Below are positions 1 to 41,403 of a stretch of 41,403 bases of DNA, piece by piece. The notes below the pieces were generated by a model. The model saw only the letters and a program-made list of their open reading frames with translations. It was not told the origin of the DNA and ran no database searches. How positions within the stretch are numbered: the stretch's first letter is position 1; the number at the start of each line of letters is the position of its first letter. The DNA is from a virus. The DNA lies in the IMG/VR virus record IMGVR_UViG_3300042197_004928, positions 1-41,403 of that record; one strand, written 5' to 3'. The position numbers and the translations under genes were made by a program.

Positions 1-2691
1 CTACTGCAGCGAGTCATACTCGAAGTCCCAGGAGACCACCGGGCTGTCGGTCATCCCCGCCTTGGCCGCGTAGGCATAGACCGTGACGTTCTTCCCGGCA
101 CTGAAGGCCGAGGAATAGGTGGCCCAGGTCCCCGTCGGCGCCCCGCTCAACGGCCGGAGCTGGTAGTGGATGGTCGCCCCCGAGGTCGCACAGGCCAGCG
201 TCACCGTCCGTGGGAAGGTGTTGTAGAAGCCGCCCGCCGGACTCGCGGTCGGGGTGGCCACCTGGCCGGCCGACGCCGGCACCGACGCCTCAACGGTCAC
301 CTCCTCGGTCAGCCCGTCCGAATCCACCGCCGAGGCGACGAACCGCCAGGTCCCCGAGGCGTTGCAGTTGTGGCTCACGTCGAAGAGCGCCTCCGACCGG
401 GCGGCCGTGTTCTGGCTCAGCAGGGCGGTGACCACTCCGCCGGGCGAGATCACGCGGAGCGAATACGCCACCAGGTTGGCGTCGGCATCCCGCCAACGGC
501 CCACCAACCGCAGCGTGCCGCCGGCCGACGTGCCGAACGTGTGGGGCCAACTGGTCTGCCCCGGCGCTTCCCAGGCCAGGCGCGGCCGTGACAGCGACTG
601 CTTCGGCCAGGCGAAGGCGACGTCGGCGCAGTCAGCCAGCGACCGCACCGCCTGGAGGGAGACCGGCTGCAGGCGGAACGTGCCGGTGTCCGGCGTGGTG
701 CCGACCAGGCGATTGCGCTTCAGCACGGCGAAGTCGGCGTGCGCCAAGGCGGTCAGGGCCTCGCGCCGGATCAGCCACGCTTCCGCGTTGGCCGCCGTGA
801 AGGCCACCTTGGCGGTGCCCAGCCGGCGACGGTAGGCCCGCACGGCATAGGTCGGTGGCGTGTTCGGGCCATACGCCTGCCACTCCACCACGCTGAGCAC
901 CTCGACCAGGGCGACCCCGGCGGCGTCCTCGCCAACCGCGCCGCCGGACGTCTCGACCAAGATCAGCAGCAGCGCGTCGTTGTTCGCCGCGATGACGCCC
1001 GGCACCGGCGAGTTGAACAGGCGGTCGTCCACCTGCACGGGCACCCGCAACCGCAGCGCACTGGCGGAGGGCGTGCCATCCACCGGCAGCTCCTCCGCAT
1101 CGGACAGCGCATTGGCCGCCAGGTCCGCGACCAGCTCCGCCTTCACCGCAAAGAAGTCCTGCCGGCCAATGCGGTCGAAGTCGCTGTCTGCATCTGCGGC
1201 GCTGTCGAACCACACGTCGAAGCCGACATGCGTGGCGGACGGGCGCTGGGCCAAGGCCAGCACCCGCGACAAGGCACCCTCGGCCAGGGCGGCGGGCGCT
1301 TCCAGGAGCCGGTGCGCGGTCAGCGCGGCGGGCGGTGTGGGCTGGGCGAACACCGGGGCGCTGGCCGCCGGGGTGTAGAGCAAGGGCGCCTGCGTTTCGT
1401 CCACCTCACACTGGAGGGTGATGTCCCCCGCCTCGCCGTCTTTCAGCGCGGGCACCGTGCGGCCCACCACGCGAGCATACACCAGGAGCTGCGGCGAACC
1501 GGGCTCGGGGTCCAAATCCGGACGCACCCAGTCGCCGGGCCGGAGGGCGAGGCCGATGGACCGGCGCACGCGCAGCGTCACCTCGGCCACCGGGCGGCCG
1601 CGGCTCCGCAGCCACTCGGCGCCCAGGGCGCGGGCCTGGGGCCGGCGGGTGATGAACGGCCGGGTCAGAGTCTGCGGGCGATCCTCCCCGACGATGCGCC
1701 GCGCCCGCAGGTCGGCCACGGGTTCCGGCACCTGCTTGTAGAGGTTCTCGCGGTCGGCGAATTGCACGACCGCCTGCGTCGCCGCCTGCGCCCAGGTGGC
1801 GACCTTCAGCGCAGGCACCGCCTGCCACTGGTCGGGGCCGAGGACCGAGGCAACCACGGGTGGCGAGCCGTGGCGCCAGGCCCCGGCCTCGATGAGATCG
1901 TAGGCGTGGTGGTAGCGGAGCCACAGGTCCGTGTAGCCAGCCAGTTCGGCGACCGCTTGCCGCACGGTCTGCCGTTGGTTCCACACCGGGGACAACGCGG
2001 CGCGGGCACGTTCCGCATGCAGGGCATCGGCGGTCGTCTGCCAGGACGTCGCATCCAGGCGGGCGTTCGCGAGTCCCAGGCCGGCGCGGCCGTGGGTGAA
2101 GGTCTCCGCCAGGACCGCCAGCGCATTCGCCTGCGCGTCATTCAGCGTGGCCGCCGCGCCGGTGATGACCGACTGCTGGGGCACGCGCCGCACCACGAAG
2201 CGCAGGTTCGGCGCCGCAGCGCGTTCGCGGCCAAGCAGGCAGTCGTCGAGCACGGCGTAACAGACCCCGCGGTAGGGCGGATGCACTTGGCCCGTGGCGG
2301 CACCATCCACCGTGGTCTTCGCGGTGTTGGTCAGCAGCGGATCGGCGAGCTGGGTGGGACTGCCCCAGTAGAAGCGCACCGTGCCCAGCCCCTCGACCGT
2401 CAGGGTCGTGTAGCCATCCGCGGTGGCGCTCGCGCTGGTCAGCGAATACGGCGACCACGGTGAGGCAGGCGGCACGGCACTCGTGCCGGTGAGCGTCCGG
2501 TAGAAGCGCCCCTGGTAGAACACGATGCTGCCGGCGGCGGCCGTGCCGGCGACCCACGCCTTGGCCTTGGGCCAGCCCACCCGCTGGTCAATCACCACGG
2601 CGACCAGTTCTTCCACCGGCCCCTCGCAGATCCAGCACGCGAGGCTGGCGTAGTAGTCGTAGGTCTGGCTGCTGCCACTGCCCTTGCCCAT
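1..2691 (-). CDS. J-like tail tip / central fibre protein with C-terminal chitobiase-type domain
   Basis: 896 residues, the last gene of the leftward structural operon, directly after the NlpC/P60 and DUF2163-like tail genes. That is where lambda J and related tail-tip proteins lie. The start is MGKGSGSSQTYDYYASLACW, which resembles hub proteins that begin without a signal peptide. The central region would form the baseplate hub; the region around residues 740-810 reads as an Ig/PKD-like strand domain. The last 85 residues or so (GGFYNTFPRTVTL, then ATIHYQLRP and VYAYAAKAGMTDS) match the CHB_HEX_C carbohydrate-associated fold known from chitobiase and many verrucomicrobial or planctomycetal proteins. 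It probably contacts the host surface and sets host range. The role follows from position and fold; the receptor is unknown. The stop codon is at bases 1-3. Confidence 0.8.
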   Translation of the reverse strand: MGKGSGSSQTYDYYASLACWICEGPVEELVAVVIDQRVGWPKAKAWVAGTAAAGSIVFYQGRFYRTLTGTSAVPPASPWSPYSLTSASATADGYTTLTVEGLGTVRFYWGSPTQLADPLLTNTAKTTVDGAATGQVHPPYRGVCYAVLDDCLLGRERAAAPNLRFVVRRVPQQSVITGAAATLNDAQANALAVLAETFTHGRAGLGLANARLDATSWQTTADALHAERARAALSPVWNQRQTVRQAVAELAGYTDLWLRYHHAYDLIEAGAWRHGSPPVVASVLGPDQWQAVPALKVATWAQAATQAVVQFADRENLYKQVPEPVADLRARRIVGEDRPQTLTRPFITRRPQARALGAEWLRSRGRPVAEVTLRVRRSIGLALRPGDWVRPDLDPEPGSPQLLVYARVVGRTVPALKDGEAGDITLQCEVDETQAPLLYTPAASAPVFAQPTPPAALTAHRLLEAPAALAEGALSRVLALAQRPSATHVGFDVWFDSAADADSDFDRIGRQDFFAVKAELVADLAANALSDAEELPVDGTPSASALRLRVPVQVDDRLFNSPVPGVIAANNDALLLILVETSGGAVGEDAAGVALVEVLSVVEWQAYGPNTPPTYAVRAYRRRLGTAKVAFTAANAEAWLIRREALTALAHADFAVLKRNRLVGTTPDTGTFRLQPVSLQAVRSLADCADVAFAWPKQSLSRPRLAWEAPGQTSWPHTFGTSAGGTLRLVGRWRDADANLVAYSLRVISPGGVVTALLSQNTAARSEALFDVSHNCNASGTWRFVASAVDSDGLTEEVTVEASVPASAGQVATPTASPAGGFYNTFPRTVTLACATSGATIHYQLRPLSGAPTGTWATYSSAFSAGKNVTVYAYAAKAGMTDSPVVSWDFEYDSLQ

Positions 2692-2700
2692 GTCGTGCTC

Positions 2701-2889
2701 CTATTTCTTGCCGGTGGTCTGCGGGGCGGCCTCGGCGCGCAGCCCGTAAAGCGGGGACACCCACGTCGGGGCCACGACCTGCTCACCCGCCAGCACGGTG
2801 AGCGGCTGGCCCTCGTCGGCGGTGGCGAACTCCTGGTCTTTCCAGAGTTCCTCCACCGGTTCGGGTTCGCGGATGCTGCCGGCGCCCAT
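2701..2889 (-). CDS. Small tail-region protein, unknown function
   Basis: 62 residues (MGAGSIREPEPVEELWKDQE...). It lies 9 bp before the tail tip gene and 1 bp after the NlpC/P60 gene, inside a tightly packed operon, so it is very likely translated. It is acidic at the N-terminus and ends in a Thr/Gly/Lys tail, with no membrane segment or recognisable motif. Its place between the tail peptidase and the tip protein suggests a small tail-tip or assembly component; this is inference from position only. Confidence 0.6.
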   Translation of the reverse strand: MGAGSIREPEPVEELWKDQEFATADEGQPLTVLAGEQVVAPTWVSPLYGLRAEAAPQTTGKK

Positions 2890-2890
2890 G

Positions 2891-3337
2891 TCAGTGATTC
2901 CTCACGCACCAGGCCCCGGCCAGGCGCGACATGAGCGTCACGTCGTCGGTGCGGGCCAGGTCTACGCCGGTGGGGTTGAGGGCCTGGATGAAGCGGCCGT
3001 AGTTCAGCATCAGGCCAAAGTGGAGGTGCGTGTCCACGAACAGCAGCAGGTCGCCGGCGGCCAGGCTCCGGCCGGTCACACGGGCGAACTCGGGCCGGGC
3101 GTCCAGCCAGGCCACCACCTCGGGCAGCCGGCGGGACGAATGCGAGCGGCCGGGCGGCAGGGCGAAATCCGCCAGCGCACCGGTCTCGGCATACAGCGCG
3201 GCGCACAGGCGCACGCAGTCCGCGCCGACATGGCAGGTGGCGCTGCCCCACACCCACGGCGTGCCGAGCCAGCGGCCGGCGGCGAGTTCGAGGGCGGTGC
3301 GGCGTTCGAGGGTGTGGAACCAGCTGTCGGGAATCAT
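2891..3337 (-). CDS. NlpC/P60-family tail assembly peptidase
   Basis: 148 residues. The family signature is visible: a nucleophile Cys at about residue 41 in GADCVRLCAALY and a His at about residue 106 in THLHFGLMLNYG, with the hydrophobic strand GDLLLFVDT just before it. NlpC/P60 cysteine peptidases cleave gamma-D-Glu-diaminopimelate bonds; in siphophages this gene sits beside the tail-tip genes (lambda gpK-like) and is thought to act in tail assembly or local wall opening at entry. Its ATG overlaps the stop of the upstream DUF2163-like gene (ATGA). It is the only wall-degrading enzyme recognised in the window. Confidence 0.85.
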   Translation of the reverse strand: MIPDSWFHTLERRTALELAAGRWLGTPWVWGSATCHVGADCVRLCAALYAETGALADFALPPGRSHSSRRLPEVVAWLDARPEFARVTGRSLAAGDLLLFVDTHLHFGLMLNYGRFIQALNPTGVDLARTDDVTLMSRLAGAWCVRNH

Positions 3338-5346
3338 TTCTTGCCTCCGTAGCTGCCGTCGCGCTTCGGCTGGAATTCCAGGAGGTTGCGGGGCGGCAAA
3401 AAGGGCGCGCCGCCAAACGTGGCGGTCTGGCCGAAGCCCTGGCAGGTCGCGTAGGCGCCGTCGCAGCCGGGCATGAGCCGGAGCACGGTGCCGGCGGCCA
3501 GCGTGACCGGCAGGCCCAACGTCAGGGTCACCACGCCGCCGCCGTCGGGGGCGGTCGAATCGGCGACCAGGCGCGACAGCGCGGGCGTGGCGCGGGTCAG
3601 CTCACCGTTCGCGAACTTGTGCGCCGGCTGCGTCCCGGCGGTCCACGCGGTGCCCGTGCTCTGGACGGTCAACGTGGTCGCCTCGGTGACCGCGGCCACC
3701 ACGCTCGCTTCCACCTCGTGCGTGGCCCGCAGCGCCCCGCAGCGACCGTTGCCGTCGCCAAACGTCCACGGGCACCGGGTGCCGACCGGGCGGGCAGGCA
3801 CGCCTCGGCCGAGCAGCGACGCGAGGGCCGAGCAACGGGCGGTGAAGTGGGCGCCCTTCGGCTCGAAGCTCTCCACCTCGCCGCGGAACAGCACCGTGCT
3901 CGTCAGGACGGTGCCCGCGTCGTCCACCGTGGCCTCCAGCACGCGCACTTGCAGCGCCGCCTCGAGGCGGAAAGGCCACAGCCGCGCCCACGGGCCGGCG
4001 GCGTTCCAGCGGCCGGACAGATTCGTGGAGTTCCGTTCCAGGTTGAGCCGCTCCTCGAGGCCGGACCATTCGAGGTGCTCGGGCGTATAGGTGAACAGAC
4101 CGAGCGTGAGGGCGCGGCCGTAGTTTGTATGCCGCCAGACCTCGGACCCGATCTGCAGCTCGAACAGTGTCGCCGTGCGGGGCAGCCGGCCGGCGGTGAC
4201 ACCGGGCGTCTCGTCACCGGGCGCCACCAGTTCCCAGCCCACCTCGACGCAGCGCAGCGGGCAGGTCGCCCGTTCGCGGGAGCGCCACTCCAGGGCGAGG
4301 TCCGTCTGCGCGAAGCGGCCGAGCAGCGCGGCCCGCACGCCGGTGCCGGTGCCGAAGGCCGTGCCCACCGCGGCGCTGAGCGGCACGGGATTGGCGGCCG
4401 TGGACGTCGCCAGCACCACGCGGCGCTGGCGGAGGTCGTCGAGCACCAGGGCGCGCTGGTCGCCCAGCGTGGCGTGGTTGTCGAGCGTGAGGGCGGTGCT
4501 GCCCGTGGTCGTGGCCGCGGCCAGGCGGGCCTCCTGCGTCCCGGCATCCAGCCAGAAGGCGGCGCCCTCGTGGCTTCGGGCGAAGGCCAGCAGGCGCAGC
4601 CACTCGGCCTGGGTGCGCGCCAGGCAGAGCTGCTCGTGGACGCGCAGCGCGGGCTGGGCAAACGCCTCGACCGCACTCTCGCCGCGCACGCCATACGTCC
4701 GGCGGGAAAGGACCGTCGTGGCGTCCAGACCCGAGGGCGGATTCGCCCACTGGGCCTTCAGCGGGAAGACATCCGTGGCGCCCACACTGGTCGCCGGCCC
4801 GGCTTCCCAGGACTGGGTGGGCGGCTCGAACCAGGTGGCCTCGCCATCGCGTTCCCATTCCAGGCGCAGGCGGGTGCGGTCGGCACCGTGGCGGCTTTCG
4901 TCCGGGTCCTTGGTCAGGCGGGCGAGCAGCACGGGCACGAGCCATTGCGTGGTCCCCACGCTGGCCGGCGCGCTGCCCTCGGCATACGCCGTGAAGCCCG
5001 GCCCGTAGCGGTCCACCACCAGCCACCACGGCGCACTCACGAGGCGGGTCGTGGCGGCGGCCGGCCAGAACGGCACGGCCAACCGGGCGGCGCCCATCGC
5101 CTGCCGCGCCTGGCGCCATTGCGGCAGCTCGGGATGGTGGGCCAGCAACAGCGAATAGGTGCCACGGACGTGGAAGCGGGCCGCGAGCGGCCGGCGTTCC
5201 TCGCGCTGGGTCAGCGAGGCGCCGAGCGCCAGCGGCAGGCTGAAGGCGGCGGCGAACCAGCGGTCGTTGGGCGAGCCCGCGTGCGGCAGCGGCCGCACCA
5301 GCCAGACGCTCTCGCCGGCCACCGTGGTTTGGATCAGGGGCGTCAT
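3334..5346 (-). CDS. DUF2163 / phage BR0599-like tail protein
   Basis: 670 residues starting MTPLIQTTVAGESVWLV. An in-frame extension to 5787 is possible but is antisense-like sequence over the tape measure gene, and the ATG at 5346 overlaps the tape measure stop (ATGA), so 5346 is chosen. The C-terminal 170 residues carry the Cys pattern of the DUF2163/BR0599 family: CPWTFGDGNGRCG followed near the end by GCDGAYATCQGFGQ and FLPPRNL. Homologues lie between the tape measure and NlpC genes in gene-transfer agents and D3112-like siphophages and form part of the distal tail or hub. The N-terminal 450 residues are less conserved and repetitive in strand content. Confidence 0.8.
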   Translation of the reverse strand: MTPLIQTTVAGESVWLVRPLPHAGSPNDRWFAAAFSLPLALGASLTQREERRPLAARFHVRGTYSLLLAHHPELPQWRQARQAMGAARLAVPFWPAAATTRLVSAPWWLVVDRYGPGFTAYAEGSAPASVGTTQWLVPVLLARLTKDPDESRHGADRTRLRLEWERDGEATWFEPPTQSWEAGPATSVGATDVFPLKAQWANPPSGLDATTVLSRRTYGVRGESAVEAFAQPALRVHEQLCLARTQAEWLRLLAFARSHEGAAFWLDAGTQEARLAAATTTGSTALTLDNHATLGDQRALVLDDLRQRRVVLATSTAANPVPLSAAVGTAFGTGTGVRAALLGRFAQTDLALEWRSRERATCPLRCVEVGWELVAPGDETPGVTAGRLPRTATLFELQIGSEVWRHTNYGRALTLGLFTYTPEHLEWSGLEERLNLERNSTNLSGRWNAAGPWARLWPFRLEAALQVRVLEATVDDAGTVLTSTVLFRGEVESFEPKGAHFTARCSALASLLGRGVPARPVGTRCPWTFGDGNGRCGALRATHEVEASVVAAVTEATTLTVQSTGTAWTAGTQPAHKFANGELTRATPALSRLVADSTAPDGGGVVTLTLGLPVTLAAGTVLRLMPGCDGAYATCQGFGQTATFGGAPFLPPRNLLEFQPKRDGSYGGKK

Positions 5347-7802
5347 GCGAAGCGGTGCCAGTTGCGGTCCATCACGGAGAGCACGAACGCCTCGCCGCGT
5401 TCGCGTTCCCAGCGGGCGGCCGTGTCGCGGTCGTCCACCAGGATCACTTTGGTCGGGCCGCCGCCACCGGGACCGCCGCGGCTGAAGTCGCCGGCGACCA
5501 GCGCGGTGCGTTCGGCGGGCGACAGCCGGGCGGTGACGTGGGCGGGGATGACGAGCTCCGGGCCTTTCTCGCCGACCCACGCGAGCGTCGGGGTGCCGGG
5601 GGTTTGACCGCCCGTGGCGAAGCCGCCGGCGAGGGCCATGGCGGCCGCAAAGGCCGCGACGCCCACCAGGGCGGCGACGCCAAACGAGCTGATCGAATCC
5701 ATCAGCGCCACGGGCGCCTTGGCCGTGGCTTCCTGCCCGGCGGTGGATTTTTCCACCGCGGAAATCATCAGCCGGGAGGCGATCCACTGGATGCCCATCT
5801 TGATGATGGCGCCCACGATCTCGCGGCCAATGAGGAGCGGGATGCGGGCGAGCTGCTGCTGCCAGTCGCGGGTCTGCAACACGGCGCCCGCGAGGGCATC
5901 ACTCACCGAATTGACCGCCCCGTCGGCAATGCCGGCCAGGGACGCGGTGAAGTTGCCCGCCCACGCTTCGTTCTGCGCCCGCAGCCGGGTGAGCATCTCG
6001 ATCCAGGACTCCTCAAAGCTCCGGGGGTCCGGGCCGAGCTGGTTCTGGAACGTGCCGAAATCCTGGTCCGACATCGTGCCTTCGGCGTTGGCCTGGCGGC
6101 CGCGGGTGAGCTGCGCGTCGCGCTGCTCGCCGGGCGTGCGCCGCCAGTCGGAGCGGATGCCTTGCAGGTCCTCGCCCAGTCGCTGCTGCGCCAGTTGCCG
6201 CTGCTGCTCCTGAAGATCCCTTGTTTTGCGGGTGTAGGTGTCGAGTTCGCCCTCGATCTCCCGCCAGGCATCCGCCACGTCCTTGAGGGCCTCACGTTCG
6301 GCGGCGGCCGCCTCGCGGGAATTGTCCGCCACCTCGCGTTCGGCCGAGCTGATCTGGCCGGAGAGTTCGAGGCGCCGCGCCTGAAACTGCAACGCCAACG
6401 CTTCCCGCTCGGCTTCGGACTGGGCCGCATTCATGGCCAGCCCGTAGGCGGTGTCCTCGGCCGCGGCGAGGTCGCGCAAGGTCGCGAGGCGGGCCTCAGT
6501 GCCCTGCCGGGCTAGCTCCTCGGCCGCAATCTTCTGCCGGAGCTCAGCCGCATTCTTCTGCAGCCACTCGTGAGCCACCCGTTCCGTGGCTGCGGTTTGC
6601 TCGGCGCCCGCCGCCTGGGCTCCGCGGGCTTCGGCGGCCAGGCGCGCCGCGACGATTCCGGCCTCCGTTTCCAGCCGTTTGAGTTCGATGACATAGCGCA
6701 ACTGGTCGCCGACCAGTTTCGACCGCTCCTCAAACTGGGCTCGGCTGAGCCCATTCTCAAAATTAGGCGACCGCACCATGTCGGCCCCCCGCTCAAACGC
6801 CGGGCGGACTTCCTCAAGCTGGGCCCGCTCCATCTGGGCGGCGCCGGACTTGGCCCGCCGCTCCTGCGTGATTTCGGCCCGGAGCTTTTCCAGCTCGGCG
6901 GCCGAGGTCGCCGTGCCCATGCGCTGGCCGTAGGCGTTGAGCTGACCCTGCTGGCCCTGGCGCGCCACCTCGGCGCGCGAGGCGATGACACCCTTCGCCT
7001 CCAGGACACCGCGCATCAGCCGCTGCAACTGCTCGGTCAGCCCGCGGGTCGCCTCGGCGAGGTCGCCCATCACCGTGTCCTTCAGCGTGCTGGCCAGGCC
7101 CTTGAAGGTTTCGCCCTGGAGCGCCATCGCGCCGTCGAAACGGCCGAAGGTTTCCCGGAGCACCTGGAAGGGGCGATTCACCGCGCCGCCGCTTTCGGCC
7201 AGGGCGTTCAGCTTCCGGGCGGTCTCCCCGGAAATGGCGCCCATCTCAATCAGGCGCATGGTGGCCTCACCCACGGGGGTGCCGCTCTTCAGGCCGGCGT
7301 AGAGGCGGCCGGTCCACATGGCCATTTCCTCGAAGCTCCGGCCGGTGGCGGCCGCGGCGTCGCCGATCAGCCGCAGGCCGTCGCCGGCCCCCAGCTCGTC
7401 ACCGGCCAGGCTCTGGAGGATGCGCGAGGCGTTGACCAGTTCGGGCAGCTCGAAGGGCGTGGTCGCGGCGAAGTCGGCCAGCTCGCGCATCCGTCGCTGC
7501 GCCGCGTCCGCGGACCCGAGCAACGTGCGGAAGGCCACGGTCTGCTGTTCCAGCGTGGCATTGTAGGCCACGCCCGCGGTCAGGCCGCCGAGCAGGGCGG
7601 TCGTCACCCCGGCCAGAGACAGGGCCACCGGCGACAGGGCGCCCAGGACGCTGCTGAAGCCGGCGGTCAGGCCGCCGGTGAGCTGCTGACCCGCGGCCGC
7701 GGTCCGGCCGGCCTCCTGCCCCACCTCGCGCACCTTCTGTTTGACGGTGTCGAGCGCGGCGGTCTGGGCCGAGGTGCGGATGAGGACTTCGACCGGGGTC
7801 AT
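5343..7802 (-). CDS. Tail tape measure protein
   Basis: 819 residues starting MTPVEVLIRTSAQTAALDTV. Residues about 60-260 match the tape-measure N-terminal domain (for example AFRTLLGSADAAQRRMRELA and TTPFELPELVNASRIL). The middle, about 260-590, is Gln/Glu/Arg/Ala-rich coiled coil. Near the C-terminus are a hydrophobic stretch (about 690-730) and GEKGPELVIPAHVTA, a motif typical of tape measure C-termini. The protein sets the length of the non-contractile tail and is ejected into the host on infection. It is the longest tail gene after the tip and follows the frameshifted chaperone pair, the canonical order. Confidence 0.93.
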   Translation of the reverse strand: MTPVEVLIRTSAQTAALDTVKQKVREVGQEAGRTAAAGQQLTGGLTAGFSSVLGALSPVALSLAGVTTALLGGLTAGVAYNATLEQQTVAFRTLLGSADAAQRRMRELADFAATTPFELPELVNASRILQSLAGDELGAGDGLRLIGDAAAATGRSFEEMAMWTGRLYAGLKSGTPVGEATMRLIEMGAISGETARKLNALAESGGAVNRPFQVLRETFGRFDGAMALQGETFKGLASTLKDTVMGDLAEATRGLTEQLQRLMRGVLEAKGVIASRAEVARQGQQGQLNAYGQRMGTATSAAELEKLRAEITQERRAKSGAAQMERAQLEEVRPAFERGADMVRSPNFENGLSRAQFEERSKLVGDQLRYVIELKRLETEAGIVAARLAAEARGAQAAGAEQTAATERVAHEWLQKNAAELRQKIAAEELARQGTEARLATLRDLAAAEDTAYGLAMNAAQSEAEREALALQFQARRLELSGQISSAEREVADNSREAAAAEREALKDVADAWREIEGELDTYTRKTRDLQEQQRQLAQQRLGEDLQGIRSDWRRTPGEQRDAQLTRGRQANAEGTMSDQDFGTFQNQLGPDPRSFEESWIEMLTRLRAQNEAWAGNFTASLAGIADGAVNSVSDALAGAVLQTRDWQQQLARIPLLIGREIVGAIIKMGIQWIASRLMISAVEKSTAGQEATAKAPVALMDSISSFGVAALVGVAAFAAAMALAGGFATGGQTPGTPTLAWVGEKGPELVIPAHVTARLSPAERTALVAGDFSRGGPGGGGPTKVILVDDRDTAARWERERGEAFVLSVMDRNWHRFA

Positions 7803-8397
7803 GGCAGCGAGGTGAGCAGGCGTTGGCGGATTTCGTCGAACTGGGCGAAGCCTTCCCGCGATTGGGCGGCACTGGCCCCGAGGAAGGCGGCCTCGAGGGC
7901 GGCCAGCTGGCGGCGGGTGTCCCGGCGGCCCGCCTCCTCGGCGAGCAGTTCCAGTTCACCCAGCGACAGGTCCCGCGCCTGGTCCGGCGTCAGGCCGGCG
8001 GCGAGGGCGGTGCGGAGGAGCCAGCGCCCGAGCTCGACAGGTTGCGCTCCAGCGCCGCCGTCAGCGCCCGTTCCATCGCCCGCTCCGCCGTCTTGCCCTG
8101 CACCTGGTTGAGCAGCTGGGTCTGCCGGGTGCAGTAGCTGAAAAAAGGCCGGTTCAGTTCCCGGAACTTGCCCGCCAGCTCGTCGTAGCTGTCGGGGTGG
8201 ATCGGGTCGTCGCCGCCGGCCAGCGACCCGCGTTGGACGTTGAGCGCGGTTTCGATGAGCGCCACCTCGTTCCCGAGCAGCGGCAGCAGTTCGTTGAACT
8301 CGCGCACCTTGAAGGCGCGGAGCGTGAGGGTGACCTGCAGGCCGGATTCCTTGGTCAGCAGGAACGGCAGGCCGAGGACGGTGGCGGTGGTGTTCAC
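7799..8397 (-). CDS. Tail assembly chaperone, -1 frameshift product (gpGT-like)
   Basis: Predicted 199-residue fusion: 86 residues in the zero frame, then 113 residues in the -1 frame after slippage on TTTTTTC at 8146-8140. The -1 extension starts QLLHPADPAAQPGAG, a Pro/Gly/Ala linker of about 30 residues, then a helical domain (VELGRWLLRTALAAGLTP...DEIRQRLLTSLP) that ends just before the tape measure start. The -1 frame has no ATG, GTG or TTG between the slip site and most of the helical domain, so this downstream domain can hardly be expressed except by frameshifting. In lambda the equivalent gpGT recruits the tape measure to tail tube subunits. Confidence 0.75.
7990..8397 (-). CDS. Tail assembly chaperone, zero-frame product (gpG-like)
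   Basis: 135 residues starting at a GTG that overlaps the stop of the upstream gene (GTGA at 8397-8394). The first 86 residues (MNTTATVLGLPFLLTKESGL...) look like a compact alpha/beta chaperone domain; the rest is helical and ends in a Ser/Pro/Ala tail. It lies immediately upstream of the tape measure gene, the position of lambda G and equivalents, whose products coat the tape measure during tail assembly. A slippery TTTTTTC at codons 84-86 gives a longer product by -1 frameshifting (separate entry). No homology was recognised beyond position and architecture. Confidence 0.75.
   Translation of the reverse strand: MNTTATVLGLPFLLTKESGLQVTLTLRAFKVREFNELLPLLGNEVALIETALNVQRGSLAGGDDPIHPDSYDELAGKFRELNRPFFSYCTRQTQLLNQVQGKTAERAMERALTAALERNLSSSGAGSSAPPSPPA
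8098..8146 (-). promoter_or_regulatory. Programmed -1 ribosomal frameshift site with downstream stem
   Basis: The minus strand reads T TTT TTC in the X XXY YYZ register (8146-8140) relative to the GTG at 8397. After a 5-nt spacer come CTGCACC (8134-8128) and its exact complement GGTGCAG (8104-8098), a 7-bp stem with a 23-nt loop at the distance expected for a stimulatory structure. The two frames it connects are the tail chaperone pair. Confidence 0.8.
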
Positions 8398-8690
8398 GGG
8401 GCAGGCTCAGGGGTGGGTTCGGGCTCCGGCGCGGGCGTGGGCGCTTCGAGCTGTTCGGCCATCGCGGTGAACGCGGCGCGGATGGCGGCAAACTGCGGGT
8501 GGTCGGCCAGGCCGCTGGCAACCAGCGGATCGCTGGCTTGGACGAAGCGGACTTTGCCGGCTTCGTCGCGGAATACGTCGCCGCGCTGGATGTTGACGGT
8601 GATGTCCTTCGCGTCGCCGTCGGCCACCGGGCGCGACAGGATTTCGACGCGGAGGATTTCGCGGGTGGGGGTCAGGGTGATGGGGTCCAT
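8394..8690 (-). CDS. Small structural-region protein, unknown function
   Basis: 98 residues (MDPITLTPTREILRVEILSR...). The first 55 residues are strand-rich and mention no known motif; the tail is an unusual Pro/Glu/Ala repeat (PAPEPEPTPEPAP), likely flexible. It overlaps the chaperone start by 4 bp, so it is translationally coupled to tail assembly genes. A tail completion or minor tail role is possible from position; no family was recognised. Confidence 0.6.
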   Translation of the reverse strand: MDPITLTPTREILRVEILSRPVADGDAKDITVNIQRGDVFRDEAGKVRFVQASDPLVASGLADHPQFAAIRAAFTAMAEQLEAPTPAPEPEPTPEPAP

Positions 8691-8691
8691 G

Positions 8692-8713
8692 GTGAGCAGG
8701 GAGCAGGGAGCGG
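8692..8713. repeat. GGGAGC-type dispersed repeat
   Basis: GTGAGCAGGGAGCAGGGAGC lies in the 27-bp gap between two structural genes. It belongs to the 7-8 bp GGGAGCN family seen at many gene junctions and linkers in this window. Confidence 0.7.
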
Positions 8714-8717
8714 AAGG

Positions 8718-10313
8718 TTAGTCCACGAGGTCGTAAATGACGGTCCAATCCACCGTGGCGGTGACGGACACGTTCACCCACAGGTTGCCGGTGGTGTTGA
8801 AGCGGTTGACGACGGTGAGATCGTTCAGGCCGGCGGCCAGGGCCACGCTGGCGACGTGCTGGGTGCCCCCGCTGCCGCTGCCCATGGTGACTGTCGGGGT
8901 GCCGGAAACCGCATCCGCGGTGATGCAGCGGATACGGGCATTGAGCGGGATGACGGGAACGGAGCCGCCCAACTGGATGCCGCCGCCGGCTGTTGTGCGG
9001 ACCCGGACGCAGCCTTCGCGGCCAGGGACGACGTGCGCGACGCCGCCGACGCCGATGCCGTGAAGCAGGTTCGAGCTGCGGTCGGTGAAGCACAGGCCGG
9101 CGCCCTCGCCGAGGTTGAGGTCAACCAGGGCACCGATGCGTTCCAAGACAACCAAGTCCAGATTCACGTCCGCGTTTGCAGCCGAGACGGTTAACTTTGG
9201 CGAGGTTCCGGTCCCAGTGTTCACGGCCTCCAGCGAGTAGGGCGCCCATGACGTTGTGAGTGCCTGATTGGCAAACGTAACAGACGAGTTCACATCCGCG
9301 ACGTTGAGCGCAGGGGTTCCGCTGGCAGCCTTGGCGGTGAAGGTCAGCCGGAATCGTTTGCCGATAGGAAGCGTGCCGGCGGTCCAATACACCGCAGCAG
9401 AACCGGAAGCACCGGGTTGAATCCGGCAACTGGCAGCCCCGGAGTTAAACGTAACGGTATCCCGTGAAAGTGCTCCGGTGCCGGACGTGAACTCGGAAAC
9501 TGAGGCAAACACGTCCGCCCCGCCACCGCCCGCGGTTTCAAATCCGCCGTTGAGAGTTGAGGCGTTGATTACCTGCGTCTGCGTGCCCCACTGGTCGGCG
9601 TCGGCCACGCCGTTGACGATGAGATCGTTGACGTCGGACTGCGATAGCGCCCGGTTGAACAGGACGGCCCGGTAAATGCGGTCGCCGAAAATGTTCGACG
9701 AGGACTGCATCCCCAAGTTGAAGAACCCATCGGCCACGGCAGCACCCCATGTCGGCGGCGTGCCCGCAGTCGCCTCGGAGAACGCGGTGTCGGTCCCGTT
9801 GACGTAGATTTTCAGCGTGTTGCCGGTGCGGGTCACCACCACGTCCACCACCTGCCCGGCGTAGGTCGTCACGAAACTGGAGATCGTCGCGATGCGGTTG
9901 TCCGTCGCCTGATTTGCCCCATAACGGAACAGCCGGAGCTGGTTCGCGTTGTCGAGGTAAAGCAGCACCGCGTTCGGCCGGTAGGTGGCGGTGGCTGTAT
10001 CGGTGAGCGCCCAAATGCCGGGTAGGGAGCCGTTGCCGCTGGCCGGAATCGACGCCGGGCAGCGGAAACGGGTCCAGACAGAGAAGTCGCCCGCGGCGAT
10101 GGCCTGCCCGGTAAGGGCCGACGAAATCCGCGTGCCGCTGGTCTGGCCATCGAACGTCACCCCAGGCTGGCCGCCGATGAGGGAGTGTCGGCGGGCGTCC
10201 GAAGTAGAAGTGACGCCCAGCAGGCTGCGCCAGTTGTCGGGGTTCGTGAGGCCGGTGCCGTCGAGGCCGGGGGACGTGCCGACGGAGCCCTGCGGTTGAT
10301 TCAAGTTGAGCAT
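8718..10313 (-). CDS. LamG-like (concanavalin-fold) virion surface protein
   Basis: 531 residues starting MLNLNQPQGSVGTSPGLDGT. Residues about 45-235 have a LamG/concanavalin-A-like jelly-roll pattern: FSVWTRFRCP, LLYLDNANQLRLFRYG, VVDVVVTRTGNTLKIYVNGT and RIYRAVLFNRALSQSDV. Residues about 245-390 look like a second carbohydrate-binding-type sandwich (SGAASCRIQPG, KRFRLTFTAKAASG), and the C-terminal third is strand-rich and Gly-rich. Such modules bind glycans or decorate virions. It sits between the tail tube side and the chaperone genes, where a decoration, tail-tube ornament or receptor-binding protein could be placed. Fold assignment is by pattern only; no catalytic residues are apparent. 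Confidence 0.65.
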   Translation of the reverse strand: MLNLNQPQGSVGTSPGLDGTGLTNPDNWRSLLGVTSTSDARRHSLIGGQPGVTFDGQTSGTRISSALTGQAIAAGDFSVWTRFRCPASIPASGNGSLPGIWALTDTATATYRPNAVLLYLDNANQLRLFRYGANQATDNRIATISSFVTTYAGQVVDVVVTRTGNTLKIYVNGTDTAFSEATAGTPPTWGAAVADGFFNLGMQSSSNIFGDRIYRAVLFNRALSQSDVNDLIVNGVADADQWGTQTQVINASTLNGGFETAGGGGADVFASVSEFTSGTGALSRDTVTFNSGAASCRIQPGASGSAAVYWTAGTLPIGKRFRLTFTAKAASGTPALNVADVNSSVTFANQALTTSWAPYSLEAVNTGTGTSPKLTVSAANADVNLDLVVLERIGALVDLNLGEGAGLCFTDRSSNLLHGIGVGGVAHVVPGREGCVRVRTTAGGGIQLGGSVPVIPLNARIRCITADAVSGTPTVTMGSGSGGTQHVASVALAAGLNDLTVVNRFNTTGNLWVNVSVTATVDWTVIYDLVD

Positions 10314-10325
10314 AGGGGGAACGGA

Positions 10326-10604
10326 TCAGACTTCGAGGTAACGGAGTTCCTTGGAGCCGGTGCCGGCATGGATGGCCCACCAGCCGGAACACGGGGCCAT
10401 CAGCCCGCCGTCGAGCCGGCCGACGGTAAGCACTCCGCCGTTGGCCGCCACGCGCAGGCCGGCGTTGGCGCCGGCCCCGGCGGTCACCCCGGCGAAGTTC
10501 GCGACGAAGAGGTCGGTGTCGCTGAGGTTCTGGATGAACAGGCCGTTGCGCCCGGTGGCGGGCACAATCGGGGTGGCGGCGGTGGTGATGGAAACGGAGG
10601 GCAT
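10326..10604 (-). CDS. Small strand-rich virion protein, unknown function
   Basis: 92 residues (MPSVSITTAATPIVPATGRN...). It reads as alternating short strands with Gly/Ala turns, without a signal peptide or membrane segment. The pattern NGLFIQNLSDTDLFV resembles small beta-sandwich phage proteins that coat heads or tails. It is flanked by the LamG protein and a 267-residue structural protein, so a decoration role is a reasonable inference. The gap upstream contains a GGGAGC-type repeat. Confidence 0.55.
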   Translation of the reverse strand: MPSVSITTAATPIVPATGRNGLFIQNLSDTDLFVANFAGVTAGAGANAGLRVAANGGVLTVGRLDGGLMAPCSGWWAIHAGTGSKELRYLEV

Positions 10605-10640
10605 GGGGAGCTAGGAGCTAGAAGCGGGGAGCAATGAGCG
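10605..10640. repeat. GGGAGC-type dispersed repeat
   Basis: GGGGAGCTAGGAGCTAGAAG followed by CGGGGAGCAATGAGCG, directly after the start of the 92-residue gene. Same family as the repeats at 12061, 12990, 13285 and 22011. Confidence 0.7.
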
Positions 10641-10651
10641 GGCGGCGGAAT

Positions 10652-11455
10652 TCAGATCAGCTTCCATTTCGCGCCGGTGTAATAAAGCGCGAGCACGGCG
10701 TCGTTGCGGTTGACGAGGTAGGTCTTGGTCCCGGCCGTTTCGATGTCCACGGCGCCGGCATCCACCGTGATCGGATGCAGGGAGCCCTGGCCCGAGGTGT
10801 CCACGACCTCGATGCGCTGCGCGGCGGAGGGCGCCGGGGGCAGCGTGACGGTGACCGGGGCGGAGCGGCTGCCCACCTGCACGGTGTAGTTCACGCCGGC
10901 GAGCAGCGTGGTGTTGTGCGCCGCCAGGGTCGTCGGCGTGGGCGGCGTGCCCGAGACGACCGGGGCCACTTCGCCGGGAATCACTAGTTGGACGGGCGCA
11001 GTGTTCTCGTGGGTCACCCCCGCCAGGCTCGCGGCGGCCGGCGCGGTGTTGTCGTGGGTGGTGCCGGCGACGGTAGCGGCCAACGGCCCGAGATCGGGAG
11101 CAGCGGCCAGGGACGGTTCCTCCTCGAAATCCACATGGTCGGATACCGGATCGCCCGTGAACGAATCGTCATTGTAGAAACGGACCGTGACAAAGACACC
11201 GGCCGGGATGACCCGGCCGGGCCACTGCGCGGCGCCCACCGCCTGGTCCTGGTCAATGTCCGCTTCCAGGACAGCCGCGCCCGAGTAGCGCTTGAGCAGG
11301 CGGCCCGCGAACGGCGTCGTGAACGTGTAGGCGGAGTGGGCGCCCACGTCCGCGAAGACCGCCACCTCCAGCGAACCGCCAATCGCAAACGCCAGCCGGG
11401 AGTGGCTGCGCACGGGCGGTGCGTTGTCGAAGCCGTAATTGAGCACGGTGGACAT
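10652..11455 (-). CDS. Phage structural protein, unknown function
   Basis: 267 residues starting MSTVLNYGFDNAPPVRSHSR. Residues 1-115 form a strand-rich domain; residues about 125-165 hold a short tandem repeat (VAGTTHDNTAP then LAGVTHENTAP); residues about 175-267 resemble the small beta domain that follows low-complexity linkers in phage tail and fibre proteins (VTLPPAPSAAQRIEVVDTSG, NRNDAVLALYYTGAKWKLI). It lies between the tail tube and the LamG gene. A tail or head fibre component is likely; no precise family was recognised. Confidence 0.55.
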   Translation of the reverse strand: MSTVLNYGFDNAPPVRSHSRLAFAIGGSLEVAVFADVGAHSAYTFTTPFAGRLLKRYSGAAVLEADIDQDQAVGAAQWPGRVIPAGVFVTVRFYNDDSFTGDPVSDHVDFEEEPSLAAAPDLGPLAATVAGTTHDNTAPAAASLAGVTHENTAPVQLVIPGEVAPVVSGTPPTPTTLAAHNTTLLAGVNYTVQVGSRSAPVTVTLPPAPSAAQRIEVVDTSGQGSLHPITVDAGAVDIETAGTKTYLVNRNDAVLALYYTGAKWKLI

Positions 11456-11464
11456 GGCGGCGGA

Positions 11465-12046
11465 TCAGAGCGTGCCGGTGTTGAGGACCGAATAGAGCCC
11501 GGTGGCGTTGTAGACCGGATCGGTCTTCGCCTTGGGGTCGAGGGTCAGCGCGTCGGCCAGGACGAACTCCACGAAGTGGTCGAGGGTCACCTGGAGCGCA
11601 TGCTTGTGGTCGTAGACCTGGATCTTCAGCCAGGCGTTTAGCTCGGCGGGTGCCTCGCCCGGATTGAACTGGGTGCTGGAACCATTGAGGGCGAGCGTCT
11701 GCAGCAGGCTCTGGAACGTGATGGGCTGCACCCGCTGGCAGGTGAGCTTGAAGCTGCGCTTGCGCCCCACGCGGAGGACCTCGACCAGCTCCAGGCCGCC
11801 GGGCACCGGTTCCCAGAGCTCAAGCCCCTGGCCGTTGTCGACCGACAGCTCGGCCTTGGCGATGCCGGACAGCTTGACCCACGCGCCGTCGGTCGCCGCT
11901 GGTTTCGCGGTCCGCTGCACGGTGGTGTAGCTGGTGGCGTCCCCGGCCGGTTTGATGACGGAGCCGGCGAGGGTGAGGGTGGCGTTTTCGAGGGCGAGCC
12001 AGGCATGGGTGCCGGGCGCGAGGGTCTTGGGGGCGGCGAGGGGCAT
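11465..12046 (-). CDS. Probable major tail tube protein
   Basis: 193 residues starting MPLAAPKTLAPGTHAWLALE. The pattern is that of the tail-tube/Hcp beta-barrel fold: an N-terminal strand pair, LSVDNGQGLELWEPVPGGLELVE, the charged strand GRKRSFKLTCQRVQP, a helical QSLLQTLAL segment and C-terminal strands. It follows the gp36-like and gp37-like connector genes, where the tube gene of a non-contractile phage is expected, and no sheath gene is present. The assignment rests on size, order and strand pattern, not on a diagnostic motif. Confidence 0.6.
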   Translation of the reverse strand: MPLAAPKTLAPGTHAWLALENATLTLAGSVIKPAGDATSYTTVQRTAKPAATDGAWVKLSGIAKAELSVDNGQGLELWEPVPGGLELVEVLRVGRKRSFKLTCQRVQPITFQSLLQTLALNGSSTQFNPGEAPAELNAWLKIQVYDHKHALQVTLDHFVEFVLADALTLDPKAKTDPVYNATGLYSVLNTGTL

Positions 12047-12060
12047 AGGTCAAAAGGCTT

Positions 12061-12082
12061 GGAGCGGGGAGCAGGGAGTTAG
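12061..12082. repeat. GGGAGC-type dispersed repeat
   Basis: GGAGCGGGGAGCAGGGAGTT overlaps the stop codon region of the gp37-like gene, so the repeat provides the end of that ORF. Confidence 0.65.
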
Positions 12083-12603
12083 TCGGATTCGGGATAGGGT
12101 TCGGCGTGGTCGTCGGTGCATTCGAGTTCCAGGAGGCAGGCGGCGCGGCCGGGCTGCCGTTCCTTCAGGTTCTCGACGGTGAGGATCTCGGCGTTCACCG
12201 GCGCGCACAGCACGGCGCCCGGTTCTGCCAGCAACCGGCCGGCGACGGCCGCGCGGACCAGGTCCTTGAGCGGCAGGGCGCCCGGATTGGTGGCGGTGCC
12301 GTAGATGGCTTCCTGGCGTTTGCCGAGGACCCGGTCGCTCAGGATCAGGCTGACCTCCGTGGTGCGCCGCGAGCACACCTGGTCGGGGCCGGACCCGGCG
12401 TCGCCGAACCGGTCGCCCATATACACCACCAGCGCCACGCGCTGGCGGGTGACGAGCAGCTCGGTGAAGGCCGCCACCAGCTCGGTGCTGTCGAACCGCT
12501 TCACTTCCTGGAAGGCGGGTTCCGCCGGGCCGCTGCCGGGCGTCCACTGGACGGCCTGCAGCTTCGCCACAAGGGCGTCGATGATTTCCGTGGTGGTCCT
12601 CAT
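12079..12603 (-). CDS. Mu gp37-like (DUF1834-type) tail terminator protein
   Basis: 174 residues starting MRTTTEIIDALVAKLQAVQW. The N-terminal helix followed by FDSTELVAAFTELLVTRQRVALVVYMGDRF resembles Mu gp37/DUF1834 proteins, where a helix leads into FxxxEL and a strand with GxR or GDR. In Mu-like phages this gene follows the gp36-like connector and precedes the tail tube genes, and is thought to terminate the tail. Start and stop overlap the gp36-like gene by 4 bp. Assignment is from order plus pattern. Confidence 0.65.
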   Translation of the reverse strand: MRTTTEIIDALVAKLQAVQWTPGSGPAEPAFQEVKRFDSTELVAAFTELLVTRQRVALVVYMGDRFGDAGSGPDQVCSRRTTEVSLILSDRVLGKRQEAIYGTATNPGALPLKDLVRAAVAGRLLAEPGAVLCAPVNAEILTVENLKERQPGRAACLLELECTDDHAEPYPESD

Positions 12604-12983
12604 CGGATCGCGATCTTCGCGCCGCTGCCCCAGACACCGGCATTCACCGGCGGGGTCACGCTGGCCTCGGTCAGCGGCAGGTTGGGCCGGTCGCCGCGGG
12701 CGATGGCCGCCAGCTCCTCGCGGGCGGCCTTCGCGGCTTCCGTGATGTCCTTGGGCACGCCGAGCTCGGCGGCAAGGAAGGCGCGCTCCAGGGCGAGCAC
12801 GCGCACCCAGCCGTTCACCGACTGGTCGTCCACCACGTAACCGCGGGTCAGCCGGGCCACGTCCGCCACCGCCTCGTCGATGAGCTTCCCCAGGGGATCG
12901 GCCACGCCGAGGTTCGCCAGCGCAGCGGTGAGCTGGGCCTTGCGATCCTCGGTCAGCAGCAGGTCGGACGCGGTGAAGGGCAT
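12600..12983 (-). CDS. Mu gp36-like (DUF1320-type) head-tail connector
   Basis: 127 residues starting MPFTASDLLLTEDRKAQLTA. A helical bundle (DPLGKLIDEAVADVARLTRGY, then VRVLALERAFLAAELG) of the DUF1320/gp36 kind is visible, with a Pro-rich loop at the C-terminus. In Mu-like genomes this protein is encoded directly downstream of the capsid genes and acts at the head-tail junction. The downstream gp37-like gene overlaps its stop. Confidence comes from order and helical pattern. Confidence 0.65.
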   Translation of the reverse strand: MPFTASDLLLTEDRKAQLTAALANLGVADPLGKLIDEAVADVARLTRGYVVDDQSVNGWVRVLALERAFLAAELGVPKDITEAAKAAREELAAIARGDRPNLPLTEASVTPPVNAGVWGSGAKIAIR

Positions 12984-12989
12984 GAGGTA

Positions 12990-13021
12990 GCGGGGAGCTG
13001 GGAGCTGGGAGCGGGGAGCTC
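12990..13021. repeat. GGGAGC-type dispersed repeat
   Basis: Four consecutive units (GGGGAGCTGGGAGCTGGGAG followed by CGGGGAGCTC) fill the gap between the 86-residue gene and the gp36-like gene, and run into the stop codon of the former. Confidence 0.75.
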
Positions 13022-13280
13022 AGTCCACGGCGGGCCAGTGCCAGGCGCCGGGCGTGGGTTTGTCGGCCAGCGGCACGGCGGCCTGGCGGAACACGCCGGG
13101 CAGGCCGTCGGCCACGCCGGGGGAACCGTCGCCGTCGGTGAAGACCTGCAGCGTGACGGTGGTGGTTTCCTTCTTGTCGACGGCCACGATGAGCGCGGGC
13201 CGTTCCTGGCCGGCGCTGGGGCCGTCCTTGAGGGTGAAGCGGACGAGGCGTCCGACGGAGGGTTTGTTCTTTTCAGCCAT
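13020..13280 (-). CDS. Small head-region protein, unknown function
   Basis: 86 residues (MAEKNKPSVGRLVRFTLKDG...). The pattern GRLVRFTLKDGPSAGQERPALIVAV is that of a small SH3-like beta barrel. It follows the capsid gene and precedes the gp36-like connector, a place often taken by small capsid-associated or head-completion proteins. No family name can be given with confidence. Confidence 0.55.
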   Translation of the reverse strand: MAEKNKPSVGRLVRFTLKDGPSAGQERPALIVAVDKKETTTVTLQVFTDGDGSPGVADGLPGVFRQAAVPLADKPTPGAWHWPAVD

Positions 13281-13284
13281 AAAT

Positions 13285-13373
13285 GGGAGGAGCTAGGAGC
13301 TGGGAGCTGGGAGCTGGGAGCGAAGCAGCGGCCGCCGATTTCCGGCTCCCTGCTCGGTGCTCCGAGCTCCCTG
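13285..13373. repeat. Inverted pair of GGGAGC-type repeats
   Basis: 13285-13326 holds five units in plus orientation (GGAGCTAGGAGCTGGGAGCT...), and 13343-13373 holds the same family in reverse orientation (GGCTCCCTGCTCGGTGCTCC...). The two arms can pair into an imperfect hairpin with a short loop. It lies in the 99-bp gap downstream of the capsid gene, where a hairpin could influence transcript stability. Confidence 0.7.
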
Positions 13374-13379
13374 CGGTTA

Positions 13380-15482
13380 TCAAGCGCTGATGAGGCGTTG
13401 GCCGGAGGCGGCCTGGCCGCGGGCGGCGCCGAACATGAGGGCCACGCGGCCACGGGCGGCGCCGAAGTTGTGGTCCACGTATTGGGTGAGGAGCACCGAG
13501 ATGCCGGTGTCGGGGTTGGTGACCACCTGCACGCGGCCGGTGGACGGCACGCCCGGCAGGGCGGTCGTGTAGTCGTTGGGCACGCGGGTCGCGAGCGCCA
13601 GCGCGTCGGGCCGCAGGGCGAAGCCGGTGAGGTTGCCGGTGGTCGGCAGGTTGATCGCCTCAATCGGCTTCAGGCCGCTGATGTCCGGCAGCGTGCCCGC
13701 GGTGATCAGGGAGGACTGGGCCGCCTGTTGGGTCGCCAGGTTGACGAGGACCGAGTCCTTGGACAGGCCGCCGAAGTAGGCGGAGTTGAGCAGGAGCGAC
13801 ATGTTCGGCCCCACCACGCCGCGGCCGCGGACGGTGCTGGCGATGTCCACCACGGTGCTGCGGGCGAAGCCCACGAGCGCCTGGGTGGTGGCGTTGCTGA
13901 AGTTGCCCGCCGTGATGAGCGCGTAGACGTAGTCCACCAAGCCCTTGCCGATGGTGTAGTGCATCGGTTCCTCCTGCTCGTCGAACAGGCCGCGCATGGT
14001 GCTGGCCAGCTCGTTCACGCCGAAGGCGATCTGCACGTAGCGGTGCTGGTCGATGGTGACCGGCACGTCGGTGGTGGCGGCGTCCTGGTCCACGTAGCCC
14101 GTGGCCGGGTTGAAGCTCTGGAGCGTCAGGTTGCCGCGCAGGCGGGTCATCACCTGCTGGTTGAACTTGGCGCCCTCGGCCGAGTAGTCGGTGCTGATCC
14201 GGCTGAGGAGCGGGAACGCCAGCTTCAGGTAGTCGAGCGCCCGCTGCACGGTAAGCACGCCGGTGAGCGTGCCGAGCGAGTTGGCCGCCTGGATCGCGTA
14301 ACCGCCCGCCACCACCTTGCGCGTGATGGCCTGCACGGGTTCGACCAAGTCGTTGCCCTTCTCAACGCGCGGTCGCAGGTCCTTGGCCCAGAGCGCGGCG
14401 CGCTTATTCGGGTCGGCTTGCTGGCCGTAAGCTTCGAGCGCACGGGTCACGTCGCCCTCGCCGGTTTCCACACGGGAGCCGGCGGTGATGACGGCGCCGC
14501 CCAGCGCAGGATTGCCCGCGAGCTTGGCCAGCAGCCCGGCCTTGGTCGGATCGGCGGCGAGGACCGCCTCCCACTCCGCCTGGGTAGCGGTGTCCTGGGC
14601 GGCAATGGCGCCGCGTTCCACGGCCGCCTTCACGAGCGCCTTCGCGTCGCCCTTCTGGCGGTCGGCTTTCTCGGCCTCAAGTTGGGTGGCCTTGGCCTGG
14701 ACGAGCTTGAGTTCGGCGTCCTTGGCCGCGAGGGAGTCCGCGGCGTCGGTCTGGCCGGCGGCTTCTGTCGCCTGGATTTCCGCCTGGAGGTCGGCGGCCT
14801 CCCGGAGCTTGGCCGTGATCTCGCCGTCCTTCGCCTTGAGGGCGTCGGCCTTGGTGGCATCGGCGGCGAGGGTAGTGCGCTCCTGCTGGAGCGTGGCAAT
14901 CGCCCCGAGCAGGGCGAGCAGTTGCTGGTGTTTCTTCATGTCGTGAGTCGCTTGGTGGGCAAAGAAAGGGAGGATGCGCTTGAACGCGGGGTTGTTGACC
15001 AGGCCGCCCATGTTCAGCGGGGCGCCGGTCACGCGGGCGGGGGCGGTGCGGGTGGTCTTCACCGTGTCGGTGAAGAAGCCGGGGGAGAACGCGCGGTGCG
15101 TCTTGCCCAGCACGGCGGTCCGGCCGGCCTCGCTCCACTCCACGGCGGCATACACGCCGGGCGCCGGGGCATTGGCCCACTCGAACCGCACGGGCCACGC
15201 GGTGGCGGCCTGGTTCAGGTGGTCGAGGTCGAAGAAGGGCCGGTGGGGCGACGCGGCGCGGTGCGCTTCGAGCGCCCGCTGGGCCACCGCGGCGGTCTCG
15301 GGACCCACTTCCACCCACAGGGACACGGGGCGGCCGCCCTGGGAGGCGGTGATCTCCTGGAGCCCGCCGGGCATCCACATCACGCGAGCCGGCAGTTCAC
15401 CCTCGCGGGCGGTCAGGGCGACGTCGGTGGCGAACCGGGCGAGCAGCGGCAGGGGTGACGACGCGAGGATCGGCCAGGCCAT
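13380..15482 (-). CDS. Fused Mu I-like prohead protease, scaffold and major capsid protein
   Basis: 700 residues from the ATG at 15482, preceded by GGAAGG about 12 nt upstream; an ATG at 15527 (715 residues) is possible but lies within a structured repeat. Residues about 1-175 match Mu-like prophage I protease: RPFFDLDHLNQ (D85, D87, H88), GVYAAVEWSEAGR and HRAFSPGFF. Residues about 183-290 are Lys/Glu/Ala/Gln coiled coil, like the scaffold part of Mu I/Z; an in-frame ATG at 14939 (residue 182) begins it. Residues about 400-700 form the major capsid protein (LSRISTDYSAEGAKF, IAFGVNELASTMRGLFDE, VVTNPDTGISVLLTQY). In Mu the protease and capsid are separate genes. Release of the capsid by self-cleavage is inferred. 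Confidence 0.82.
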   Translation of the reverse strand: MAWPILASSPLPLLARFATDVALTAREGELPARVMWMPGGLQEITASQGGRPVSLWVEVGPETAAVAQRALEAHRAASPHRPFFDLDHLNQAATAWPVRFEWANAPAPGVYAAVEWSEAGRTAVLGKTHRAFSPGFFTDTVKTTRTAPARVTGAPLNMGGLVNNPAFKRILPFFAHQATHDMKKHQQLLALLGAIATLQQERTTLAADATKADALKAKDGEITAKLREAADLQAEIQATEAAGQTDAADSLAAKDAELKLVQAKATQLEAEKADRQKGDAKALVKAAVERGAIAAQDTATQAEWEAVLAADPTKAGLLAKLAGNPALGGAVITAGSRVETGEGDVTRALEAYGQQADPNKRAALWAKDLRPRVEKGNDLVEPVQAITRKVVAGGYAIQAANSLGTLTGVLTVQRALDYLKLAFPLLSRISTDYSAEGAKFNQQVMTRLRGNLTLQSFNPATGYVDQDAATTDVPVTIDQHRYVQIAFGVNELASTMRGLFDEQEEPMHYTIGKGLVDYVYALITAGNFSNATTQALVGFARSTVVDIASTVRGRGVVGPNMSLLLNSAYFGGLSKDSVLVNLATQQAAQSSLITAGTLPDISGLKPIEAINLPTTGNLTGFALRPDALALATRVPNDYTTALPGVPSTGRVQVVTNPDTGISVLLTQYVDHNFGAARGRVALMFGAARGQAASGQRLISA

Positions 15483-15527
15483 TCCGGCCGCCGCCTTCCC
15501 GCTTCCGCCTGCAGTGCAGTTCGTCAT

Positions 15528-15600
15528 CCGCGCACAGAGTGCGCGGACCGGCGGTGACCTGTCGTCCGCGAGCGCCGGCAACGCGGCCAACGCGGCGAGA
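15528..15600 (+). repeat. 73-bp structured repeat, copy 1 (CAC-AGA-GTG hairpin element)
   Basis: A perfect 8-bp stem CCGCGCAC / GTGCGCGG around AGA (15528-15546), then TGTCGTCC at 15560 and the tandem AACGCGGCC AACGCGGCG AGA ending at 15600. It aligns without gaps to copy 2 at 23117-23189, with about 75% identity by hand count. It fills the gap between the gpG-like stop and the protease-capsid start. Confidence 0.8.
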
Positions 15601-15604
15601 ATCT

Positions 15605-16207
15605 TCAGTTCGCCGCGGAATTTTCGAGGCGGTCGGCGTAGAGCCGGGCCCGGATCAGGAGCGCATTGAGCAGCACCCCCTTCATGGGCAGGGCCGTGCG
15701 GTCGGGTTTCTGGTCCACCCATCGGCGCAGGACGTAGTGGACCACCACGCCGCGGGTCGTGCTGAGTTCGGCGAGCACGCCCCGCTGGCCGTCGCGTTTG
15801 CCCAGGGCAAACAGGCGGATGCCGCGCTCCTGCTCCAGCGTGGCCGCCGTGCGGCCGTAGGCTTCCTTCGATACCGGGATGGTCAGGAACTTCCCGCGCT
15901 TCGCCCGGATCGTGCCGCCGTGGACCTTCTGCGCGAAGGCCGGATGCGAGATGGCGATCCGCACCGTGGTGCCGCCGTCCAGGATCGTCGGCGAGGACAC
16001 GCTCTGTGCCACGGCCCGCCAGAAATTCTGCCGCTTGCCACCCAGCTTGTTCGGCTCCCGCTGCTGTTTTTCCCGGAAGTGATACCTGAGCTGATTCCCT
16101 GCTTCGCGCCCCAGCACGCGAGCAAGACCGGCGGGGCGCTTGAGCCTCGCCGCCACCTGGTCGAACTCGGCCACGAAGCCTTCCTCGTTGAAGCGGATCG
16201 CAATCAT
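15605..16207 (-). CDS. Mu gpG-like virion morphogenesis protein
   Basis: 200 residues from the ATG at 16207 (MIAIRFNEEGFVAEFDQVAA); the longer frame to 16312 is antisense-like. The pattern is that of the phage virion morphogenesis family (Mu gpG / P2 gpS) or the HK97 gp10 type: an N-terminal helix, RVLGREAGNQLRYHFREKQQ, then HPAFAQKVHGGTIRAKRGKFLTI, similar to HQFGG-x-I in relatives, and a C-terminal GVLLNALLIRARLYADRL helix. It lies between the portal and the capsid genes as in Mu, and probably acts in head-tail completion. Confidence 0.7.
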   Translation of the reverse strand: MIAIRFNEEGFVAEFDQVAARLKRPAGLARVLGREAGNQLRYHFREKQQREPNKLGGKRQNFWRAVAQSVSSPTILDGGTTVRIAISHPAFAQKVHGGTIRAKRGKFLTIPVSKEAYGRTAATLEQERGIRLFALGKRDGQRGVLAELSTTRGVVVHYVLRRWVDQKPDRTALPMKGVLLNALLIRARLYADRLENSAAN

Positions 16208-16238
16208 CGCATCAGTCCGGCGCGGCCGGCTTCCTGGT

Positions 16239-16400
16239 TCAGTCGAGATGCAGGGCGAGGCCAACGCCCCAGAAGAGCCATTCCAACGTAAGCGAAACCG
16301 ACGGCGTGCCACAGCAGTCGCACTCGTCGCGGGTGAGCAGCAGCGTGGGCAGCAACGGCAGCTGCGGGCACTCGTAGTCGCAGAGAAGGATCAGGCTCAT
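16239..16400 (-). CDS. Small Cys-containing protein after the portal gene
   Basis: 53 residues (MSLILLCDYECPQLPLLPTL...). The ATG at 16400 overlaps the portal stop (ATGA). It contains four Cys (CDYEC, CDCC) and ends in a hydrophobic segment LEWLFWGVGLALHL that could enter a membrane. It occupies the slot where Mu encodes gpF. Function unknown. Confidence 0.5.
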   Translation of the reverse strand: MSLILLCDYECPQLPLLPTLLLTRDECDCCGTPSVSLTLEWLFWGVGLALHLD

Positions 16401-18187
16401 GCGGCACCTCCCGGAGCCTTCGTCCGTCCCTTCCTCGCCAGCCACCCGCCCAGCGCGCCGTTGAGCACGGCGGCGCCCATGTTGGCGGTCATCGCGTCGG
16501 CCAGGGCGGTGGTGTCGAGCAGCGGGGCCAGCTCCTCCGGCAGCGCGTTCTGTGCGTGGGTCAGCAGGCGGTCGAACTCGGCGTCGGTGACCTTGGGACT
16601 CTCCGCGGCGAGGATGAGCGCCTGGAACCAGGGCACCGCCCCGCCCAGCCACTTGGCCTCCACGCCGGTGACCGATTCCGCGACGGCGACCGCCAGCTTG
16701 CGTTGCGCCGCCGGTGGCGACGGCTGGCGGGTGGCGGGGGTGGCGGCCGCGACGAGGTCGCCCGGCTTGGGCTCCTGGGGATTGGGTTCCTTGCTCATTG
16801 GATCAGTGGGCATTCCACCCCGCGGCTCCAGCACGGCCTCGCCGTCCTTGGGGATCGGGATGCCGAGCTTATCGTGGGCAAACTGGATGGGCACCCGCAC
16901 CCCGGCCTCGCCGGCGGTCTTGAACATCTCGGCCATCGCCTTCGTGTCCTCCTCCTCCTCAATGTCCGGCACCAGGTAGGGGCATTCCGCGTCGTCGCCG
17001 AAGTTAAGCCGCGACCAGGCGGGGATGAGCTGGCTGTTCAGCACGCGGGCGGCGAACCGGCACACGGCCTGTTCCCGGTCGCTCAGCACGCCGGCATGGA
17101 CCGTGCCCAGGGCGCGGCTGCCGGAATTGCCCACGTCGGTCGTCAGGGTCTGGCCGAGGACAAGGATGTCGCAGATCCGGTCCACGGCGTTGAGCAGGCG
17201 CTCCTGCGGTCCCTCGGCGCTGGCCTTCACCGCCTCGAGCAGCTGGATCGTGGTGCCCTCGGGGAACGCGGCCCAGGCGGCGCTGCCCATGTTGGCCAGC
17301 ATCGCCTCGATCTTGCCGATGGTGTCGGCGTCGGCGCCCTTGGCGTAGTTGGCCCACCGGATCGGCTGGCCGAAGAGCTGGCCGAAGTTGAGGAACCACT
17401 CCCAGGAGAAGTTGCTGGCCGCCCAGAAGAACGCGAGCGGCTGCAGCAGTGCGGCGCCGGCCGGATGCCCCGACTTCTGCTTTGCCACCGCCACCACGAA
17501 CTTGTCTGGCAGGAACTCCACCCAATTCTCTCCGGCTCCCGGCTCCGCGCTCCCGGCTCCGCGCCCCCCGAGCGCCTCGGCCTTCAGCATCAGGCGGTCG
17601 GCCTGGCCGCGGCGATCCGGGTAGCCGTAGAGCTTGGGGTTCACCCAACGCGCAGCGCGCGGCACGACGACGGCGCCCGTCTCGCCCGCACGGGTTTCCC
17701 AGAGGATCTCCTGGACGGAGATGCACTTGCCCCAGCCGTCCAGGATGTCGAACAGCAGGCCCTCGAAATCGTTCTCGTCGCCGAACGGGTCCGGCCGCAT
17801 GCCCCACAGGGCCTCCTCCAGCTGGGCTGCCCGGCGCTCGGCCTCGGCGGTCGGCTTGGCCCCCTTGCGGGCGAACGGTTGGGCGAACCATTCGATGGCG
17901 AGCGCCTTCTCGCGGAGCTTCTTGAGGTTGCCCTGCAGGCGGGGCCAGGTCCGTTCCATCAGGTCGAACATCTCCCACTGCCGCGTGAGGTCGCCCTGGA
18001 GCGCGTCGCGGATGAGGTATTCCACCATCTGTGGGGTGTAGTGCTTCACCTCCGGCGCGAGCCAGCGGTCCTGCACGGCGGGATTGAGCCACCAGTCGCC
18101 GAGCGGTTCGGACCGAGGCCGAGGGGCGGCGGCCGCCCAGCGGGCGAAGGCGAGGGCGGGTTTGGCGAGGGCGGCGCGGAGGTTCAT
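16397..18187 (-). CDS. Portal protein, DUF935 / Mu gp29 family
   Basis: 596 residues starting MNLRAALAKPALAFARWAAA. Hallmarks of DUF935 portals are visible: YTPQMVEYLIRDALQGDLTR, an HEX-like stretch MERTWPRLQGNLKKLREKAL, and the clip/crown part LFDILDGWGKCISVQEILWE. The dodecameric portal forms the DNA entry and exit channel at a capsid vertex. It lies directly after the large terminase (4-bp overlap), as in Mu. Around 17529-17571 a GGGAGC-type repeat encodes an inserted Gly/Ala/Ser/Glu/Pro loop (GAGSAEPGAGEN), apparently tolerated by the fold. The C-terminal 130 residues are Ala/Pro-rich and then helical. Confidence 0.9.
   Translation of the reverse strand: MNLRAALAKPALAFARWAAAAPRPRSEPLGDWWLNPAVQDRWLAPEVKHYTPQMVEYLIRDALQGDLTRQWEMFDLMERTWPRLQGNLKKLREKALAIEWFAQPFARKGAKPTAEAERRAAQLEEALWGMRPDPFGDENDFEGLLFDILDGWGKCISVQEILWETRAGETGAVVVPRAARWVNPKLYGYPDRRGQADRLMLKAEALGGRGAGSAEPGAGENWVEFLPDKFVVAVAKQKSGHPAGAALLQPLAFFWAASNFSWEWFLNFGQLFGQPIRWANYAKGADADTIGKIEAMLANMGSAAWAAFPEGTTIQLLEAVKASAEGPQERLLNAVDRICDILVLGQTLTTDVGNSGSRALGTVHAGVLSDREQAVCRFAARVLNSQLIPAWSRLNFGDDAECPYLVPDIEEEEDTKAMAEMFKTAGEAGVRVPIQFAHDKLGIPIPKDGEAVLEPRGGMPTDPMSKEPNPQEPKPGDLVAAATPATRQPSPPAAQRKLAVAVAESVTGVEAKWLGGAVPWFQALILAAESPKVTDAEFDRLLTHAQNALPEELAPLLDTTALADAMTANMGAAVLNGALGGWLARKGRTKAPGGAA
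17529..17571. repeat. GGGAGC-type repeat inside the portal gene
   Basis: CTCCGGCTCCCGGCTCCGCG and following bases are the reverse-complement form of the repeat. In frame it codes for a short GAGSAEPGAG insert in the portal. Confidence 0.65.
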
Positions 18188-19761
18188 CGGACGGAGCTCA
18201 GGGGTGCGGGTTGAAAGCGGACCGGCTGCACGCGGATGCCGACGGTGGTTTCCAGGGCACCGTTGGTGGAGTCGAGCGCATGCAGGGCAAGCTTATGGCT
18301 GTCGAAGGTATCCCCGTGCTCGCCGTTGGGTCCCAGCTCGGCAGTGAAGGAACCCCGGTCGCGTTTGACCAGGCGCAGGTCCGCCTTGAGGTAACGCTCC
18401 GGGGCCACGGTGAGCTGGTTGTCGTCGAACGCGGCCACCAGCCCGTTGCCGAGGGCCGCCTTGCGGGTGAGCGGCTCCCCGCCGGGCTGTTCCACCGTCT
18501 CGCTTCCCACGATGTCCTCGACCGGCACCAGCGCGGCGAGGGCGCGCCGGACGTTCACGCAGTGGTAACGTTCGGAGGTGGCGTCCTGGCACAGGCGCCG
18601 CGCCCGGCCGCCGACGATTCGGCGGTTCACCGTTTCCACCACCTGGCGGAGGCGGTTGATGGCTATCTCGGGGTCGGGCGTCTTCCACACCAGGGTCAGC
18701 GGCGCGATGAGCTCCGCGCCGGCCCGTTCCAGGACCGTGACGGCGGTGGGATTGCTGGCATCCTTCTCGGTGGTGGCCCAGTCCACGCCGATGCCCACGG
18801 CACCGCTGCCGAGGTGTTCGGCCAGCCAGTCCAGCCCACGGGCCAGGTCCCGGTCATCCTGGACCTGCAGGCAGAGGCAGCGGCCCACGCCACGGCGCTG
18901 GGCGCTGTCGAGTTGCAGCAGGCCCACGGCCGCGCTGCCGCCCAGGACGAACTTCACGCCGTAGTTGCGGTCCCAGGCTTCCTTGTCCGGCGCGTGGGCG
19001 CGCGATTCATCGGGGGAGATGGGTTTGCCCGTGTCGTCGTCGTAGAGCGGCACGCCGTCGGCGTGGGCATCCCAGGCATCCACCCGTAGAACCCACACGC
19101 CCAGTTCGCTGCGATACCAGTTGCCCTTGGGGTTCACCGGCAGCTCGGTGCCAATCGGCGGGGCGAGCAGCTCGAAGCTGTAGTGCGAATCGTCGGGCGG
19201 CGGCGTGGTGGTGAGGATGCAGCGGAACGCCTGGTTGCTCGCGATGATCGGCGACACGGCTTCCCACACTTCGCGGAAGTTCTTCACCCGGCCCACCTCG
19301 TCGAGGATCAGGTCGCCGGTTTCGCCCACGGCATCGGGCGTGAGGGCAACGACCTTGGTGCGCGAGTAGGTCGTGCGGTCGTGGTAGAGGCGCAGTTCCA
19401 GGCGGGACTGCTCGTAGATCTCCGCGAAGTGGTCGGCGTCGAGTTCGGCCACGGACTTGCCGTCGGCCGAGTTCACCGCCTGCAACTGGAGCTTCGCGCC
19501 GGCCGCCTCCTGCATGAAGGTCCGGATCGCCGCCTGCAGCACGCCGGATTCCTTGCGGATGATCTCGCGGGCCAGATCCAGCTTCACCGAGCCGAACACC
19601 ACGCTGTGGCCGGCCTGCTTCATCATCTTCTTCAGCGCAATCTTGCCGGCCTTGGTGGTCTTGCCGTATTGGCGCCGGCAGAGGAATCCGCTGATGCGGT
19701 GCCGCTCCACACCGCGACCGAACTCCAGCTGGCCGGCCCGTTCCTTTAAGATTCCGCTCAT
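18184..19761 (-). CDS. Terminase large subunit, Mu gp28-like
   Basis: 525 residues from the ATG at 19761, which overlaps the small-subunit stop (ATGA); the frame extends further upstream as a shadow. A variant Walker A lies at about residues 28-36 (CRRQYGKTT, K34), Walker B at about 150-155 (GDLILDE, E155), the coupling motif at about 182-187 (ILTTTPPP), and the first nuclease Asp at about 327 (GIGVDWATTEKD). The ATPase packages DNA into proheads and the RNase-H-like nuclease cuts it; in Mu-type phages packaging starts from the integrated phage end and takes some host DNA. It is followed by the portal with a 4-bp overlap. Confidence 0.92.
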   Translation of the reverse strand: MSGILKERAGQLEFGRGVERHRISGFLCRRQYGKTTKAGKIALKKMMKQAGHSVVFGSVKLDLAREIIRKESGVLQAAIRTFMQEAAGAKLQLQAVNSADGKSVAELDADHFAEIYEQSRLELRLYHDRTTYSRTKVVALTPDAVGETGDLILDEVGRVKNFREVWEAVSPIIASNQAFRCILTTTPPPDDSHYSFELLAPPIGTELPVNPKGNWYRSELGVWVLRVDAWDAHADGVPLYDDDTGKPISPDESRAHAPDKEAWDRNYGVKFVLGGSAAVGLLQLDSAQRRGVGRCLCLQVQDDRDLARGLDWLAEHLGSGAVGIGVDWATTEKDASNPTAVTVLERAGAELIAPLTLVWKTPDPEIAINRLRQVVETVNRRIVGGRARRLCQDATSERYHCVNVRRALAALVPVEDIVGSETVEQPGGEPLTRKAALGNGLVAAFDDNQLTVAPERYLKADLRLVKRDRGSFTAELGPNGEHGDTFDSHKLALHALDSTNGALETTVGIRVQPVRFQPAPLSSVR

Positions 19762-20351
19762 GTCGCCTTTGCCTCCGGCTGGGCGTGCCAGTCCTCGCCG
19801 AACATGAGCGCGCCGAGCTGTTCGATCTTTTCCGCGTTGCTGGCCGGGCCGGCGGCGATGTCCTTCGCCCGCTGGTCGGCCGCCCATTGCAGGAACAGCT
19901 CGCACGTCTCCCGCCGGAAGCGGGCCTGGTCGAGCTTGAGAGCCTCCCGGTCCTTCTGGGACCGCTGGAGGGAAACGAAGCTCTTGGTGTCCCGCTTACG
20001 GATGGACAGGAGGGTGAAGAGCTTGAGCCCCTGCCGGTCCAATTCCTCCTGGGTGATGTTGGGATTCGCCGCCCGCTCGGCTTCGAGCATCGACTCCACG
20101 GTCTGCTCGTTGGCCTGGAAATCTTCCTCCAGCTCCAGCCGGTCGCGGATGTTGCTGAGCGTGGCCGGCGATGGGGGCTGGCCTGCCCACCGGCCCGTCT
20201 TCCAGGGCGGCAACCGCCGGAGGATTTCCTTGTCCGACGGGTTCCGCGTGCGCAGCGCCGTGTGGAGCCACTGCAGGGTCGCGTCCGAGAGCTGGGCCTC
20301 GTAGGAGTTGGTCCACTGCGGACCCTTTTCGACCTGTTCGGGGGCGGACAT
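19758..20351 (-). CDS. Terminase small subunit, Mu gp27-like (DUF3486-type)
   Basis: 197 residues starting MSAPEQVEKGPQWTNSYEAQ. It is nearly all helical, with an N-terminal region that could carry an HTH (DATLQWLHTALRTRNPSDKE) and a long coiled coil (EEDFQANEQTVESMLEAERA). It sits immediately upstream of the large terminase with a 4-bp overlap, the place and size of DUF3486 gp27 in Mu. Small terminases recognise packaging DNA. Assignment is mainly by position and helical content. Confidence 0.7.
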   Translation of the reverse strand: MSAPEQVEKGPQWTNSYEAQLSDATLQWLHTALRTRNPSDKEILRRLPPWKTGRWAGQPPSPATLSNIRDRLELEEDFQANEQTVESMLEAERAANPNITQEELDRQGLKLFTLLSIRKRDTKSFVSLQRSQKDREALKLDQARFRRETCELFLQWAADQRAKDIAAGPASNAEKIEQLGALMFGEDWHAQPEAKAT

Positions 20352-20355
20352 GGCG

Positions 20356-20376
20356 CAAAAACGGGGTCAGGCCCCT
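20356..20376 (-). other. Short GC hairpin plus T-run upstream of the small terminase
   Basis: Read on the minus strand: GGGGCCTGACCCCGTTTTT, 5 bp before the terminase small-subunit ATG. The 143-bp gap 20352-20494 also holds CCCCC-A-GGGGG around 20429. The stem is short, so termination or attenuation is only a possibility. Confidence 0.35.
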
Positions 20377-20494
20377 TCGCAGGACCGCTTATGGCCGCGA
20401 ACGGCAGCCACGTAGGCGCATCGGAACCCCCAGGGGGCTGTCTGGACACCGGGCAAAACGTCCTGGGGCATTTTAAGGGGCATCGCGAAAAGGG

Positions 20495-21286
20495 TCAGGC
20501 GGGGGTGATGATGAGTTCGCCGAACGTCGCCGCGGCGTGGGTGGCGTTGTTCGCCCGCCGGTTCCGGGTCACCACGGGACGCACCTGGCAATCGGCGAAC
20601 AGTTTCCGGTTCTCCTTCGAGTCGTTGACCGTCAGGAGCCAGCGGCCGCGCAGGCGGTCGAGCCGGGAACGGAGCTGGACCATGTCCTCCTGCTTCCAGG
20701 GCGAGTAAGCCTTGATGTCCCCGCCCACATACGGCGGGTCCAGGAAGAAGAAGCTCCGCTCCGCGTCGTAGTTCTGGAGGCAGCGTTCGTAGGGCAGGTT
20801 CTCGACCACGACCTTGTTCAGGCGCTTGCGGATGCCTTCCAACCGGTCGCCGATGTCGTCGCGGTCGAAACCCACGCCCCCGCCCTTGGCCTTGGCCACG
20901 CCGAAACTCTGGCCACCGCCGCCGAACGAGGCGCGGTTCCGCAGCAGGAAACGGGCGGCCCGCTGGATCTCGGTCAGGCCGGGCTGGGCACGGAAGTCGT
21001 GGAAGTCCTGGCGGCTGGCCACGAACCAGCGCATCTCCTCCAGCAGGGCCGGCAGGTGGAAGTGCGCGTTGCGCATCAGGGCCACGATGTCGCCGTTGAG
21101 GTCGTTGAGGACCTCGGTCGAATGGCGTTCCTTGGCGAGGGTCAGCGCGGCGGAGCCGGCGAACACCTCGCAGAAGCAGTCGCAGGCGTCGGCCGCGGGC
21201 ACGAGCGGCAGCAGTTCCTTGAGCAGGCGGCGCTTGCCACCGGGCCAGCGGAGCAACGGGCGGACGGGTTCGGGGGCGGCGTTCAT
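20495..21286 (-). CDS. D12-class N6-adenine DNA methyltransferase (Dam-like)
   Basis: 263 residues. The family motifs are clear: LLRWPGGKRR at about residues 11-20, the SAM-binding motif CEVFAGSAALTL at 39-50 and the catalytic FLDPPYVGGD at 181-190. The enzyme transfers methyl groups to adenine N6 in a short target, often GATC. In phages these orphan methyltransferases protect DNA against restriction or tune gene timing, comparable in purpose to Mu Mom modification. It is in the leftward module between a small winged-helix-like gene (ATGA overlap) and the terminase genes. No restriction enzyme partner is visible. Confidence 0.92.
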   Translation of the reverse strand: MNAAPEPVRPLLRWPGGKRRLLKELLPLVPAADACDCFCEVFAGSAALTLAKERHSTEVLNDLNGDIVALMRNAHFHLPALLEEMRWFVASRQDFHDFRAQPGLTEIQRAARFLLRNRASFGGGGQSFGVAKAKGGGVGFDRDDIGDRLEGIRKRLNKVVVENLPYERCLQNYDAERSFFFLDPPYVGGDIKAYSPWKQEDMVQLRSRLDRLRGRWLLTVNDSKENRKLFADCQVRPVVTRNRRANNATHAAATFGELIITPA

Positions 21287-21585
21287 GGTTGGTCGAGGCC
21301 GCGTTCCTGGCAGTATTCACGGCCGGCGGCGGTCAGGTTCCACCGGCTGTCGGCCGGGTTCAGCTTCACCACCCGGAGCACCAGGGCCTTGCCCAGGGCG
21401 TTGGTGGCGTCGCCCAGGTAGTCGAGCTCCGCGGCGAGCGTGTCGGCGTCCAGGCGGGGCAGCGCCTCGCTGCGCACGGCGGCCAGCAGCAGGCTGCCCG
21501 GCGTGCCCCAGCGCAGGCCGTGCCGCGCCAGGTAGCGCAGCAGGCACATGTGGAGCAGCTCGCGGTCGGCGGGGGTCAGGTTCAT
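21283..21585 (-). CDS. Small winged-helix-like protein
   Basis: 100 residues (MNLTPADRELLHMCLLRYLA...). Helices HMCLLRYLARHG, TLAAELDYLGDA and the end LTAAGREYCQERG follow the layout of small winged-helix proteins that end in LTxxGR. Coupled by ATGA overlaps to genes on both sides. It lies where Mu has the small gp25/gp26 genes before the terminases. DNA binding is inferred from the pattern only. Confidence 0.5.
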   Translation of the reverse strand: MNLTPADRELLHMCLLRYLARHGLRWGTPGSLLLAAVRSEALPRLDADTLAAELDYLGDATNALGKALVLRVVKLNPADSRWNLTAAGREYCQERGLDQP

Positions 21586-22010
21586 TTCAGGTTCCCGGTG
21601 TTGCGCAGGAGGGCGACGATCTGCATGGGCTGGTCGCGCAGGGCCTGGCCGAATTCCGCCGCCTGGTTGTCGATCCGGGCCGCCAACTCCTTGCGCATGG
21701 AGTCCATGCGCTGGTCCAACCCCTCCACCACCGTGTCAATGTGGGCCCGGAGTTCCACGCGGCTGTGATCGCTGGCGCTGGACATGGCCGTGATGCGCGC
21801 CTCCATGGCCACGAGGTCGCCGCGGGTGGCGTAGTCCCCCTTGGGCTGGTATCGGCCGGCCGAATCGGCCTGCACATCCGCGCCGGTCGGCCGGCTGATG
21901 TCGCGCCACAGGCCGATTACGGATCTGAGGGCCACCGCCAGTCCGGCGATGGAGAGCACAAGCCAGCCGATGGACTGGGCCGAGGAAGGATCGGGGAGTT
22001 GGGCAAACAT
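21582..22010 (-). CDS. Membrane-anchored coiled-coil protein (DUF2730-like position)
   Basis: 142 residues with one transmembrane segment at about 14-34 (IGWLVLSIAGLAVALRSVIG) and a long coiled coil from about 60 to the end (VAMEARITAMSS... ELRAHIDTVVEGLDQRMDSM). This resembles the small membrane/coiled-coil genes (DUF2730) that precede the terminases in Mu-like phages; a part in lysis (spanin- or antiholin-like) is also possible. It is downstream of the lipoprotein gene, giving a membrane pair. Confidence 0.6.
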   Translation of the reverse strand: MFAQLPDPSSAQSIGWLVLSIAGLAVALRSVIGLWRDISRPTGADVQADSAGRYQPKGDYATRGDLVAMEARITAMSSASDHSRVELRAHIDTVVEGLDQRMDSMRKELAARIDNQAAEFGQALRDQPMQIVALLRNTGNLK

Positions 22011-22038
22011 GGGAGCTAGGAGCTAGGAGCGGGGAGTC
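22011..22038. repeat. GGGAGC-type repeat supplying a stop codon
   Basis: GGGAGCTAGGAGCTAGGAGC followed by GGGGAGTC. The minus-strand reading of a GCTAGG unit provides the TAG stop (22025-22023) of the lipoprotein gene. Confidence 0.75.
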
Positions 22039-22910
22039 GCCGCGGTGAGTTCGTCCCGGCGGCGCCGGATGACGGCCAGGTCCGCGGCCGACCATTGGTG
22101 CGGCTGCAGGGGTTGCCCGGAGTTGGCAAACGCCATGACCGCACTGAGCGACCGGTTGGGCGGATCTCCGGGTTGGGGCGCCGGGTCAATGGGCACCGGC
22201 CGGGGGGGCGGGTTTTCCAACCCGCCGAGCGGACTGGAAAGTCCGCGCCCCTGAGGCAGCAGGGAGACGGTGTCGTCGGTGCGCTCCTCCACCAGGCCGT
22301 GGATCAGGTCCTTGACCCCGGCGGCGCGTTGGGCGGCCTCCAGGCCGCGGACCACCTGCAGGTCCACGGCCGCGGTGTAGCCGGGCAGCTGCAGCGCCGC
22401 CTTGCGGACGGACTCGACGTTCTCGACCAGCACCCCGGCCGTCTCCTGCCAGGTCATCGCCTCGCCCAGCGCCTTCCGGCGGCGGCGTTCGTTGACCAGG
22501 CCGAAGAACGAGCCGAGCAGGCCGAGCCCGACGGACGCGGCGGCCCCGCCCCAGGGCACGGGCGCGAGGCCGCCGGCCGTGGCCGTGACCGAGGCGGCCA
22601 GCGGGGACAGGGACACGTTGGTGTAAAAGACCGGCGGCGAGACCAGCGTGACGACGTTCGTGGCCAGCGCGGTCACCAGGTTGGTGACCACCACCGTGTT
22701 GGTGACCGGCCGGGCGTTCACCGTCTCGACCACCGTGTTGGTCTGGACGATCTGGACCACGTTCGTGCGGACGACCTCGACCACGTTGGTCTGGGCCGGC
22801 CGCAGTTGCACAGGGGTGGATTGGCAGCCGGCGAGCAGCAGGCAGGCGAGCGCGCCGAGGATAACCCAAATCAGGGCACCGGTGAGAAACAGGGGGAGCC
22901 GTGGTTTCAT
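22023..22910 (-). CDS. Predicted lipoprotein with Thr-Asn-Val repeats
   Basis: 295 residues. The N-terminus has two Arg/Lys and a hydrophobic core ending in LLLAGCQST: a lipobox with Cys at about residue 29. Residues about 40-90 are a tandem array of TNVV-type units (QTNVVEVVRTNVVQIVQTNT), likely a beta-rich or stalk region. A second hydrophobic segment lies at about 115-135 (AAASVGLGLLGSFFGLV) followed by ERRRRK. The C-terminal third is helical with a Pro-rich linker. It could be an outer-membrane lysis factor (o-spanin-like) or a surface exclusion protein; neither is shown by the sequence. Confidence 0.6.
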   Translation of the reverse strand: MKPRLPLFLTGALIWVILGALACLLLAGCQSTPVQLRPAQTNVVEVVRTNVVQIVQTNTVVETVNARPVTNTVVVTNLVTALATNVVTLVSPPVFYTNVSLSPLAASVTATAGGLAPVPWGGAAASVGLGLLGSFFGLVNERRRRKALGEAMTWQETAGVLVENVESVRKAALQLPGYTAAVDLQVVRGLEAAQRAAGVKDLIHGLVEERTDDTVSLLPQGRGLSSPLGGLENPPPRPVPIDPAPQPGDPPNRSLSAVMAFANSGQPLQPHQWSAADLAVIRRRRDELTAATPRS

Positions 22911-22924
22911 GGGAGAAAGGAAGA

Positions 22925-23067
22925 GGTTCCGGCCAGCCGGAGGAACGGCACGCTGGACGACGAGCCCGTTGGATTGGGCCGGCCGGAACCGAAAAGGGGG
23001 GAGCTTACGCCACTGGTGGCGGACGCCCGGTGGCGGGCTGACCAGGGAGCACTCGCCACTAGTGGCG
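22925..23067. repeat. Cluster of inverted repeats (REP-like)
   Basis: The 362-bp gap 22911-23272 has no convincing gene. It holds GGTTCCGGCC (22925-22934) with its complement GGCCGGAACC (22981-22990); the palindrome CGCCACTGGTGGCG (23008-23021); the hairpin GCCCG-GTGG-CGGGC (23025-23038); and the palindrome CGCCACTAGTGGCG (23054-23067). The two 14-mers differ by one base at the centre. This is the layout of intergenic REP/BIME clusters. Confidence 0.75.
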
Positions 23068-23116
23068 AAAGGTCGGCCGGGAGGGCGTTTGTCCGTCGTG
23101 AAGCAGCGTCCAACAT

Positions 23117-23189
23117 GCGCCCACAGAGTGGGCGCACCTAGGGGCCAATGTCGTCCGGCACCGCGGCCAACGCGGTCAACGCGGCGAGA
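23117..23189 (+). repeat. 73-bp structured repeat, copy 2 (CAC-AGA-GTG hairpin element)
   Basis: Perfect 8-bp stem GCGCCCAC / GTGGGCGC around AGA (23117-23135), TGTCGTCC at 23149 and AACGCGGTC AACGCGGCG AGA ending at 23189. It aligns ungapped to 15528-15600. Both stem pairs that differ between the copies change on both sides, so pairing is kept. Confidence 0.8.
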
Positions 23190-23221
23190 AAATGAGGAAA
23201 AAGAGGGCGGCCGGACGAATC

Positions 23222-23240
23222 CGAAGGCAGGAAGGCAGGA
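23222..23240. repeat. GGAAGGCA-type repeat
   Basis: CGAAGGCAGGAAGGCAGGA, the same unit as at early-gene junctions 35783-35803, 36880-36899 and (variant) 33707-33729. Confidence 0.6.
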
Positions 23241-23272
23241 AAAGCGGGCCGACGGGAGCGCCCGAGTCCAAC

Positions 23273-24247
23273 TCAGTTAGCTTTGGGAGAGGGTAGCAAA
23301 CTGAAGCGGCCGTCCACAACTGTCTTACCATCTTCGACTAACTCCCATGCTCCAAAACCCGTGTTAGTCGCATCGAACCCTTCAAAGTTGGCGTAAAAAA
23401 CGCCGTTGGGGATCACTTCGAGCCTGAACTCCGCAACGCTGGCGTGCAGGCGACGATACACAATCCGTCCGGTGCCGTTTAATCCCAACTCGCCGGTGAC
23501 CGCGGCCTCCGCGTTCGTCGATATTGCGAGTCGCGCAGTTCCGAGCGTGGCATAGGGGGGCAAGGCGAAGAATGCTGTCAGGTTCATCTGCCGCCCGGCC
23601 AAGGTTTCGGGAGGCAGGGTGCGATTCAAGAAACTCAATTGGACCGTGCGGCTGGTTGCGACTCCAAACGCGTTGCTCGCCACCAGCCATATGGTCGTCC
23701 GATGGCGATCTGCGGTCTGGATGTTCAGCTCCTCGCCCTGACCGATCGGGGTGTGGTAGGTTGCCTTGAACCACGCCACACTCATGGGCGTGGCCCCGCG
23801 CACGTTTGCCCGATAAAGCCACGCAAAGATGTCGTCCTTGTAAATCCAACGGGACTCCGGCTGCACAGCAACGACGGGAGCGCCGGTGTTTTCCACGAGG
23901 CAGAACGATTTCACATCGGCGCGTCGGTCTAGCCACAGAGTCCAATTGGAATTCCCGGCCTGCAGTTGGCGTGGTTCCCCAGCCTGCCACCACAGGCGAT
24001 CAGGCGCCCGCTCAAGTGGCCACTCTTGTTCCTTGGTTTGATCCAGTCGCCACGTCCCTGCATGGGGAGTGGTCGCTTCGAGGATCACGCCCACGTCAGG
24101 CCCCAGGTTTGTCCATCCAATGGCCTTCAGCTTCGGGCCTGAATCTTGAACCTGCGCCGGTGAATAACTCGGGAGTAAGAGCGCCAATGCTGCCCCCGCC
24201 AGTGTCCGACCCAGCCAACCAACCTGTGCGCGCAGCCCGGCGACCAC
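23273..24247 (-). CDS. Secreted Ig-like cargo protein
   Basis: 324 residues from a GTG at 24247 that has GGAGG 9 nt upstream; the ATG at 24295 would overlap the start of a plus-strand gene. The N-terminus is a signal peptide (TLAGAALALLLPSYSPAQ). The body is strand-rich; a segment around residues 150-220 (MSVAWFKATYH ... TTIWLVASNAFGVATSRTV) has the Ig/I-set pattern seen in many verrucomicrobial secreted proteins. Base composition is visibly lower in G+C than in the flanking phage genes, as expected of recently acquired cargo. It lies between the phage late genes and the repressor, the usual place of lysogenic conversion genes. Possible roles are surface modification or superinfection exclusion; nothing in the sequence settles this. 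Confidence 0.6.
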   Translation of the reverse strand: MVAGLRAQVGWLGRTLAGAALALLLPSYSPAQVQDSGPKLKAIGWTNLGPDVGVILEATTPHAGTWRLDQTKEQEWPLERAPDRLWWQAGEPRQLQAGNSNWTLWLDRRADVKSFCLVENTGAPVVAVQPESRWIYKDDIFAWLYRANVRGATPMSVAWFKATYHTPIGQGEELNIQTADRHRTTIWLVASNAFGVATSRTVQLSFLNRTLPPETLAGRQMNLTAFFALPPYATLGTARLAISTNAEAAVTGELGLNGTGRIVYRRLHASVAEFRLEVIPNGVFYANFEGFDATNTGFGAWELVEDGKTVVDGRFSLLPSPKAN

Positions 24248-24293
24248 CTTGAGCGACCTCCGCGAAACCACCGGGAACACAAGGACAGAATAC

Positions 24294-24542
24294 ATGATGG
24301 ACTGGGAATGGGATTGGGATTTGGACGCCGCCGCAGTTGAGCCGATGGACCCGGAGTTGGCAGAGCTGGTCAGGGAGCTGGACGCGAGGAAAATCCAGCG
24401 CCTGGCGTGCTGCCTGGGCTGGCAGGCGTTTTGGTTCGCCCTGGCGGTGGACTGTCCGCTCGTGCGGCTACCAGCCGTGCCACATTTCGACGCACGGAGT
24501 CCTTGGCCAACGCCGCCGTTTTTTCCTCCGTGGCGGAACTAG
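24294..24542 (+). CDS. Small acidic protein, convergent with the repressor
   Basis: 82 residues (MMDWEWDWDLDAAAVEPMDP...). AAGGA lies 8 nt before the ATG, a good ribosome binding site. Third-position G/C is high up to about 24470 and falls beyond, where it overlaps the repressor's coding end. The protein is Trp/Asp-rich at the N-terminus with a hydrophobic CLGWQAFWFALAVDC segment. Its tail overlaps the last 170 bp of the repressor gene head-on. Real but of unknown function, or a fragment. Confidence 0.4.
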   Translation: MMDWEWDWDLDAAAVEPMDPELAELVRELDARKIQRLACCLGWQAFWFALAVDCPLVRLPAVPHFDARSPWPTPPFFPPWRN

Positions 24543-24987
24543 CCGGTCGCCCTCGCTGCTCCAGCGAGCGGAGGATGTTAGCCATCTGCCCAATTTCCAG
24601 GCGGCGGGCCGCTAGGGACTCAATCTTCGGCAGCTGGGTTGCCCGCCGGATCAGCTCGGTTTCCAAGTCGGCTGTATTCATGTCTGTCGGGATGAGCGAC
24701 AGCATGACCGTGTCCGCATCAAATGAAGTTTCCTCGGCGGTCCTCGGTGGCGGGAGTGTTTCCTGAGAAACAAACATCTCTCCCTCGCCAACCTCCAACC
24801 AAGACCGGCTTACCCGCAGCTTGTCACAGATGGCAGTGATCAGCTCCGGGCTTGGATTAGTGGAGAACCCTCTTTCTAGCTTACTTAGATAGCTACGGCC
24901 ATAGCCGATCCGCGCCCCGAACGATTCCAAACTAAGGTCCAAATCTGACCTGAGTTTGGATAGGCGAGTGGAGAAAGATTGTGTCAT
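24370..24987 (-). CDS. XRE-family phage repressor (Mu c / CI functional analogue)
   Basis: 205 residues. An HTH_3 domain at about residues 8-65 is clear (LSLESFGARIGYGRSYLSKLE, then NPSPELITAICDKLRVSRSW). The middle is helical (DLETELIRRATQLPKIESLA) and could mediate oligomerisation; there is no LexA-type Ser/Lys peptidase, so induction by RecA-stimulated self-cleavage is unlikely. The last 35 residues or so are Pro/Ser/Gly-rich and antisense to the small plus-strand ORF. It faces the Ner-like gene across about 50 bp of operator-like DNA, so it most likely represses the early promoter and keeps lysogeny. Confidence 0.88.
   Translation of the reverse strand: MTQSFSTRLSKLRSDLDLSLESFGARIGYGRSYLSKLERGFSTNPSPELITAICDKLRVSRSWLEVGEGEMFVSQETLPPPRTAEETSFDADTVMLSLIPTDMNTADLETELIRRATQLPKIESLAARRLEIGQMANILRSLEQRGRPASSATEEKTAALAKDSVRRNVARLVAARADSPPPGRTKTPASPGSTPGAGFSSRPAP
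24757..24772. promoter_or_regulatory. Operator-like palindrome inside the repressor gene
   Basis: TGTTTC-CTGA-GAAACA is a perfect 6-bp inverted repeat with a 4-bp centre. The same half-sites occur in opposite order at 25012-25028 near the Ner-like start. Being inside the repressor ORF it could be an internal operator, or chance. Confidence 0.4.
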
Positions 24988-25037
24988 AGGAAACTTTGTT
25001 CTTGCCGTCAGGAAACAACGGGTGTTTCTTGGGACAC
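24988..25037. promoter_or_regulatory. Repressor/Ner divergent operator region
   Basis: The 50 bp between the repressor ATG (24987) and the Ner-like ATG (25038) contain AGGAAAC at 24988-24994 and 25010-25016, and GAAACA-ACGGG-TGTTTC (25012-25028), a 6-5-6 inverted repeat. These are the best operator candidates in the window. No confident -10/-35 pair was identified. Confidence 0.55.
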
Positions 25038-25220
25038 ATGTTCGACGTGGAACGCGAGAAAGTCAGGTTCAAAAATCGGGGCTGGAGCTACCGGACGGCC
25101 GCGCCAGAGCTGGGGGTGACCTACCAATACCTGTGCGACGTCCTGAACGGACGCCGCAGTTCCCGCCGGTTGCTGGCGGCCATCAACCGCCTGCCCCGCC
25201 GCCAGGGAGGTGGCCGATGA
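25038..25220 (+). CDS. Ner-like / Cro-like small DNA-binding protein
   Basis: 60 residues from ATG 25038 (MFDVEREKVRFKNRGWSYRT); an in-frame ATG at 24996 is possible but would place the start in the operator. RGWSYRTAAPELGVTYQYLCDVLNGRR matches the Ner/Nlp HTH pattern (R-G-W-S-x-R-x-x-A-x-x-x-G-V), and Ner is the first early gene of Mu, a negative regulator that blocks repressor and early transcription. The C-terminal RRQGGGR is produced by the ribosome binding site of the next gene embedded in its end. Confidence 0.75.
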   Translation: MFDVEREKVRFKNRGWSYRTAAPELGVTYQYLCDVLNGRRSSRRLLAAINRLPRRQGGGR

Positions 25221-25546
25221 ACGGCACGGACTTCCAGGCCACGGAGCGCGCCCGCCTGTTCGGCGCGATCAAGGGCCTCAATCGCCGGCTGCGGGTGGCG
25301 GCAGGGCTGCCCGTGGCGGGCCGGCACACGGATTTCCCCGGCATCTGCGCCGCGGCGGCCAAGAAACGCAAAAACACAGTGCGGCCGATGAAGCCGTATC
25401 GAGAAAAGACAGTGGTCGTCTCGGTCAAGTTGCCGTTGACCATGCTGGCTCGCCTGGACTCTGCGGCCGCGGCGGCCGACACCGATCGGAGCAAGCTGAC
25501 CCGCGACGCAATTCGGGAGCGCCTCCAAATGGGAGGTGGCCGATGA
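25217..25546 (+). CDS. Ribbon-helix-helix early protein
   Basis: 109 residues, ATGA-coupled to the Ner-like gene. Residues about 1-50 are basic and helical (ERARLFGAIKGLNRRLRVAA); residues about 62-105 are a ribbon-helix-helix fold (EKTVVVSVKLPLTMLARLDS, then AADTDRSKLTRDAIRERLQ) of CopG/MetJ/Arc type. RHH proteins bind operators as dimers, so this is probably an early-operon regulator. It ends in MGGGR, again from the embedded ribosome binding site of the following gene. Confidence 0.7.
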   Translation: MNGTDFQATERARLFGAIKGLNRRLRVAAGLPVAGRHTDFPGICAAAAKKRKNTVRPMKPYREKTVVVSVKLPLTMLARLDSAAAAADTDRSKLTRDAIRERLQMGGGR

Positions 25547-25719
25547 ACTTCACGGGACTGATCGCCCGCCGGGCGAAAGAGTGTGCGCGGTGGGATTCGC
25601 TTTACGCGCACCGCCTCTTTGTCCGCCGCGCGCGGGCGGGCATGATCGTCTTTGCGGGAGAATGCCTGTTCATCTGCGGCAACCGCCAACTGGCAGTCCG
25701 CCAAGGAGGTGCGCGATGA
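25543..25719 (+). CDS. Small early protein, unknown function
   Basis: 58 residues (MNFTGLIARRAKECARWDSL...). ATGA coupling at both ends supports translation. It is basic, with a short hydrophobic stretch AGMIVFAGECLFICG containing two Cys; too short for a clear membrane helix. It ends RQGGAR. No family recognised. Confidence 0.5.
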   Translation: MNFTGLIARRAKECARWDSLYAHRLFVRRARAGMIVFAGECLFICGNRQLAVRQGGAR

Positions 25720-26111
25720 ACGCGCACGTGGAGCTGTTTGGCTGGACGCTGGAGGTGACCCTCAGCCGCCGGCCGGGCCCGGCGGAAATGGCGGCACTGG
25801 AGGCGCGCCTGGCGGAGGCGGAGCGCCAGTTTCACGCCGCCAGCGCCGAAGGATTTCGACGCGAGCTTCAAGCTCTGCGAGGAATGTCTGCCGGGCAATC
25901 TGGGCGGTCGCCCGCTCGTCCATCAGCCGGTGGACCGGCCGGAACGCGCCCCGCATCAGGGCCTGCAGCAGAGCCCGCTGAAACGCCAGCTCCTCCAGCA
26001 GCACCCGCTGGGTCAGCACCAGCTCCTCGATCAGTTGATCCGCTTGCTCCGGGGTCATGCGGCGAGGCTGCCAGCGGCCAACCCACCGTCAACGCGGGAG
26101 GTGGCCGATGA
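25716..26111 (+). CDS. Early protein with anomalous C-terminal half, overlapping an antisense ORF
   Basis: 131 residues, ATGA-coupled at both ends. Residues 1-44 (MNAHVELFGWTLEVTLSRRP...) look normal: strand, then a helical AALEARLAEAERQF, with high third-position G/C. From about 25845 to 26050 the frame turns Pro/Ala/Ser-rich with A/T-rich third positions, while the opposite strand reads as good coding sequence. The last residues VNAGGGR again hold the next gene's ribosome binding site. The gene seems to have received an inserted or inverted segment of about 200 bp. Confidence 0.45.
   Translation: MNAHVELFGWTLEVTLSRRPGPAEMAALEARLAEAERQFHAASAEGFRRELQALRGMSAGQSGRSPARPSAGGPAGTRPASGPAAEPAETPAPPAAPAGSAPAPRSVDPLAPGSCGEAASGQPTVNAGGGR
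25762..26058 (-). CDS. Antisense ORF in the early operon, helical protein
   Basis: 98 residues (MTPEQADQLIEELVLTQRVL...). Residues 1-75 are amphipathic, Leu/Glu/Arg-rich helix with strong CTG and G/C third-position use, unlike the plus frame over the same bases. The end is Pro/Gly-rich and overlaps the healthy part of the plus gene. No ribosome binding site was seen before its ATG. It may be an inserted small gene or a relic. Function unknown. Confidence 0.4.
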   Translation of the reverse strand: MTPEQADQLIEELVLTQRVLLEELAFQRALLQALMRGAFRPVHRLMDERATAQIARQTFLAELEARVEILRRWRRETGAPPPPGAPPVPPFPPGPAGG

Positions 26112-26353
26112 AGCTGATCCGGATTGAGCTGGGTCCGTTGGTGCTGGCGCTGACCTGGGAGCGGCCGTGGGGCGGCCTCTTTTCCAGCCGGGTGTCCAGC
26201 GCTGATTTCGTGAGGCGCGCCACGGCGTCGATGACCCGGTTCCTCAAGTCGGCCCCGGCGGCCGGCGGCATTGTCCGCCCCCCGGCGGCCCCGGCGCCTG
26301 GTGCTCCCGCAGCAGCACAACAACCCCCCCCCACCGGAGGAACCACCCCATGA
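26108..26353 (+). CDS. Small early protein, unknown function
   Basis: 81 residues (MKLIRIELGPLVLALTWERP...), ATGA-coupled with the previous gene and preceded by GGGAGGTGG. The first 25 residues resemble the N-terminus of the gene at 25716 (an x-EL-x-G-x-x-L-x-x-T-x-x-R pattern), which suggests local duplication. The rest is basic helix, then Pro/Ala low complexity. Confidence 0.5.
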   Translation: MKLIRIELGPLVLALTWERPWGGLFSSRVSSADFVRRATASMTRFLKSAPAAGGIVRPPAAPAPGAPAAAQQPPPTGGTTP

Positions 26354-26380
26354 AGACCCTCACGTGCCTGCCGGGGTGGT

Positions 26381-26824
26381 TTACGGCTGCCAGTCGTGCT
26401 GCCAGTAACCCAGCACCATCCACTGGTGTTGGCCGAGGCATTCCCACGCCTCCACCAGTAGCCAGCGCAGCTTGCCCGGCTGGGTATCAGGGCCAGGCCA
26501 CATGGGAGCGCCTTTCGTGGTGGCAGCTTCTTCGGCTGCTGAGAGGGCCATCGCCAAGCCAGTCGCCCACTGAAACCGCAACGCCAGCAGCGCGGCCTGG
26601 CTGGCTGTCAGCGGCTGGGTTGGCTGCCCGGTTAAGATACGCATCGTGGCGGCGGTCACGATGGCGCGCTCTTGCGGCTCACAGCCTCCGAGCCCTTCAA
26701 GCCAGCTATCCGCAAACGCTCCCTCCATCTGTGGATGCCCCCCTGTGGGCCGGGGGACCTCCCCGCTCAATTCTTGCAGCCTTTGGAGTGCTCCCTCCCA
26801 GGAATTTTCCGGTGTCGTCCCCAC
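26381..26824 (-). CDS. Antisense ORF in the early region, unknown function
   Basis: 147 residues from a GTG at 26824 (an upstream extension to 26968 is possible but looks like shadow). It reads as a real soluble helical protein: ENSWEGALQRLQELSGEVPR, EPQERAIVTAATMRIL, LTASQAALLALRFQWATGLA, then Trp-rich LGQHQWMVLGYWQHDWQP. No plus-strand gene accounts for this stretch. No ribosome binding site was seen. G+C is somewhat lower than in neighbours, as in acquired cargo. A small moron-type gene is the likeliest explanation. Confidence 0.45.
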   Translation of the reverse strand: MGTTPENSWEGALQRLQELSGEVPRPTGGHPQMEGAFADSWLEGLGGCEPQERAIVTAATMRILTGQPTQPLTASQAALLALRFQWATGLAMALSAAEEAATTKGAPMWPGPDTQPGKLRWLLVEAWECLGQHQWMVLGYWQHDWQP

Positions 26825-26958
26825 GGCTTGAGGATGCCGTGGCCCGCCTGGGCTACAAGCCGGCAAGGGCCACGGTGGACCGCTGGCGGCGGCTGGCACG
26901 GCAAGTTTCTCCACGGTTAGGCGCCGAGGCTGCCAAACCCGCGGACACCGCCAACTGA
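26812..26958 (+). CDS. Small basic protein, possible HTH
   Basis: 48 residues from a GTG at 26812 with AGGA 8 nt upstream. The sequence SSPRLEDAVARLGYKPARAT then VDRWRRLARQ could form a short HTH. It starts head to head with the antisense ORF at 26381-26824, overlapping by 13 bp. It may instead be the tail of a longer plus gene broken by the antisense insertion. Confidence 0.3.
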   Translation: MSSPRLEDAVARLGYKPARATVDRWRRLARQVSPRLGAEAAKPADTAN

Positions 26959-26982
26959 TTTTCCCCAAGGACGACGAGCACC

Positions 26983-27240
26983 ATGAACCACCGAAGCCAA
27001 AACCAACCCCGACGGTCGCCGGAACAGTTCCGGGCCGCCCTGAACCAACGCCTCCACCGCGACGACGGCCTGCGCTGCGCGCTGGTCGCCATCAACTGCT
27101 ACCGGCACCGGCGCGACATCACGGACCGGGCCCGCACGGTGGGCACCGCCCGCGCCTATGTGAGTTATGCCCGCCGGGCCGGCTTCCGCGGCAGCGTGAA
27201 TGCGATCCTGGACGAACTCGCGGCGGGAGGTGCCCGGTGA
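26983..27240 (+). CDS. Small basic early protein, HTH-like
   Basis: 85 residues (MNHRSQNQPRRSPEQFRAAL...). It is rich in Arg and helical; TVGTARAYVSYARRAGFRGS could be a recognition helix pair, so DNA binding is plausible. It ends LAAGGAR, carrying GGGAGGTG for the next gene, whose GTG overlaps the stop (GTGA). Function unknown. Confidence 0.5.
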   Translation: MNHRSQNQPRRSPEQFRAALNQRLHRDDGLRCALVAINCYRHRRDITDRARTVGTARAYVSYARRAGFRGSVNAILDELAAGGAR

Positions 27241-28817
27241 AGGTCGCCGGCAAACCTTCGCCCAAGCTGCGCGCGATCTATCGCGAGGCGGCGGCGAAGC
27301 ATCCCGACCCGGAAATCCGCGCCCTGGTGAAGCCGGAGAAGGAGTCGCTCTTTACCTGCGAGGTCTGCCACCGCGGCAACTTCACCAAGCAGGGTTTGCG
27401 GGCCCACCGCTGCGGACCGAAGGCGCTGAAGCCAGGAGCGGCGAGCGCGGAGCCGGGAGCACCGAATGAGCATGGGGTGCTGGCGCCCACGGAGACGGTC
27501 GTCATCCCCGGCCTGCCGCGGGGCTGCAAGGCGGAGATCCGTCTCAGTGAGCACGAGGGCGCGTGGCATGTCGGCTACGACTTTTGCAGCCCAAAGGAAG
27601 GCCAGTCGGCGCCATGCAAGGCCGGCGTGCGTCGCTGGGCCACGCGGGATACGGCGCTGGATTGCGGATTCCGTTGGGCCCGCGGCTTCTTTGGGAAGGC
27701 CGGCATCAAGGATGCGGTCAGGATCATTGCCCTGCGACTCGACGATGAGGCTCCGGGCTCCCCGCTCCCTGCTGCCGTCGGCCCCGGCATGTTCACCGGA
27801 ACGCTGGCCGATCCCGAGAACGCGGCTCACCAGATCAGCATCGGTCGCCTTGATCCCAAGAAGCTGGCCTCGGCGATGAACGCCACCCCTTTCCCGGCCG
27901 CGCGTGCGGCCCGGCACACCACCCCTGCAAATACCAGTTCAACCATGAGCAAACCGCTGCACAAGCGGCCCGTCCAATTACGGGCACTCGACACCCTCAC
28001 CATCCACCCCGCCATTGCCGACGATCCGCGGCTGGCGCCCAAGGACCCGCGCTACCTCGCCATGCAGGCGGCGTGGGACGAACAGGGCGGCTGCCCGGCG
28101 ATCTACGCCACGGCCGACGGCCAGATCGTGGACGGCCGCCACCGTTTCTGGTGGCTCCAGAAGACCGAGGCCGACGAGGCCCCGGTGATCGAGGTGACCG
28201 AGGACGAGGTGCCCATTGCCATCCTCGGCGCCCTCGCGGGCCGCAACCACACCACCAAGGGCCAGCGAGCCTACCTGGCGGCGCCCAAGCTTAAGGCGGC
28301 CTTCGAGGCGGCCAATGCGCGGCGCATCGCCATCCTCAGCAGCGGCGGCAAGGCGAAGCTGCCGGTGATCCCCAGCACCGACGACCTGGCGGAACGGCTC
28401 GGGTTCGGCCGCGAGCTGCTCAACCAGGCCCGGCGCCTGCATGAGCTGTTTGCCGACGGAAAGGAGGGCAAGGCGCTCCGCAAGGAATGGGAGCCGAAGA
28501 TCCTCGACGGCGAGGAACCGCTGGGCCTGGGCGCGGCGCTCCAGGGCATCGGCGGGCAGCGCAGCACCAAGGGCGCGCCGAAGAAGCCGGCCCGGAACAG
28601 CGCGCTGCGCAACTTCATCGTGGGCTGGAAGAACCTGAGCAAACCCGCGTCGGCCTGGGACAAGTGGGACGACGAGACCCGCGAACTGGCCGTGGACGGC
28701 CTGCGCGACGCGGTGGCGAAGCTGCCGGAGCCGGTGCTGGAAGCCGTGGTCGCCGCCGTGCGCGTCGCCCGGAAGGAACGGGCCAAGGCCGCGGAGGCAA
28801 TGACCAGTGACCAATAA
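27237..28817 (+). CDS. Zinc-finger / ParB-like nuclease-domain fusion
   Basis: 526 residues from a GTG overlapping the previous stop. Residues about 39-59 form a zinc-finger-like motif (FTCEVCHRGNFTKQGLRAHR, C-x2-C-x11-H-x-C). Two low-complexity linkers derive from GGGAGC-type repeats (27431-27462 and 27750-27774). Residues about 245-345 are ParB/Srx-like: IYATADGQIVDGRHRFWWLQ and GALAGRNHTTKGQRAYLAAP, then an HTH-like region (DDLAERLGFGRELLNQARRL). An ATG at 27945 (MSKPLHKRPVQLRALD) begins the ParB-like part and follows sequence that looks intergenic, so two genes may have fused, or two products may be made. ParB-like proteins in transposable phages occur near the transposase; here it would bind DNA and perhaps nick it. 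Confidence 0.65.
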   Translation: MKVAGKPSPKLRAIYREAAAKHPDPEIRALVKPEKESLFTCEVCHRGNFTKQGLRAHRCGPKALKPGAASAEPGAPNEHGVLAPTETVVIPGLPRGCKAEIRLSEHEGAWHVGYDFCSPKEGQSAPCKAGVRRWATRDTALDCGFRWARGFFGKAGIKDAVRIIALRLDDEAPGSPLPAAVGPGMFTGTLADPENAAHQISIGRLDPKKLASAMNATPFPAARAARHTTPANTSSTMSKPLHKRPVQLRALDTLTIHPAIADDPRLAPKDPRYLAMQAAWDEQGGCPAIYATADGQIVDGRHRFWWLQKTEADEAPVIEVTEDEVPIAILGALAGRNHTTKGQRAYLAAPKLKAAFEAANARRIAILSSGGKAKLPVIPSTDDLAERLGFGRELLNQARRLHELFADGKEGKALRKEWEPKILDGEEPLGLGAALQGIGGQRSTKGAPKKPARNSALRNFIVGWKNLSKPASAWDKWDDETRELAVDGLRDAVAKLPEPVLEAVVAAVRVARKERAKAAEAMTSDQ

Positions 28818-28826
28818 CCAATGACA

Positions 28827-28861
28827 GGCTCCCTGCCGCCAACTCCCTGCTCCCTGCTCCG
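28827..28861. repeat. GGGAGC-type repeat, reverse orientation
   Basis: GGCTCCCTGCCGCCAACTCC then CTGCTCCCTGCTCCG fills the gap before the next ATG. Just upstream, TGACCAGTGACCAATAACCA (28801-28820) is a second low-complexity string around the stop codon. Confidence 0.65.
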
Positions 28862-29068
28862 ATGAAACGCAACCTCCTGAAACTGCTCGCCCTCCTTGGC
28901 CTGGCCGCGGGCAGTCCCGCAATAGCCGGCCCGCTGCCGGCCTTCGTTCCGCCCTACCGGCCCAACACGGACGGCATCCCGGACTGGCCCAAGCGGGCGA
29001 GCTACCGGGCCCACCAGCGCGCCAAGGCCAAACGCCGCAACCGCCGCCGCAGCGCTCCTCGCGCCTAA
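28862..29068 (+). CDS. Exported Arg/Lys-rich mini-protein
   Basis: 68 residues. Residues 1-22 form a signal peptide (MKRNLLKLLALLGLAAGSPA). The mature part is Pro-rich, then ends in a strongly basic tail (HQRAKAKRRNRRRSAPRA). The charge would suit binding to lipopolysaccharide, membranes or nucleic acid. Early-region placement suggests host takeover or exclusion; this is speculative. Confidence 0.5.
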   Translation: MKRNLLKLLALLGLAAGSPAIAGPLPAFVPPYRPNTDGIPDWPKRASYRAHQRAKAKRRNRRRSAPRA

Positions 29069-29087
29069 CTCCCAGATCCAGACTCTC

Positions 29088-29600
29088 ATGAATCCCACCC
29101 CGGACACGTTGCCGACGCCCCTCGCGGCCCGGATCACGCCCAAGCCCACCGCGAAGCAGATTCGCCAGGCCACGGCTATCGCCCTCGCTGAAGAGTATGC
29201 CGATGAGACGGCTCGGCTCCGGCAAGAGAAGGACGAGCTTGCAGCCCGTCTGAACGTCGCCATTGCCGGCTACGCGCAGGAGCATCTCGGCCACCTCGAA
29301 GCGGGGTTCGGCCACTATGGCTCCTACGTGCTCATGACTGTGACCGTGCCCCTGAAGGAGGCCGGACAGTTGGAACTGGGACGCCGGGTCCGGGACGCCG
29401 AACAGGCACTGGAACGGCGCCGGCTGAAGACGGCCACCGACTTCCTCGGCGAACTCAACAAGGCCGCGAAGGCTTACCAGACCCCGGCCGAGGAACGCCT
29501 GCTGGATGATCCTGAGATCAAGGCCGCCCTCCTCTCCGCCGGACACACGGCGCTCGGTCGGCCCACGGCCGCCGACAAGGCCAACGCCATCGAATCCTAA
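29088..29600 (+). CDS. Early-region helical protein, unknown function
   Basis: 170 residues (MNPTPDTLPTPLAARITPKP...). After a Pro/Thr-rich N-terminus come long helices (ATAIALAEEYADETARLRQE; LELGRRVRDAEQALERRRLK) with a small strand segment between them (GSYVLMTVTVPL). A dimeric coiled coil is likely. It precedes the transposase gene by two genes. No family recognised. Confidence 0.55.
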   Translation: MNPTPDTLPTPLAARITPKPTAKQIRQATAIALAEEYADETARLRQEKDELAARLNVAIAGYAQEHLGHLEAGFGHYGSYVLMTVTVPLKEAGQLELGRRVRDAEQALERRRLKTATDFLGELNKAAKAYQTPAEERLLDDPEIKAALLSAGHTALGRPTAADKANAIES

Positions 29601-29604
29601 GCCC

Positions 29605-29892
29605 ATGACCACCACCGCCCTCGACCTCGAACGGCTCGCCGCCGCGCCCCACGGCGTGCGGGACCCGCTGCCGGAGTTTTTCCTGACGGCCACGAGCGGG
29701 ACACCCAAGAGCCTTTGGTCGGACGTCGCGCAGGGGCACCCCACACAGCACAGGGCCGGGGCGGCCCTGCGGCTGGTGACCCGGACGGCCAGCAGCCCGT
29801 TCGGCCCGCGGCCGGTGCTGTGCACGGCCCTGATTGCCCGGACGCCCCAGGGCGTTGCCATCACCACCCTCGCCAGCCACGGCGCCAATTGA
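29605..29892 (+). CDS. Small early protein upstream of the transposase, unknown function
   Basis: 95 residues from ATG 29605 (MTTTALDLERLAAAPHGVRD...). Mixed helix and strand with a C-terminal sheet-like TALIARTPQGVAITTLASHG. It ends 2 bp before the transposase ATG, so translation is probably coupled. No motif recognised. Confidence 0.5.
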   Translation: MTTTALDLERLAAAPHGVRDPLPEFFLTATSGTPKSLWSDVAQGHPTQHRAGAALRLVTRTASSPFGPRPVLCTALIARTPQGVAITTLASHGAN

Positions 29893-29894
29893 AC

Positions 29895-31913
29895 ATGAGC
29901 CTTTCCCCGCCGAATCCCCACTCCCTGGACGCCGAGCGCAGCCTACCGGACGCGACCGGGGCCACTTCACTCCTCCCGGTGCCAGCCGGCGCTCTGGCAC
30001 CGGACTTTGGGGGTGGCGAGCTGGCGGAGGCGGCGCCCAGCGGCAAGACGGCGCGGCAATGGCAGGAGGCGGAACGTCGCCACCGGCTGGTGCTCCTGTT
30101 CCGGTCGCTGCAGGCGGACGGGCAGAGCGGCCGCGAGGCGGCGGAGGCGGTGCGGGCGGTGGACGCGCACAGCAGCCACCCCACGCTGTCCCGCTGGGAC
30201 CGGGCCTTTGCCGCCCGCGGGTTCGCCGGCCTGTTCGACAGCCGGGAGCTGGCCGGCCGCCCCCGGAAACACCAGCTCCACGAAAAGGAGACGCGGGCGC
30301 TGAAGGCCGCCTACCTGGCGACCAACCGCACCGCGGACAGCGGCAGCGTGGCCGAGGCCGTGCGCCTGGCCCATCGCCGCGGGGAGCTGCGCCCCGAACT
30401 CGCGGCCGACTTCCTGGAACGCGACCGCACGGGCCGCATGGTGCCCCGCGCCCTGGCCGCCGAGATCACGGCCGCCCCGGCGGTCGTGCGCCAGCACCGG
30501 AACCCGACGGACGCGGCCCTCGACTTCCTGAACGCGCCCGGCGCGAGCATGTGGCTGACCGACGAGCGGACGGGCGAGGAACGGCCGGTGCGGGTGGGCG
30601 ACATCCTGGAGGCGGACGACGCCACGGTGAACTTCCCGGTGTGCGTGCCCTGGGAGCTAGGCGGCGATCCGTGCTCGGAACGCTGGGGCGTGCGGGTGGC
30701 CCGGTTCCAATGGCTGGTGGCGATTGACCGGGCGAGCCGGTTCGTGCCCGGCTGGAGCTACACGGCCCGGCCCCGGTCGAGCTACCGCGCCGAGGATCTG
30801 CTGTCGCTGTTCCACGGCCTGTTCCGCGAGCACGGGGTGTGGCTGCGGGTGTGCCTCGAACGCGGTTCCTGGGAGGCGCACAAGGTCAGCGCGATGCTCG
30901 AGCAGCTCCGCATCGCGCGGATGACGGCCTGGAGCCCGCACCAGAAGACCTACATCGAAGGGCTGTTCAACCTGCTCTGGACGAAGCTGAGCGACGTGCC
31001 GGGCCAGGTGGGCCGCTTCCAGGGCGAGGAGGAGGAGACCAACCGCATCCTCACGAGCTGCCAGCGCGGGGCGACCGATCCCCGGCTGCATTTCCCGCTG
31101 CTGGGCACGGCGCTCGACGCCTTCCGGCGCGCCACGGCCGAGCGGAACGCCCAGGCGGTGAAGTCGCCCCAGTTCGGCACCTGGGTGCCGGAGGAACGCT
31201 GGCTGGCGCAGCAGGCCGAGGCCCGCGAGAGGGGCCGCCTGCGGCCGTTGGCGACCGAGGCCGCGTGGCTGTTCGCCCCCGAGATGCGCAAGTGGACCGT
31301 GGCCGGCAACACGGTGGGCGGCTCGGTCCAAGTCATGGAAGGGCTGAGCCTCCGGTTCGATTTCGCGGCGGAATGGCTGGTGGAATTCGCGGGCGCCGAG
31401 GTGCGCGTCCACTTCGACCCGGCCGCCCCGCGCTGCGAGGCGACCGTGGTGCTTGCGCAGAACGTGCGGGACCACCGGGCCGGCGAGGTGCTGGGCACGG
31501 CCGTGCAGGTGAACAAGACGGCCCGCTACGCCCGCAAGGTGCTGGGCTGGGGCGACGACGCCGACCTGGGCCTGCAAATGCGCCAGCAGGCCGCCACGGC
31601 GCTGCGCCGCGAGGTGCGGACGATCCGGGCCGGCGGCGGCACGGGCCTGAGCGTGACCGAGGCCCGCGACGGGCTGGGCAACAGCCTCACCGTGGAGCGG
31701 GGAGCGGCGATCCCCGAGCAGGGAGCCGGGAGCGCGGAGCGGGAAGCGGCCGTCGCCCGGCCAGTGCGCGGCCGGGAGCCGGCCGTGACGGCGCCGCGGC
31801 GCGGCACCAACCCGTTTGCCTCGGCCACGGAGGTCGAATTCGAGGAGCAACGCCGGCGCCTGGCCCGCCGACGGACCACGGCTGCGAAGCTCGAGGAACT
31901 GATGACGCCCTGA
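29895..31913 (+). CDS. MuA-like DDE transposase
   Basis: 672 residues. The N-terminal part (about 45-130) holds HTH-like DNA-binding segments (HPTLSRWDRAFAARGFAGLF). The RNase-H-like core has D241/D242 in ILEADDATVNFPV, then LVAIDRASRFVPGW, and E355 in SPHQKTYIEGLFNLLW, the Glu of the DDE triad. At the second position the aligned motif is CLERGSWEAHKV with Glu322 where MuA has Asp336. A beta-barrel-like region (about 440-520) and a C-terminal tail follow; 31693-31750 carries a GGGAGC-type repeat as linker. The C-terminal LARRRTTAAKLEELM could contact the MuB-like ATPase encoded next. It would insert the phage genome and replicate it by transposition. Confidence 0.88.
   Translation: MSLSPPNPHSLDAERSLPDATGATSLLPVPAGALAPDFGGGELAEAAPSGKTARQWQEAERRHRLVLLFRSLQADGQSGREAAEAVRAVDAHSSHPTLSRWDRAFAARGFAGLFDSRELAGRPRKHQLHEKETRALKAAYLATNRTADSGSVAEAVRLAHRRGELRPELAADFLERDRTGRMVPRALAAEITAAPAVVRQHRNPTDAALDFLNAPGASMWLTDERTGEERPVRVGDILEADDATVNFPVCVPWELGGDPCSERWGVRVARFQWLVAIDRASRFVPGWSYTARPRSSYRAEDLLSLFHGLFREHGVWLRVCLERGSWEAHKVSAMLEQLRIARMTAWSPHQKTYIEGLFNLLWTKLSDVPGQVGRFQGEEEETNRILTSCQRGATDPRLHFPLLGTALDAFRRATAERNAQAVKSPQFGTWVPEERWLAQQAEARERGRLRPLATEAAWLFAPEMRKWTVAGNTVGGSVQVMEGLSLRFDFAAEWLVEFAGAEVRVHFDPAAPRCEATVVLAQNVRDHRAGEVLGTAVQVNKTARYARKVLGWGDDADLGLQMRQQAATALRREVRTIRAGGGTGLSVTEARDGLGNSLTVERGAAIPEQGAGSAEREAAVARPVRGREPAVTAPRRGTNPFASATEVEFEEQRRRLARRRTTAAKLEELMTP
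31693..31750. repeat. GGGAGC-type repeat inside the transposase gene
   Basis: Units such as GGAGCGGGGAGCGGC and GAGCAGGGAGCCGGGAGCGC code for the linker AIPEQGAGSAEREA between the barrel and the C-terminal tail of the transposase. Confidence 0.7.
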
Positions 31914-31948
31914 ATTTCGGCGCCGCACCGGCGCCACGGAGGAACCAC

Positions 31949-33058
31949 ATGGACAAGAATGAACTGCCCGACGCGGACGGGAACGGACCGCTGATCAAAT
32001 GGGACGATGTCACCATCGCCCGCGAATGCGAACACCTGCCGCCCGACCTGCGCCAGCCCTACCGCTGGCTGAAGACCTACGGCCGCGAACATTGCCATCG
32101 CGACCTGGACGTGCTCACCAACCACTTCGCGGCGGCCGGGGTGCATCACGACAGGACCACCTGGAGCAAGATCGTGCGCGGGCGGTGGAAGCGGAACCGC
32201 CGGGGCGAGGAAGTCGCCACGCCGGTCATGGCCAAGGAACGGCTCCTGGACGCGATCCAGTCGCTCCAGATTAACAGCCGGCGGGACGAGACCCAGGGGC
32301 TGATCCCCTTCGTGGAGACGCCGGCCTGGGAATCCATCCGCGACTACATTGACCTCAAGCGCGAACCGCAGAGGGTCAACAAGTTCGGCATCATCGTCGG
32401 CCCGACCGGGGCGCAGAAGTCCGCGAGCTTCAAGCGCTACCACCTGCTGAACAACCACGGCACCGGCCACGTGGTGGAATGCCCGGAGCGGTCCAACTAC
32501 GGCGAGTTCCTGACGCTGTGGGCGGAGTGCTACGGCGGGTCGAAGCGGGGCACCTTCGACCAGAAGCGGGCGAAGATCCGCGAGGCGACCGCGCTGGGCA
32601 CCGCGGCCCAGCGGGCGCGGCGTTATGTCGTCTTCGACAATGCGCAGGAACTCTGGCGCGAGGACTCGGGGCCGGACCAGCCCGCGTTCTCATTCATGCG
32701 GCGCGTCCAGGATGAGACGGGCATCACCATCATCCTGAGCATCACCGACCTGTTCGAGAAGACGCTCCTGGCGGGCCTGATCAACGGCTACTTCGAGCAG
32801 TTCGAGGGGCGGACCGGCGGGCGGCGCTCCTGGTTGCGGCTGCCCAAATACGCGACCGACGAGGACGTGCGCCGGATCGCGGAGGCGCTCGGGTTCGGGA
32901 CCAACAAGGAGACGCTCGCCTACCTCGGCGGGATCTCGCGCGAGCCCGGCCGCATCCGGCGGCTGTTCGAGGATCTGCAGGAAGCCAAGCGGCTGGCGGC
33001 GGCGGATGACGAGCCGCTCGCCCTGAAGCACCTGCGCGAAGCCAGGGGGGACCTGTGA
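31949..33058 (+). CDS. MuB-like AAA+ target-capture ATPase
   Basis: 369 residues from ATG 31949, preceded by GGAGG 6 nt upstream. The N-terminal 95 residues include an HTH-like part (TTWSKIVRGRWKRNRR). Walker A is at about 151-158 (GPTGAQKS) and Walker B at about 225-231 (RYVVFDNAQELW). A sensor-type segment (IIILSITDLFEKTL) follows, and a C-terminal helical domain (LAYLGGISREPGRIRRLFED). MuB polymers on DNA select target sites, protect the phage from self-insertion, and activate MuA. It directly follows the transposase as in Mu. Its own stop overlaps the next gene's GTG. Confidence 0.88.
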   Translation: MDKNELPDADGNGPLIKWDDVTIARECEHLPPDLRQPYRWLKTYGREHCHRDLDVLTNHFAAAGVHHDRTTWSKIVRGRWKRNRRGEEVATPVMAKERLLDAIQSLQINSRRDETQGLIPFVETPAWESIRDYIDLKREPQRVNKFGIIVGPTGAQKSASFKRYHLLNNHGTGHVVECPERSNYGEFLTLWAECYGGSKRGTFDQKRAKIREATALGTAAQRARRYVVFDNAQELWREDSGPDQPAFSFMRRVQDETGITIILSITDLFEKTLLAGLINGYFEQFEGRTGGRRSWLRLPKYATDEDVRRIAEALGFGTNKETLAYLGGISREPGRIRRLFEDLQEAKRLAAADDEPLALKHLREARGDL

Positions 33059-33267
33059 AGACCTGCCCCTGCACCCGCGAGCGGATGGCCGAGGGCAACC
33101 TGGTCGGTCCCGCGTGCTGGAAGTCGCTGCCGGCCGACGTGCGCCAACGCTGGAATGCCGCGCGGGTGCGCGACGAGAAGCTGCCCGTGGCCCGCGAGAT
33201 CATCCGCCACGCCCGGTCCCGCCGGCCGAAGAAGGAACCCACCGTAACCCAGGCCCACCTGCTATGA
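33055..33267 (+). CDS. Small basic protein, unknown function
   Basis: 70 residues from a GTG overlapping the MuB-like stop (GTGA). It has a Cys pair near the start (KTCPCTRERMAEGNLVGPAC, three Cys) and a basic middle (EIIRHARSRRPKKEP). It could be a small metal-binding or DNA-binding accessory factor. Coupled by ATGA to the following gene. Confidence 0.5.
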   Translation: MKTCPCTRERMAEGNLVGPACWKSLPADVRQRWNAARVRDEKLPVAREIIRHARSRRPKKEPTVTQAHLL

Positions 33268-33527
33268 ATACCCATCCCCTCTTCACCGGTCCGGTCGGCG
33301 AGGTGCGTCTCGAATACGTCCTGCGCCGCGAGCGCGAGGGCGACTACCTGGCCAAGCTGGTCAACACCACCGCGGGCACGTGGACCACCGGCCTCGGCGG
33401 CTCGGCGTTGCAAGCGGTGGCCCATGCCCTCACCCAGCCGCTGCGCCGTGGGCGCATCGGCGAGGAACCCACCGAACCCACCGCCGACGGGCCCGGCCCC
33501 GACGCCACCGAAGGAGTCCCCGCGTGA
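33264..33527 (+). CDS. Small early protein, unknown function
   Basis: 87 residues (MNTHPLFTGPVGEVRLEYVL...). The first 55 residues are strand-rich with RLEYVLRREREGDYLAKLVN; the end is Glu/Pro/Thr low complexity. ATGA and GTGA overlaps on both sides support translation. No family recognised. Confidence 0.5.
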   Translation: MNTHPLFTGPVGEVRLEYVLRREREGDYLAKLVNTTAGTWTTGLGGSALQAVAHALTQPLRRGRIGEEPTEPTADGPGPDATEGVPA

Positions 33528-33709
33528 AACCCGACATCACCACCGTCGACATGGTCCTGTGCTTCCTGGCCCTCGGCTTCACCGGCCTCTGGCTCGTCGC
33601 GTGCATCTGCTACGCCCACTGCCGCGGCGATGCCGAGATCGGCGTGGCAGAGACGCAGGGGCGGGAGCCCGAAGCAGGGAGCGGGGAGCACGGAGCAGAA
33701 AGAATCTGA
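33524..33709 (+). CDS. Single-pass membrane mini-protein
   Basis: 61 residues from GTG 33524. A transmembrane helix at about 10-30 (MVLCFLALGFTGLWLVACIC) follows a short N-terminus. The tail EAGSGEHGAERI is encoded by a GGGAGC-type repeat (33657-33700). Small membrane proteins in the Mu early region include Kil-type toxins, so host-membrane action is possible but unproven. Confidence 0.5.
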   Translation: MKPDITTVDMVLCFLALGFTGLWLVACICYAHCRGDAEIGVAETQGREPEAGSGEHGAERI

Positions 33710-33729
33710 AAGCAGGAAAGCAGGAGACC
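33657..33729. repeat. GGGAGC-type repeat followed by GAAAGCAGGA units
   Basis: AGGGGCGGGAGCCCGAAGCA then GGGAGCGGGGAGCACGGAGC, followed by TGAAAGCAGGAAAGCAGGA (33707-33725), which supplies the stop and the ribosome binding region of the Gam-like gene. Confidence 0.65.
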
Positions 33730-33736
33730 AAAACCA

Positions 33737-34303
33737 ATGAGCAAAAAGACCAAGACCAAACCGCTGTTCGCCGTCATCCCGAATGAGGATGCGCTGGCGG
33801 CCGCCGCCAACCGCTACGTGGAGCTGAGCCTGAAGCTGCAGAAGAAGAAGGCTGCCCACGAGCAACGCCTCGCGGAGGCCAACACCGAGTTCGACCAGGA
33901 CACGGCCGAACTCGTTGCCGAGATCGCCGGGCTGGAGGCGGGCTGCCAGCTGTTCGCCGAGACGCACCGGGAACTGTTCCCGGAGGATGCCAAGGACGGG
34001 CCGCGCTCGCGCGCCTATCGCAACGCCGTGATCGGGTTCCGGTGGAATCCCTTCAAGGTCGAGAAGCGGGTGGGCAAGGACACGTTCGAGGCGATTGCCG
34101 AGCGCCTGGGGGCTGTGCCCTGGGGCGAGCCGTATCTCCGCCAGGCCGATCCGGTGGTGGACAAGGACGCGCTGCTGAAGAACCAGGCGGAGCTGACCGA
34201 GGACCAGCTCGCGACGGTCGGCATCAAGTTCACGCGCGGGGAGACGTTCTTCATCGACCCCGTGTTCGAGACCGCCGAAGCCGTCCGGAAGGAGGCAGCT
34301 TGA
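33737..34303 (+). CDS. gam: Mu Gam-like DNA end-protection protein
   Basis: 188 residues. The layout matches PF07352: an N-terminal coiled coil (RYVELSLKLQKKKAAHEQRL, then EANTEFDQDTAELVAEIAGL), followed by FRWNPFKVEKRVGKDTFEAI in place of the family's conserved strand region, and TRGETFFIDPVFE near the end. Gam is a Ku-like protein that binds double-strand ends and shields linear phage DNA from host exonuclease. It follows the transposition genes as in Mu. Confidence 0.85.
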   Translation: MSKKTKTKPLFAVIPNEDALAAAANRYVELSLKLQKKKAAHEQRLAEANTEFDQDTAELVAEIAGLEAGCQLFAETHRELFPEDAKDGPRSRAYRNAVIGFRWNPFKVEKRVGKDTFEAIAERLGAVPWGEPYLRQADPVVDKDALLKNQAELTEDQLATVGIKFTRGETFFIDPVFETAEAVRKEAA

Positions 34304-34530
34304 AACGGCGCTTCCCGCATTACGAGGTTGCGCAGCCGGCGCCCCGCGTGGAACGGCTGGACCTGATCGCGGCGGGCACTGACCCGCTCAAGCGGCGGCG
34401 CTTTGGGTTTCAGCCGGTGCCGCGGCCGCCCGCGACGGAGGATGGTCCACCCGCGCCCCTGACCGCTGAGGATCTGCGCCGGCTGAAGGCGGCGGGCGTC
34501 ATCCGCGAACCCAGGAGGGCCGAAGCATGA
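34300..34530 (+). CDS. Small basic protein with TTG start
   Basis: 76 residues. The only start consistent with coupling is TTG at 34300, overlapping the Gam stop (TTGA) and preceded by GGAGG 5 nt upstream. The protein is basic and Pro-rich (PLKRRRFGFQPVPRPPATED), with a helical end LTAEDLRRLKAAGVI. Function unknown. Confidence 0.5.
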   Translation: MKRRFPHYEVAQPAPRVERLDLIAAGTDPLKRRRFGFQPVPRPPATEDGPPAPLTAEDLRRLKAAGVIREPRRAEA

Positions 34531-34766
34531 GCACCGTGGAAAGGCTGCGCCTGCATCATCGGGCAATCCTGGTGCTGACCGAGATCCAGCGGATTGAGGA
34601 CACGGTGAAGGCATTCTCCCAGGAGTGGTTCGAGCGCCAGGCCCCGGCAGATCAGGAGGAAGTGCTGGAGCAGATCGAGACAACGGACCGGCTGGGCTTC
34701 GAGGCCGAGGCGCGCCTGGCGTTGTTCCCCCTGAAACCGACCCGGCCGGCGAATCCCGAAGGCTGA
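34527..34766 (+). CDS. Small helical early protein, unknown function
   Basis: 79 residues (MSTVERLRLHHRAILVLTEI...). Almost all helix, with EWFERQAPADQEEVLEQIET, probably a coiled-coil dimer. ATGA-coupled to the previous gene. No family recognised. Confidence 0.5.
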   Translation: MSTVERLRLHHRAILVLTEIQRIEDTVKAFSQEWFERQAPADQEEVLEQIETTDRLGFEAEARLALFPLKPTRPANPEG

Positions 34767-34769
34767 GCC

Positions 34770-35255
34770 ATGAACGCCACCCTGCCGAACGCCACCCTGC
34801 CGCCATTGGCCAAACGGATCGCCGCGCTGCACGCCTGGTATCAGTCCAACGTGCTGCCGCAGCGGCTGACGCCCGAGGTGGAACGGCTGTGGTTCACGTT
34901 CTTCCAGCAGGGCTACAACGGGCAGCAGCTCGCCCGCGTGGTGCGGTATCTGCGCGGCGAGATCGCCGAACGGCGCCGCAACGCGGGGGCGCTGAAGCTG
35001 CGGAACCTGCTCGCCCTGGACGAGGCCGGCTCGCTCACCGCGTTCGATGAGGATCTGGCGCTGGCCAGTGCGGGGCAGAACCTGCGGTCCGACAAACGCC
35101 TGGCGCCGGTGCCCGACGGGGAGCGCGAGGTGCGGGAGCAGGGAGCGCCGAGCGGGGAGCCGGCAGCCGGGAGCACGGCGGGCCGGCTGGCTGATCCGGC
35201 GGCGGTGGCGGTCTTCCAAGAGGAACTGCGGAAACTGCGGGAGGAACTGCGATGA
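34770..35255 (+). CDS. Early protein, unknown function
   Basis: 161 residues. Residues 1-95 form a helical domain (LAKRIAALHAWYQSNVLPQR; LWFTFFQQGYNGQQLARVVR). The stretch 35117-35180 is a GGGAGC-type repeat that codes for a Gly/Glu/Pro/Ala linker (REQGAPSGEPAAGSTAG), followed by a coiled-coil end. It resembles small replication or regulatory accessory proteins of Mu-like early regions only in position. Confidence 0.5.
   Translation: MNATLPNATLPPLAKRIAALHAWYQSNVLPQRLTPEVERLWFTFFQQGYNGQQLARVVRYLRGEIAERRRNAGALKLRNLLALDEAGSLTAFDEDLALASAGQNLRSDKRLAPVPDGEREVREQGAPSGEPAAGSTAGRLADPAAVAVFQEELRKLREELR
35117..35180. repeat. GGGAGC-type repeat inside an early gene
   Basis: CGGGGAGCGCGAGGTGCGGG, then GAGCAGGGAGCGCCGAGCGG and further units code for a low-complexity linker. 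Confidence 0.65.
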
Positions 35256-35803
35256 CCCAGGCGCAGCACAAACGCTTTTACCTGCCGGCCTGGAACCGGG
35301 CCTTCGCCGCCAACTGGCGCCGGGACCGGGGCACGGTGGCCCGGCTCGACGGCCGCGAATCCACCGAGCTGCTCACCGCCGTGGAGACGGCGGCGGTGGC
35401 CAGGGCGGTGCGGCGCTTCGGTCGGGTGGTGGCCGACGACCTGCGACACGCCTGCCACGAGGTGGCCCTGCGGCGCGACAAAAGCAGCCTCGACCTGACG
35501 ACCGGCGAGGCCAACCGGGTGGTGGCCCTCTTTGATCTGTTGGCCGATCCGCTGGACCTGAAGGCGCGGGTGCGCTGGGAATGCCCGGAGCGCGCCGAGG
35601 AAGAGTCGCTGCGGGCGGCCTTGCGGCGGTTCCCGGTCGCTTACGTGGTCCAAGTGTGCCGCGACAAATTCGGCACGCGGTATTGGGAGCAGTTGCGGCT
35701 GCCGGAGCTGCGGATGCTGCACGTGACCCTCAGGGAACGGTTCAAACAGCGAAGACGCGAAGACGCGAAGGCAGAGCCCAATCAGGAAGGCAGGAAGGCA
35801 TGA
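35252..35803 (+). CDS. Early protein, unknown function, EGRKA tail
   Basis: 183 residues (MTQAQHKRFYLPAWNRAFAA...). Helical throughout, with an Arg-rich second half (YVVQVCRDKFGTRYWEQLRL). The last residues NQEGRKA come from a GGAAGGCA repeat that also serves as ribosome binding site for the next ATG. ATGA overlap at both ends. Function unknown. Confidence 0.55.
   Translation: MTQAQHKRFYLPAWNRAFAANWRRDRGTVARLDGRESTELLTAVETAAVARAVRRFGRVVADDLRHACHEVALRRDKSSLDLTTGEANRVVALFDLLADPLDLKARVRWECPERAEEESLRAALRRFPVAYVVQVCRDKFGTRYWEQLRLPELRMLHVTLRERFKQRRREDAKAEPNQEGRKA
35783..35803. repeat. GGAAGGCA junction cassette
   Basis: CAGGAAGGCAGGAAGGCATG carries the ribosome binding site, the next start and the previous stop. 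Similar cassettes are at 36880-36899 and, shorter, at 37133-37147. A related string GCGAAGACGCGAAGACGCGA lies just upstream (35752-35771). Confidence 0.7.
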
Positions 35804-36507
35804 ACGAACGCGAAGCCATCATTGAGAAGATCCGAAAGCTGCTGCGGATGCAGCGTGGCGGCACACCGGGCGAGGTTGCCAACGCCCTGAGGCTCGCCCA
35901 GGAGCTGGCCGCCAAGCACGGCGTGGACCTTGGCGCGGTCAATCCCGACGAGGCCGCCGCCAAACCCATCGGCCATGGGGACGCCCTGGCTGGCTCGCAG
36001 ATCCGCTGGGAAGCCAAGTATGCCGGTCTGGTCTGCCAGCAGTTCTTCCGGGTCGAAGTGTTCGTGCGGCTGAAGGGGTGGAAGGCCATCTCGCTGACCA
36101 AGGTCTTCAGCCTCACGTTTGTGGGCACGGAGTGGGACCGGGAGATCGCCCGCCATGTGTTCGACTTCCTGCTGGGCCACTTCCGCCGCGAATGGCGGAC
36201 CAACCGGGGCCGGCTGCGGAACCGCCAGGCGTTTCTCTACGGGATGTATCGTGGCATCTGCCACCGGCTGCAGCAGCGCCAGCCGGTGCCCGACCCGGCC
36301 GACCCGCAGGCGCTGATCGTGAGCCAGGGACAGCTCGCCCGGCAGACCTATGTCCGCGAGCACTTCGGCGAAACGACCGGCGAGAGCATTGATCCCGACG
36401 GCGATGCGGTCGCCGCGAAGCTGGCGGGCCTCAGCGCCGGGCTCGCCACCGAGATCCGGCCCGGACTCTACGGCAGCCAGGACGAACGCCGGCTGATCGC
36501 CGCCTGA
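35800..36507 (+). CDS. DUF2786-domain phage protein
   Basis: 235 residues from ATG 35800. Residues 1-45 match DUF2786 (AIIEKIRKLLRMQ ... GEVANALRLAQELAAKHGVD). The rest, with GTEWDREIARHVFDFLLGHF and RNRQAFLYGMYRGICHRLQQ, fits the extended domain common in phage and mobile-element DUF2786 proteins, whose function is not established. It is in the Mu early/middle region between small regulators. Confidence 0.75.
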   Translation: MNEREAIIEKIRKLLRMQRGGTPGEVANALRLAQELAAKHGVDLGAVNPDEAAAKPIGHGDALAGSQIRWEAKYAGLVCQQFFRVEVFVRLKGWKAISLTKVFSLTFVGTEWDREIARHVFDFLLGHFRREWRTNRGRLRNRQAFLYGMYRGICHRLQQRQPVPDPADPQALIVSQGQLARQTYVREHFGETTGESIDPDGDAVAAKLAGLSAGLATEIRPGLYGSQDERRLIAA

Positions 36508-36509
36508 CC

Positions 36510-36899
36510 ATGACCACCGAACCCGAGCTCAACCTGTTCGCCGCGCCGCCGCCGGTGGCGGCGCCGACGTCGTTTGAGGTCGCGTGGTTCGTGGACGTGC
36601 TGCGCGGGCGCGACTGGATCACGGCCGAGGCGCTGCTGACGGAACTGGGGCAGCCCGTGGTGGAAACGCTGAAGCGCCGGCTACGGGCCCTGGCCGAGGC
36701 CAGCGAGGGCCGGATCAGCAGCGGGGACGAAGGCTACAAGCTGACCGTGGAGATGACGGCCGAGGAGTTCGGCAAGTTCGACCGGCGCCTGGCGAACCAG
36801 GAGGCGAAGATGAAGGCCCGCCGCGTGGCGGCGCACATCGTATTCTACAGCCGGACGAACGTGAACCGCTCAGTGAATCTGGAAGGCAGGAAGGCATGA
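36510..36899 (+). CDS. Winged-helix-like early regulator, unknown
   Basis: 129 residues. Residues about 20-85 (FEVAWFVDVLRGRDWITAEA, LLTELGQPVVETLKRRLRAL) look like a winged helix: an HTH followed by SSGDEGYKLTVEM. The C-terminal half is basic helix. It ends NLEGRKA from the GGAAGGCA cassette. DNA binding is inferred. Confidence 0.5.
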   Translation: MTTEPELNLFAAPPPVAAPTSFEVAWFVDVLRGRDWITAEALLTELGQPVVETLKRRLRALAEASEGRISSGDEGYKLTVEMTAEEFGKFDRRLANQEAKMKARRVAAHIVFYSRTNVNRSVNLEGRKA

Positions 36900-37147
36900 A
36901 ACTGACCGCCGAACAGCAGGTGTGGTTCGACGCCCAGACCAACAGTCCGGCGCGCGTGAACCCGTGTGTTCGGCTGTATGGCCACGGACCGGCGGACGCC
37001 AAGTGCAAGACGTGCGCCTTCCTGTTCTATCACACGACGGCCCGGCGATTCTGGAAGTGCCACCTCCGAATCTTTACTCGGGGCCCGGCCTCGGACCACC
37101 GCGTCAACTGGCCCGCGTGCGGCAAATACGAGGAACGGAAGGCATGA
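36896..37147 (+). CDS. Small Cys-rich, probably zinc-binding protein
   Basis: 83 residues (MKLTAEQQVWFDAQTNSPAR...). Cys at CVRLYG, CKTC, KCHL and AC, with His residues between, suggest one or two metal sites. The pattern RRFWKCHLRIF...DHRVNWPACGKYE is reminiscent of small phage zinc proteins. It ends EERKA from the junction cassette and is ATGA-coupled on both sides. Confidence 0.55.
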   Translation: MKLTAEQQVWFDAQTNSPARVNPCVRLYGHGPADAKCKTCAFLFYHTTARRFWKCHLRIFTRGPASDHRVNWPACGKYEERKA

Positions 37148-37416
37148 ACCTGCTCGACGCCCTCACGACCCTGCTGGACGCCACCGTGGAGCTGGATGAC
37201 CGGCCGCACCTGCGTCGTGCCCGGCGGCGCCTAGCCGAGAAGGCGGAGGCGCTGCAGGCCAAGCGGCAGCGGTTGCGGGATCTGGCGGAAGGCCGCTGCT
37301 ACCAATGCCAGCAAACGCGCTGCGTAAGCGTGTCCCAATGCCCGTTCGCCGCGGCCCTCGGCGACGCCAAGCAGTGCAACTGCTGCCCGACCTGCCGACA
37401 GAAATGCCACCGTTGA
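37144..37416 (+). CDS. Small coiled-coil protein with Cys-rich tail
   Basis: 90 residues. An N-terminal helix (NLLDALTTLLDATVELDDRP, then basic RARRRLAEKAEALQAKRQRL) leads to a tail with nine Cys (GRCYQCQQTRC, QCPF, QCNCCPTCRQKC), probably binding two zinc ions. It is the second Cys-rich gene in a row and lies 3 bp before the gpF-like gene. Confidence 0.55.
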   Translation: MNLLDALTTLLDATVELDDRPHLRRARRRLAEKAEALQAKRQRLRDLAEGRCYQCQQTRCVSVSQCPFAAALGDAKQCNCCPTCRQKCHR

Positions 37417-37419
37417 CCC

Positions 37420-40143
37420 ATGCAATTCACCAAACCCATCCCGTTTGAGGAGGCCGTGGACCGGCTCGGCGCGAAGACCGTGGTCGGCGCGAAGCTCGAC
37501 ACGGCCGCGTGGCAGCGGGTGCCGCTGGCGTTGCGCGAGCGGGCGTTCTTCTCGGCCAAGGTCGAGGACGCCCGGTTCCTCGCGGACCTGAAGGGCTGGC
37601 TCCGGGACTTCCAGACGGCGGCGCGTGAGGACGTGCCGCAACCGGACGGCACCACGGTGACCGCGCTGAAGGTCGGCAGCCGGGCGCAGTTCGTGGACCT
37701 CGCGCGGCGCAAGGCGCTGGCCCTGGGGCTCGACCGGGTGGTGGACCCGGAACAGCGCGGCAGCCTCCAGGACATCACCAGCGAACGAAGGCTCAGCCTG
37801 ATCTTCGACGTGCAGACCGAGCAGGCGAACAGCTTTGGCGACTGGCAGCAGGGCATGGACGCGGACGTGCTGAACGAGTTCCCGGCCTGGCGCTTCATCC
37901 GCACCGGCGAACCTCAGGCGCCCCGGCCAGTTCACCAGGCGCACGTGAACGAGGTGAGGCTGAAGACGGACCTCGAGTTCTGGCGGGCGATGAACGACCC
38001 GAGCTTCGGCGGCTTCGGCGTGCCCTGGGGGCCGTGGGGCTTTGGCTCGCTGATGGACACGGAGGACGTGGACCGCGGCGAGGCCGAATCCCTGGGGCTG
38101 CTGCAGCCGGGCCAACGCCTGGAACCCGCCACGCGGGATTTCAACGAAGGGCTGAAGGCGAGCGTCCGCGGCCTGGACGAGCCGATGCAGCGCTGGCTGC
38201 AGGCGCAGCTCGGCGACTCGGTGAAGCTCGAGGACGGGGCCGCCTGGTGGAAGGGCGACCGCACCGGCAAGGCCCTGGCCGGGGTGCCGCCGCGGTCCCG
38301 CCGGGCACCGGCCGCGCCCGTGCCGGCCGAGTTCGACGAGCAGGGCTTCCCCACGGACCTGGCCCACCTGGAGAAAGTGCGGGCGCTGGGCGGGAGCACG
38401 GGGGCCGAGCTGGTGCGCGATCCGCGGAGCGGCCGGCTGTTTGTCCGCAAGGAGGGCAACTCGCCGGAGCATGTGCGCGAGGAATTCACGGCCGACCAGC
38501 TCTACCGGGCGGCGGGCGTGCCGGTGCCGGCCGCGCGCCTCTACGACGGACCGAAGCCGGTGAAGCTGGCCGAGTTCGTGGAAGGGCAGACGCTGCAGCA
38601 GTATCTGGCCAAGGCGACGCCGGCCCAGCGGGACGCGGTGATCGGCAAGCTGCGCGAGCACTTCGCGGTGGATGCGCTGCTGGGCAACTGGGACGTGACG
38701 GGCACGGGCCTGGACAACGTGCTGGTGGACCGGGCGGGCACGCCCTGGCGGATCGACAACGGCGGGTCACTGCGCTTCCGCGCCCAGGGCATGGCGAAGA
38801 CGGCGAAGGAATGGCACGGGTATCCGACCGAGCTGTGGACGATGCGGGAGCAGGGCAAACTGGCCGGCAAGGTGTTCCACGGGCTGGGCTTCTACGACGT
38901 GGCGCGGCAGCTCGAGACGCTGCCCGGCGCGGCAATCCTGGCGGCGGCGCCGGCGGATCTGCGCGACACGCTCGCGGCGCGGCTGGCGGAGCTGGCGAAG
39001 GTGGCCCGCAAGGCGCGGGACTTTGAGTCGACGCAGTATGTGGCGGCCTACGCGGACCGGGTGTGCGAGCAGATGATGGCGCTGCGGAACTCGGACGTGT
39101 TCCGCCGGCTATCGCGGGAACTGGTCCAGGAGAAGGCCGGGGACTACGTGCTGCGCGACGAGAACGGCCTGCCGTTCGACCACCTGCGGACGCTGAAGGG
39201 CAACAAGGTGGCGGACGTCAGCCAGAACTACTTCGAGGTGATCAGCAAGGCGGCGATCTCGGTCAATTCCCACCACAAGAAGGGCGACCTGGCTTACAAT
39301 GCGACGTCGCTCCAGGCCGCCCTGAAGCTGCAGCCGGAACTGGAAAAGTTGGCCAGGGACGGCACCGCGCCCCAGCAGGAGCTGGCCAGCCACTACCTCC
39401 AGTCGCTGAAGGCCATCGTCGCGGCCCAGGGCAACCTCAAGGCCACCGTGCCGATGGTGACGAAGCACGCCTGGACGCCGCCCGACGCGGACGGCAAGTC
39501 GGTGGTCGCCGCCTTCGCGGAATGGATGCAGGAGCACGGCGGCGACTGGAACGTGGTGAGCCAATGGGCGGGCGCGCAGGCGGGCAGCTCGAAGAGCGAG
39601 GCGAGCCGGGCGTGGAAGTGGCACCTGCTGCAGCAGCTGGAGGGCGCCAAGGCTTCCGAGTTTCACAATCCACCGAAGAAGGCCGACCTCGACACCGTGC
39701 GGAAGGCGCACGGGGACAAATACGAACGGTCGCTGGAGCAGTTTCACGCGTTCGTCCAGGAAGTGCTGGAGCGCCTGACCTTTCCCGGCAGCGACCGGGA
39801 GCAGCGGGTGATGCGGCTGCTGCGGACGGAGACGACGGCGAGCGCGGTGACCATTCCCAAGGGACAGACCGGCGAATACAAACGCGGGGTGAACGAGTCG
39901 GGGTCGCTTTACATGCCCGTCTTCGACGGCGCGCGGACGGTCACAGCGGTGCCGTTTACGCGCATCACCAGCCTCTACTTTTTCGAGCGGACGCCGGGCA
40001 CGGGCGGAAGTCTGCTGCTCGGTGACGGGGAGAACGAGGCGACTTACATTGGCTGGAAACTCAGGACGCTGAACCTCGGCGAGTTGCCGAAGGGCAAGGT
40101 GCCGCTGAAGACGACGACGAACCGGAAGGATTGGGAGCTATGA
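37420..40143 (+). CDS. Mu gpF-like minor head protein fused to a kinase-like domain
   Basis: 907 residues. Residues about 1-230 resemble phage Mu gpF head morphogenesis: RRLSLIFDVQTEQANSFGDW ... PAWRFIRTGEPQAPRPVHQA ... DLEFWRAMNDPSFGGFGVPW. Residues about 325-480 form a kinase-like fold: K344 in LFVRKEGN, E354/E355, hinge LAEFVEGQTLQQYL, D425 and N433 in NWDVTGTGLDNVLVD, and D446 in WRIDNGGSLRFRAQG. Residues about 600-780 are helical (WMQEHGGDWNVVSQW). The last 110 residues may be a third, possibly ADP-ribosyltransferase-like, domain. gpF is a virion component, so the fused domains could be delivered into the cell with DNA. The gene is displaced from its usual place between portal and gpG. 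The kinase call is by pattern. Confidence 0.7.
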   Translation: MQFTKPIPFEEAVDRLGAKTVVGAKLDTAAWQRVPLALRERAFFSAKVEDARFLADLKGWLRDFQTAAREDVPQPDGTTVTALKVGSRAQFVDLARRKALALGLDRVVDPEQRGSLQDITSERRLSLIFDVQTEQANSFGDWQQGMDADVLNEFPAWRFIRTGEPQAPRPVHQAHVNEVRLKTDLEFWRAMNDPSFGGFGVPWGPWGFGSLMDTEDVDRGEAESLGLLQPGQRLEPATRDFNEGLKASVRGLDEPMQRWLQAQLGDSVKLEDGAAWWKGDRTGKALAGVPPRSRRAPAAPVPAEFDEQGFPTDLAHLEKVRALGGSTGAELVRDPRSGRLFVRKEGNSPEHVREEFTADQLYRAAGVPVPAARLYDGPKPVKLAEFVEGQTLQQYLAKATPAQRDAVIGKLREHFAVDALLGNWDVTGTGLDNVLVDRAGTPWRIDNGGSLRFRAQGMAKTAKEWHGYPTELWTMREQGKLAGKVFHGLGFYDVARQLETLPGAAILAAAPADLRDTLAARLAELAKVARKARDFESTQYVAAYADRVCEQMMALRNSDVFRRLSRELVQEKAGDYVLRDENGLPFDHLRTLKGNKVADVSQNYFEVISKAAISVNSHHKKGDLAYNATSLQAALKLQPELEKLARDGTAPQQELASHYLQSLKAIVAAQGNLKATVPMVTKHAWTPPDADGKSVVAAFAEWMQEHGGDWNVVSQWAGAQAGSSKSEASRAWKWHLLQQLEGAKASEFHNPPKKADLDTVRKAHGDKYERSLEQFHAFVQEVLERLTFPGSDREQRVMRLLRTETTASAVTIPKGQTGEYKRGVNESGSLYMPVFDGARTVTAVPFTRITSLYFFERTPGTGGSLLLGDGENEATYIGWKLRTLNLGELPKGKVPLKTTTNRKDWEL

Positions 40144-40478
40144 CGACACTGGTGGAACGACTGGATGAGGAGCCGGGCTTCGAGTGCCGGCGCGCGTGGA
40201 TCGCCGACAACGACGGCCGCCCCGAGGCGCGGGCTGACATCGGCGGAATCGAGTGCGTGATCGAGACCAAGGAAACGATCCTGGAGGCGGGGGTCGCGAC
40301 CTGCATCCCGCTGGACCCGGAGTGGGAGGAGAATTGGCCGCTCTGGGTGCGCGTATCGGTGGACGGGGAGGAGAAGTTGCTGCAGTGCGCGACGGCCGAC
40401 GCGCGCGTGGTGGCGGCGGCGCGGCAGTTTGCCGCGCTGCAGGCGGCGGGCCGCGCGGAGATCGGAAAGGAGCTTTGA
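40140..40478 (+). CDS. Small acidic protein, unknown function
   Basis: 112 residues from ATG 40140, overlapping the gpF-like stop (ATGA). The order strand, helix, strand with ADIGGIECVIETKETILEAG and WVRVSVDGEEKLLQCATADA suggests a compact mixed fold. Coupling to the gpF-like gene hints at a linked role, such as a virion or accessory partner. No family recognised. Confidence 0.5.
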   Translation: MTTLVERLDEEPGFECRRAWIADNDGRPEARADIGGIECVIETKETILEAGVATCIPLDPEWEENWPLWVRVSVDGEEKLLQCATADARVVAAARQFAALQAAGRAEIGKEL

Positions 40479-40481
40479 CCT

Positions 40482-40832
40482 ATGTGGATCGCGAGCAAAT
40501 TGGGGTTCTACAGCATCGTGCAGAAGACGGCCGGCGAATGGCACGTCCGGGCGCGGCTGCGGGCCGACCTGGTCAACCTGGTGAACGCGGTTTACCGGGA
40601 GCCGGCGGCGGTCGTGGAGACCATTGAGGAGTGGCCGACGGCGGATTACCGCTGGCGCATCCTGGTGACCGACGCGGGGGAGCTGGCGGGGATCTTCGCG
40701 GCCCTGGGCGACTCGGTGGACTACCCAAACTTCAAGGCCGAGGTGGGGCGGCGGCCGGATCAGACGGCCAAGCTGCCGGCCTATCACGCCCTGTGGGCGA
40801 GCCTTCACACCCTGCAAAACCAAGCCACCTGA
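40482..40832 (+). CDS. Conserved small hypothetical protein (MWI-x-KxGFYSIVQK type)
   Basis: 116 residues. The start MWIASKLGFYSIVQKTAGEW, then VRARLRADLVNLV, ADYRWRILV and VDYPNFKAEVGRRPDQ recall a small conserved protein found in many bacteria and phages whose function is not known to me. It is 3 bp after the previous gene. The fold looks like an alpha/beta sandwich. Confidence 0.6.
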   Translation: MWIASKLGFYSIVQKTAGEWHVRARLRADLVNLVNAVYREPAAVVETIEEWPTADYRWRILVTDAGELAGIFAALGDSVDYPNFKAEVGRRPDQTAKLPAYHALWASLHTLQNQAT

Positions 40833-40897
40833 ACATGCCAAAAGGCCGGGGCCGCGTTGGCGCGCAGCCCCGACCCGGACGCAGCCAGCTCACTGCA

Positions 40898-41095
40898 ATG
40901 AGCCAGCCGCTTAATACCATCCACGCGACGATGTTTTACACGGAAGGTCAGACAACGGCGGTCCTCGTGGACCGCGCGGGCCGGCGGGGGCGGCGGCGGC
41001 GCTTCGCCACGGCCGAGGCGGCGCTGGGTTGGTGCCGCGCCCATGCCACGGTGTTTGTCTGGCTGCCCACGAGCCCCGATCCGAGCGCGAACTGA
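40898..41095 (+). CDS. Small basic protein, unknown function
   Basis: 65 residues from ATG 40898 (MSQPLNTIHATMFYTEGQTT...); an in-frame ATG at 40835 would give 86 residues with an extra Gly/Arg-rich leader, and neither has a clear ribosome binding site. Strand TTAVLVDRAGRRGRRRRFAT then a helix, FATAEAALGWCRAH. Stop and next start share a base (TGATG). Confidence 0.45.
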   Translation: MSQPLNTIHATMFYTEGQTTAVLVDRAGRRGRRRRFATAEAALGWCRAHATVFVWLPTSPDPSAN

Positions 41096-41403
41096 TGGCC
41101 CGGAAACATCAACCTGACGAGACGGTGCAACCCCTGTTGCCCCTGTTCATCCCGACGATCCAGATCCGCCAGGCGGACGGGTCGATCCTGGTGAAACCGG
41201 GCAAGGCGGTGGCCCTCCTGACGCCGAAGCAGTTTGGCGAACAGGTGGGCCTGGGGCCGGACGCGATCCGGCGCAAGATCGGGTCGGATGCCCTGCCGGA
41301 GGCGTTCGTCGAGTATGCCGGCCCCAAGCTGATCCGTATCCGTTCCGAGGCCCTGGAGCACTTCCGGGAGCACTATCGGAACCTGCGCGGCCTCGGCGCC
41401 TGA
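41095..41403 (+). CDS. HTH protein in the Mor-like position
   Basis: 102 residues. The core LLTPKQFGEQVGLGPDAIRR, then EYAGPKLIRIRSEALEHFRE resembles an excisionase/MerR-type HTH followed by a wing. In Mu the last early gene, mor, activates middle and so late transcription; this gene has the corresponding place at the end of the rightward operon, but its sequence is not Mor-like. It may be a late activator or an excisionase-type architectural protein. The window ends with its stop codon. Confidence 0.55.
   Translation: MARKHQPDETVQPLLPLFIPTIQIRQADGSILVKPGKAVALLTPKQFGEQVGLGPDAIRRKIGSDALPEAFVEYAGPKLIRIRSEALEHFREHYRNLRGLGA

What the first reader, a model, noticed from the sequence alone, without database searches (positions are those of the whole stretch)
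37420..40143. gpF-like head protein carrying a kinase-like domain, displaced to the early strand
Mu gpF is normally encoded between portal and gpG. Here that slot (16239-16400) holds only a 53-residue ORF, and the gpF-like gene is 19 kb away on the opposite strand, behind early genes. It is also 907 residues long, with kinase-like residues K344, D425, N433 and D446. A virion protein with an enzyme domain could be injected and act on the host at once.
Basis: partly seen in the sequence, partly recalled or inferred. Interest (0 to 1): 0.72.

Follow-up and report, generated by a model that had tools for sequence, protein, structure and literature searches.

The report
Phage head protein with kinase and ADP-ribosyltransferase

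Summary
The 907-codon gene is real, its four named residues are correct, it is the window's only gpF (MuF) homologue, and the portal-gpG slot holds only an unconserved 53-codon ORF. Residues 7-236 join the MuF superfamily through intermediates with strong PF04233 hits. Residues 304-548 give a very confident kinase-fold model (pLDDT 97; best match H. pylori CtkA, Z 14), with catalytic-type residues kept in 71 relatives. The early-strand position is not unique: a 51%-identical relative has the same divergent layout, and other relatives also encode MuF before the terminase. Best reading: a MuF-anchored, two-enzyme virion effector with a cognate small partner, a new variant of MuF polymorphic/polyvalent effectors. 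Virion location, injection, catalysis, targets and immunity are inferred, not shown.

The parts
37420..40143 (+). 907-aa MuF + kinase-like + ART-like protein gene
   Evidence: ORF and coding score; 51% identical full-length homologue L166, 40% L126; purifying selection against L001
37438..38127 (+). MuF (gpF/SPP1 gp7-like) head domain, residues 7-236
   Evidence: PHROG_220 minor head protein E 5e-7; Akkermansia phage 'head morphogenesis' E 1e-22; iterated profile reaches PF04233 proteins
38329..39063 (+). kinase-like domain, residues 304-548 (E355, D425, D432, N433, D446 invariant in 71 sequences; K344 in at least 90%)
38449..38451 (+). K344, predicted ATP-binding lysine
38692..38757 (+). catalytic segment D425...D432-N433...D446
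39064..39468 (+). linker and helical region, residues 549-683; roughly 590-690 is absent from many relatives
   Evidence: alignment
39469..40140 (+). ADP-ribosyltransferase-like domain, residues 684-907
39823..40038 (+). R802, S827, E871-N872-E873: R-S-ExE signature, invariant in 29 sequences
40140..40478 (+). 112-aa gene overlapping the effector stop by 4 nt; homologues downstream of the effector in L001, L012 and G394
40482..40832 (+). 116-aa partner gene (MW...GF.S...RAR...DYR...Y.NFK family); candidate immunity or regulatory partner
34527..40832 (+). tightly packed rightward operon that contains the effector
   Evidence: gene gaps -4 to +3
16239..16400 (-). 53-codon ORF in the usual gpF slot; probably not a gpF gene
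16397..18187 (-). Mu-type portal (PF06074)
31949..33058 (+). MuB-like transposition ATPase (PF13401, PF09077)

Best explanation
The gene encodes a MuF-anchored, two-enzyme phage effector. The N-terminal MuF domain docks one or a few copies at the portal in the head. When the DNA enters a new host the protein, or its C-terminal part, enters too. There a CtkA/HipA-like kinase domain and an ADP-ribosyltransferase domain modify host molecules, probably to favour phage takeover or lysogeny. The small genes just downstream, above all the conserved 116-aa partner at 40482-40832, bind and restrain the effector in the producing cell or lysogen, or assist it. Shown here by computation: the three-domain architecture, the predicted folds, conservation of active-site residues, purifying selection, and partner linkage. 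Inferred: incorporation in virions, ejection, both catalytic activities, the targets, and the partner's role.
For: MuF homology: PHROG_220; Akkermansia phage head protein; an iterated N-domain profile recovers L012, L023, L025 and L029, which have PF04233 at E 2e-16 to 6e-19. In a 37-sequence set, 17 have PF04233. Kinase fold: pLDDT 97, pTM 0.93; CtkA Z 14.0 over 211 residues; invariant catalytic-type residues. ART: invariant R-S-ExE, pLDDT 88, all 50 best structural matches are ADP-ribosyltransferases. Kinase and ART recur together: T5-like Dolphis and ST4 and a P. juntendi plasmid prophage, whose NUDIX-kinase-ART gene is next to MuF and portal genes. The kinase domain is also fused to a portal. 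Partner linkage: 30 of 68 non-seed partner loci have the kinase nearby, mostly at its 3' end whatever the strand. Precedents: MuF-ART fusions and T4 Alt injection (PMC5576092, PMC5512222, PMC9503650).
Against: No direct PF04233, kinase or ART Pfam hit in the window protein itself. ART structural similarity is modest (Z 5.4 at best; Foldseek E 0.1). The gene sits in an operon with middle/early genes rather than on the late strand, which could mean it acts in the infected cell without being packaged. The partner family also occurs without any kinase nearby: 38 of 80 viral loci and most bacterial loci. No virion proteomics or biochemistry is at hand.
Confidence: 0.6

Rival explanations
1. Intracellular effector: the protein is made with early/middle genes and its kinase and ART domains act in the infected or lysogenic cell. 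The MuF domain is still needed in a few copies for head assembly, but delivery with DNA is not its purpose.
For: The gene is translationally coupled to an early/middle operon downstream of MuB, and G394 keeps this layout. Some relatives have the kinase in an ORF without MuF (L016, L019, L069).
Against: It is the only MuF homologue in the window, so it should be in the head. In G393 and in L016, and in GodonK, the gene or its kinase-bearing homologue lies close to portal or head genes, and a portal-kinase fusion exists.
Confidence: 0.22
2. Toxin-antitoxin-like or superinfection-exclusion module: the C-terminal half with its downstream small genes serves prophage maintenance or competition, the partner being an antitoxin.
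For: A small gene sits at the effector's 3' end, in either orientation; MuF toxin genes are typically followed by ORFs under 150 aa (PMC5576092).
Against: The partner also accompanies kinase-ART genes in T5-like phages (Dolphis, ST4), which from general knowledge are virulent, and it occurs without kinase.
Confidence: 0.1
3. Pseudokinase: the kinase-like domain binds nucleotide only to regulate or position the ART domain, or catalyses other chemistry such as AMP transfer. (This is compatible with delivery as in the best explanation; its confidence is not exclusive of it.)
For: The spacing D425 to N433 is +8 instead of the usual +5, and there is no HRD/RH motif (general knowledge for the usual spacing).
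Against: K, E, D, N, D positions are conserved in 71 divergent sequences, which is unlike typical pseudokinases, and the best fold match CtkA is described as a Ser/Thr kinase (PMC5536186).
Confidence: 0.25

Closest known systems
MuF polymorphic toxins (Jamet et al. 2017, PMC5576092), including the MuF-ART EFV toxin of Enterococcus faecalis
   Same: MuF domain followed by a swappable enzymatic C-terminus, temperate phage, small ORFs directly downstream
   Different: Two enzyme-like domains in tandem (kinase plus divergent ART); a MuF subfamily below Pfam detection; not encoded after the portal; Verrucomicrobia rather than Firmicutes
Polyvalent proteins of phages (Iyer et al. 2017, PMC5512222)
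   Same: Several effector domains in one head-associated, predicted injected protein; ART and kinase are both listed classes
   Different: Their Verrucomicrobia/Chlamydia kinase family is defined by a conserved His with an insert before the Asp and a conserved Gln, not seen among the conserved columns here
T4 Alt (injected head ADP-ribosyltransferase)
   Same: Proposed mode of action: head-packaged ART delivered with DNA
   Different: From general knowledge no MuF or kinase domain; similarity is functional analogy only, not tested by sequence
Helicobacter pylori CtkA (3akl)
   Same: Kinase fold over 211 residues (Z 14.0); carried on a mobile element
   Different: No sequence-level match; CtkA activity has been tied to an ICE type IV secretion system (PMC5536186), not to a phage head
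Kinase-ART genes of T5-like phages (Dolphis gp117, ST4_109)
   Same: Same kinase family with an ART domain, and the same small partner family downstream
   Different: No MuF domain found; Pfam-recognised ART (PF03496); NUDIX gene in the cluster

Membership tests
MuF superfamily (Mu gpF / SPP1 gp7) | Homology to the MuF domain profile | tested here: met
   No direct PF04233 hit, but PHROG_220 E 5e-7, and an N-domain profile recovers PF04233-positive L012/L023/L025/L029 at E 4e-39 to 6e-47, aligned over the MuF core
MuF superfamily (Mu gpF / SPP1 gp7) | Component of the virion head | not testable with these tools
   Needs virion proteomics
MuF superfamily (Mu gpF / SPP1 gp7) | Gene directly downstream of portal (usual, not defining) | tested here: not met
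   About 19 kb away on the other strand; related genomes also depart from this, others keep it (L111)
MuF polymorphic toxins | Shared MuF N-terminus with different C-termini | tested here: met
   Same N-domain with HExxH tails in Akkermansia phages and G389, with other tails, or with none
MuF polymorphic toxins | Small ORF under 150 aa directly downstream | tested here: met
   112-aa and 116-aa genes; the latter conserved across relatives
MuF polymorphic toxins | Toxic C-terminal activity neutralised by immunity protein | not testable with these tools
   Needs expression assays
Protein-kinase-like superfamily | Kinase fold | tested here: met
   pLDDT 97; CtkA Z 14.0 over 211 residues, and 790 of 999 chains compared have Z >= 8, the rows shown being kinases
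Protein-kinase-like superfamily | Lys/Glu pair, catalytic Asp with Asn, metal-binding Asp conserved | tested here: met
   K344, E355, D425, N433, D446; assignment of roles is by analogy
Protein-kinase-like superfamily | Phosphotransfer activity | not testable with these tools
   Needs biochemistry
Polyvalent-protein kinase family of Iyer 2017 | Conserved His, insert before Asp, conserved Gln in last N-lobe strand | tested here: inconclusive
   Not among the conserved columns of A4; their alignment was not available
R-S-E class ADP-ribosyltransferases | Arg, Ser, ExE active-site residues | tested here: met
   R802, S827, E871/E873 invariant in 29 sequences
R-S-E class ADP-ribosyltransferases | ART fold | tested here: inconclusive
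   All 50 best VIA matches are ARTs but Z <= 5.4; Foldseek best E 0.1
R-S-E class ADP-ribosyltransferases | NAD-dependent transfer | not testable with these tools
   Needs biochemistry

The most novel reading that the evidence does not exclude
The kinase and ART domains form one coupled machine, widespread in head-associated phage proteins (fused to MuF or to portal, or encoded beside them): one modification primes or gates the other on the same host target, and the conserved 116-aa partner is its dedicated substrate, regulator or immunity protein. This would be a previously undescribed two-step injected modification system.
Probability: 0.2. Interest if true: 0.82.

Novelty: new variant of a known kind. 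Interest (0 to 1): 0.62.

Why it matters
It adds a kinase family that the Pfam and NCBIfam scans did not recognise, present in at least 571 IMG/VR stretches, to the arsenal of proteins phages may inject, and pairs it repeatedly with an ADP-ribosyltransferase and a small partner gene. That gives a concrete, testable system for asking how injected virion enzymes reprogramme hosts at once, in the poorly studied phages of Verrucomicrobia and also in T5-like phages of Pseudomonas and Aeromonas, which are closer to laboratory systems.

Tried and rejected
Direct Pfam, NCBIfam and PDB sequence searches with the window protein or its domain profiles gave no significant family. A weak sCache hit and a WCX hit to the partner (E 0.016) were treated as chance. 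Assembly artefact as the cause of the divergent layout: rejected, because G394 has the same order and L001 shows the same right end followed by unrelated, apparently host, genes. A simple toxin-immunity pair exclusive to the kinase: not supported, since the partner also occurs alone. The partner does not follow the MuF domain, being absent beside N-domain-only proteins (several of those loci are short). An attempted dN/dS for 40140-40478 against L001 was invalid because of an indel. HipA itself was not among the listed fold matches; this does not exclude it.

Full report
OBSERVATION. The gene at 37420-40143 is a real 907-codon gene with the strongest coding score in the window. It is the only MuF homologue in six frames of the window. 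The place between the Mu-type portal (PF06074, E 3e-74) and the next late gene holds only a weak, unconserved 53-codon ORF. The effector gene lies in an operon whose genes overlap by 4 nt or sit 2-3 nt apart (34527-40832), downstream of a MuB-like gene.

N-TERMINUS. Residues 5-191 match PHROG_220, minor head protein (E 5e-7), and residues 13-230 match the 'head morphogenesis' protein of Akkermansia phages Chantilly and Chambord (E 1e-22). No Pfam hit is seen in the protein itself. A profile grown from residues 1-240 finds dozens of proteins in Verrucomicrobia and phages and reaches L012, L023, L025 and L029, which carry PF04233 at E 2e-16 to 6e-19, aligned over the MuF core R..H...W...PP..F.C. 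Membership in the MuF superfamily therefore rests on intermediates, not on a direct hit.

KINASE-LIKE DOMAIN. tblastn against phages linked residues 306-494 to 'ADP-ribosyltransferase' genes of T5-like phages and to large proteins of Gordonia phages. A profile search found at least 571 relatives in IMG/VR. In 71 aligned sequences E355, D425, D432, N433, D446, G448 and G449 are invariant and K344 is nearly so. The AlphaFold2 model of residues 304-548 has pLDDT 97 and pTM 0.93. Foldseek and VIA-align return protein-kinase folds throughout; the clear best is H. pylori CtkA (3akl, Z 14.0, 211 residues, rmsd 3.8), then PRPK and RIO2 (Z about 11) and actin-fragmin kinase (Z 10.3). In the viral structure library the top match is a portal protein fused to this same domain (E 7e-24, 43% identity). 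The D-to-N spacing is longer than usual, so catalysis is likely but unproven.

C-TERMINAL DOMAIN. The last 220 residues recur behind the kinase domain in about 28 phage loci with different N-termini. R802, S827 and E871-N872-E873 are invariant, the R-S-ExE pattern of ADP-ribosyltransferases. The model (pLDDT 88) matches ADP-ribosyltransferases in all 50 best VIA rows, but at Z of only 3.6-5.4, and Foldseek gives E 0.1 for the best, CDTa. The fold call is therefore good but not final. ART domains that Pfam does detect (PF03496) sit behind the same kinase domain in Dolphis and a Pseudomonas juntendi plasmid prophage, and below the curated cut-off in ST4. Against L001, dN/dS is 0.16 for the kinase and 0.17 for the ART-like domain, so both are under purifying selection.

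PARTNER GENES. The effector is followed, with a 4-nt overlap and then a 3-nt gap, by a 112-aa and a 116-aa gene. The 116-aa family has 14 invariant positions. It lies downstream of the kinase gene in 16 of 72 kinase-selected loci and in T5-like Dolphis and ST4, and was not found beside MuF proteins without kinase. In an independent scan started from the partner itself, 42 of 80 viral loci have the kinase within 6 kb; without loci used as seeds, 30 of 68, mostly next to the kinase gene's 3' end even when convergent. The partner also occurs without kinase, so the link is strong but not exclusive. [quoted passage not shown]).

LAYOUT. The phage G389 has the same gene set in one direction: transposition genes, early genes, MuF, terminase, portal, tail. 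Chantilly likewise has MuF before the terminase. G394, with a 51%-identical full-length homologue, has exactly the window's divergent layout, with the effector and partners at the outer end. In L001 the genes after the effector are followed by unrelated, apparently host, genes, consistent with the phage's right end. So the position is a lineage trait, not a one-off displacement or an assembly error. In G389 and the Akkermansia phages the same MuF domain carries HExxH tails instead, the swapping expected of MuF polymorphic effectors.

MECHANISM. Most likely: MuF places one or a few copies at the portal (SPP1 gp7: one to two per capsid; PMC5576092), the protein enters with the DNA, and the kinase and ART domains modify host molecules; the partner restrains or assists it in the producer. 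Precedents are T4 Alt and MuF-ART fusions (PMC5512222, PMC9503650, PMC5576092). Virion presence, delivery, both activities, targets and the partner's function are not shown. Its place in an early/middle operon leaves open that it acts inside the infected cell.

NOVELTY. MuF effectors and multi-domain polyvalent proteins are known, as are MuF-ART fusions and another kinase family in Verrucomicrobia phages. I found no paper in the library describing this CtkA-like kinase family in phage heads, its tandem with a divergent ART, or the partner; that is a limited search. I rate it a new variant of a known kind.

Noticed in passing
L126-L204 and Verrucomicrobia genomes: The 116-aa partner family is common on its own, in 26 of 388 Verrucomicrobia genomes and beside DNA polymerase, methylase or other genes in phages; its general function is unknown.
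   Followed up: partly
BFVD A0A6J5S481: The kinase domain is fused to an HK97-type portal protein in an uncultured phage, a second head-protein carrier.
   Followed up: no
L016 5437-7500 and 8945-9769; L019; L069/L070 4395-7911: In some phages the kinase-bearing protein and the MuF protein are separate nearby ORFs, so fusion and splitting have both occurred.
   Followed up: partly
L002 14304-15977, L091 6001-7611: Akkermansia phages and G389 carry the same MuF domain with an HExxH metallopeptidase-like tail in place of kinase-ART.
   Followed up: partly
window 1-23000 (-) versus 25000-41403 (+): Divergent late and early blocks in this Mu-like phage and in G394, while G389 has all modules co-directional: a rearranged genome architecture.
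   Followed up: partly
L005 2579-6979: Pseudomonas juntendi plasmid prophage: a NUDIX-kinase-ART protein directly after portal and MuF genes, three nucleotide-related domains in one head-cluster protein.
   Followed up: partly
L008 1009-10878: Actinomycetia phage DSL-LC01 encodes a 3289-aa protein with the kinase domain just upstream of the capsid maturation protease.
   Followed up: no
L147 1733-5041: A MuF protein with a weak intein-like region next to a partner gene.
   Followed up: no
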